37,104 nucleotides of DNA. Source: an uncultured Rubritalea sp. (GTDB taxonomy: Bacteria > Verrucomicrobiota > Verrucomicrobiia > Verrucomicrobiales > Akkermansiaceae). The stretch covers positions 1-37,104 of the forward strand of contig CALJOJ010000054.1 in NCBI GenBank assembly GCA_937981665.1, given 5' to 3'. Made by a program: the position numbers and the translations under genes. The notes under the pieces were generated by a model. It ran no database searches, was not told the DNA's origin, and saw only the letters and a list, made by a program, of their open reading frames with translations. Positions 1 through 37,104 of the stretch are shown here, in pieces (the stretch's first letter is position 1; every line of letters starts with the position of its first letter).

Positions 1-154
1 ATTTTCATTTTCATTTTCATCCTTTTATTTACGATAGCGAGATAGATTTTCTTTCACTGACCCAGGTCATTTTATTCTGGTCCTGCAAACGAAGCAAGTT
101 TTTTTAGTAAAATAGATTGTTTAGATTGAGTCAAACCACAGAAAATAGCCCCCT
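1..154. other. AT-rich window edge, no gene seen
   Basis: The window opens with three tandem copies of ATTTTC followed by AT-rich sequence. I see no open frame, RNA gene or convincing promoter before the transposase remnant that starts at 155. The hexamer run may simply be an assembly edge or a simple repeat. Confidence 0.4.
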
Positions 155-285
155 ATGAGTAAACGAAAAGAAGACATCTGACAGCCGAGTTAAAGGCTCG
201 CGTAGCACGTGAAGCCTTGGCTGGAATAAAACTGCCAAAATACTTGCTACAATACCAAGACCACTTTATAACTCTATCTAAATAG
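155..285 (+). pseudogene. Decayed IS3-type transposase orfA fragment
   Basis: An ATG at 155 opens MSKRKEDI and then hits TGA at 179-181. In the overlapping frame from 178 the reading continues as LTAELKARVAREALAGIK and runs to a TAG at 283-285. This is the N-terminal signature of IS3-family OrfA helix-turn-helix proteins (MSKRxxxTAEFKAKVALEAL-type). One frameshift and an early stop mean it cannot make a working protein, and no orfB partner or terminal inverted repeats are visible. The frame and motif are seen directly; the family assignment rests on remembered similarity over about 30 residues, so it is moderately secure. Confidence 0.55.
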
Positions 286-361
286 TAAAACACCTCAAAT
301 TTGTTGGATACTTATTTGAAACGTCTTTTTCCATTACAGCTAATCCCATTCCGTATTTATC

Positions 362-952
362 ATGAAACAGCCTACACCCCTTTACAAATCATTACTCTTC
401 ATTTGTGCCGTTGTTTTTCTCATTCAGCTATACTCACCAGTATCTGCAGAATCTCGAATGCGTAAAAGTCACTACACATTAATAGGAGCGACGGTGTCCC
501 CGTTTGATCAATCTAAAAAAGACGGCAAAACTAATAATTTCCGTTCCGACACTCTAAGAAACATCGTAAGGTTTGATATAACGCCACAGTTCGAAAAGCT
601 TGAAAACAGTGATGCCAAGCCGTTTCTAATCACCAATAAAATAGATAAAAGCAAGAGCCGCCTAACGGTGAATAAACCTATTTGGTATAACGATACAAAA
701 TTCAAAGCTGGTGTTAATCTACTCGAATTTGAAAGCCCTAGTAATATCATTTCAGGCAAAGTGACGATGATGCCTTGTGTCGATATCGGTTCTTTGACCC
801 CGCTAATTGGTAGAACCATCACTTTCGAACGCGCTTTTAAGTTCCCCCCTGACACCTACACATTTACATTTCATTGGGAAACTTTTCATGGCGAAACATT
901 CGTCTCTATCGTTCAGGTTCCCATCGATATAAAGAAATCTTTGAGTCAATAG
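362..952 (+). CDS. Secreted hypothetical protein, 196 aa
   Basis: This frame begins with a clear signal peptide: a short polar start, a hydrophobic core around residues 10-24, and a probable cleavage after VSA near residue 29. The mature part is about 165 residues, rich in beta-prone and aromatic residues, especially the last 40 (TYTFTFHWETFHGETF region), which suggests a beta-sandwich fold. I recognise no family, catalytic motif or repeat. No Shine-Dalgarno sequence precedes the ATG, as is usual in this window. It stands alone between a transposase remnant and a fold-back element, so the context does not suggest a job. An overlapping minus-strand frame has no recognisable features. Confidence 0.6.
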   Translation: MKQPTPLYKSLLFICAVVFLIQLYSPVSAESRMRKSHYTLIGATVSPFDQSKKDGKTNNFRSDTLRNIVRFDITPQFEKLENSDAKPFLITNKIDKSKSRLTVNKPIWYNDTKFKAGVNLLEFESPSNIISGKVTMMPCVDIGSLTPLIGRTITFERAFKFPPDTYTFTFHWETFHGETFVSIVQVPIDIKKSLSQ

Positions 953-1012
953 CCTAGGCAAGAGGGCTCTTATTGCTCCTAGATAGTCATCATTGCACCG
1001 TATTCAGCCCTA

Positions 1013-1219
1013 ATACCATGTCTAGGTTCAGAACGGCGGAACAGCGGGGATATTTCTTTTAAAATACAAGGGATGAAGAATACGTGGTGCGAGCACCACA
1101 ACTGAGGAGAAACGCTGTAGCTTAAAGAAATTTCCCCGGATCTCTCTCAATCCGGCGAAGCCCCAAGAACATCAGGATTATCATGCATCGTTCCGCCTTT
1201 CTGGAGCTAGATGTGGTAT
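1013..1219. repeat. Fold-back (MITE-like) element or structured RNA
   Basis: The outer arms 1013-1042 and 1190-1219 are complementary over 30 positions: 25 Watson-Crick pairs, 3 G-T pairs and 2 mismatches by hand count. Inside them, 1045-1059 pairs with 1124-1138 (14 of 15), 1136-1141 (CCGGAT) pairs with 1150-1155, and 1084-1090 pairs perfectly with 1093-1099 (GTGGTGC/GCACCAC). The outer arms start and end next to TA dinucleotides. No open frame fits inside. This nested symmetry suggests a miniature inverted-repeat transposable element or a folded RNA. I see no second copy in the window. Confidence 0.6.
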
Positions 1220-1564
1220 AACATAGCCAAACTCACACCTCCATTTTATTTCCTCTTAATATCTAGTATCTCTCATTTATGAAATGGCTAGGTAGAAGAC
1301 AGAGTAGCAATGTAGAGGATCGTGCGGTGCATTGAAGAGCAGATATATAAAGCACAGCTTATTGCTCTACTTTGCTTGATCCCAAAAGGCAAGGCTGTCA
1401 TCGCCCAGCACTTTGCTCCAATGTTTGCCGCCCCTTCAGAATCCACCCAGCTTTTGTTATAAGGCGACCAGGTGTCTGGCTCGCCCTACACAAACTTACA
1501 TGAATATCACTTGTCGGATAGCGGCAACGTCCAACAAGTATCTCCATCTATTTTCTTTCAGCAT
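1220..1564. other. Intergenic stretch, no supported gene
   Basis: A 60-codon plus-strand frame at 1413-1595 lies here, but it has no recognisable motif, no start signal and runs into the end of the sulfatase gene, so I do not call it. I see no clear terminator for the sulfatase gene, whose stop codon is at 1565. Confidence 0.4.
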
Positions 1565-3064
1565 TTACTTTCCGCTTTTCCACAGTTCAATTTGATTAAT
1601 ATCGTTCTTTGATGTCGCACCATCTGTGCTTCGTCCCCGTTCCACATCCGCTTCAAGCTGTTGGAGTAATTTCTTGGCAATTTCAGGATGTGACATGTAA
1701 AGATTCTTAGTTTCTCCTGGATCGGCTTCCATGTCATAGAGCTGGGCTACGGGGGCATCTGCAGGAGCTTTTTTTTCTACGGGAGCACTCCAGCCTCCGG
1801 ACGCCTTGGCGAGCAGCAGTTTCCATTTACCTTGGCGATAAGCGAAGTGTCCGCTGATCGAGTGATGAACCACACCGGAACGAGTGGAGATAATCGGCTT
1901 GCCGGACAGCGCGGGCAGGAAGCTCACGCTGTCTTCCGCACTACCAGCGGGTAGCGCCTGGTCGGTCAGATCGGATAGCGTGGCGAACAGGTCGGTCAGG
2001 CATATCAACTGATCACTTTTCGAGCCGGCCTTCACCTGACCCGGCCAACGGACAACAAAAGGCACACGATGCCCCCCATCCCAGAGGTCGGCTTTCGAGC
2101 CGCGGAATCCTGCGCTAACCTTATGCCCTTTTTTTGCCAGTTCATCAATGTTCGCCGATTTGGAGGTTCCATTATCCGCACTAAAGATAATCAGGGTGTT
2201 TTCTGTAAGACCATGCTTCTCAAGTGCTGCCATAATCTGCCCTACTCCGTCGTCCGTCTCCATGACAAAATCCGCATGCTTGTTGAGCCCACTTTTTCCC
2301 TGCCATTCCTTAGTGGGGACAACCGGCGAGTGCGGCGATCCGTAAGGCACATAGAGAAAAAACGGGATCTCCTTTTCAGCGGCGCGAGCGTCGATGTACT
2401 CCACCGCTTTGCGAGTCAGACGGGGGAGCATATGAATTTCTTTTTCGTGTTTAATCACTGTGTCATTCTCGATTACGGCCTTCATAGCGCCCGCATGGTG
2501 GAAACCATGGTAATAATCGAACCCTCGACGAATCGGCCCGTCAGGAATCGTACTGCCAACGGGCGGGAGCGTCTTCCTTCCATTCTTCTTCATCAGAATA
2601 CCCGAAACCGGGTCTTGATATTGAAAATTGAGATGCCACTTGCCAACGATTCCCGTGTGATAGCCCTGCGATTTCAGAAAACTCGACACGGTCGGGCGAT
2701 CTTCCGCGATCAGATTGGGAGCAAACCCTTGAACCACGTGTGACTGCAACTTCGTGCGCCAGCTATAGCGCCCAGTCATCAGGCCATAGCGAGTAGGCGT
2801 GCAAACGGAAGAGCCAGAGTGCGCGTCAGTAAAGATCATGCCTTCTGTAGCAAGTTGGTCGACCGACGGTGTTTTGATTTTACCGTTCTCGGGATTCAAG
2901 CTCTGGATGTCACCATAACCGAGGTCATCGCAGAGGATGAAAACGATATTGGGCCTATCCTGAGCGATTTGTACGGGCTTCGATGCACCGCAAAGCGCAG
3001 TGACTGAAACAAATGATGCCAACAACCAAGCGGAGTAGGCTTTATGTCTATTTTTCATCGTCAT
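1565..3064 (-). CDS. Secreted sulfatase, formylglycine (Cys) type
   Basis: This 499-residue protein is a type I sulfatase of the alkaline phosphatase superfamily, which hydrolyses sulfate esters. A signal peptide covers about residues 1-27. The sulfatase signature SVCTPTRYGLMTGRY gives the C-x-P-x-R motif at 88-92, so Cys88 is the residue that maturation converts to formylglycine. Metal and active-site residues are visible: Asp46-Asp47 (CDDLGYGD), GKWH at 141-144, His245 (GSPHSP) and Asp297-Asn298 (ADNG). Length is normal for the family. The start could be Met1 or Met3; neither has a Shine-Dalgarno sequence. The exact substrate cannot be read from sequence; sulfated algal polysaccharides are a reasonable guess for a marine Verrucomicrobium. 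No sulfatase-maturing enzyme lies in the window. Confidence 0.93.
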   Translation of the reverse strand: MTMKNRHKAYSAWLLASFVSVTALCGASKPVQIAQDRPNIVFILCDDLGYGDIQSLNPENGKIKTPSVDQLATEGMIFTDAHSGSSVCTPTRYGLMTGRYSWRTKLQSHVVQGFAPNLIAEDRPTVSSFLKSQGYHTGIVGKWHLNFQYQDPVSGILMKKNGRKTLPPVGSTIPDGPIRRGFDYYHGFHHAGAMKAVIENDTVIKHEKEIHMLPRLTRKAVEYIDARAAEKEIPFFLYVPYGSPHSPVVPTKEWQGKSGLNKHADFVMETDDGVGQIMAALEKHGLTENTLIIFSADNGTSKSANIDELAKKGHKVSAGFRGSKADLWDGGHRVPFVVRWPGQVKAGSKSDQLICLTDLFATLSDLTDQALPAGSAEDSVSFLPALSGKPIISTRSGVVHHSISGHFAYRQGKWKLLLAKASGGWSAPVEKKAPADAPVAQLYDMEADPGETKNLYMSHPEIAKKLLQQLEADVERGRSTDGATSKNDINQIELWKSGK

Positions 3065-3636
3065 TTTTATATTTACTTTTATTTTTCATCACCATCTGCT
3101 GGTTCGTTATCGGAATTGATTATTGGTGGGTTTTCAACAAACAAGTTGTTTGATTTTTTTACTAATAGCCACTATCTAATTAGTTAATGTAAGTATTTTT
3201 TTGACTAATCTAGGCTGCAAATCATTGATCATATTGCGAATTCAATCATCAAAATATTTAATCTCAAGCTTTATTTTCCCTTTACCCACTTTATTTGCAT
3301 CATACGTATAAATAGGAAAGTCATCCAGCTCCTGCACCATAACTTAACTTAGCCTTTCTGCTGGTCGAACTATGGGGATCCACCTCATAAATGAAGCGAT
3401 TACTGACCGAAAAGGGAAGGGGGGGTTAGTTAAACCCTTTCTCTTTTGAATTTTATGCTTCTGTTTTATGCCTTTACAAAAGTTTAATTTACCGAAGAGG
3501 AATCAACTTGACAGGATCATTCTCAGTAAAGATGCCATCCAGTTAGCCAACACGATGAAACCCAAGCAAATGCCTACTATCAAGCCCGAAGTGCAACACT
3601 TTAAATCAGATCATATCAATGACTTATGAGAATAAC
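3065..3636. other. AT-rich intergenic region with gene scraps
   Basis: This region between the sulfatase and the protease is mostly AT-rich. On the minus strand 3242-3340 reads as a 32-residue tail (MVQELDDFPIYTYDANKV and onward, ending KYFDD) with stops upstream in the same frame and protein-like sequence in a neighbouring frame to about 3410. It may be the eroded C-terminus of a lost gene. On the plus strand 3468-3629 is a 53-codon frame (MPLQKFNLPKRN start) without a recognisable motif. I call neither as a gene. The sulfatase promoter must lie in 3065-3200, but no clear box stands out. Confidence 0.35.
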
Positions 3637-3703
3637 AGCCTTTTTGTGTAGTCGTAATCCTTTCATGTATAATGGCGAAGGATTACGACTACACAATAAG
3701 GCT
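3637..3703. repeat. Strong inverted repeat (26-bp arms, 15-nt loop)
   Basis: Arms 3637-3662 and 3678-3703 match in 25 of 26 positions, with an uninterrupted 18-bp core TGTGTAGTCGTAATCCTT and its exact complement at 3678-3695. The 15-nt loop is 3663-3677. It lies far from any gene end (573 bp upstream of it to the sulfatase start, 136 bp downstream to the protease start), so a terminator role is unlikely. A small palindromic repeat element or paired transposon ends is more plausible. Confidence 0.75.
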
Positions 3704-3839
3704 TGCGGTTAACTAGCTTCCTCACCTAAAAATAGTGTTGCACTTACTCCTAGCATCCAAGACACAATTAAACTATCAAACCACAGTCAAGTTCGTTCAC
3801 CCGTCCGCGGTGGCTATGCTATGACGTTCTACTTAAGGC

Positions 3840-4760
3840 ATGAAAACCGCACTCAGTCACCTAAAAACCAAGCCTGGGAGGGGCTGGCTCAGAAAGTGGC
3901 TGGTGCTCCTCACGGTGGCCTGCGGCATGATGATCTGCTATGCAACCGCTGTGATTGTGAATATAAAGAGCATCGAATTCCCGAATTCAGACGATCAGGT
4001 AGCATCGATGAAGACCTACGAAGCTGCTCTTTTTAAGCGGCTTCAGCGTGAGCATACCGCACTAGTGATTAACGGTGACTTTGAGAATGCTCGCATTGAG
4101 AACGGCGAATTCAAGGCAAAGGTTTCTTCGAATGAAGCGAGTGCCGGATCTGCGAGTCGCGGCGTTGCATTTTGCGTCATCCAGCCAGGATATTTTCTCA
4201 CTGCGGGGCATTGCGTAAATGGCGGCGAGGATATCTTCCTCGTGCCGCGAGGTCGGAAATACCATCTTACGGATCTTGAGCAATATCGAGCGCAGATAAT
4301 CTGGCAATCGTCGGTCGAGGACGATCTTGTGCTTCTCCAAGTTGCGGATCTGGACATGCCTCCCTTGCGCCTAGCCTCACAACTGCCTGAACGGGGAACG
4401 CCCGTATTTTCATTGGGCTACCGATTAGCGGCGGGAAAAGTGCTCGATGTGAAGCCCTCAAAGCATTCGGTGCGTGCCAACGGCTCGACCGATGCGATAA
4501 TTCCGGACATCATCCGCATGCGGAACAACGTGCCTCTTCTAAAGGGCGACAGTGGTTGCCCCCTTGTCAACAACAAGGGCGAGGTGATCGGGGTCTCTAT
4601 TTTTGGCACCTTGAAGGCTGACCTCCGCCAAGCCCTCTGCCTTCAGGGGGACATCCCGACTTTTACGGCAAGCTTCCTCTTTCAGCATGAACTCGCGGGA
4701 CTCCTGGTGAATATACCCGCAGATAGTCAGAGTCGTGCGAGCGGGCAGTCACTGCGGTAA
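3840..4760 (+). CDS. Membrane-anchored trypsin-like serine protease
   Basis: This 306-residue protein has a basic N-terminus followed by one hydrophobic segment at about 20-42, which could be an uncleaved anchor placing the rest in the periplasm. The S1-type catalytic triad is complete: His124 in TAGHC, an Asp at 161-162 in the EDDLVLL segment, and Ser238 in GDSGCPL. There is no PDZ domain, unlike HtrA. Cleavage target and partners are unknown. The ATG at 3840 is chosen because it keeps the anchor; an overlapping plus-strand frame from 3821 lacks motifs. Its codons look richer in G and C at third positions than the Bat cluster downstream, which may mean a different origin, though I have not measured it. 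Confidence 0.88.
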   Translation: MKTALSHLKTKPGRGWLRKWLVLLTVACGMMICYATAVIVNIKSIEFPNSDDQVASMKTYEAALFKRLQREHTALVINGDFENARIENGEFKAKVSSNEASAGSASRGVAFCVIQPGYFLTAGHCVNGGEDIFLVPRGRKYHLTDLEQYRAQIIWQSSVEDDLVLLQVADLDMPPLRLASQLPERGTPVFSLGYRLAAGKVLDVKPSKHSVRANGSTDAIIPDIIRMRNNVPLLKGDSGCPLVNNKGEVIGVSIFGTLKADLRQALCLQGDIPTFTASFLFQHELAGLLVNIPADSQSRASGQSLR

Positions 4761-5038
4761 GAATACTGTATGATTTCGCAGAAGTCCCGGCAGCTGGAAT
4801 GTTCACTGAGGAGAGGTAGTAAGTACTCTGCCGAATAGCAGAACATACGGATGCAGCCAAGGCTTCTCCGCTCGTTCCTCGCTCCGTTACGTGGCGATGC
4901 TCCTGTTGCCTCATAATTAGGGCACTCTACGGGTTCTCTTTTTGTGGTTATTTTGTTGCCTTTAGAGGCAAGACGTTCTTCTTTCTGAGCTATCAAAAGT
5001 GCTCGGTAGCCCCAAAAATCATCTTCTATAGTTTTCAT
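4727..5038 (-). CDS. Possible small unknown protein, 103 aa
   Basis: A minus-strand frame starts at 5038 with MKTIEDDFWGYRALLIAQ and continues with a charged helix-like stretch. After about residue 45 it passes through a low-complexity region (SPRNGARNERRS) encoded by a G/C-rich patch at 4860-4910, and its end overlaps the protease gene by 34 bases. I recognise no family. The first 40 residues look protein-like; the rest may be read-through into a repeat. It could be a fragment or a small regulator. Treat as tentative. Confidence 0.25.
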   Translation of the reverse strand: MKTIEDDFWGYRALLIAQKEERLASKGNKITTKREPVECPNYEATGASPRNGARNERRSLGCIRMFCYSAEYLLPLLSEHSSCRDFCEIIQYSYRSDCPLARL

Positions 5039-5158
5039 TTAAACTTTGCTTGATACGGCTAGGCAATAAGTAACAGTTAGAATGAAATTTACATGGAAAT
5101 GGTCGCGTGAGACTTTTTCAGGAAGCCCTAACTTATGGGAACTTCTGAATAAATCAGG

Positions 5159-6304
5159 TTACTGCTTACTAAAATTAGTAATTAATAATTGGAGGTATTC
5201 TCTGGGATCTCTGCCTACCGACTTCACGCAGAACTTAGCATCACTCTTTCTCAGGAGGATTCGTAACCAACGGACTGCAGCAACATCAACAACATCATTG
5301 AGGTCACTAAACCAGTAGATCGTATCCACTTCATAAAGTACAGTTAGCTCATAAATATAAGATAGTGTATCTCTAGGCTTAGAGTAAAGTTTGGCACCGA
5401 AGTCTGAAAGTGTGTTAGAAGTAATGGCACAGCCCCTGCATTCTTTATAAACAGTCTCCGAAAAATGCTCGTCTATCTCAGCTCTCAGAGCTGAAAGAAA
5501 TGGAGTCATGCTTCCAGAGTTATCTAAAATGACACCTAGATTACCAGAATAAACGTAGATCCCGTTGATTTCAGCTCCTTCTTTACTTCCTTCACCTGAA
5601 CCCTTCCCCTCTTTCAACCTCGTAAACAGCATATCACGAGAATTAGTGATCTCACTGAGCAGCTGACCAGCTGGACTCTCATCATTCTCATCGGCAGGCT
5701 TTTTAAATCCTCCTGTATAGGAACTAGGATAGATATAGGTTTTTAGAGCTGTTAGTTTAGCTTCCATTTCGGTGATCTCCTTGATCATTTCAGACTTATC
5801 CTTTTTGATGGAAGAGCTTTGCTTTTTACTCATCTTTTTGTTCAGTTTATCAATATCCGATATTAATCTCTTAGCCGCTCGCTGACTTATTTCATCTAGT
5901 TTTGACTCTAGCTTGTTAAGCTCAATGGCAGCATCTGTGAGGTACAGCGGTGCATTTGTTTTGAGCGCATTAACTATTCGAGCTAGTTCAAGAGCTCTTA
6001 TCTCTTCATGCAGTTTACGTATCTTCTTGTCTGCGTTACTAGATAGCTCTTTAGGTCTATCTCCAGAGAGTTTTATTTTCTCAGGAGACATCACTATTCT
6101 GAGATCTCTCTCGAGCATTAATAGAGCTTGTAGGCCAGATACTTCTTTGTGCTCAACTTCTTTTTTTACCTCTTCGTAGCGTTTTTTAAGCTGTTCAGTA
6201 ATCTGCTTAGGGTCTGTTTTCATCTCTTCCGTCTTGGCGGATACCAGCCCTCCCAATAAGAGCAAAAAAACTAACGAGAATAAGGACTGGGTATATTTCA
6301 TCAC
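5159..6304 (-). CDS. Secreted coiled-coil protein with VWA domain
   Basis: This 381-residue protein has a signal peptide at about 1-23, a long charged, helical region from 30 to 190 that should form coiled coils, a short Gly/Ser/Lys-rich linker near 232-243, and a von Willebrand factor A-like domain from about 250 to the end. The metal-binding (MIDAS) motif is DNSGS at 261-265 in the context GVILDNSGSM. VWA domains usually mediate metal-dependent protein contacts. It is transcribed divergently from the ECF sigma gene, with 128 bp between the two starts, and neighbours a cluster with three further VWA proteins, so a role in the same envelope system is likely but unproven. Confidence 0.8.
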   Translation of the reverse strand: MMKYTQSLFSLVFLLLLGGLVSAKTEEMKTDPKQITEQLKKRYEEVKKEVEHKEVSGLQALLMLERDLRIVMSPEKIKLSGDRPKELSSNADKKIRKLHEEIRALELARIVNALKTNAPLYLTDAAIELNKLESKLDEISQRAAKRLISDIDKLNKKMSKKQSSSIKKDKSEMIKEITEMEAKLTALKTYIYPSSYTGGFKKPADENDESPAGQLLSEITNSRDMLFTRLKEGKGSGEGSKEGAEINGIYVYSGNLGVILDNSGSMTPFLSALRAEIDEHFSETVYKECRGCAITSNTLSDFGAKLYSKPRDTLSYIYELTVLYEVDTIYWFSDLNDVVDVAAVRWLRILLRKSDAKFCVKSVGRDPREYLQLLITNFSKQ

Positions 6305-6396
6305 TTTATTAAAGTCATTACTTATTATTTGTCAAGATGCTATAAAAGCTACAGCCTTGTCTAAATTCATGTTTTTTTCAAGTATTTTAAAAATAA

Positions 6397-6426
6397 TCCG
6401 GACACTTCTAGTTCGGCACCGCTTAT
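6397..6426 (+). promoter_or_regulatory. Candidate ECF sigma promoter (autoregulation)
   Basis: TCCGGACA at 6397-6404, a 16-nt gap, then GCTTAT at 6421-6426. The same two boxes with the same spacing occur at 8351-8380 upstream of the second PDZ gene. Transcription would begin about 7 nt after the -10 box, at or next to the sigma gene's ATG (6433), so the mRNA would be leaderless or nearly so. Two sites are suggestive, not proof. Confidence 0.45.
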
Positions 6427-6432
6427 AAGATA

Positions 6433-6978
6433 ATGGCAGTATTTGGGAAATCAAAAGCTTGGCAGCACTGGATTAGTGATAATCTAGATGCTCTCTTGTT
6501 GTATTCCAAATGGCAGACGCGTAACGAAGCAGACGCGCAAGACGTTCTACAAGCCGTCTTAGAGAAAACCTGGAAAGAATTTAAGATGCAGGATCCCAAT
6601 ACTATCTATGCTCTAGTTTGCAGAAAAATCCGCAATAAGGCGACCGACCTCTATAGGAGCGAGGACAGCTTAGCTAACAGAGAGAAAAAATACGGTGAGT
6701 TAATAGTAATGCAATCTGATGAAGACCACAGCGAAGACCAGTGGTTTGGATCCTTTGTTGAGGCGAAGGAATCACAAAGACTACTTCTCACTGCGTTGAA
6801 TAAGCTCGATGAAGAATTACAAGAAATAGTGATCCTACACATCTGGAATGAGCTCAGCTTCAGAGGTATTTCTGAAGTCACTAGCTTATCCAAAAGCACC
6901 GTTGCGGATAAATACCAGAAAGCCGTTACACAACTTAAAGAAAAACTTAAAACCATAAACGAAGTATGCAATTTCTAA
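6433..6978 (+). CDS. ECF-type RNA polymerase sigma factor
   Basis: This 181-residue protein has the layout of a small extracytoplasmic-function sigma-70 factor. Region 2 spans about residues 15-78 (the EADAQDVLQAVLEKTWKEF segment), followed by an acidic linker. Region 4 spans about 115-172, with a helix-turn-helix at LSFRGISEVTSLSKSTVADK that would read the -35 box. It would direct RNA polymerase to a small regulon. The next gene overlaps its 3' end by 13 bases, the classic arrangement for an anti-sigma partner. A candidate autoregulatory promoter sits directly upstream. Confidence 0.85.
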   Translation: MAVFGKSKAWQHWISDNLDALLLYSKWQTRNEADAQDVLQAVLEKTWKEFKMQDPNTIYALVCRKIRNKATDLYRSEDSLANREKKYGELIVMQSDEDHSEDQWFGSFVEAKESQRLLLTALNKLDEELQEIVILHIWNELSFRGISEVTSLSKSTVADKYQKAVTQLKEKLKTINEVCNF

Positions 6979-7388
6979 AAGACCACGACCTCATTGAGTC
7001 TCTCAAAGAGATCAAGATGAAAGCAGCTCCTGAAGATTTCAGGAAAAGAGTGCTTAATGAAAGTAGCACGCCTAAAGCCTATCCATGGCTCGCCGCGACC
7101 GCTATCCTTTTACTTACTTTTACTATCTTCACCCTCACTATGAAAGATCAGGATGCTCCTGCTGAGCTCACGAAGAGACCTGGCACTAGTCAAGAAAGCC
7201 GCGCTGATCCAGGGAACTACAGATACATTTCACCTCAGGAAAAAAACCTCGTCTACATAGATGATCAGCCATATCACCAGGTAAATTATATCATAGTGGA
7301 CCGCGAAGATGTCGAAATAGATGGTTCTATGATGCAAATCATCACCCCACGAGAAGAACAGCATCTTGTCCCCGCCGCTATATTTTAA
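6966..7388 (+). CDS. Small membrane protein, probable anti-sigma factor
   Basis: This 140-residue protein has a cytoplasmic-type helical N-terminus (1-38), a single transmembrane segment at about 40-58 (WLAATAILLLTFTIFTLTM) and a polar C-terminal part of about 80 residues with aromatic and charged residues. It overlaps the sigma gene by 13 bases, so the two are translationally coupled. That topology and position fit a membrane anti-sigma factor that holds the sigma factor until a periplasmic signal arrives. I see no zinc-binding HxxxCxxC motif, so the family is not certain. Confidence 0.6.
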   Translation: MQFLKDHDLIESLKEIKMKAAPEDFRKRVLNESSTPKAYPWLAATAILLLTFTIFTLTMKDQDAPAELTKRPGTSQESRADPGNYRYISPQEKNLVYIDDQPYHQVNYIIVDREDVEIDGSMMQIITPREEQHLVPAAIF

Positions 7389-7425
7389 AATAAAGATAAT
7401 TTATAACTAACAAACCAATAAAACG

Positions 7426-8307
7426 ATGAAAAGACTACAGCATATCGCTCTAGCAGCATTACTCACAAGTACTGCCGCCGCACAAAAAACAGAAGACGCG
7501 CCGAGCCAAAAAGCGGTCCGCCCAGATGCTGTTGACCTACAGGTAATAAAACTGGATCTTAATAATCCAAAATCACCTCCAGAGGTCACCAAGGTAAAAT
7601 CACCTATTGTCTATCTCGGTATTTCGCCTGCTGCTACCAGTGAAGCAATAGCCTCTCAACTAGATATCACCGCTGGCTTTGGCTTATCTGTCCTGAACAA
7701 AGTAGACGCGGATAGTCCTGCTGGAAAAGCTGGGATTCAAAAACATGACGTACTCTATAAAATAGATGGTCAACTACTTGTAAACACTGATCAATTCATG
7801 TCCCTGTTAGCAACATTTAAAGTAGGTGACCAAATTGATTTAAGCTATTTCAGAAAAGGTAAGCTAGCTGTATCTAAAGTTACTCTAGAGAAAAGAAAGA
7901 CATTACCCGTAAGTCAGAATGGACTAGACCAAATGAACTTTACTATTTCTACGCATATACTGCCAGAATCTGGGATCACAGCGAATCTCATACCTGCGGA
8001 CGGATTGAAAATAAAGGACGGGGAGTTTCAACTAGATTTAACACTGTTAGACGGAGTTCAATCTAAAGTATTGACGCAGCATATTCTCAAAAAAATGATC
8101 CTCCTCAATGATGAAAACGGTACCTGCACACTAAAGCATACTAAAGAAGGTCTTCATCTCAAAGCACAAGACAAGCAAGGCAACGAAATCTTTAACGGAG
8201 TTATCGAACCAGAAACAGAATGGGCGAAAATCCCAGATAATCTCCTGCCTAGTGTTTCAAAAATGAAGAAGCTACTCATCAGAGCAGATAACAAGAAATC
8301 TAACTAA
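7426..8307 (+). CDS. Secreted PDZ-domain protein
   Basis: This 293-residue protein has a signal peptide (1-19, cleavage after AAA) and a PDZ domain at about 61-156, with the carboxylate-binding loop region YLGIS and the typical DSPAGKAGIQKHDVLYKIDG segment. The C-terminal 130 residues are beta-rich and unassigned. There is no protease domain, so it would bind peptides or protein C-termini in the periplasm without cutting them. It follows the presumed anti-sigma gene by 37 bp and is probably in the same transcript. Confidence 0.82.
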   Translation: MKRLQHIALAALLTSTAAAQKTEDAPSQKAVRPDAVDLQVIKLDLNNPKSPPEVTKVKSPIVYLGISPAATSEAIASQLDITAGFGLSVLNKVDADSPAGKAGIQKHDVLYKIDGQLLVNTDQFMSLLATFKVGDQIDLSYFRKGKLAVSKVTLEKRKTLPVSQNGLDQMNFTISTHILPESGITANLIPADGLKIKDGEFQLDLTLLDGVQSKVLTQHILKKMILLNDENGTCTLKHTKEGLHLKAQDKQGNEIFNGVIEPETEWAKIPDNLLPSVSKMKKLLIRADNKKSN

Positions 8308-8350
8308 CAAGATTACTGATCTGAAATTAAAATTAAAATATTTACCTTTT

Positions 8351-8380
8351 TCCGGACAATAGTCTCAGGACTACGCTTTT
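8351..8380 (+). promoter_or_regulatory. Candidate ECF sigma promoter (second PDZ gene)
   Basis: TCCGGACA at 8351-8358, a 16-nt gap and GCTTTT at 8375-8380 repeat the boxes found upstream of the sigma gene. The predicted transcript starts near 8387, leaving a leader of roughly 58 nt before the ATG at 8445. The leader is A-rich with no Shine-Dalgarno sequence. Confidence 0.45.
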
Positions 8381-8444
8381 AAAGTACACGAAGTAAAACT
8401 CGAACAGAATAAAAAGACCAATAAATCAAAATACAATATTAGAA

Positions 8445-9350
8445 ATGAAAACTACACATAAAATCATATCAGGAATCGCCGCCATTACTCTTTTAAATAG
8501 CTCAGCAGTAGCGAATGAAGTGCTAAGCTTCGGAGCTCAGACAGAAGCATTAACCACAGAAGCTTCAACTACTGCTGGTTTAAAGTCTGGCCAGGGCTTT
8601 GTTGTAATTGGAGTTAGAGAAGGTAGCGCAGCTGCTAAGCTTGGACTTGTTGAAGGAGATGTAGTGACAGCTTTAAATGGTAAGCCTGTTAACAACTTTG
8701 TAATGCTCAGTAATCTAATCGCAGCTATCGGCCAAGACAATGAAGACATTAGCTTAACTTGGACACGTGATGGAGTAAGCACTACAAAATCAGTTTCTGT
8801 TAGTGAGAAGATCTCACGTGAAGCATTCACTGCTGAATATGATACCTCCGGAGAAGGAAACGGAGAACAAGCCGTTCAACAAATAACAACTAAGAATCTT
8901 AGTTATGTAATCCAGATGGGACCTCAAGGAACTACTAGCTCAAGAATCATCGATGGCTATAGCTTCACGACAACACAGGATAAGACTACAAAAAAGCAGA
9001 TTACAAAAGTTACGAAATCTGAAACTAGTGAGCTAGTCTATGAAGGTGAAATCGATGCTGATGACCTATCAGCACTCCCCGCTGAGATTCAAGAGGCAGC
9101 AAAGCAGTTCGCTGATTCCGCATCAACATTTTCTATTACAGCAGAACGGAAAGACAAGCTGATGAAGGACGCTCTCAGTCAGCTTAAAGGAATAGATCTA
9201 GGTAATGGTCAGAAGCTCGACTTAAATCTCAACATAGGGAAGGGTGGTGTCATTCATTTAAATGGTGACAATCTATCAGAGACTAAAACAGAAAAGAATC
9301 TGGAAGACTTAGTTGAAGAAGTAAAAGAAGAAGCTAAGGAAGAGAAATAA
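8445..9350 (+). CDS. Secreted PDZ-domain protein with charged C-terminus
   Basis: This 301-residue protein has a signal peptide (1-23, cleavage after AVA), one PDZ domain at about 43-120 (GFVVIGVREGSAAAKLGL and GDVVTALNGKPV segments), and a long Thr/Ser/Lys-rich region ending in an acidic-basic helical tail rich in EEVKEEAKEEK. It lacks protease residues. Its own candidate ECF promoter lies upstream and a strong terminator follows, so it can be expressed separately from the MoxR genes. A periplasmic peptide-binding or sensing role is inferred. Confidence 0.8.
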   Translation: MKTTHKIISGIAAITLLNSSAVANEVLSFGAQTEALTTEASTTAGLKSGQGFVVIGVREGSAAAKLGLVEGDVVTALNGKPVNNFVMLSNLIAAIGQDNEDISLTWTRDGVSTTKSVSVSEKISREAFTAEYDTSGEGNGEQAVQQITTKNLSYVIQMGPQGTTSSRIIDGYSFTTTQDKTTKKQITKVTKSETSELVYEGEIDADDLSALPAEIQEAAKQFADSASTFSITAERKDKLMKDALSQLKGIDLGNGQKLDLNLNIGKGGVIHLNGDNLSETKTEKNLEDLVEEVKEEAKEEK

Positions 9351-9374
9351 GAATCTTCTGCCTTACCATAAATG

Positions 9375-9403
9375 ACGAGAGTAGAAACCTACTCTCGTTT
9401 TTT
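9375..9403 (+). terminator. Intrinsic terminator after second PDZ gene
   Basis: ACGAGAGTAG (9375-9384), a 4-nt AAAC loop, and the exact complement CTACTCTCGT (9389-9398) run into six Ts. This is a textbook rho-independent terminator located between the PDZ gene and moxR, which would separate or attenuate the two transcription units. Confidence 0.9.
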
Positions 9404-9433
9404 ATCTCATTACTTCATCATCATACAAACATT

Positions 9434-10447
9434 ATGAATCTAGAAAATTTGCAAGCCGAGGTCACTGAGGCGACCCAATTTATACCTCACATTAAAGCCG
9501 AGATAAAGCGCGTTCTGATTGGCCAGAATGAGTTAGTTGACCGCATGTTAATCTGCCTTCTTACTAATAATCACCTACTTGTAGAAGGGCTACCTGGCTT
9601 AGCTAAGACTCTAGCTGTCACTACTCTTTCTCAGGTAATATCCGCAGACCATGCTCGTATCCAGTTCACCCCAGATCTTCTTCCCGCTGATGTAGTAGGT
9701 ACAAATATTTACAATCCGACTACTCAAAGTTTCTCTGCGAAAAAAGGCCCCGTTTTCACAAACCTCCTTCTCGCGGATGAAATCAACCGTGCACCCGCTA
9801 AGGTGCAGAGTGCTCTTCTAGAGGCGATGCAAGAGGCTCAATGTACTCTCGGCGGAGAGACCCACATCCTCCCTTCACCCTTCATGGTGATGGCGACACA
9901 AAACCCGCTAGATCAAGAGGGAACCTACCCGCTGCCTGAGGCGCAGATGGATCGATTCATGATGAAGGTATTAGTCGATTACCCCAAGCGCGAAGAAGAA
10001 CATGCAGTGCTCCGCCTTATGGGGTCTAGTGTAGGCTCGCCTAAAGCGGAGTCTGTCGTCTCTGTGGAAGCGATCACAGATGCTAGGTCTATCGTAGATC
10101 GCATTTATATAGACCCGAAGGTTGAAGAATACATTTTAGACATCGTGGCAGCGACTCGTCCTAGCTCAAATAGACAACTTTCTGAAAGACAAGAAGGTGT
10201 TGACTTATCATTCCTCAAACCACTCATTAGTGCGGGTGCATCACCACGAGCTACGCTTGCGATGGCTCGCGGAGCTAGAGCAATGGCGTTTATGGATGGC
10301 CGCGCTCACGTTCTCCCTGAAGATGTGAAAAGTATAGCTCCTGATATACTTAGACATCGCCTGATCCCTACTTATGAGGCTCAAGCTACACAAAAAGATT
10401 CGGATGTGATCATCACCCAGATCTTGGACACCCTTCATACGCCTTAA
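9434..10447 (+). CDS. MoxR-family AAA+ ATPase
   Basis: This 337-residue protein is a MoxR AAA+ ATPase, a chaperone-like enzyme that uses ATP to remodel or activate VWA-domain partners. Walker A is GLPGLAKT at 52-59, Walker B LLLADE at 111-116, sensor 1 ATQNP at 154-158 and the arginine region MDRF at 172-175. Length is normal for the family. It starts the MoxR-DUF58-Bat gene order seen in many bacteria and lies 22 bp before the DUF58 gene. The gene comes right after a strong terminator, so it needs its own promoter or read-through; I see no clear promoter in the short gap. Confidence 0.95.
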   Translation: MNLENLQAEVTEATQFIPHIKAEIKRVLIGQNELVDRMLICLLTNNHLLVEGLPGLAKTLAVTTLSQVISADHARIQFTPDLLPADVVGTNIYNPTTQSFSAKKGPVFTNLLLADEINRAPAKVQSALLEAMQEAQCTLGGETHILPSPFMVMATQNPLDQEGTYPLPEAQMDRFMMKVLVDYPKREEEHAVLRLMGSSVGSPKAESVVSVEAITDARSIVDRIYIDPKVEEYILDIVAATRPSSNRQLSERQEGVDLSFLKPLISAGASPRATLAMARGARAMAFMDGRAHVLPEDVKSIAPDILRHRLIPTYEAQATQKDSDVIITQILDTLHTP

Positions 10448-10469
10448 CTTTCATTTAGTCTATTTTTCA

Positions 10470-11354
10470 ATGTCAGAGGACAGCAATACAGCAGAGCTAA
10501 TGGAGAAGGTGCGTCGCATCGAGATCCGTACCCGTAAGATTGTAGAAAATCGGACGGGTGGAGCTTATCATTCTACCTTTAAGGGGCAAGGTATTGAGTT
10601 TAGTGAAGTAAGAGAATACTTAGAAGGTGACGATATCCGCGCTATTGATTGGAATGTCTCTGCTCGCATGGGGTCACCTTATATTAAGCTTTTTACTGAG
10701 GAACGTGAGCAGAATGTTTTTCTGCTCGTTGACCGCTCGGCTTCCAATGACTTTGGTAGTGGTGAGCAGACTAAAACTGAGTTACTCGCTGAGATAGCCG
10801 CTGTTCTTGCCTTTAGCGCTACTCATAATAAAGATAGAGTAGGGCTAATGCTCTATACTGACAAAGAAGAGCTACATCTTAAGCCAGGCAGGGGACATCA
10901 ACATGTTTTACGCATTGTCCGTGAGCTACTCGCTTTTAAAACAGAGTCTCCGAAAACCGACTTGAAACTAGGTCTAGAGCAGCTCCTCGCTAATAACTGC
11001 CGTAAAAGCGTCGTCTTCATATTGAGTGACCTCATCACAGAGAGCGAGTATGAGCAGCAACTTCGTGCTCTCAATATCCTACATGATGTGATCGTTATTC
11101 ATATTACCGACCCCCTTGAAGAGAGCCTTCCCAAGATACCAGGCATAAACATCGAAGATAAAGAAACAGGTGTGGTTACTAGACTATCACGCAGGCATGC
11201 TAAGAGTTTAGCAGAGCGAGCGAAAAAGTCTCGTAAGGAAGCGACTGCTATTTGTCAGCGTTCTGGAGCTGACATTGTCCACCTTTCAGCCTCAGAAGAT
11301 TACCTTCCAGAAATGATCGCCCTTTTTGAACGCCGCTCTAACAGACGCAGATGA
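10470..11354 (+). CDS. DUF58 protein with VWA-like domain
   Basis: This 294-residue cytoplasmic protein has the DUF58 signature from about 41 to 80: EFSEVREYLEGDDIRAIDW, then NVSAR and IKLFTEERE. A VWA-like fold follows, with the metal motif DRSAS at 88-92. DUF58 proteins are standard partners of MoxR ATPases and usually sit directly next to them, as here. The stop overlaps the next start (ATGA at 11351-11354), so the two are translationally coupled. Confidence 0.93.
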   Translation: MSEDSNTAELMEKVRRIEIRTRKIVENRTGGAYHSTFKGQGIEFSEVREYLEGDDIRAIDWNVSARMGSPYIKLFTEEREQNVFLLVDRSASNDFGSGEQTKTELLAEIAAVLAFSATHNKDRVGLMLYTDKEELHLKPGRGHQHVLRIVRELLAFKTESPKTDLKLGLEQLLANNCRKSVVFILSDLITESEYEQQLRALNILHDVIVIHITDPLEESLPKIPGINIEDKETGVVTRLSRRHAKSLAERAKKSRKEATAICQRSGADIVHLSASEDYLPEMIALFERRSNRRR

Positions 11355-12340
11355 AATCCATATGTAATATACTTAAAGTGATCGCGTTACTTCTATTCTT
11401 GGTCGTATGTGTGATTGGCTATAAATTCACCAGCGTCTGGCAATCTGATGTAACCTGTGAAGTTACCGAATCTACTTGGAAAGAAGATACTGTAAAATTT
11501 GGAGAAGAAGCGACACTGACTCTCAGACTACAACTACCTTGGCATAGAGAGTTCTCTTCTGCTGTGCCCTTAGGACTACCTGAGGGCTTTATCGTAATGA
11601 GAAATAAAGAGAGCCTCATAAAAAGAAGCTTAAACTGGAGAGGTTATCGTACATGGGATATCCAATGCTCAATGGTTCCTTTAAAGAATGAATTAGCTGA
11701 AAATAGTGAGATTAAGTTTCCTCTAGCATTAAAAAATCGGATGAAAAATAATATGGTAGCGGTAAAATTACCCAAACTAAATATTGAAGATCTCACTGAT
11801 ATACCAGAAACCCCAATCAATAAATTTACTAATCTAGACCCTGCCCTAGCAGTGGCTAACGAAACGCTAGATCACACACCACCAGTTGCTGACAAGCCAA
11901 ACTATTATCTTATCCTCGCTATCATACTCAGCGTAATAGTGATAGCTTATCTAATCTTCCTCAAGCTATCTAGAAAAACACCTGAGATACCAGTATGGGA
12001 AACAGCTCTAAAGCACCTTAGCGAACTTCAGTCTTCTAAGCCTGACTCGAACGAGGCATTCCACATCACATTGACGGATATTATCAAAACCTACACTGGA
12101 AAGCGCTACAGCTTTAAGGCTAACAGTGAATCTTCCACGGAATACATCGAGTCTCTAAAAACGATTGAAAGCCTAGATAGTAAACATAAGGACAGTCTCA
12201 CTTCTATCATTCGAGATGCGGATTTAGTTAAATTCGCAGCCGGCTCTACGAATGATGAGTTAAGAGATAGTTCGATCGATAATGCCCGTAACTTTATCGA
12301 ATCCACGGTTCCACAACAACTCACTAACAACCATGCCTGA
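11351..12340 (+). CDS. BatD-like membrane protein (MoxR/Bat cluster)
   Basis: This 329-residue protein has an N-terminal hydrophobic segment (8-24), a periplasmic beta-rich region (about 30-180), a transmembrane helix at about 186-207 (YYLILAIILSVIVIAYLIFL) and a cytoplasmic helical tail. That layout matches the small DUF4381/BatD-like proteins found between DUF58 and BatA genes. Sequence motifs are weak, so the family call leans on topology and position. It overlaps the DUF58 gene by 4 bases and the next gene by 8. Confidence 0.6.
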   Translation: MKSICNILKVIALLLFLVVCVIGYKFTSVWQSDVTCEVTESTWKEDTVKFGEEATLTLRLQLPWHREFSSAVPLGLPEGFIVMRNKESLIKRSLNWRGYRTWDIQCSMVPLKNELAENSEIKFPLALKNRMKNNMVAVKLPKLNIEDLTDIPETPINKFTNLDPALAVANETLDHTPPVADKPNYYLILAIILSVIVIAYLIFLKLSRKTPEIPVWETALKHLSELQSSKPDSNEAFHITLTDIIKTYTGKRYSFKANSESSTEYIESLKTIESLDSKHKDSLTSIIRDADLVKFAAGSTNDELRDSSIDNARNFIESTVPQQLTNNHA

Positions 12341-13352
12341 TTTCGCTGCACCTTTATTTCTCCTCTTGCTGGTGCCACTAGTTATTGGCTTCATTATCCG
12401 CTGGTTTAAACGACCTGCCGCGATAGCCGTATCAAGTGTGGCTTATTTTACTGGAGAGTCTTCCTCAAGAAGAACATGGATTACCACCCGTCATGTTGCT
12501 TTATTTTTGGAATGCCTAGCTGGAGTACTGATTGTCTTCTGTCTGGCTCGACCCCAGCAGGGAATCGAAATAACTCCTGAGACTAAGGCAGGAACTGACA
12601 TCATGCTAGTCCTAGACTTATCAAAAAGCATGGAACTAGCAGACCCTAAAAGAGGGATGACACGTGATGAAGCTGAAATAGCAATAGAGAAAGGAACTCT
12701 TCAAGACCGCTTGGAAGTCTCTAAAGAAAAGCTGATCGACTTCATTAATAGACGTTCTAATGACCGTATTGGTTTAGCCGTTTTCAGTACTGACTCATAC
12801 ACTGTATCTCCTCCCACCCTTGATCATGATTACCTGATAGGACAAATAAAAACTATCAACCATAGGACTCTGAGAAAAACGGCTACTAATATAGCCGCTG
12901 GACTCACAGCTGGAATCAATACTTTGCTAAACGAGACTGAATCTAGGCAGACGATCATACTAGTAACAGATGGAAGTAATAGTGTAGAATACCACATCAC
13001 ACCGCTCGAGGCTGCTTCAATAGCGCTAAAGAAGAATATAGTGATTCACACGATTGCTGTAGGTAGTGAACTGGCTGTTAAGAAACAGGGGTATAATGCT
13101 AAACTTGATAGTTTTGATACTTCTATTCTTAAGCAAATAGCGGTAAAGTCGAAGGGCTCATTTTTCCGAGTGAGAGACTCCCAGGCGTTTGAAGAAGTCC
13201 TCACTTCTATTGAAGAACTAGAGAAGCAAACTTATAATAAACCCGCTCTTATATTTCAAAAAGACCTGTATCCACCTTACCTCATCTCCGCCGCATTGCT
13301 GCTACTGCTCGCCACTTTAGTGAGATTTATTCTCTTTCCAGAAATTTATTAA
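12333..13352 (+). CDS. batA: BatA-like VWA membrane protein
   Basis: I choose the ATG at 12333 (MPDFAAPLFLLLLVP), giving 339 residues and an 8-base overlap with the previous gene. The longer frame from 12282 would add 17 residues that BatA proteins lack. Transmembrane helices lie at about 6-22 and 55-71, a VWA domain follows with MIDAS motif DLSKS at 95-99, and a last helix sits near 312-332. This is the BatA/aerotolerance layout: a membrane-tethered VWA protein, thought to bind other Bat proteins. Family function in oxygen or envelope stress tolerance is described in Bacteroides and Leptospira but poorly defined. Confidence 0.9.
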   Translation: MPDFAAPLFLLLLVPLVIGFIIRWFKRPAAIAVSSVAYFTGESSSRRTWITTRHVALFLECLAGVLIVFCLARPQQGIEITPETKAGTDIMLVLDLSKSMELADPKRGMTRDEAEIAIEKGTLQDRLEVSKEKLIDFINRRSNDRIGLAVFSTDSYTVSPPTLDHDYLIGQIKTINHRTLRKTATNIAAGLTAGINTLLNETESRQTIILVTDGSNSVEYHITPLEAASIALKKNIVIHTIAVGSELAVKKQGYNAKLDSFDTSILKQIAVKSKGSFFRVRDSQAFEEVLTSIEELEKQTYNKPALIFQKDLYPPYLISAALLLLLATLVRFILFPEIY

Positions 13353-13381
13353 CCTCGTCACTTTTCATATAAATATTTTCT

Positions 13382-15976
13382 ATGTCTTTTCATTCTTCAT
13401 ATCTGTTACTTTGGCTTGTACTGGGCTTAGTGATATCTCTGACTACTATCTTATGGGGTATATTTCATCGTAAGCGCATTATTAGACGCTTATCATCTGC
13501 TCCTAATGGTGCTAGTTCTTCACTGGTCAGCAACGCTGGACCGGTCAGAGGTCTTATCCAGCTTATCTGTTTAGTTATTGCTCTTATCACCCTCGCCTTT
13601 GCTCTGCTTAGACCATCGAGCGGAAGGGAAATAACTGAGTACCAACTGCCGGCTAAAAATATAGTCATCCTCTTAGACGTTTCTAAAAGTATGGGAGTAG
13701 TTGATATCAATGGTGTATCTAGAATGGATATGGCTAAAGTCTGGTTAAAGCAATTTATAGCTAACCGCCCATATGACCGAATCGCTTTAGTGACTTTCTC
13801 TGGAATCGCCTTACCTGAATGCCCTTTGACTCGTGACCGTAGTATCTTAAATAAGATGATTGATTTTCAGGAAGCTGGTATTTTACCCATAGGAGGAACT
13901 GACCTTGAAGGCGCTCTTGACCAGGCTCGTAAGTTCCTAGGAAAACACTTAGAACTAGGTTCATCTGTGATGCTCCTTTCTGATGGAGACGACGTAACAG
14001 GTGACCCTAGGAAAGCCGCTAGCTTCTTTACAGAGGCTGAGGTCCCGTTAAATACCATCGCTATAGGAAACCCAAGTCAGGTCGGTGTGATCCCTGCGGA
14101 TGTGATAGGTAAAGCTGGCGCGAGAATAACGAGCCAAGCTGACCCAAGCATCCTAGCAGAACTATCCGATGCCACGAATGGCCTGCACATCGCTATTTCT
14201 GAGCAGTCTCAGCTAGAGAGCTCTAGTGATAGAGTACACGAGGCTATTGACTCCATATCAGTAGATGGGGAAAATATATTTAACGAAGTATTTAGTCGTC
14301 CTATCGACATCTACCAGTACCCACTAACCATTACTATTCTTATGCTACTTATCAGAATGTTGCTCTCAGTCCGGACCTCACAATGGCATAAACTCTGCCC
14401 AGGCGTAGCGGTCCTGTTCATATTCTTCTCGTTATTTATTAATAAAGCTCATGCTCAACTAGACGCTACTAGCTCTGATCCAGAAGAGAAGAGTCATCAG
14501 ACACTCATTGACTATGATGAAGCAAAAGTACTTGCTGATGAACAAGATAAGCCGCTAGTCATTCTCTTTACCGGCAGTGACTGGTCTAAGTCTAGTATCG
14601 CATTCCAGAGAGAAATCTATCCGCACGAAGTTTTTCAAAACTGGGTGAAGCAGAAGGTAGTGCTACTCCATGCCGACTTACCTAGAAAAGCGATCGATCC
14701 AAAACTACGCGAACAAAACAGAGCTCTCGCTAAAAAATATGAAGTGAGTGCTTACCCAGCTATCATATTTATAAAGCCCCATTCAGATACTGTGATAGGT
14801 CGTCTCAAGCATGACAGCAGAGGACCCGCTTCATGGGTAGAGCGTGCACAAGAACTGCTAAAGGGTAACAAAGGCGATGAGTATAGCTCCAGTTCCATCG
14901 TGGATCTGAGTATGGAAGATTCATTAAGTAATCTAGAGAGAGCTATTAAAAATTTCGACCAAGCGCTGAAACTAGAAGCTACAAATCCTGAGCTAGTGCT
15001 TACGTCTAAAGATCAGTTCCGTATCGTCATAGATTTACTAGAACAAGCAGCAGGTTTAGCTGATGAAGACCATCCCGAGATTATGATCCCACCTATTCAT
15101 AAACTCGGCGTACTTCATCATTTACGCGGTATGAGTTTATTCAGCGTGATCATTAGCGACGAGAACAACTTCAATTTCAAAAAAAGAACGAAGCAATGCT
15201 ATGAGGCTCTGGCATATCTAGAAGCAGGATATGATCATTATACAATAGCACTTTCTTATGAGACAAATAATGAAAACCTCACGCGAAATATCGCGCTCAT
15301 CATGTCTGACATGGAAAAGCTCAAGCAACTTATAGAGCTATTCAAGATATATTCGGATACCATACAGGAGACCTTCGATGCTCTGAATACAGAAAAATGG
15401 ATGCTTAAAGAACAGCAGAACTTTGTAACGACTTCCAGAGAAGTGAATGATCGCAAAATCAATGATGCCGCAACGTTGATCAACAAACTCATCACATCTG
15501 CAAAGAAACTAAATTATCATAAACTCGAAGACCTTATTAAGGCTGGTGAAAGCATCGCTAAATCTCCAGTGCCTCATAAAGAGCGAAGCCTAGTAAGCTC
15601 TGAAGCCATTTTACAAGAAACCTTAGATTATCTAATCCCACCTTTTCAAGTAAATTCAAATGGGAAGAAGAAAAGAAAAGGAGGCTCTAGATCTGGAGCA
15701 CAGCAGAATCCAGAAGGTAGTCAAGCAGAGGAAGATGAAGGTAGTCAAGCAGAGGAAGATGAAGATAGTGAAGAAGAAAAAGATGATAGCAGTGCTAATG
15801 AAGAAGAGTCTTCAGATGATTCTGAAGAACTTGATGATGACACGAGAGACTTTAGCCAATCCGAAGCTGATTCTGCGCTGAAAAAGGCTGATGAACAAAA
15901 CGGAACGTTACGAGACCACGCAATAGAAAAACTTAAGAAAGGCGCTAAAAAGCCTTATGGTTCTCAGGATCGTTAA
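13382..15976 (+). CDS. BatB-thioredoxin-like-BatC fusion protein
   Basis: This 864-residue protein joins parts that are usually separate. Residues 1-330 are BatB: two N-terminal helices, a VWA domain with MIDAS motif DVSKS at 99-103, and a helix near 312-330. At 340-360 lies a signal-peptide-like segment ending NKAHA. Residues 376-493 form a thioredoxin-like domain (LVILFTGSDW, cis-Pro in SAYPAIIF), but the usual CxxC is SKSS at 402-405, so it cannot do dithiol chemistry. The rest is helical with a highly acidic Glu/Asp/Ser tail and a basic end, like BatC. An exact 24-nt tandem duplication (15716-15763) lies in the acidic part. Function would be a scaffold in the membrane Bat complex (inference). 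Confidence 0.85.
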   Translation: MSFHSSYLLLWLVLGLVISLTTILWGIFHRKRIIRRLSSAPNGASSSLVSNAGPVRGLIQLICLVIALITLAFALLRPSSGREITEYQLPAKNIVILLDVSKSMGVVDINGVSRMDMAKVWLKQFIANRPYDRIALVTFSGIALPECPLTRDRSILNKMIDFQEAGILPIGGTDLEGALDQARKFLGKHLELGSSVMLLSDGDDVTGDPRKAASFFTEAEVPLNTIAIGNPSQVGVIPADVIGKAGARITSQADPSILAELSDATNGLHIAISEQSQLESSSDRVHEAIDSISVDGENIFNEVFSRPIDIYQYPLTITILMLLIRMLLSVRTSQWHKLCPGVAVLFIFFSLFINKAHAQLDATSSDPEEKSHQTLIDYDEAKVLADEQDKPLVILFTGSDWSKSSIAFQREIYPHEVFQNWVKQKVVLLHADLPRKAIDPKLREQNRALAKKYEVSAYPAIIFIKPHSDTVIGRLKHDSRGPASWVERAQELLKGNKGDEYSSSSIVDLSMEDSLSNLERAIKNFDQALKLEATNPELVLTSKDQFRIVIDLLEQAAGLADEDHPEIMIPPIHKLGVLHHLRGMSLFSVIISDENNFNFKKRTKQCYEALAYLEAGYDHYTIALSYETNNENLTRNIALIMSDMEKLKQLIELFKIYSDTIQETFDALNTEKWMLKEQQNFVTTSREVNDRKINDAATLINKLITSAKKLNYHKLEDLIKAGESIAKSPVPHKERSLVSSEAILQETLDYLIPPFQVNSNGKKKRKGGSRSGAQQNPEGSQAEEDEGSQAEEDEDSEEEKDDSSANEEESSDDSEELDDDTRDFSQSEADSALKKADEQNGTLRDHAIEKLKKGAKKPYGSQDR

Positions 15977-16016
15977 AAATGAGGCTGTAATCATCCCTCT
16001 AAGGAACTAAATATTC

Positions 16017-18392
16017 ATGAAATCTTACTATAATCCATCTAATGATTCTAATCTCTTATCTAGAATATTCAGTGTAAGCTGCTTAGTAGCGCTATGCATC
16101 TTATTTCATTTGGGTGCGATTTCTAATGCTGGTGCAGAAGTCGACTACACTCTTAAATACCGTACTATTGGGCTGATTGTAGATCAGAAATGTGCTATCC
16201 GTATTTCTAGTAAAGAAAATATCGTAATAAAGGATTTACCTGATCACCCTAATATCACTTGGCTTAAGGAGCAGCATATTACAAAAGATGGTGAACAAAG
16301 AACATATATCCTCTTTGTCCCTCATCATAAAGGCACCTTGATACTCCCTAACATCCCAGTTAAGATCGGAAGTAAAGACCTGCTGCTACCGATTGATCCA
16401 TTCACTGTGAGTGAAAACCTTCTTCCTGCGGACTCAGTTTTCATTCGCGAACTATGGAATGGAAAAGTAGGCCTCCCCAAAGTTGCACGTAGCGGCCAAA
16501 TCTTTGATCTCGACCTCTTGGTCTATGTAAAGAAGAACGAGCAAGATATCACAATAATCGAGCCTAAGCTAGATATTCCCTCAGCTCGTTGGTTAAAAAT
16601 AGGCTCTCCTTCTGTAAATATGAGCCGTATCGTAAGAAGTTCTTTCTTTAGTTTTGGCTCTAAGAATTACGAACAAATAGACACCACTTATAAGGGAGAA
16701 GAATACTCAGTTAGACGCTATAAACTTCGTTTTTCAGTAGGCACACAAAAAGAGCTGAAAGGCATCATAGAATACTCTGTGAGTTATGGAGGCGGTGAAC
16801 GTACATTTTTAAATCATGTTAATATACCCATCAGTAAATTACCTCCTCTCCCAGAAGATGATAACCTCACTCATACTAATCTTGTCGGTAATTGGATCTT
16901 TAAAGCAGACCCACTCGAAAAACCTATCGTTAAAGGCGAGCCCTTTACGCTTAAGCTGCAGATGGAAGGCACGGGTGACCCCTACCTTCTCGCGGAACTA
17001 CCTCTAGCAGTTCCTGGGTTTAAATCTATGGGCTACGAGGTCAAAAAAGATAGTGAGTCTAGTGTCGATTACTGGCGAGGCACCATTATTCAAAAACTAT
17101 TACCCACAGGAGAGAGTCAGTCATACCCAGAGCTAAACTTAACCTCATTTGATCCCGCTCTTAATGACTGGAAAATACATAACGTGCAACCTGCTCTAAC
17201 TGTCGAAGGAGCCGATGAAGCACTACTAGAAACAGGACTAACCGATACCTTCCACGATCAGGAAGAGAATGCTGGTAAGGTAATCGCCCGTCCTGTGTTG
17301 AATAATCTATCGCTCATGGTTTTTCTCGTGATCGGGATTGCTCCATTACTTCCGTTTATTTTCCGCTTCATCAGTGAGTTACTTAAGAAACGAAAGTCTG
17401 AGAAAAATACTCTTCGTAAAAAGTTTAAAGTACATTGTAAGAATTTAGATAGAGCTTCCTGGAATGATGCTCATCAAGCCAAGGTAGATCTGGAAGCAGG
17501 AAGCCTCCCATTGTTACGCACATACTTGAAGCTCCCTAGCGGCAGCTCGGTAAAAGAAATATCTACAGCTCTGGAAGGTTCTCAAGAAGAAAAGGAACTC
17601 TCGGGCATACTCTCCGAATATGTGAATGCCAGCTATACTGGAAAACAATCAATACCAGATCCACAACGGGTATCGGCACTCTTGAAAAAGATTAGCATCA
17701 CAATATCCTCACTATTTCTTATCTTACCACAAGTGAGAGCAGCTAACCTGGATGAGGCGAATGAGCTATATAGAGCCAAGCAATTCTCGCAAGCTATCGT
17801 CGAGTACGAAAAGCTGATTGAAGAACAGCCTAACCACGTAAATCTACAATATAACCTAGCCAATGCGTTAGCTAAAAATGGCCAACCACACAAGGCTAGA
17901 GCAACTTATCACACGACACTATTGTTAGATCCATTTCATAAAAAGGCAAAGGAGAACCTAAATATCCTCGTTGAGAAACTAGGTGAAAACAGGCTCCCTG
18001 GTTCTCATGTCTTCAACATGCGTCCAGATCAGTACTTAACTCTAGCTGCCATAATCTGGTTACTAGCATGGATATACTTTTCACTCAGCCGCATCATGAA
18101 AGGCTTACCAACTTGGCCGTTCTACCTGTGTCTATTTCTATGTGTCCCTCTACTCATTGGCACTGCATTTTGGAAACTTAATACGAGCTACCAAGCCAAC
18201 CAATATATGGTCACCACTACTGAACTCTTACGTGAAAAAACTCCTGGCTTCCGTGACTTAAAACGTCTCCCATTAGCATCAGGTACTATTGTTACTGCAA
18301 CTAAATTTTCCGAAAACAATACGCATATCTTAGTAGAATCAGCAGACACCAAGTTCTGGCTCCCGCTCGATAAAATCACCCCGATTTGGTAA
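16017..18392 (+). CDS. BatD-BatE fusion membrane protein
   Basis: This 791-residue protein begins with a signal peptide (about 12-40) and a large beta-rich BatD-type periplasmic region to about 400, then a transmembrane helix (430-452) and a cytoplasmic-type helical part. At 560-575 lies an internal hydrophobic segment ending PQVRA, like a signal peptide. TPR motifs follow at about 577-650 (LDEANELYRAKQFSQAIVEYEKL and a second repeat), then two helices (673-690, 699-717) and a C-terminal SH3-like domain (about 730-791), the layout of BatE. The natural reading is that batD and batE were joined with the BatE signal peptide kept inside. It follows the BatB fusion by 40 bp. Confidence 0.85.
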   Translation: MKSYYNPSNDSNLLSRIFSVSCLVALCILFHLGAISNAGAEVDYTLKYRTIGLIVDQKCAIRISSKENIVIKDLPDHPNITWLKEQHITKDGEQRTYILFVPHHKGTLILPNIPVKIGSKDLLLPIDPFTVSENLLPADSVFIRELWNGKVGLPKVARSGQIFDLDLLVYVKKNEQDITIIEPKLDIPSARWLKIGSPSVNMSRIVRSSFFSFGSKNYEQIDTTYKGEEYSVRRYKLRFSVGTQKELKGIIEYSVSYGGGERTFLNHVNIPISKLPPLPEDDNLTHTNLVGNWIFKADPLEKPIVKGEPFTLKLQMEGTGDPYLLAELPLAVPGFKSMGYEVKKDSESSVDYWRGTIIQKLLPTGESQSYPELNLTSFDPALNDWKIHNVQPALTVEGADEALLETGLTDTFHDQEENAGKVIARPVLNNLSLMVFLVIGIAPLLPFIFRFISELLKKRKSEKNTLRKKFKVHCKNLDRASWNDAHQAKVDLEAGSLPLLRTYLKLPSGSSVKEISTALEGSQEEKELSGILSEYVNASYTGKQSIPDPQRVSALLKKISITISSLFLILPQVRAANLDEANELYRAKQFSQAIVEYEKLIEEQPNHVNLQYNLANALAKNGQPHKARATYHTTLLLDPFHKKAKENLNILVEKLGENRLPGSHVFNMRPDQYLTLAAIIWLLAWIYFSLSRIMKGLPTWPFYLCLFLCVPLLIGTAFWKLNTSYQANQYMVTTTELLREKTPGFRDLKRLPLASGTIVTATKFSENNTHILVESADTKFWLPLDKITPIW

Positions 18393-18410
18393 TCATTTTT
18401 CCCATTTATT

Positions 18411-20135
18411 ATGAATCTTAAATCCCACCATTCCACACCTCGTTACACTCAAATAGCTTCTTGTCTATCTGCTCTATGCATTACGCTAATGACTCCTCTC
18501 GTCATGGGAGAAGAGAGCAGCCCGAGCAAACCAGATTTCCACGCGATCACTGAGATGGAAGATGAGGCATTAAAAATAGAAGCCAATTTACGCTCTAGCC
18601 TCTGCAAAGTTTGTCGAGATGGTAGCAGCGCATTCAATACTGGCACATTAATTAGCAAGGACGGCTACGTCTTGACTGCTGAAATATTTAACCCGTCAGA
18701 GGACAATCTGCCATACTTCATCGTATTAGATAATGGTAAGCGCATCTCAGCTAAAACCGTATACGAGCCTAACAAGGGCGTGTTACTACTCAAAGTAGAA
18801 CTCCCTGAAAATAGTGATCTCGTCCCCGCATCATTTACAGCTGTAGAGGAAACTAAATTGCCAATGGGTTCATGGCACCTTTATGCTTCATGGAGTCCCT
18901 CACCCATCGAAGATGAGGTCGCTAGATTAAGCTTTGCCCGTATCCTACGTGAAGGAGCTAAGAGCTCATCACTCTTCACCATTGATGCTGCCACAACGAG
19001 CCGAGGTGCTCCACTTTTTGACCTCAACGGTAATTTAGTAGCCATCATTGGTCGTAGTATAAAAGGTAAAATCGTATCCAGCTGCATTCCTGTAACTAAA
19101 ATCTATAAGGAATGGGATATATTCAAAGAACTAGTTGATCAGACTGATACAGCCGACGCCTATCAGCCAGTAGATGCAGACATAGCCGTTCTACCTACTT
19201 CGAGAAAAGGTGAAACTTACCGTAAAGATCTAGCTGATTACCTTAACATAGAATTTACTAACTCATCGCTAGTAGCAATTTTTGAAGACACTAAGCCTCT
19301 AATCTTTGGAACTGTAATCAGTAAAGACGGGATGATCCTCAGTAAGGCAAGTGAACTTGGCTCTGACCTTACTTGTACAGTAAACGGCAAATATTATCCT
19401 GCTACACTATTAGCAACTGATGAAGAAACTGATCTAGCGATTCTTAAAATAGACGCTACAGATCTAGTTCCTATTGAATGGAGTGACAGGCCTCTAAGCT
19501 CAGGAACATGGCTATACTCAGGAGTGCCAGATACCACTAATAACCTTGATGCTGCCAGCATGGGAAGCATCAGTCACCTAGCTTCGGTCCCGCGTAATCA
19601 CCGGTCTATCGACAGCCCTGAAGACTATACAGGTATAGGAGTAGTAATTGAACATAGTTCTAATGCATGCACGATAGCAGCTATACTTCCTAATAGTCCG
19701 ATTGAAAAAACAGAGGCTCAGAGGCTGGATACGATCACCCACATTGACGGTAAAGAAGTGGCTGATAGAAGAGCACTGACTAAGATCTTAGCAACGCATA
19801 AGTCAGGAGATAAAGTTAAACTGACTCTCAAGCGAGAAGACACCATAATTCATGTAGAAGTATCTCTTACCGAAAGTTTCCCGAATACCAGCCAAGCAAA
19901 CTCCACATACTCATATGTTCTTTCCCCAAGTGCCCGCGCTTATGGTTTTAAGAAGATTATCATTCATGACTCCCCCGTAGAGTATTGGCAGTGTGGAGGA
20001 CCTATACACAACTTAAAAGGCGAAGCCTTGGGTATGAACATCGCCCGTCACAGTAGAGGTCTTACTTATGCTCTTCCAGTAGAGGTCATCCGTGACGCGG
20101 TAACACGTATGCTTTCTAAATCTCTAAAATTTTAA
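18411..20135 (+). CDS. HtrA-like double pseudo-protease with inserted PDZ
   Basis: This 574-residue secreted protein (hydrophobic segment about 13-32) carries two degenerate trypsin-like domains. In the first (about 60-230) the His and Asp sites are lost and the Ser site GDSGGP reads TSRGAP, with Arg198 at the Ser position. The second begins near 285. His is replaced by Ser314 (SKAS), Asp341 is present (EETDLAILKID), then a PDZ domain intrudes (about 405-485). The C-terminal strand resumes with QCGGPIHNLKGEALGMNIAR, so Cys528 stands where the catalytic Ser belongs. It should bind substrates or regulate the next protein but not cut by the usual mechanism. It follows the Bat fusion by 18 bp. 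Confidence 0.8.
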   Translation: MNLKSHHSTPRYTQIASCLSALCITLMTPLVMGEESSPSKPDFHAITEMEDEALKIEANLRSSLCKVCRDGSSAFNTGTLISKDGYVLTAEIFNPSEDNLPYFIVLDNGKRISAKTVYEPNKGVLLLKVELPENSDLVPASFTAVEETKLPMGSWHLYASWSPSPIEDEVARLSFARILREGAKSSSLFTIDAATTSRGAPLFDLNGNLVAIIGRSIKGKIVSSCIPVTKIYKEWDIFKELVDQTDTADAYQPVDADIAVLPTSRKGETYRKDLADYLNIEFTNSSLVAIFEDTKPLIFGTVISKDGMILSKASELGSDLTCTVNGKYYPATLLATDEETDLAILKIDATDLVPIEWSDRPLSSGTWLYSGVPDTTNNLDAASMGSISHLASVPRNHRSIDSPEDYTGIGVVIEHSSNACTIAAILPNSPIEKTEAQRLDTITHIDGKEVADRRALTKILATHKSGDKVKLTLKREDTIIHVEVSLTESFPNTSQANSTYSYVLSPSARAYGFKKIIIHDSPVEYWQCGGPIHNLKGEALGMNIARHSRGLTYALPVEVIRDAVTRMLSKSLKF

Positions 20136-20156
20136 ACCCCAAGCTTTTTTATTCAT

Positions 20157-22331
20157 ATGAAAAAAATCTGTATCAGCCTCCTCATACTCAACTTTGTATT
20201 AGCTCTTTCTGCCTCTACATCATTAGCGAATACGCCTATAGAAAGTATGATTAACCTACAAGATAGAGTAGAGCTTCTAAAAGAAAATCTCGTAGCCTCC
20301 ACTGTAGCTATACAGCGAGTAGGATCACCTGGAAGTGGAAGTGGAGTTATCATCTCGGAGAGCGGTCTCATTATGACTGCGGGCCATGTCATAGCAAAGC
20401 CAGGAGAACAGCTCAATGTGATCTTAGCAGACGGCTCAGTACGCTCCGCAACTGCACTTGGAGTATCATCCACGGACTCAGGAATGGCTCAAATAGATGC
20501 TCCTGGCCCCTTCCCATTCTGCCCTGTTGCTAAAGAAGTAGATTACGAAATAAACGATTGGGTACTAGCTATAGGTCACCCTGGAGGGCCTCAATTAGGT
20601 CGACCAGCCCCTATCCGCTTGGGCAAAATCATCATGCTAAAAACGGCAAGAATAGTTACCAGCTGTAAAATCATCTCTGGTGATTCAGGTGGTCCATTAT
20701 TTAATATGAATGGTGAAGTCATTGGCATTAACTCCGCGATCAGCTACCCGTGGAATAACAACTTCCATGTGTCTCTGGATATTTTCATTAAAGAATGGGA
20801 TCAATTACTAGCCAGTGAACATATAAATCCAAACGCTGAGAATCCGGTCATAAATGACTATAGAGACCCGATCGGTAGCCAAAGGCAACAAGCTCGTGAA
20901 ATACTGAGGCAACAAGCCCTAAAAGGAAACTCTTTCGCTACGGCCTATCTAGAAAGACCAGATTATCTCTACCCTCATGAAATTCAGGATATCATTCATC
21001 AATGGGGAGAACTCCAAGATGAAGAAGATTCTCTAACAAAAGAAAGCCTTCTTGGTATCCACTTCAGACTCGATGCCAGTGAAGCAAAAATTTCCGAGAT
21101 CTCAGCAAAAGGTCCTGCTGATCTAGCTGGTCTTAAAGCAGGAGATATAATTCATTCACTCAATGGCAAAAAATATCAAAAACTGACTAACTTGATCACT
21201 GCGATAAAGTCTCTCAGTACTGAAAAACAAAGCACGATTGAAGTCCTGCGTGAAGGTGTGAAATTACAATTAGAAATCACACCAGTGACACGATATCCCC
21301 GTACTACATTAAATAGAGCAGTTGATGTCGTTGACAATATGATGCTAATGGCTAAATCTATCGAGATAGAAAAAGAGTGCTTCCAAGACCCTCTATTCGA
21401 GGAATGTTGCCTAGCTTCTAAACCATCAGTAGTAGAGATCCTCCGTAACGATAAGCTCGTTGGACTCGGTGTAGTTGTATCTGAAACAGGAGAAATACTC
21501 ACTAAAGCGAGTCTATTAGACTCCGCTTCTTCTGTGGGAGAGTATAAATATAGTATCCGCTACGATGCTAAAACTGAAGCTGCAGAGTTAGCCTCTAGAG
21601 ATGAATCCACCGACTTGGCTCTCATAAAGACAACAGTAAAAGTAAGCGATCTTACCGCCATAGAATGGAGTGATACAGTGCCTACCTCAGGAACCTTAAC
21701 TGCATGTCCAGGTCATGACGGTCAACTCCTCGCTCATGGAATAGTCAGCCGCCCACTTCATATCAGCAAAAAACCAGTAGATGAACGCATTCTTAGCGCT
21801 ACCTCTGGTTCTTATTTAGGTTTACGTCTTGATGTAGATCATGACGAGCCTCTGGTAATGAATGTCGACCCTCAGAGCCCTGCAGCTATAGCTGGAGCGC
21901 TTGAGGGTGATATGATCATCGCTGCCAATGACTCCACAGTTGAAAACGCACAAGACCTGAGCAAGATCATCTCAACATTTCGCTCAGGCGATAAAATCAA
22001 GCTATCTCTAATGCGTGGTGACAAGACTGTCTTTATCTACCCCATCTTGAAAAATGCGATAGCTCAACCCGCAACGAACAACTTACTCACAGATTCCTTT
22101 CTCCATAACTTATCTAAAAAAGGAGGAGATCTTAGTAAACGGCGTGATGATTTCCCTCTCTGTATCTATCACGACAGTAACACCTCACCTAAGCAGTGCG
22201 GTGGTCCACTCATAGGCACTGATGGTAAAGCCTACGGCATTAACATTGCCAGAAACAATAGATTCAGGTCACTAGCACTACCTGCATCACTAGTAAAACA
22301 GACTCTAAAGGAGCTACGTGGAAAACAGTAG
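20157..22331 (+). CDS. HtrA-like serine protease with second, split domain
   Basis: This 724-residue protein has a signal peptide (1-24, cleavage after SLA). The first trypsin-like domain (about 45-215) has an intact triad: His77 (TAGHV), Asp107 and Ser177 (GDSGGPLF), so it should be an active periplasmic protease. A first PDZ domain lies at about 295-375. A second protease-like domain starts near 423, with Ser452 in the His position and Asp486 retained. It is interrupted by a second PDZ domain (about 550-628) and ends with QCGGPLIGTDGKAYGINIAR, placing Cys681 at the Ser site. The second half matches the preceding protein's second half in layout, so the pair arose by duplication. Confidence 0.85.
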   Translation: MKKICISLLILNFVLALSASTSLANTPIESMINLQDRVELLKENLVASTVAIQRVGSPGSGSGVIISESGLIMTAGHVIAKPGEQLNVILADGSVRSATALGVSSTDSGMAQIDAPGPFPFCPVAKEVDYEINDWVLAIGHPGGPQLGRPAPIRLGKIIMLKTARIVTSCKIISGDSGGPLFNMNGEVIGINSAISYPWNNNFHVSLDIFIKEWDQLLASEHINPNAENPVINDYRDPIGSQRQQAREILRQQALKGNSFATAYLERPDYLYPHEIQDIIHQWGELQDEEDSLTKESLLGIHFRLDASEAKISEISAKGPADLAGLKAGDIIHSLNGKKYQKLTNLITAIKSLSTEKQSTIEVLREGVKLQLEITPVTRYPRTTLNRAVDVVDNMMLMAKSIEIEKECFQDPLFEECCLASKPSVVEILRNDKLVGLGVVVSETGEILTKASLLDSASSVGEYKYSIRYDAKTEAAELASRDESTDLALIKTTVKVSDLTAIEWSDTVPTSGTLTACPGHDGQLLAHGIVSRPLHISKKPVDERILSATSGSYLGLRLDVDHDEPLVMNVDPQSPAAIAGALEGDMIIAANDSTVENAQDLSKIISTFRSGDKIKLSLMRGDKTVFIYPILKNAIAQPATNNLLTDSFLHNLSKKGGDLSKRRDDFPLCIYHDSNTSPKQCGGPLIGTDGKAYGINIARNNRFRSLALPASLVKQTLKELRGKQ

Positions 22332-22358
22332 TTAATTAACCCATCTCTATCACTAAAA

Positions 22359-22391
22359 AAGCCAGCAGATATCACTCTGCTGGCTTCTTAT
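22359..22391. terminator. Bidirectional intrinsic terminator
   Basis: An 11-bp stem (22359-22369 with 22376-22386, core GCCAGCAGA) and a 6-nt loop lie between the convergent HtrA and amidase genes. A T-rich run follows on the plus strand and a run of Ts (TTTTTT) on the minus strand, so it can stop transcription from both sides. Confidence 0.9.
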
Positions 22392-22420
22392 TTCTCTATA
22401 GCTAGTTAAATTTGTTTACT

Positions 22421-23044
22421 CTAGTTCACGTATCCTCTTCTACGTGCATCTTGGTACTTCACGATGCCAGACACGATACCTTCTGCCATCTTCTGCCTAT
22501 ACCATCCCTGCATACACCGCTTACGCTCAGAGTAATTACTCACAAATCCACACTCTACTAAGCATGCCGGATTATTCGAGCGCCTAAGAACAGCGTATCT
22601 AGCGTACTTCACACCACGGTTATTCGCGCGGTATTTCTTCAGCATCCCTGCCTGAACATAGGTAGCTAATGGCTTAGATCTACCTGAGTAGTAAAAGGTC
22701 TCTAGACCATTAATAGATTTCTTATACGTGTAGTTGTAGTGAACAGAAATGAAGATCGAGTTCTTAAAACGATTAGCAATTTCAGCACGTTTGGTAAGTG
22801 AAATGAAAACGTCACTCTGACGGGTGAGGTGTGTCTTATAGCCCATCTTCCTGAGCATGTAGTCCACTCTTAGAGTAGTATCTAATGCGAGATGTTTCTC
22901 ATAGACTTTACCGTAGCTTCCGCCCTTGTCATGACCGCCATGACCTGCATCAAGTACTACAGTGCTGAATTTACCACCATACGTTATGGCGGAAGTCATC
23001 AGGAACACCAAGATATAGATTAATTTCTTTTTATAAGTTTTCAT
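22421..23044 (-). CDS. N-acetylmuramoyl-L-alanine amidase (Amidase_3)
   Basis: This 207-residue secreted enzyme cuts the bond between MurNAc and L-Ala in peptidoglycan. A signal peptide covers about 1-23. The zinc and catalytic residues of the Amidase_3 family are all visible: His35 (DAGHGG), Glu49 (VYEKHLALD), His102 (SVHYN) and Glu164 (VECGFVSN). There is no extra cell-wall binding or regulatory domain, so it is a minimal single-domain form. It is convergent with the HtrA gene. Likely roles are daughter-cell separation or wall turnover. Confidence 0.93.
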   Translation of the reverse strand: MKTYKKKLIYILVFLMTSAITYGGKFSTVVLDAGHGGHDKGGSYGKVYEKHLALDTTLRVDYMLRKMGYKTHLTRQSDVFISLTKRAEIANRFKNSIFISVHYNYTYKKSINGLETFYYSGRSKPLATYVQAGMLKKYRANNRGVKYARYAVLRRSNNPACLVECGFVSNYSERKRCMQGWYRQKMAEGIVSGIVKYQDARRRGYVN

Positions 23045-23593
23045 AAGCTTTGCAGTTAGGCGTTATTTAATTCGGTTTATTCAACTGAAATTATTATCAG
23101 TATTATCAGATAAGTTAGATTTTTAGGATATGTTTACTATCTCGTCAAGATTATTTTAAAAAAAACTTAATATTTTAAAAAATTAATAAAATGAAGTAAT
23201 TAAAAACCTTAATTCGGTAATATAGAAACTGTTACGCTTTAACCTAAACGCTCATTAGTACAGCTTTTCTAAATTAAGAAGTAAATAAATAGAGTAAAAT
23301 TTTATAGCGCTGACTATAAATGAATCATGATAGACTGCCTGGCTTTTTCTAAATTACAAAAGGATTCAGCTGTGGTAAATAGCTCCTCTAGACATAGGTT
23401 TAAACACTGAACTCAACTAGCTCCTCGATAAAGACTCACTTGAGTTAAATTTCAATCATCTAAAAATAAGATAGTTAAACATAATTTTAACGTTATTTAT
23501 TATAATTATTTCAGCCTTTAGACCTAATCGCTGTATAATGCTCATATATAATCTGGCAATAAGGTGAAAATAGCCTACAGATATTTCTAGCAA
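23045..23593. other. AT-rich divergent promoter region
   Basis: About 550 bases separate the amidase and lpxK starts, which point away from each other, so promoters for both must lie here. A perfect TATAAT occurs at 23534-23539, 55 bp before lpxK, but I cannot pair it with a good -35 box. The sequence is very AT-rich with no open frame, tRNA or strong hairpin that I can support. Confidence 0.4.
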
Positions 23594-24811
23594 ATGAGCG
23601 AAAGACTAAAAGAATTTGAGCAATGGGGAGAAGAAGTGATTTTTGGCAGAGCCAAGGGATTACGCGCTAGCCTGATGAGAGTCTTCTTACGCGGAGCTTC
23701 ATGGTTATTCCGTGGCTTAGTCTCCCTCCGGCTAAACTTATTTAAACGAGGCTGGAAAAAGCAAGCTCACCTCGGCACCATGGTTATCAGCATCGGCAAC
23801 ATTACAATGGGAGGCACAGGTAAGACCCCAGTCGTAGAACTCTTCGCCCGCACACTGAGAGACCGAGGCAGAAAAGTCTCCATCCTAAGCCGCGGATACA
23901 AAAGCAAAGACCTCGAACAAGCGCAAGAGTGGCAGACTAAAGAAGGCTGCGGACTCATTAATGCCGTAGATATGCCAAAAGTAGTGAGCTCAGGTCAAGG
24001 CTTAGAGCTCGATGTACGCTATGCAGGTGATGAGCCATACATGCTAGCCAAGAACCTCGATAAGGTCGCAGTAGTCGTAGATAAGGACCGCGTGAAGGCT
24101 GGGAGGTTCGCCATCTCGGAACTGGGTTCCGACATATTATTGCTCGATGACGGCATGCAGTTTCTAAAAATAGCACACAGCATCGACATTGTCTTAGTGG
24201 ACTCTAACAGCCCGTTCGGCACAGGGGCTATGATACCACGCGGGACACTGAGGGAACCACCCAGAAACCTCTGCCGCGCAGACTACATCTTCATCACGAA
24301 ATGCAGACAAGCTCACAACGAAAAGCTTATTAAGAAGATCCGCAGATACAACAAAGTGGCTGAGATCATCGAGTGCACACACGGACCAGTACATCTTGAA
24401 AACGTTTTCACAGGTGAGATCAAACCATTGACCTTTCTCAAAGATAAATACATTGCCGCTATCAGTGGAATTGCCGTGCCTGAGAGCTTCGAAGGGAAAC
24501 TTACTGATCTGGGCGCTAATGTACTATTCCACCGCACTTTCTCAGATCACCATTCATTTACCCAAGATGACATTGACCGCTTCATGAACCGCTGCATGCG
24601 GCGAGATACTGATTTCATCGTCACTACTGAGAAAGACGCTGTTAGATTTCCTAAGCCTAAGGAGCTAGATGTGGAAGTCTACTTCCTACGTATTGAAGTA
24701 GACATCCTCAGCGGATCAGAGGTCTGGGATAAGCTGATTGCCCGTACTTGCGACCAGCCCTCACCAGTAGACCCTCTTCTCGCATTTGAGAAGCACAGGA
24801 ACTTCACCTAG
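23594..24811 (+). CDS. lpxK: Tetraacyldisaccharide 4'-kinase (lipid A synthesis)
   Basis: LpxK uses ATP to phosphorylate the 4' position of the tetraacyl disaccharide precursor of lipid A at the inner face of the cytoplasmic membrane. The P-loop GGTGKT is at 73-78 within SIGNITMGGTGKTPVVELF, the diagnostic LpxK segment, preceded by an amphipathic/hydrophobic N-terminal region that binds the membrane. LSRGY and the LLDDGMQ segment are also typical. At 405 residues it is longer than the usual 320-350, with extra sequence at the N-terminus. It shows that the organism makes lipid A. No other lpx gene is nearby. Confidence 0.93.
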   Translation: MSERLKEFEQWGEEVIFGRAKGLRASLMRVFLRGASWLFRGLVSLRLNLFKRGWKKQAHLGTMVISIGNITMGGTGKTPVVELFARTLRDRGRKVSILSRGYKSKDLEQAQEWQTKEGCGLINAVDMPKVVSSGQGLELDVRYAGDEPYMLAKNLDKVAVVVDKDRVKAGRFAISELGSDILLLDDGMQFLKIAHSIDIVLVDSNSPFGTGAMIPRGTLREPPRNLCRADYIFITKCRQAHNEKLIKKIRRYNKVAEIIECTHGPVHLENVFTGEIKPLTFLKDKYIAAISGIAVPESFEGKLTDLGANVLFHRTFSDHHSFTQDDIDRFMNRCMRRDTDFIVTTEKDAVRFPKPKELDVEVYFLRIEVDILSGSEVWDKLIARTCDQPSPVDPLLAFEKHRNFT

Positions 24812-24854
24812 CACCTCGTAAATATAGCTAAGGATAAGCCTACCGCTTCTAGCA

Positions 24855-27449
24855 TTACTCAACGTAGCTTGTGAAATCAGCATCATTACTGACCTTACCA
24901 ATCTCAGCCTCGAGGAAAGCCTGCATGCTTACTTGACCGGATTCTTCCATTTGCTTATGTGCAATCTTAAGCTGCCTTACAAATGCCTCTCTAATCTTGG
25001 TCACCCCAGGAAAATCCTCACTATCCAGACGTTTTTGAGCTTTCTTAGCATAAGCTATACAATCATTGGCTTTTGCTGAAGCCATATTCTCGGGAAGATC
25101 ACTTGGAACTCGCTTTTCACCATCCACCTGAGTGAGAACCTCGTCAATCCCCTCAGTCTCAGGCTGCGTTTTTGAGTTGACTTCAAGACGACGCTTAAGA
25201 GAGCGGAGATCCGCCGCTAGGTTACGCACAATAGATGCGTAGCTATCCTCCCTGGCCTTCTTATCTCTTTCTATAACCTCCCTCGCTTTAACCTTAAGTT
25301 TATCAAGGTCACTTAACTTAAAAGTATTTGCTGCCTCCACAGCCCCATCAGCATCTTTACCCCATTCGATGATGAAACCATACTTCTCCTCACCAGCAGA
25401 AACGGGTTCAAGCACAAGCTTTCTAACAGATCCAATCACTGCAAAATCTCCTTCTCCCTTACCGGAATCAAGCCATTCTAATTTGCCCCATGGTTCCCCT
25501 GTTTCCCAACTCCATAATTGATCTACCTTAGTAGCTGCCGTCCAGTACTTCTCACCTGATTTTGCATTGTTCTTAAGATAAGCAATAAGCGCTTTGCTTT
25601 CCGTATCTCCTGCAATAGCGACTAGGCGTCCACCAGCAGAAGCAGCCATCTTCACAGCCTTCTGACGAGACACAAGACTCTTCACCACGTAGTACTGAGC
25701 ATCATCACTCTTCGCCCCTAAGACTTCACCTGTTCTAGTGAGACGAGATTGCAGGTCAGCTGGATTACTTCCGTCAACACGCCACTCGATGAAGAATGGA
25801 TACTTCTCACTGGAAAGACTGGCTTTTATTTTTCCATACTCAGATAGAACAGCATATTCAGGCTGGTCTGATGAACTTAGGGTTATAGAATCCGCCCATG
25901 GTGAGCCGTCTAACCATGTCCAGTCACCTATCGTATTATCTCCTCCTAGCCATGCTGAATTCACACCTGTGGGTAACTTCTCAGCTAATGCAGGCATATC
26001 TGTCTCGGAAGACGTCACAGCGATATAGCCACCGTACTCCTGGGTCCATGCATCTGCCTCATGCCACGTCATCGGTGTCTCGATGTACATAAGAATGCGT
26101 GCACCCTCACTTAACTTAAACATTGATTCAGGCATCTCAGCTATTGGTCGATGGCCGCCTACAAGCCGCTCTTTGAGCCCTTCTAGCTTCTGCAGCGGAG
26201 TGAGAACCACTACTTTTTCGGCAGCCTCAGCTTCAGCAGCTAACTTTGCAGCTTCTGCTTCCTCTTTAGATTTCTTCATCGCTAATCTAGCCTTTCTCTC
26301 CTTCTTGGCTTTCTCCTTTATCAGCGCTGCTTTTTTAGCCTCCTTTATCCTAAGCTGTTCAGCCTGCTGTTCAGCAATGATCGCATCCTCTGCCGACTGC
26401 TTCTTGTAAAAGAAAAATGCGGCAACACCCAAAACCGCAACTGCTGTTAAACTCGCTAAAAAATTCGCACTAGCATTAGACGCATTTTTTACTGGGTCCG
26501 CTGCCTGCCTCCTCGCAATCAAGGCGCTCTCCGGTGACACGGAACTTGGCCCGTTATAAAGTGATGATCCGCCTACTTTACTTGATGATGGAGCTACTGA
26601 CATAGCCGAACTAGCTCCTACTAATAATTTACGCTGCGACTTTGGGTTAGCAATCACATCCTTGAGAGCTTGCGCTAACTCGCTCGCTGACTCATGCCTC
26701 ATATCGATATTCTCATTGATTGCCCGCTTGATTATAAAATCAAACCTCTTATCACTATTAGCAAACTCAGTAACAGATACATAAGGATCACTCGGTAACT
26801 TACCGGTAAGTAACTCGTAAAGCATAACGCCCACTGCGAAAATATCCGTGCGGTGATCCACTTTATCTGGTGCTTCTAACACCTCAGGTGCTGCGTAATG
26901 AGGAGTCCCAAAAATAACTCCTGTCTCCGTCATCTCACTCGGTCTCGCTAATCCGAAATCTCCAATTTTAGGAACAAATCTTTTATTAAGTATGATGTTG
27001 GCTGGCTTCACATCACGGTGCAACATTCCCGCATCATGCGCGTGCTGTAAGCCCTCACAAATACCAACAGTGATATTCACTGCAGTCTCCTGCTCAATCA
27101 TATTTCCACCAGCAGCAGCAAATAATGACTCTCCTTTCACATGCTCCATCACAATGTAGAGCATCCCATTAATCTCGCCAAAATCATAAATGCCTATCAT
27201 GTTGGCATGATTCAATTTTGCCATCAACTTAGCTTCAGTCTCGAATGAGTCTTTGAAATCTGCATCTTCACAAAGCACCGGTGACAAAATCTTAATCGCC
27301 ACTAAACGATCCAAAGACGTCTGCCTAGCAAGATAGACAGCCCCCATGCCGCCTTTAGCAATGAAGTCTACAAATTCATAGTTAGGTATTAGCTCATTTA
27401 GCTCCTCTACTGACGGAGCTACAAATTCTATCTGGTTATTATTCGACAT
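24855..27449 (-). CDS. Transmembrane Ser/Thr kinase with two CTL-like domains
   Basis: This 864-residue protein starts with a Hanks-type kinase domain (about 25-270): GGMGAVYL loop at 33-40, Lys53 in VAIKIL, HRDVKPAN with Asp146, DFG at 164-166 and GTPHYAAPE. One transmembrane helix follows at about 332-352, then a long Ala/Glu/Lys coiled coil (about 358-412). Outside are two C-type-lectin-like domains, about 440-555 (WLGG and WTWLDGSPW) and 575-690, both without cysteines. The C-terminal part is helical. The layout fits a receptor kinase that senses an extracellular ligand. Neighbours: convergent with lpxK (43 bp gap) and divergent from the S10 operon. Confidence 0.9.
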   Translation of the reverse strand: MSNNNQIEFVAPSVEELNELIPNYEFVDFIAKGGMGAVYLARQTSLDRLVAIKILSPVLCEDADFKDSFETEAKLMAKLNHANMIGIYDFGEINGMLYIVMEHVKGESLFAAAGGNMIEQETAVNITVGICEGLQHAHDAGMLHRDVKPANIILNKRFVPKIGDFGLARPSEMTETGVIFGTPHYAAPEVLEAPDKVDHRTDIFAVGVMLYELLTGKLPSDPYVSVTEFANSDKRFDFIIKRAINENIDMRHESASELAQALKDVIANPKSQRKLLVGASSAMSVAPSSSKVGGSSLYNGPSSVSPESALIARRQAADPVKNASNASANFLASLTAVAVLGVAAFFFYKKQSAEDAIIAEQQAEQLRIKEAKKAALIKEKAKKERKARLAMKKSKEEAEAAKLAAEAEAAEKVVVLTPLQKLEGLKERLVGGHRPIAEMPESMFKLSEGARILMYIETPMTWHEADAWTQEYGGYIAVTSSETDMPALAEKLPTGVNSAWLGGDNTIGDWTWLDGSPWADSITLSSSDQPEYAVLSEYGKIKASLSSEKYPFFIEWRVDGSNPADLQSRLTRTGEVLGAKSDDAQYYVVKSLVSRQKAVKMAASAGGRLVAIAGDTESKALIAYLKNNAKSGEKYWTAATKVDQLWSWETGEPWGKLEWLDSGKGEGDFAVIGSVRKLVLEPVSAGEEKYGFIIEWGKDADGAVEAANTFKLSDLDKLKVKAREVIERDKKAREDSYASIVRNLAADLRSLKRRLEVNSKTQPETEGIDEVLTQVDGEKRVPSDLPENMASAKANDCIAYAKKAQKRLDSEDFPGVTKIREAFVRQLKIAHKQMEESGQVSMQAFLEAEIGKVSNDADFTSYVE

Positions 27450-28020
27450 AGTTTGAGTATGTTTAAAGTATTAAATTTACGCTCAACGAAAATATCTCTA
27501 ACATTAATCACACACCTTTACAATGCCTCATTCAGAGATATTTTTACTCAGCTCTTTGTCATTAATAACGGGGGGATACGAAGTATTACGCGAATAATCC
27601 GCTGAATAAACGCGACTTCAAGTAAACCTTCTTTTGGGCGAATGAGGACAGCAAGAAGGTCACTCAGCTGCAGGACTTTGCCGAAATCTTCCTAAAGAAG
27701 TGCCCCTGTTAAAAAAATAATAAAATAGGGCTTGTCAGATTGTAATTTCTAGGTAAGTTCGCGCCCCCACATCGTGCCTCAGATAAGAAATGAAGCGCTA
27801 AATCAGGTAAAACTATCGGGTGCAGCTCCGGAAAACATGGCTATGCGAGAAGATTCTCGCTCGTCTTGGTGACCGTATAAGTGCTCTTTACGCATACGTT
27901 ATATACGAATTTTGAATGACTTACGTCTTAGTTGGCTGCGTTATTCGCTCTTTTGTTTATAAGAACTGATGGCTGAACGTGTGGCTAGAATTTTAATAAC
28001 AACATACAACACAGACAAAT
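27450..28020 (+). promoter_or_regulatory. S10 operon upstream region
   Basis: This 571-bp gap lies between the divergent kinase and rpsJ genes and must hold promoters for both. A perfect short hairpin, GCGAGAA/TTCTCGC with a 2-nt centre, is at 27845-27860. An AT-rich box GTTATATAC lies near 27900. I could not pair a convincing -35/-10 set, nor match an E. coli-type S10 leader. I see no open frame of substance. Confidence 0.4.
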
Positions 28021-28329
28021 ATGCAAAACCAAAAGATAAGAATCCGACTTCGTGCATACGACCATCGAGCAATCGATCGTTCAGCGCTCGAAATCGTAGA
28101 GACTGCCAAGCGCACTGGTGCTAAGGTAGCTGGACCGATTCCTCTGCCTACTAGAGTTGAGAAGTTCTCAGTGAACGCCTCAGTTAACCAGAACAAGAAA
28201 GCAGCGGATCAATTTGAAATCAGAACTCACAAGAGAGTGCTTGATATTATAGACCCAACAGCACGCACAGTAGACGAGCTCAAGAAGCTTAATCTGCCAG
28301 CAGGTGTTGATATTCAAATCAAAATCTGA
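28021..28329 (+). CDS. rpsJ: Ribosomal protein S10
   Basis: This 102-residue protein is full length for S10, a 30S head protein that also takes part in transcription antitermination with NusB. The family segments [15 protein letters not shown] and [12 protein letters not shown], and a C-terminal [20 protein letters not shown] stretch, are all present. It is the first gene of the operon here; no tuf or fus gene precedes it. Confidence 0.98.
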
Positions 28330-28356
28330 AACCCGAACCTCAACTAATACCATATT

Positions 28357-29004
28357 ATGTCACTAGGACTTTTAGGAAAAAAGATAGGAATGACTCGTGT
28401 ATTCGATAAGGATGCAGGTGTTATGATCCCTGTAAACGTTATCGACGTATCAGGAAACGAATATCTCCAGGTAAAAACCACTGAGACTGACGGATATACC
28501 GCAGTGCAGATCGGTTACGACGATCAGAAAGAGCAACGCCTCAATAAGGCTAAGCTTGGTCACATCAAGAAGAACGGTGGAACTGCTAAGAAGCTTATCA
28601 AAGAGTTTCGCTTCACAGCGGACGCAGATCTTCCTAACACAGAAGAAGCTCACCCAGGTGCAAATGTCTTCGCTGACGGCCAGACCGTTGACGTAATCGG
28701 CACTACCAAGGGTAAAGGTTTTCAAGGTGTTGTTAAGCGTTATAACTTCGCGGGTCAGCCAGACTCACACGGTCACATGATGCACAGACGCCCAGGTGGT
28801 GTAGGTGCTGGTACATGGCCAGGGCGTATCTGGAAAAACAAGAAAATGCCAGGTCGTCACGGTCAATATAACCGTACTGTTCAGAATCTTAAGATCGTTC
28901 AGGTTCGCCCTGAAGACAATATAATCCTCGTTTCAGGAGCTGTTCCTGGACCAAACGGTGGTTACGTTACCGTCCGCCCTGCTATCAAGGCAGCTAAGGC
29001 TTAA
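28357..29004 (+). CDS. rplC: Ribosomal protein L3
   Basis: This 215-residue protein is L3, an early-assembling 50S protein whose loop reaches the peptidyl transferase centre. The start GLLGKKIGMTRVF and the loop GVGAGTWPGRIWKNKKMPG are diagnostic. It lies 27 bp after rpsJ with no Shine-Dalgarno sequence in the gap. Confidence 0.98.
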   Translation: MSLGLLGKKIGMTRVFDKDAGVMIPVNVIDVSGNEYLQVKTTETDGYTAVQIGYDDQKEQRLNKAKLGHIKKNGGTAKKLIKEFRFTADADLPNTEEAHPGANVFADGQTVDVIGTTKGKGFQGVVKRYNFAGQPDSHGHMMHRRPGGVGAGTWPGRIWKNKKMPGRHGQYNRTVQNLKIVQVRPEDNIILVSGAVPGPNGGYVTVRPAIKAAKA

Positions 29005-29034
29005 TCATCATTAACTATAGAAAGAACCACTGTA

Positions 29035-29649
29035 ATGTCAGTAAAACAACTTTCACTCCAAGACGCTGCTTCAGCTAACATCACTGTTACCTCAGGCACA
29101 ACGAAGGGGAATCAAGCCGTGCACGATCTCATCGTAGCATACCGCGCTAACCGCAGAACAGGATCTGCATGTACTAAGACACGTGGAGAAGTCCGCGGAT
29201 CTGGTAAGAAGATCTATAAGCAAAAGGGAACTGGTGGCGCACGTCACGGAGCTCGCTCAGCACCTATCTTCGTAGGTGGTGGTGTAGTATTTGGTCCACG
29301 CCCACGTTCATACAATAAGAAGGTAACTAAGTCTACACGTAGACTGGCTCTTCAGAAAGCACTCGGCGAGAAGATCGCTGCTGGTGAAGTAGCTTCTGTT
29401 GCTTCATTCTCTGTAGCTGATGCAAAGACTAAGTCATTTGTTTCTGCAGTAAATGCTCTCACAGATGCTAAGAAAGTACTCATCATAGCTAAGTCATTCG
29501 ACGAGAAGACTTACCTTGCTGGACGTAACGTTCAGAAAGTACAGCTTATCACTGCTGCTGAAGCAAACATCGAGCAGATCCTTCATGCTAACACAGTAAT
29601 CATCACAGAAGACTCATTTGAGACTCTCTCAAGCAGAACTGCATCTTAA
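29035..29649 (+). CDS. rplD: Ribosomal protein L4
   Basis: This 204-residue protein is L4, which lines part of the 50S exit tunnel and in some bacteria regulates its own operon. The family block GEVRGSGKKIYKQKGTGGAR, followed by PIFVGGGVVFGPRPR, is clear. Length is normal. The E. coli-type L4-dependent leader was not recognised upstream of this operon. Confidence 0.98.
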   Translation: MSVKQLSLQDAASANITVTSGTTKGNQAVHDLIVAYRANRRTGSACTKTRGEVRGSGKKIYKQKGTGGARHGARSAPIFVGGGVVFGPRPRSYNKKVTKSTRRLALQKALGEKIAAGEVASVASFSVADAKTKSFVSAVNALTDAKKVLIIAKSFDEKTYLAGRNVQKVQLITAAEANIEQILHANTVIITEDSFETLSSRTAS

Positions 29650-29670
29650 TCCACAACTAGAACCAATCAG

Positions 29671-29955
29671 ATGAAAGATATATACCAAGTCATCGACACA
29701 GTTCGCCTCAGCGAAAAAGCAACTCTCCTTCAGGAGCAGAACAATGAAATCGTTCTTAAAGTGGCAAAAGAGGCAAACAAACTCGAAATCAAACGCGCTG
29801 CTGAGCAACTCTTCGGCGTAAAAGTAGAGGCTGTACGCACATGCAACTACGCAGGCAAGAAGAAGCGCCAACGTAGAGCAGATGCTGGCCGTACTGCTAG
29901 CTGGAAAAAAGCCATCGTACGCCTTAAAGAAGGTGAGTCACTAGACCTCGTCTAA
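29671..29955 (+). CDS. rplW: Ribosomal protein L23
   Basis: This 94-residue protein is L23, which sits at the tunnel exit and binds trigger factor and SRP. The segments IDTVRLSEKATLLQE and AAEQLFGVKVEAVRT match the family. It is 21 bp from rplD and precedes rplB, as in the standard order. Confidence 0.96.
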   Translation: MKDIYQVIDTVRLSEKATLLQEQNNEIVLKVAKEANKLEIKRAAEQLFGVKVEAVRTCNYAGKKKRQRRADAGRTASWKKAIVRLKEGESLDLV

Positions 29956-30004
29956 TACTCAACGCTGCAAAACGAAACATTAAAAATCGAAACGAATAGC
30001 GAAA

Positions 30005-30841
30005 ATGAAAACATTCAAACCAGTAACACCATCTAACAGATACAAGGTGTGGAACACATTTGAGGAGATCACTAAGAGTACTCCTGAAAAGTCCCTCCTT
30101 CGTGTTAAGAAAAGATCAGGTGGACGAAACAACCAAGGTCGCATCACTTGCCGTCACATCGGTGGTGGTCATAAGAAGAAATACAGACTTGTAGACTTCA
30201 AGCGTCGTAAATTCGACATTGAAGCTGTAGTACTAGGCATCGAGTATGATCCTAACAGAACTTGCCGTATTGCACTCATAGAGTACACAGACGGAGTGAA
30301 GTCATACATCCTAGCTCCTCAGGGACTAGAGGTAGGTGCTAAAGTAGTATCATCTTCAGATTGTGCACCTAAACCAGGTAATGCAACACCACTCAGTAAT
30401 GTGCCACTCGGTACAGCTATCCATAACATCGAGCTAACACCTGGCTCAGGCGGCAAAATTGCCCGCTCAGCAGGTCAGCAAGCAGTACTTTCTAACCGTG
30501 AGGAAGGAATAGCACTTGTTAAGATGCCATCTGGAGAAATTCGTAAATTCAACGAGCGTTGCCTCTGTACTATCGGTAAGGTAGGAAATGGTGACCACAT
30601 GAACGTAGTATCTGCTAAAGCAGGTCGTTCACGTTGGATGGGCATCCGCCCAACTGTTCGCGGAATGTGTATGAACCCAGTCGATCACCCGAACGGTGGT
30701 GGTGAGGGTAAGTCCAAGTCCGGTGGTGGCCGTCAGCACCTCAAGTCACCTTGGGGCCATGTAAAAGGTCAGAAGACACGTCAGAAGCGTAAAGCATCAG
30801 ACAAAGTCATCGTTCAGCGTCGTAAGACAAAGAATAGCTAA
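30005..30841 (+). CDS. rplB: Ribosomal protein L2
   Basis: This 278-residue protein is L2, needed for subunit joining and peptidyl transferase function. RNA-binding segments [20 protein letters not shown] and [18 protein letters not shown] are present. The conserved His of NPVDH (equivalent to E. coli His229) is kept; the next position, His in E. coli, is Asn here (HPNGGGEG), a position that also varies in other phyla. Length is typical. Confidence 0.98.
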
Positions 30842-30869
30842 TCTATAACCACTAACTGAAACTAATCAT

Positions 30870-31142
30870 ATGCCAAGATCACTTAAAAAGGGACCTTTCG
30901 TTGACCAAAAGCTTCTCGACAAAATCGACGTAGCAGCAGCTCAGTCAGGCCATAAAAAGCCTATCAAGACATGGAGCCGTAGATCAATGATCACGCCAGA
31001 CTTCGTAGGCCTAAACTTCGCAGTTCACAACGGTAAATCATTTACCGCTGTATACGTAACTGAGAACATGGTAGGACACAAGCTGGGTGAATTCTCCCCA
31101 ACTCGTATCTTCAAAGCACACGGAACAGTAGGTAAGAAGTAA
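30870..31142 (+). CDS. rpsS: Ribosomal protein S19
   Basis: This 90-residue protein is S19, a 30S head protein. [16 protein letters not shown], the [12 protein letters not shown] block and the [12 protein letters not shown] segment are diagnostic. In nearly all bacteria rplV follows directly; here a foreign gene lies in between. Confidence 0.98.
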
Positions 31143-31166
31143 TATTCTATCCACACTCACTTCACT

Positions 31167-31925
31167 ATGAAAACTAGCGCTAAATCCATCTTCACCACTA
31201 TCCTCGGAGTTCTTCTCCTAGGACCAGTAGTGAGCGTGGTGCAAGCGCAGCAGCTTTCAGAAAATGAAGTGGGAGCCGATGCTCGCGACGTTCAGAAACT
31301 ACAGGTAGAAATAAGAAACTTGAAGCGAAAGAACGAAAGCATAAACAAGGCACTTATCGAGTCCAGACAACAGACTCAGAGTGCTAAAGTTAAGCTCAAC
31401 AAAATCCGCTTGGAACTCGAAGCACTTGGAACCTACCCACTAGGGTCAGATGACGAGCGCCTCATCCAGGCAGTGACAAACCGCAACGTGCTCGAGGAGC
31501 GTATCGCTAAGCTGGAAACAGCAGCCACGACTCTCACCGCTGAGATTAGAGAATACCTCAAGCACGCCTTTGTCGCTGACGACCAAAAACGTCTCACTCT
31601 TGAAATTAAATTAAGAGAGCTAGACGTAACACTGGGAATCATCGACAAGCCTCGTCCACAGATAGATATTGGTACTCTCTTTGATGCCAAAATCATCGGT
31701 ATAGATGGCCAATCTGGCACTCTCATACTGAATGCTGGGGAGAAGCAAGAGGTGCGCATAGGAATGACATTCCGAATCCTGCGCGGTAAGAGCCAAATAG
31801 CAGAAGCAAGGATTGCTGAGGTAAGACCAGAAATAGCTGGAGCCTTAGTTACCCGACTCGTAGACACTAATAACGCGGTCCGCCCCGGCGACATCGCATC
31901 AATCAAGACACAAATTAAACAATAA
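31167..31925 (+). CDS. Secreted coiled-coil protein inside the S10 operon
   Basis: This 252-residue protein has a signal peptide (about 1-27, cleavage after VQA), a coiled coil from about 38 to 155 with heptad-like Leu/Ile spacing, and a compact beta-rich C-terminal domain (about 170-248; DAKIIGIDGQSGTLILNAG and MTFRILRGKSQIAEARIAEV segments) resembling small SH3-like barrels. I recognise no named family. It sits 24 bp after rpsS and 12 bp before rplV in the same orientation, so it is very likely co-transcribed with the ribosomal genes, although its product is exported. Its role is unknown; coupling an envelope protein to growth rate is a guess. Confidence 0.8.
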   Translation: MKTSAKSIFTTILGVLLLGPVVSVVQAQQLSENEVGADARDVQKLQVEIRNLKRKNESINKALIESRQQTQSAKVKLNKIRLELEALGTYPLGSDDERLIQAVTNRNVLEERIAKLETAATTLTAEIREYLKHAFVADDQKRLTLEIKLRELDVTLGIIDKPRPQIDIGTLFDAKIIGIDGQSGTLILNAGEKQEVRIGMTFRILRGKSQIAEARIAEVRPEIAGALVTRLVDTNNAVRPGDIASIKTQIKQ

Positions 31926-31937
31926 CATCCTAGAACG

Positions 31938-32609
31938 ATGGAAGTAAAATCAACTTATAAATTCGCACGCGTCAGCGCTAAAAAAGCTCGTGACGTAGCC
32001 CGTGCTATCCAAGGACTACCTGTGTCAGCTGCCCTAGACACTCTGAACTTCACTCCAAAGAAGTCAGCAGAACTTATCGGCAAGACACTTAAGAGTGCAG
32101 TAGCAAACGCAGAAAACAATCATGACCTCGATGCTGACGATCTTATCGTCAAAGAGGCCACAGTCGGTGAAGGTCCTACCTTCAAGCGCTTTAAGCCACG
32201 TGCTCGTGGTTCAGCAGGTTCTATCCTCAAGCGTACCAGTCACATCTACATCACCCTCGGTGAAGCAGATGCCCCAGCTAAGCCTGCGAAAGCTCCTAAA
32301 AAGCCAGCTCCTAAGAAGGCAGCCGCTCCTAAAAAGGACGCAGCTCCTGCTACAGAAGCCGCTCCTGCATCTGGTGATCGTGGTAGAGTATTTGAGTCAG
32401 CTCCTGACAATGTCGATGACCTCAAGCAGATCAGCGGCGTAGGTCCAGCACTTGAAGAAAAACTTAACGGATTCGGAATCTACACATTTGCACAGATTGC
32501 CGAGTGGTCACAGGAGAACATCACTACATTCGATGACCTTCTTTCATTCAAAGGCCGTATCGAGCGTGACAACTGGATCGACCAAGCTAAAGAGTTCAGC
32601 GCATCATAA
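31938..32609 (+). CDS. rplV: Ribosomal protein L22 with C-terminal HhH extension
   Basis: Residues 1-109 are L22, a 50S protein whose hairpin lines the exit tunnel: VSAKKARDVARAIQGLPV, VANAENNHDLD and the loop FKRFKPRARGSAGSILKRT are clear. An Ala/Lys/Pro-rich linker follows (110-145), then a folded tail (about 156-222) with a helix-hairpin-helix motif DLKQISGVGPALEEKLNGFG. L22 is normally about 110-130 residues, so this protein (223) is nearly doubled. Similar tails are known on L21 of some Alphaproteobacteria. The tail probably contacts rRNA or another protein (inference). Confidence 0.95.
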   Translation: MEVKSTYKFARVSAKKARDVARAIQGLPVSAALDTLNFTPKKSAELIGKTLKSAVANAENNHDLDADDLIVKEATVGEGPTFKRFKPRARGSAGSILKRTSHIYITLGEADAPAKPAKAPKKPAPKKAAAPKKDAAPATEAAPASGDRGRVFESAPDNVDDLKQISGVGPALEEKLNGFGIYTFAQIAEWSQENITTFDDLLSFKGRIERDNWIDQAKEFSAS

Positions 32610-32648
32610 GCTACTCACAATACTTTAAACACAAACCAATCAAATATT

Positions 32649-33371
32649 ATGGGACAAAAAGTAAATCCAATTGGATTCCGCCTCGCACTCAGTAAAGACT
32701 GGCGCTCAAAGTGGTATGCCACAGGTGCTGACTATGCTGATAAACTTCACGAAGACCTCAAGATCCGTAAGTACATCAAGGGCCGTCTTCAGTTCGCAGC
32801 TCTATCACGCGTCACTATCGAGCGTGCATGGAACAGCGTAAGAGTTACTCTTCACACATCTCGCCCTGGACTCGTCATCGGACGTAAGGGATCTGAGATT
32901 GAAAAGATGACTAGTGACATCTCCAAAATCTGTGGTGGATGTTCAGTGAAAATTGACATCCTCGAGATCCGCAAGCCAGAGCTAGACGCTCAGCTCGTAG
33001 CAGAAAACATCGCCGTTCAGCTTGAGCGTCGTATCGCTTTCCGCCGCGCTATGAAGCGTGCTATCCAGACTACTATGGAGTTCGGAGCAGACGGCGTTCG
33101 CGTTCGTTGTTCAGGCCGCCTCGGTGGTGCAGACATCGCCCGTGCAGAGTGGTATCGTGAAGGTAAAGTACCTCTACAGACTCTCCGTGTTCCTATTGAC
33201 TACGGATTCGCAGAAGCAGCTACCACTTACGGCATCATCGGTGTCAAAGTATGGATCAATAAGAAAGAAGAGAAGCCAGGTGCAGGTGGCGGAAACAATC
33301 GTGGAGGCCGTGGTGGTCGCCGTGGTGGTGGACGTAACGAGCGCGGTGGACGCAATGAGCGCCAAGGCTAA
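32649..33371 (+). CDS. rpsC: Ribosomal protein S3
   Basis: This 240-residue protein is S3, which helps form the mRNA entry channel and helicase site of the 30S subunit. [14 protein letters not shown] and the KH-domain segment [15 protein letters not shown] are diagnostic. The last 25 residues form a Gly/Arg/Asn-rich tail ([16 protein letters not shown]) that likely binds RNA and is encoded by locally repetitive DNA (33300-33365). Confidence 0.98.
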
Positions 33372-33416
33372 TCAAACTTCAGTAACTAAACACTAACATT
33401 TAGAAAGAATAAGAAT

Positions 33417-33839
33417 ATGCCTTTAATGCCAAAACGCACCAAGTTCCGCAAAACACAGCGAGGTAATCGCGGTGGTAATGCGCAACGTGGAACAGACGTA
33501 AGTTTCGGAGATTTCGGTCTCCAGTCACTCGGTCGCTCATGGATGAGTAACCGCCAGATCGAAGCTTGCCGTATCTCAATCAACCGCTTTCTCAAGCGTA
33601 AAGGAAAAGTCTGGATCAGAGTATTCCCACACAAGTCAGTAACAGGACGTCCACCAGAAACTCGTATGGGTAAAGGTAAGGGTGCTGTTGATCGCTGGGT
33701 AGCAGTAGTCAGACCAGGAACCATGATCTTCGAGATCGCTGGTGTACCTGAGTCATCTGCTAAAGAAGCTCTCCGTCTTGCATCTAACAAGCTAGGCTTC
33801 CGTACCAGATTCGTAGTGCGTAACAAACTCGCTAAGTAA
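33417..33839 (+). CDS. rplP: Ribosomal protein L16
   Basis: This 140-residue protein is L16, located near the A-site tRNA in the 50S subunit. [33 protein letters not shown] and [15 protein letters not shown] are family blocks. ATG at 33417 gives MPLMPKRT; Met4 (33426) is the more common L16 start and remains possible. Confidence 0.97.
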
Positions 33840-33878
33840 GCTAAATATAAATAACCAAACAATAGAAATAATCCTATT

Positions 33879-34082
33879 ATGGCAAAATACACAGAAATTA
33901 GCGAGCTCTCAGCAGATGAACTCACTAACAAACTCCGTGACCTCAAGCAAGAAGGTCTCAATCTCCGTCTCCAAGCATCCACTGGACAGCTAGAGAACAC
34001 CGCTCGTATCCAAGCAGTGCGCCGCGAAATCGCTCAGGTAAACACACGCTTTACTCAGCTAAAGAACGACGCTGCTAAATAA
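33879..34082 (+). CDS. rpmC: Ribosomal protein L29
   Basis: This 67-residue, mostly helical protein is L29, near the 50S tunnel exit. The LRDLKQEGLNLRLQASTGQLENTA stretch (interrupted here for length at LRDLKQEGLNLRLQ and TGQLENTARI) and the QVNT ending fit the family. It follows rplP by 39 bp, in standard order. Confidence 0.95.
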   Translation: MAKYTEISELSADELTNKLRDLKQEGLNLRLQASTGQLENTARIQAVRREIAQVNTRFTQLKNDAAK

Positions 34083-34105
34083 TTACAAAGAAAGAACTAT
34101 ACACA

Positions 34106-34360
34106 ATGAGTGAAAATACACATTTACGTAAAACACGAGTAGGTAACGTTATCTCTACAGCCATGGATAAGACCATCGTTGTTGAGTACGTGAACCGAGT
34201 GCCACACCCACGCTTCAAAAAAATCGTTAAGAAGACGAAGAAATTCTACGCTCACGACGAAAAAGGAGAAGCAGCAGTTGGCGACAAAGTTCGCATCACT
34301 GAGACCAAGCCTATCTCGAAAAAGAAGTGCTGGGTACTCTCTGAGATCCTAACTCACTAA
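34106..34360 (+). CDS. rpsQ: Ribosomal protein S17
   Basis: This 84-residue protein is S17, a 16S rRNA-binding OB-fold protein of the 30S subunit. KTRVGNVISTAMDKTIVVEY, YVNRVPHPRFKK and the TKKFYAHDE segment are typical, and length is normal. It lies 23 bp after rpmC. Confidence 0.97.
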   Translation: MSENTHLRKTRVGNVISTAMDKTIVVEYVNRVPHPRFKKIVKKTKKFYAHDEKGEAAVGDKVRITETKPISKKKCWVLSEILTH

Positions 34361-34386
34361 TCTAACCCTAAATCATTTAAAATATT

Positions 34387-34752
34387 ATGATCCAAATGGA
34401 ATCAAGCGTAGCGATCGCTGACAATACAGGCGCTCGCTCAGCAAAAATGATCGGTGTCCTCGGAACCCGTTCCAAGGTAGCTAATGTGGGAGATATCATC
34501 ACTGCACACGTACGTGAAGCTATCCCTACTGCATCTATCAAAAAGGGCGCAGTTATCAAAGCAGTAGTCGTAAGAACAGCTGCTCCTATCCGCCGCAAGG
34601 ACGGGTCTATTCTCCGCTTCGACGGCAACGCTATCGTTGTTATCGATAAGGACAATAACCCTAAAGGCACACGTATTTTCGGACCAGTTGCTCGTGAACT
34701 CCGCGAGAAGCAGTTCATGAAGATCGTATCCCTTGCTCCTGAGGTGCTATAA
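34387..34752 (+). CDS. rplN: Ribosomal protein L14
   Basis: This 121-residue protein is L14, a 50S protein at the subunit interface. The start [17 protein letters not shown] is nearly invariant in the family and fixes the initiation codon. [15 protein letters not shown] and FDGNAIVVI also match. Length is normal. Confidence 0.98.
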
Positions 34753-34781
34753 AATACTAACTCATAGCAAAACATATCAAC

Positions 34782-35006
34782 ATGAAGAATACTCACGTTA
34801 AAAAAGGCGATAACGTCGTTGTGATCTCAGGTGGCCATAAAGGCAAGTCTGGTACTGTTCTCTCTGTAAACGCAGCGAAGCAGCAGGTCATCGTCGAAGG
34901 TGTCCGCAAGATCAAAAAGGCAGTTAAGCCAACACAAGAGAATCAAGAAGGTGGCATCCAAGAGCTGGATGGTCCTATCCATATCTCTAACGTAAAGAAG
35001 GCGTAG
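34782..35006 (+). CDS. rplX: Ribosomal protein L24
   Basis: This 74-residue protein is L24, an initiator of 50S assembly with a KOW motif ([18 protein letters not shown], then [16 protein letters not shown]). It is on the short side; many L24 proteins are 75-105 residues, and the end ISNVKKA is a plausible natural terminus. rplE should follow within tens of bases but is absent, because bacterial sequence stops soon after this gene. Confidence 0.95.
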
Positions 35007-35202
35007 TCTTCCTTACCACATCGTTCTAATAAAAGCGGTATCGTGTCTCACGGTTGGCTCCAACGTTGGCACAACTGCAGGAAATCAGGCGCGCAACGGA
35101 GGCGACGGATGACCGAGACAGGGAAAGAAACAACACAAACGCACACGCACACGCACACGAAGGACATGAGCACCGACGATTCGATGTCGCCATCACACTC
35201 AC

Positions 35203-36035
35203 GGGTATCGCTTCGTCGTGCATGTAGGCGAGGGCGGATGCCACACCAGCGGCTTGTCGGAGGGCTTCCTTCATCGGAAACCAAGACTTGACGCTGGTGC
35301 GCACCAACCAGGTGGACCTCTCCGGACCGTCCTTGGTCCCTATCGCCGTGGACAGCGTGCCTCCTGAGAGCAGCTCCGAGGCCACGAACAACCCCCCCTG
35401 CGGGTGCGTACAGCACCCGTCCGCCAGCGTTAAGACATTCGACAGAGGTAGGACGTTGCAGGAGAGGCATTGAGTGAGCCACCACTAGAATGCTATAATC
35501 GGGAAGCTGGGACAGGGTTGGGGTGAAATGATTCATCTCTAGGCGAAGATATTGAAACCAGAAACAAGGATTTCGGGCAGGCCTACACCGGCAGAAGGGC
35601 GAAACAGGTACAGCTAGCATAAGACAACCATGCGCATGTGTTTCAAAAAGAAATGTTGAACAGTGAAGATATCCCCACTGTTGGTGGTTCGTCTGTCAGG
35701 AGCAAACAGTACCGGTTTTTCTCTCGGGAGGGATGTCTGATCAACGGTTTCACGGCTGTATCGCAGTACAGCCGTGAGGCGCAGCGCGGATTTTCTTCAC
35801 AATCAACGCAGAAAAAAATTAAGCTCTTCGCGGCAGTTTCGCGTGTGTCACCTCTGGCATCTGGCCAGCCCCCGCTAGCCTGGCGATGTGTGGGTGGTGC
35901 AGGAGCTTCATGAGTTGCAGCTCTCTTTCCAGGTCCTCTGCATCGGCTTCAGAATCGTTGCCGGCCTTAAGAGCCTTGATTGCGACGTTCCGGCCGCCGC
36001 CGCCCCCGCCTCCACCCAGTGTGCCACGGAAGCAG
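35203..36035 (-). CDS. Eukaryotic protein kinase, two exons (partial)
   Basis: Exon 36035-35852 encodes a kinase N-lobe: CFRGTL, a Gly run, RNVAIKALKAG with the ATP-binding Lys, an alpha-C segment LERELQLM, and LLHHPHIARLAGAGQMPE. It ends at a GT donor (35851-35850). After a 454-bp intron closing with CAG, exon 35397-35203 continues in phase 0: GGLFVASELLSGGTL (hinge), then ALRQAAGVASALAYMHDEAIP (alpha-E), ending at a perfect GTGAGT donor (35202-35197). The next exon, which should carry HRD and DFG, is not found before the bacterial junction. The upstream exon with the start of the Gly loop is also missing or unrecognised. Family resembles tyrosine-kinase-like kinases; the call is firm, the species is not. 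Confidence 0.82.
35398..35851 (-). other. Spliceosomal intron in the kinase gene
   Basis: The intron begins GTGACA at 35851 and ends CAG at 35400-35398 on the minus strand. Joining its flanks gives an unbroken kinase reading frame (MPE joined to GGLFVASE). It contains a perfect inverted repeat, CACGGCTGTA (35751-35760) and TACAGCCGTG (35767-35776), with a 6-nt centre. Confidence 0.75.
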
Positions 36036-36156
36036 CTGTACGTTTCAGTCAGGTATCGCAGACACAGCCATGGCTTGGGTGGTCAAGAGCAGAAAAATCC
36101 GAAGAAAAACCTGTGGCACTCGTTTGCAAATAGATGCTGTAGCGTGCGTGTTCCAA

Positions 36157-36235
36157 TACAGTCGAACCTCGGCTAAGACGCGTATGGTTCTTCGTTTTCA
36201 GAGCATCTTCAACCGAGGGAATCGTCTTCATAAAT
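36157..36235 (-). mobile_element. Possible end of a pogo/Tigger-like DNA transposon
   Basis: A TA dinucleotide (36157-36158) is followed by CAGTCGAACCTCGGC, which resembles the terminal inverted repeats of pogo/Tigger-type elements as I remember them. A related subterminal motif in the same vicinity (AACCGAGG near 36210-36217) adds weak support. The other end is not seen, so the element would extend toward or past the right edge. No transposase domain is readable. Confidence 0.35.
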
Positions 36236-37104
36236 CGACATCCCCGCGGTCAACGGAGACGTACCATAGACTATATCAAAAGATGCGCCTTTGTAGCAGG
36301 AAAGGTCCAACGATACTCGAACACCAAAAATGCGACGGTCACACCGTGGCAGGTCGTTGAAAGCCTCACGCACCCCGTGTCGGAAGTTGTTCGTTGGTTT
36401 CGCTGCACCTGCTCCCCGAAAACTATTGCGAAAGTTGTACCGGGTAGGTGGTAGTGCATGCACATGACAGCAGTGTACTTGCACTGCTGCTGTTGTTGTG
36501 CTATCTTTGTAGCGTGTAGTGTTGGTTCCTCGCGTTGAACGTGTCGCGGGCACGTCGTCAGCATCTCAAATGTACTCTTGTGGTTTCTACGCACCAAGGA
36601 GGAACCAAACAACCGTCGACGCCCGAAATACACATATTTAGATCCCCAAAATCAGTAAGGAAAAAACAAAAACGTAGGTAGTGAAAAGGTTCTACGTTGC
36701 GGGCGTCGGTTCTCTTCTCTTGGATGTTTGGTGCGGAGTCCGCACCGGGTGCTCTCGCCACGGGTCGAGAGAGACGGGCCGCAAGAGCTTTGTGGGTCGA
36801 GAGAGCTGGTCTCCGGATAGAGCGGGTATACGTGCATTTGCACGCGCAGGGATAATCCGGGTTCCTCCGAGGAAAGCGCTTGACTGACGTCGAGGAACAC
36901 CAGCTCGTTCCCATCTGTAAAGCGCAAAACACCTTAATTGCGGCTGTACTGGCACCTCCCCTGAAAACTACTGAAAACAGTATTCTCAATAATAATCCCT
37001 TCACCTCCACGCCATCTTACGCTTGGACGTTTTTGGAAAGCTTGCCTCTAAATACAATGTCAATTTTCTCATCTCAGGACACCTTCGAGGCAGGCGAGAG
37101 TCGG
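36236..37104. other. Eukaryotic DNA without a recognisable gene
   Basis: Several minus-strand frames cross this region (for example 36558-37010), but they have low-complexity, Arg/Ser/Cys-rich composition and no domain I know. Visible small-scale structure: a direct repeat GGGTCGAGAGAG at 36762-36773 and 36794-36805, and a palindrome GTGCGGA/TCCGCAC at 36731-36745. These fit repeat-rich intergenic or transposon-derived DNA. Confidence 0.45.

Follow-up and report, generated by a model that had tools for sequence, protein, structure and literature searches.

Two adjacent genes of an uncultured Rubritalea sp. encode HtrA-type domains that have lost the catalytic Ser and His and are split by a PDZ domain nested in place of sensor loop L3, and relatives of these split domains are almost always encoded beside, or fused to, an active HtrA protease. 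The genes lie in the 37,104-nucleotide stretch of DNA analyzed here (the window), in which their ORFs are both intact and separated by 21 bp. All window features described below are encoded on the + strand.

Architecture of the split HtrA-type domains

P0001 (18411–20135, 574 aa) consists of a dead trypsin-like half followed by a split pseudo-HtrA domain with a nested PDZ. The N-terminal half matches the Pfam Trypsin_2 family (aa 77–212; 18639–19046), and its Ser motif reads SRGAP, which predicts that it is inactive. In the C-terminal half, the first piece of the split domain (about aa 285–398; 19263–19604) comprises strands 1–8 and carries Lys312, Ser314 at the His site (19350–19352), and Asp341 (19431–19433). 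The nested PDZ (about aa 407–486, Pfam 408–486; 19629–19868) comes next in place of L3 and is followed by the second piece (aa 512–574; 19944–20132; IIHDSPVEYWQCGGP), which bears Cys528 (19992–19994). P0002 (20157–22331, 724 aa) is an HtrA of the active type with a PDZ, fused to a split pseudo-HtrA domain that also has a nested PDZ. The triad of its N-terminal protease (aa 61–191; 20337–20729) looks intact as far as the sequence can tell (His77 in TAGHV, Asp107, and Ser177 in GDSGGP), and the first PDZ identified by Pfam (aa 298–374; 21048–21278) occupies the canonical place, C-terminal to the protease. The split domain then runs from its first piece (about aa 422–545; 21420–21791), with Ser452 at the His site (21510–21512) and Asp486 (21612–21614), through the nested PDZ (about aa 547–640; 21795–22076) to the second piece (aa 665–724; 22149–22328; DFPLCIYHDSNTSPKQCGGP) with Cys681 (22197–22199). 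Pfam thus counts one PDZ in P0001 and 2 in P0002. Judged by eye, both proteins have hydrophobic N-termini, that of P0001 being signal-like.

Profile searches located the PDZ between strands 8 and 9. On the C-terminal half of P0001, Trypsin_2 aligned before the PDZ only over profile positions 3–109 of 144, with the remainder after the PDZ. A profile of the split domain matched 80 of 80 relatives in one piece and in the order N-PDZ-C, whereas the canonical HtrA partners matched it in 3 pieces and in the order N (about 5–110), C (about 248–302), PDZ (about 130–217). When the PDZ was left in, HtrA structures likewise matched as separate pieces, out of order, and the profile jumped from position 130 to 241 at a single residue of a DegP-like chain, which corresponds to loop L3. 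When the PDZ was removed from a profile built from 8 members including both window domains, the match to HtrA structures ran without a break (best E 1e-27, profile positions 18–167).

We also modeled the single C-terminal halves of P0001 and P0002 with AlphaFold without templates, obtaining mean pLDDT values of 84.2 and 79.1, respectively; a joint alignment of full-length P0002 was left out of the modeling because its split-domain rows had aligned to the N-terminal half. Residues 1–298 of the P0001 model superposed onto a single HtrA protease domain with a Z score of 24.0 (184 residues, 2.4 Å), and residues 1–309 of the P0002 model did so with a Z score of 22.1 (172 residues, 2.4 Å). A DegS construct without its PDZ gave a Z score of 23.5 against the P0001 model (179 of 195 residues, 2.1 Å). 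Plain Foldseek returned low TM-scores (0.28–0.35), probably because it aligned whole chains over about 270–400 columns while the domain order differs; restricting VIA-align to the protease part resolved these low scores. Because both pieces fit one HtrA protease domain, the PDZ is an insertion that replaces L3, and in the models the CGGP strand completes barrel 2 across it.

Two other explanations of the layout were rejected. Circular permutation is ruled out by strands 1–8 and 9–12 standing in canonical order around the PDZ, and assignment of the CGGP segment to an unrelated domain is ruled out by the predicted structures and by the profile lacking the PDZ. An earlier note, made from the DNA letters, had claimed that a PDZ splits an HtrA-type domain in both proteins and that their second halves share this layout, with Ser in place of the catalytic His and Cys in place of the Ser nucleophile. 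Profiles and models agree with it on each of these points, and its numbering of Ser314, Cys528, Ser452, and Cys681 is correct. Two of the checks that it had proposed, structure prediction and a profile search with the PDZ removed, gave the expected outcome: the QCGGP strand completes the second barrel, and HtrA is matched in one stretch.

Distribution of the family and linkage to active HtrA

We gathered 118 non-redundant members of the split-domain family. The only sampling outside Verrucomicrobiota was a scan of 84,980 species genomes with a degenerate pattern and a 6-row alignment, of which the best 80 loci were kept; these came from Rubritalea, Roseibacillus, Haloferula, Luteolibacter, and Akkermansiaceae records. 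Because the best 80 loci are biased towards free-standing copies, matches from across the phylum were added. A profile search of 289 phylum genomes gave full-length matches with E < 1e-55 in the family of the window, in a second family of its order (f4), and in one family outside the class (f38). The remaining genomes gave almost only partial matches, as for ordinary HtrA, apart from a weak full-length match in G236, which also belongs to f38. The 4 genera named above belong to the order of the window, and Akkermansia presumably carries the split family as well. In a tree built without the PDZ from 28 split domains, 28 active partners, and 15 ordinary HtrAs, all 28 split domains formed one clade (support 1.0), and the active partners were separated from the ordinary HtrAs with support of 0.63. 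On these sequences, the split domains share a single origin.

The genomic neighborhood was analyzed for 135 split-domain ORFs (128 distinct sequences). A GDSGG-type HtrA gene on the same strand directly adjoins 119 of them, and another 13 are themselves fused to such an HtrA. Eleven of the fusions place the HtrA first; the other 2 place the split domain first (L125 and L154, which are one place fetched twice), and the 2 fusion orders sit on separate branches of the tree. On inspection, L149 proved to be paired too, L111 lies at a contig end, and L152 is a true orphan, so that 133 of 134 testable copies are beside or fused to an active HtrA gene. Within the set of 80 species-genome loci, all 79 with room for a partner have it directly upstream, 78 of these partners with GDSGGP, and 59 pairs overlap, although these overlaps are approximate because start codons were picked automatically. 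HtrA genes are few per genome, and by our own estimate adjacency by chance would be well below 1% per copy. The near-universal pairing and repeated fusion indicate joint action of the dead domain and the active HtrA; they are evidence of functional coupling, not of a physical complex. The near-constant association of the split layout with an active HtrA had escaped the earlier note.

The window pair lies in an operon whose upstream genes (9434–18392) encode a MoxR-type AAA protein (9434–10447), a DUF58/VWA protein (10470–11354), a product without assignment (11351–12340), a BatA-like VWA protein (12282–13352), a protein with VWA and thioredoxin-like parts (13382–15976), and a TPR/BatD-like protein (16017–18392; the BatD assignment was made by eye). 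The order MoxR–DUF58–BatA–VWA–TPR–P0001–P0002 recurs at a locus from a different family within the order (L121), where the N-terminal half of the P0001 orthologue is dead too (TAGSP). The window copies thus resemble Bat (Bacteroides aerotolerance) operons with MoxR in standing directly downstream of MoxR, DUF58, BatA, VWA, and TPR genes. No Bat-type operon surrounds any other split-HtrA copy for which a wider neighborhood was inspected, and in the open-access literature we found no paper pairing a Bat operon with an HtrA of the split type.

We favor, by a modest margin over even odds, a reading in which the split domain acts as a PDZ-bearing subunit without catalytic activity that feeds substrate to the active HtrA beside it or fused to it, or else regulates that enzyme; it draws on the sequences and on analogy with known HtrA systems. 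The split domain and the active protease would belong to one assembly in the periplasm, perhaps to mixed HtrA oligomers, and the nested PDZ would recognize damaged envelope proteins by their exposed C-termini or peptides. As the PDZ stands in for the signal-carrying loop L3, this binding could be passed on to the active partner, or the substrate transferred to it. P0002 would then represent both partners in one chain, and P0001 a version in which both halves are dead, encoded in the same operon. In DegS and DegP, signals from the PDZ reach the active-site loops of the neighboring subunit through L3 (PMC11642142). The pseudoprotease MamO is required for proteolysis by MamE without need of its own active site (PMC4794232). 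Several considerations weigh against the partner reading: a split domain might bind substrates with no contact to the protease, the L152 copy is an orphan, and even between MamO and MamE no physical interaction had been detected (PMC4794232).

The strongest rival is a free-standing holdase, an option close to the substrate-holding chaperone that the earlier note had listed: the dead barrel with its nested PDZ would by itself capture unfolded envelope proteins, and the neighboring HtrA would just be co-expressed for the same job. HtrA proteins double as chaperones, which such a role fits, as it does the retention of fold and PDZ around a dead site. Fusions in both orders and the linkage of all but one testable copy, however, favor a shared complex over shared regulation alone, and we regard the holdase as rather unlikely.

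Active-site residues and selection on the dead site

The nucleophile site was occupied in 109 aligned relatives by Val (46), Met (20), Cys (14), Thr (12), Ile (9), Gln (4), Glu (2), Asn (1), or Ala (1), and never by Ser. At the His site, 109 of 110 relatives have Ser and one has Thr, while the Asp and the Lys 2 residues before the His site are kept in 110 of 110. In the wider set of 118 members, most have Val or Met at the nucleophile site and 18 have Cys; the His site holds Ser in 114, Glu in 2, and Thr in 2, and the Lys is absent in 3. The reversed-order fusion L125 has Ser at the nucleophile site, within STSP, and Ser together with an intact GG motif occurs in no member of either set. What stays constant in these alignments is that the Ser nucleophile and the His are gone while the Asp is kept. 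By models and sequence the split domains have the chymotrypsin-fold double barrel of HtrA (S1C); they are nevertheless not canonical HtrA proteases, because the His-Asp-Ser triad is lost and the PDZ does not follow the protease domain.

These counts bear on a thiol or redox lock, a role suggested in the earlier note, in which the Cys at the nucleophile position would be a sensor, a metal ligand, or a covalent trap. The Cys is present in both P0001 and P0002, and its distribution over the tree is clustered (7 parsimony changes, versus at least 13 in shuffles), being fixed in 5 of 5 members of the P0002-like fusion clade (P0002, L119, L120, L124, and L131; support 0.93) and in 3 of 3 members of a second fusion clade (L127, L128, and L132). 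A thiol switch would show Cys conserved family-wide, whereas just 14 of 109 and 18 of 118 relatives have it, the P0001 orthologue at L121 has Asn, and no second Cys conserved across the family was found in the alignment. The lock would also leave the nested layout unexplained, since that layout is common to all lineages. We therefore consider it improbable as an account of the family, although the P0002-like fusion lineage could use its Cys in a thiol or redox role. The Cys had been put forward in the earlier note as a conserved feature, open to refutation by homologues lacking it; that part of the claim falls, the residue being fixed just in some lineages, and the layout is unaffected.

Rewired catalysis, with the Lys, the Ser that replaces His, and the Asp as a new active centre, would fit the near-invariance of these 3 residues in the 110 relatives, a degree of conservation not usual at a dead site. 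The same pattern would follow, however, from a buried salt bridge between Lys and Asp, and in the wider set 3 members lack the Lys and 4 carry Glu or Thr in place of the Ser, which makes this reading very improbable. That the domain is a decaying, functionless duplicate or an annotation artefact agrees with the loss of catalytic residues, yet hardly merits consideration against intact ORFs in more than 100 members, a 43-row alignment with 20 invariant columns and a mean column identity of 48%, a single origin, and conserved synteny. Long-term selection on the split domain for something besides proteolysis, as the earlier note had suggested, is upheld.

Implications and comparison with known systems

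Regulation of HtrA is usually explained by PDZ signaling to L3 from outside. If the split domain is indeed a non-catalytic PDZ subunit of an active HtrA, the family would have sensor and relay fused into one nested unit within a dead partner that stays with the active enzyme, and would offer a natural test of L3 as the entry point for PDZ signals. The fuller version of this proposal, a two-component HtrA across a bacterial order in which a dead subunit with a PDZ in L3 controls the active protease and the ligand acts directly at the allosteric relay, is one that we put forward tentatively, at somewhat less than even confidence; if true, it would amount to a new design for PDZ control of an HtrA machine. 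The split domains add a bacterial pseudoprotease family that no curated model covers as a unit in the copies of Pfam and NCBIfam searched. Open-access papers gave no account of a PDZ within an HtrA or trypsin-like domain, or of HtrA pseudoproteases in Verrucomicrobia, and novelty is claimed provisionally on that basis. Occurrence in Akkermansia-like genomes makes the proposal testable in a genus of wide interest.

The closest relatives in fold and sequence are HtrA, DegP, DegS, and DegQ (MEROPS S1C; Z 24.0 and 22.1, E 1e-27), with which the split family shares an HtrA-type PDZ. In those proteins the PDZ follows the protease domain, whereas in the split family it lies inside, at L3, and His and Ser are lost. 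A PDZ within the protease chain is found in the S41 C-terminal processing proteases (CtpB/Prc) and in S2P proteases (RseP). They resemble the split family in that a PDZ in or beside the catalytic fold can gate that fold; they have other protease folds, however, while the split domain is an inactive chymotrypsin fold. The pseudoproteases MamO and LimO of magnetotactic bacteria are dead HtrA folds encoded with an active HtrA (MamE) (PMC4794232). The split domains share these features: an HtrA fold, lost catalytic residues, and an active HtrA encoded alongside. They differ in forming one lineage in Verrucomicrobiota. MamO has a C-terminal TauE-like domain, and a nested PDZ is not reported for it in the accessible part of that work (PMC4794232); in P0001 and P0002, Pfam and the translations revealed no TauE-like domain, and both proteins end with the barrel. 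By analogy, then, the split family appears to work, among the known kinds, most like MamO.

The PDZ-to-strand-9 linker and the fusion proteins

In alignment A3, the linker that joins the nested PDZ domain to strand 9 of the split pseudo-HtrA domain carries a strongly conserved motif, RNDxMSGxxSxRRxxFP. This motif is apparently specific to the split family and may be in contact with the dead active site. A second Cys, located in an FPxC motif 12 residues N-terminal to the Cys of QCGGP/DCGGP, was found in the fusion protein P0002 and in the fusions of two related loci, L119 and L120. In these 2 fusions and in that of a third locus, L124, HtrA and the split domain are joined by long linkers with repeated helix-like segments. 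The fusion of locus L125 (6568-8439, locus coordinates) has the reversed order, with the split pseudo-HtrA first and the active HtrA second, and is the only split-family member with a Ser at the nucleophile site (STSP), the position of the catalytic Ser in HtrA.

The ribosomal protein operon and the contig end

Immediately ahead of rplV, the ribosomal protein operon encodes a coiled-coil-like protein of 252 amino acids (31167-31925), which starts with a hydrophobic segment and matches no Pfam family. The L22 protein (31938-32609) bears a C-terminal extension containing a helix-hairpin-helix-like segment (HHH_5 at 26.2 bits, slightly below the cut-off). The operon stops after rplX, which ends at approximately 35007. 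In the remaining stretch (35008-37104), GC content rises from about 0.45 to 0.52-0.56, a CACACG-type simple repeat is present, and no clear bacterial genes were found. This contig end looks chimeric or contaminated, and is possibly of eukaryotic origin.

Trypsin-like, thioredoxin-like, and PDZ proteins

Another trypsin-like protein (3840-4760, 306 amino acids) has a GDSGCP motif, in which the Ser is retained and the second Gly after it is replaced by Cys. Within the Bat-type operon, a VWA protein is fused to a thioredoxin-like domain (13382-15976) in which the motif reads SDWSKSS, without CxxC; this domain is a further dead-enzyme fold in the same operon as P0001 and P0002. Directly upstream of MoxR lie 2 adjoining small proteins that appear to consist only of PDZ (7426-8307 and 8445-9350), and a related PDZ protein occupies the matching position in L121, the same operon in another family of the order.

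Follow-up and report, generated by a model that had tools for sequence, protein, structure and literature searches.

The contig C54 of the Rubritalea assembly G000 carries bacterial genes up to rplX and DNA of eukaryotic appearance behind it, which raises the question of whether the two parts belong to one chromosome. The window analysed here is this entire contig, 37,104 bp in length. The assembly comprises 2.71 Mb in 107 contigs and is rated 92.9% complete with 0.04% contamination. The bacterial side of the contig is a 35-kb gene-dense stretch with a GC content of 43.8%, in which ORFs of at least 200 residues cover 78% of the sequence. A sulfatase reported in the preliminary description is present at positions 1565-3064 on the minus strand (PF00884, E 2.1e-52). 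The minus-strand ORF at 24855-27449 encodes a bacterial protein kinase that combines matches to PF00069 (6.3e-47) and to the C-type lectin family PF00059 (9.5e-10) in one protein. Searches of the whole window for tRNAs and Rfam families gave no match.

The rplX gene (uL24; 34782-35006, plus strand) is intact down to its own TAG stop codon and encodes a 74-residue protein with matches to KOW (E 1.9e-9) and ribosomal_L24 (E 1.1e-8). It is followed on the same strand by the remnant of a transcription terminator at 35031-35052, composed of the left arm of a hairpin, AAAAGCGGTATCGTG (35031-35045), the loop TCT (35046-35048), and CACG (35049-35052), with which the right arm begins. Behind CACG the sequence departs from the hairpin, leaving the right arm unfinished and the T run absent. 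A comparison of folds placed a complete hairpin with a T run behind rplX in all eight relatives tested from the genus, and none of this form on C54; the count omits two matching relatives, L004, whose contig ends there, and L013, in which rplX was not picked up. The junction between bacterial and eukaryote-like DNA is therefore positioned at 35052/35053, give or take about 2 bases, as 35052 is the last base that fits the hairpin. The trinucleotide composition model alone sets the boundary at about 35036. The change in composition, coding density, and gene style that had been noted behind rplX thus stands, and its site moves from 35007 into the terminator hairpin. The switch is abrupt and lacks a repeat or a mobile-element boundary. 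A transposon at the junction was considered and rejected, as neither a transposase match nor repeat borders were found. The expected right arm of the terminator occurs nowhere else in G000 at up to one mismatch, its sole match being the left arm read on the opposite strand. Neither the true bacterial continuation behind the half hairpin nor, with it, the correct join could be located in the assembly.

The ribosomal operon was earlier described as cut after rplX. It is not cut, because rplX has its stop codon and the transcription unit normally ends there with a terminator in the genus. The single Ribosomal_L5 match of the assembly, rplE, lies in a separate operon on contig C46 (10538-11104, minus strand), where a 188-residue ORF starts at 11104 and has a 1007-residue ORF, not rplX, as its upstream neighbour. 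Interruption of the operon was rejected on this location of rplE and on the split being usual in the genus. Matches to both rplN and rplE are present in 75 of 79 genomes of the family, and the four genomes with neither were left out of the adjacency count. The two genes are apart in eight of nine genomes of the same genus (seven on different contigs, one at 286 kb; the ninth genome has them at 1.1 kb) and in all eight genomes of a second genus of the family, g2 (four on different contigs, four at 218-882 kb), where location on a different contig is weak evidence of separation for fragmented assemblies. In the remaining genera of the family, rplN and rplE are adjacent in 56 of 58 genomes. The ribosomal protein cluster is thus split between rplX and rplE in these two genera and not in the others.

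The tail of the contig spans 35053-37104 and runs off the contig end. This 2.05-kb stretch has a GC content of 53.8%, compared to 43.8% on the bacterial side, and none of it is covered by ORFs of at least 200 residues. Its dinucleotide distance from the bacterial mean is 0.153, whereas 66 overlapping bacterial windows of equal length do not exceed 0.137. The microsatellite mentioned in the preliminary description exists as (ACGCAC)x3.5 at 35139-35159 on the plus strand; however, it is only 21 bp long, and its score of 42 lies under the default tandem-repeat score, so that it appears at a lowered threshold only. The transposon-like repeats claimed for the tail were not recovered, the only repeats being direct matches of 12-20 nt that occur twice each, along with two inverted pairs of 12 nt. 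A stretch near 36160 that might resemble the inverted ends of pogo/Tigger transposons has no supporting inverted repeat. The tail has no second copy in G000, and a comparison with 386 further genomes of the phylum gave only matches of 26-53 bp, in five genomes, which we take as chance.

The tail contains a piece of a spliced kinase gene on the minus strand, in agreement with the initial reading of the sequence. Exon a (35852-36035; CFRGTL ... VAIKALK ... LERELQLMKLLHHPHIARLAGAG) has an AG acceptor immediately upstream, at 36036-36037, and on its own matches PF07714 with E 1.7e-6. It is separated by a 454-bp GT-AG intron of phase 0 (35398-35851) from exon b (35203-35397; GGLFVASELLSGGTL ... ALRQAAGVASALAYMHDEAIP). 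A GTGAGT donor follows exon b and opens a further intron that extends into the junction. Exon b is unmatched on its own, and splicing it to exon a lifts the PF07714 score from 28.0 to 45.5 bits, above the curated cut-off of 23.1 bits. The spliced product of 131 residues matches PF07714 with E 7.7e-12 and PF00069 with E 8.8e-9, in a query that included five residues upstream of the acceptor as later placed. The PF07714 match covers profile positions 17-121 of 258 and shares with the kinase domain, in the same order, the regions that we take to be the VAIK lysine, the helix-C glutamate, the hinge, and helix E. Unlike a full PF07714/PF00069 domain, the fragment stops at position 121; the catalytic HRD and DFG motifs are not in it, and the catalytic and activation loops would lie beyond the junction. 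The piece consists of two internal exons bounded by introns on both sides. The gene is incomplete towards the junction as well as towards the contig end, and its remaining exons would sit past these two points. Relatives of solved structure include ZAP-70 and MLK4 among the matches listed. No relative was found in genome_contigs, and viral_contigs gave one 21-residue match, which we attribute to the general similarity among kinases. The kinase is an ordinary fragment of a eukaryotic gene.

The ends of the other contigs were surveyed with a trinucleotide log-odds model that contrasts the C54 tail with 267 kb of contig interiors and is run inward from each end. The survey covered 212 of 214 ends, every one except the distal ends of C27 and C55. 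The 673 interior control positions reached a maximum of 26.2; contig C104, seen beforehand to carry a deviant region, was excluded from these interiors, and its inclusion could raise that maximum. Eukaryote-like tails of 1.5-2.7 kb occur at six of the 212 ends, all above the control maximum. These are the starts of C22 (L176; log-odds 171.5, 2680 bp), C60 (L212; 111.0, 2587 bp), C31 (L185; 88.6, 1619 bp), and C70 (L137; 82.0, 1484 bp), and the ends of C87 (L154; 52.6, 1522 bp) and of C54 itself (149.7, 2069 bp). Since the C54 tail served as the training set, the independent finds are five of the other 211 ends. The next-ranked end, that of C93, scores 20.5, inside the control range. The dinucleotide measure, applied to 527 kb from 40 other contigs, scored 955 windows and skipped six for N or length; it ranks the C87 end, parts of C104, and the C70 end highest. 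The high-scoring parts of C104 carry intact long ORFs of bacterial type, including one of 989 residues, and no eukaryote-like stretch was seen inside contigs within the sampled 527 kb. The region of deviant composition on C104 (L131, 8005-16144) resembles a mobile element; its translations suggest two integrase-like ORFs and a primase-like character for the 989-residue ORF.

The bacterial contexts of the joins differ between the contigs, so that the same kind of join recurs at several unrelated places. One dispersed repeat is present in both the C22 and the C60 tail, where the two copies match at 72% over 217 bp (E 4e-25). The C22 tail additionally contains several simple tandem repeats, and the C70 tail has a 91-bp tandem array. 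On C87, the switch to eukaryote-like DNA falls within a bacterial ORF; a comparison of this ORF across the genus showed a C-terminal half too variable among relatives for the lost part to be traced. None of seven sequences taken from the five other tails, either ORFs or stretches resembling exons, had a Pfam match, and Rfam searches of six other contigs returned two tRNAs and a piece of a group II intron, all of which lie outside the C70 and C87 tails. The five tails are called eukaryote-like only because of their composition, their repeats, and the absence of long ORFs.

A genuine horizontal transfer would have inserted eukaryotic DNA into the Rubritalea chromosome behind rplX. The abrupt join directly behind an operon, a place of low cost, would suit such an event, as would a bacterium that may live near eukaryotes. 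However, only one of the two junctions of an insert exists, as the contig stops at 37104 while still in the tail and has bacterial DNA on one side only. The gene fragment is a middle piece with introns on both sides and not a complete gene, no mobile vehicle was found with it, similar tails sit at five other contig ends and at no place inside the sampled contigs, and one join, that on C87, breaks a bacterial ORF. We consider the transfer highly improbable. Its extension to all of the tails, by which several kilobases of intron-bearing host DNA would have been taken up at several places of the Rubritalea chromosome with the assembly breaking inside each insert, is even less credible.

Two further explanations are extremely unlikely. 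Insertion of Rubritalea DNA into a eukaryotic nuclear genome, later binned with the bacterium, would account for eukaryotic DNA adjoining bacterial genes. However, the bacterial side is the long gene-dense stretch described above, from a nearly complete genome with very low estimated contamination, and six such ends would require many insertions; we rate its likelihood as close to nil. The tail could also be degenerate or mobile Rubritalea DNA with a kinase pseudogene, in line with 11 other kinase matches in G000 and with stretches of more than 1.2 kb elsewhere in the assembly that lack a long ORF. The 11 matches all lie in frames without stops. Against a bacterial tail stand its dinucleotide profile outside the bacterial range and the lack of a second copy in G000 and of homologous DNA in the phylum sample. 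The bacterial pseudogene was rejected because the clean GT-AG intron restores the kinase frame in phase 0, and this origin of the tail has a vanishingly small probability.

The tail of C54 is almost certainly eukaryotic DNA that became attached artificially to a Rubritalea contig, with the join lying in the hairpin of the rplX terminator. The chimeric contig, already the main reading of the preliminary description, is well supported and has been much strengthened by the survey of contig ends (6/212). Because similar tails are present at several other ends, an artefact of the assembly or library is the most likely cause, not gene transfer. C54 is one of about six chimeric ends in G000, and the chimerism is systematic. 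The eukaryote presumably came from the same sample as the Rubritalea, and the join would have been made either by a chimeric library molecule or by a wrong join of the assembler. An algal host is a possible source of the tail; the sulfatase, though real, does not show it. The tail has no biological function in the bacterium.

G000, with its contamination rating of 0.04%, illustrates the fusion of eukaryotic DNA to the ends of contigs. Screens for gene transfer that read such contigs would give false transfers from eukaryotes to bacteria, and at least six ends of G000 should be trimmed. Chimeric contigs in metagenome-assembled genomes are discussed in the GUNC paper (PMC8201837). C54 shares with them the wrong assembly of fragments of different source within one contig. 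It differs from the chimeras discussed there in that its partner is eukaryotic and mostly non-coding, and in that the joins are located at contig ends.
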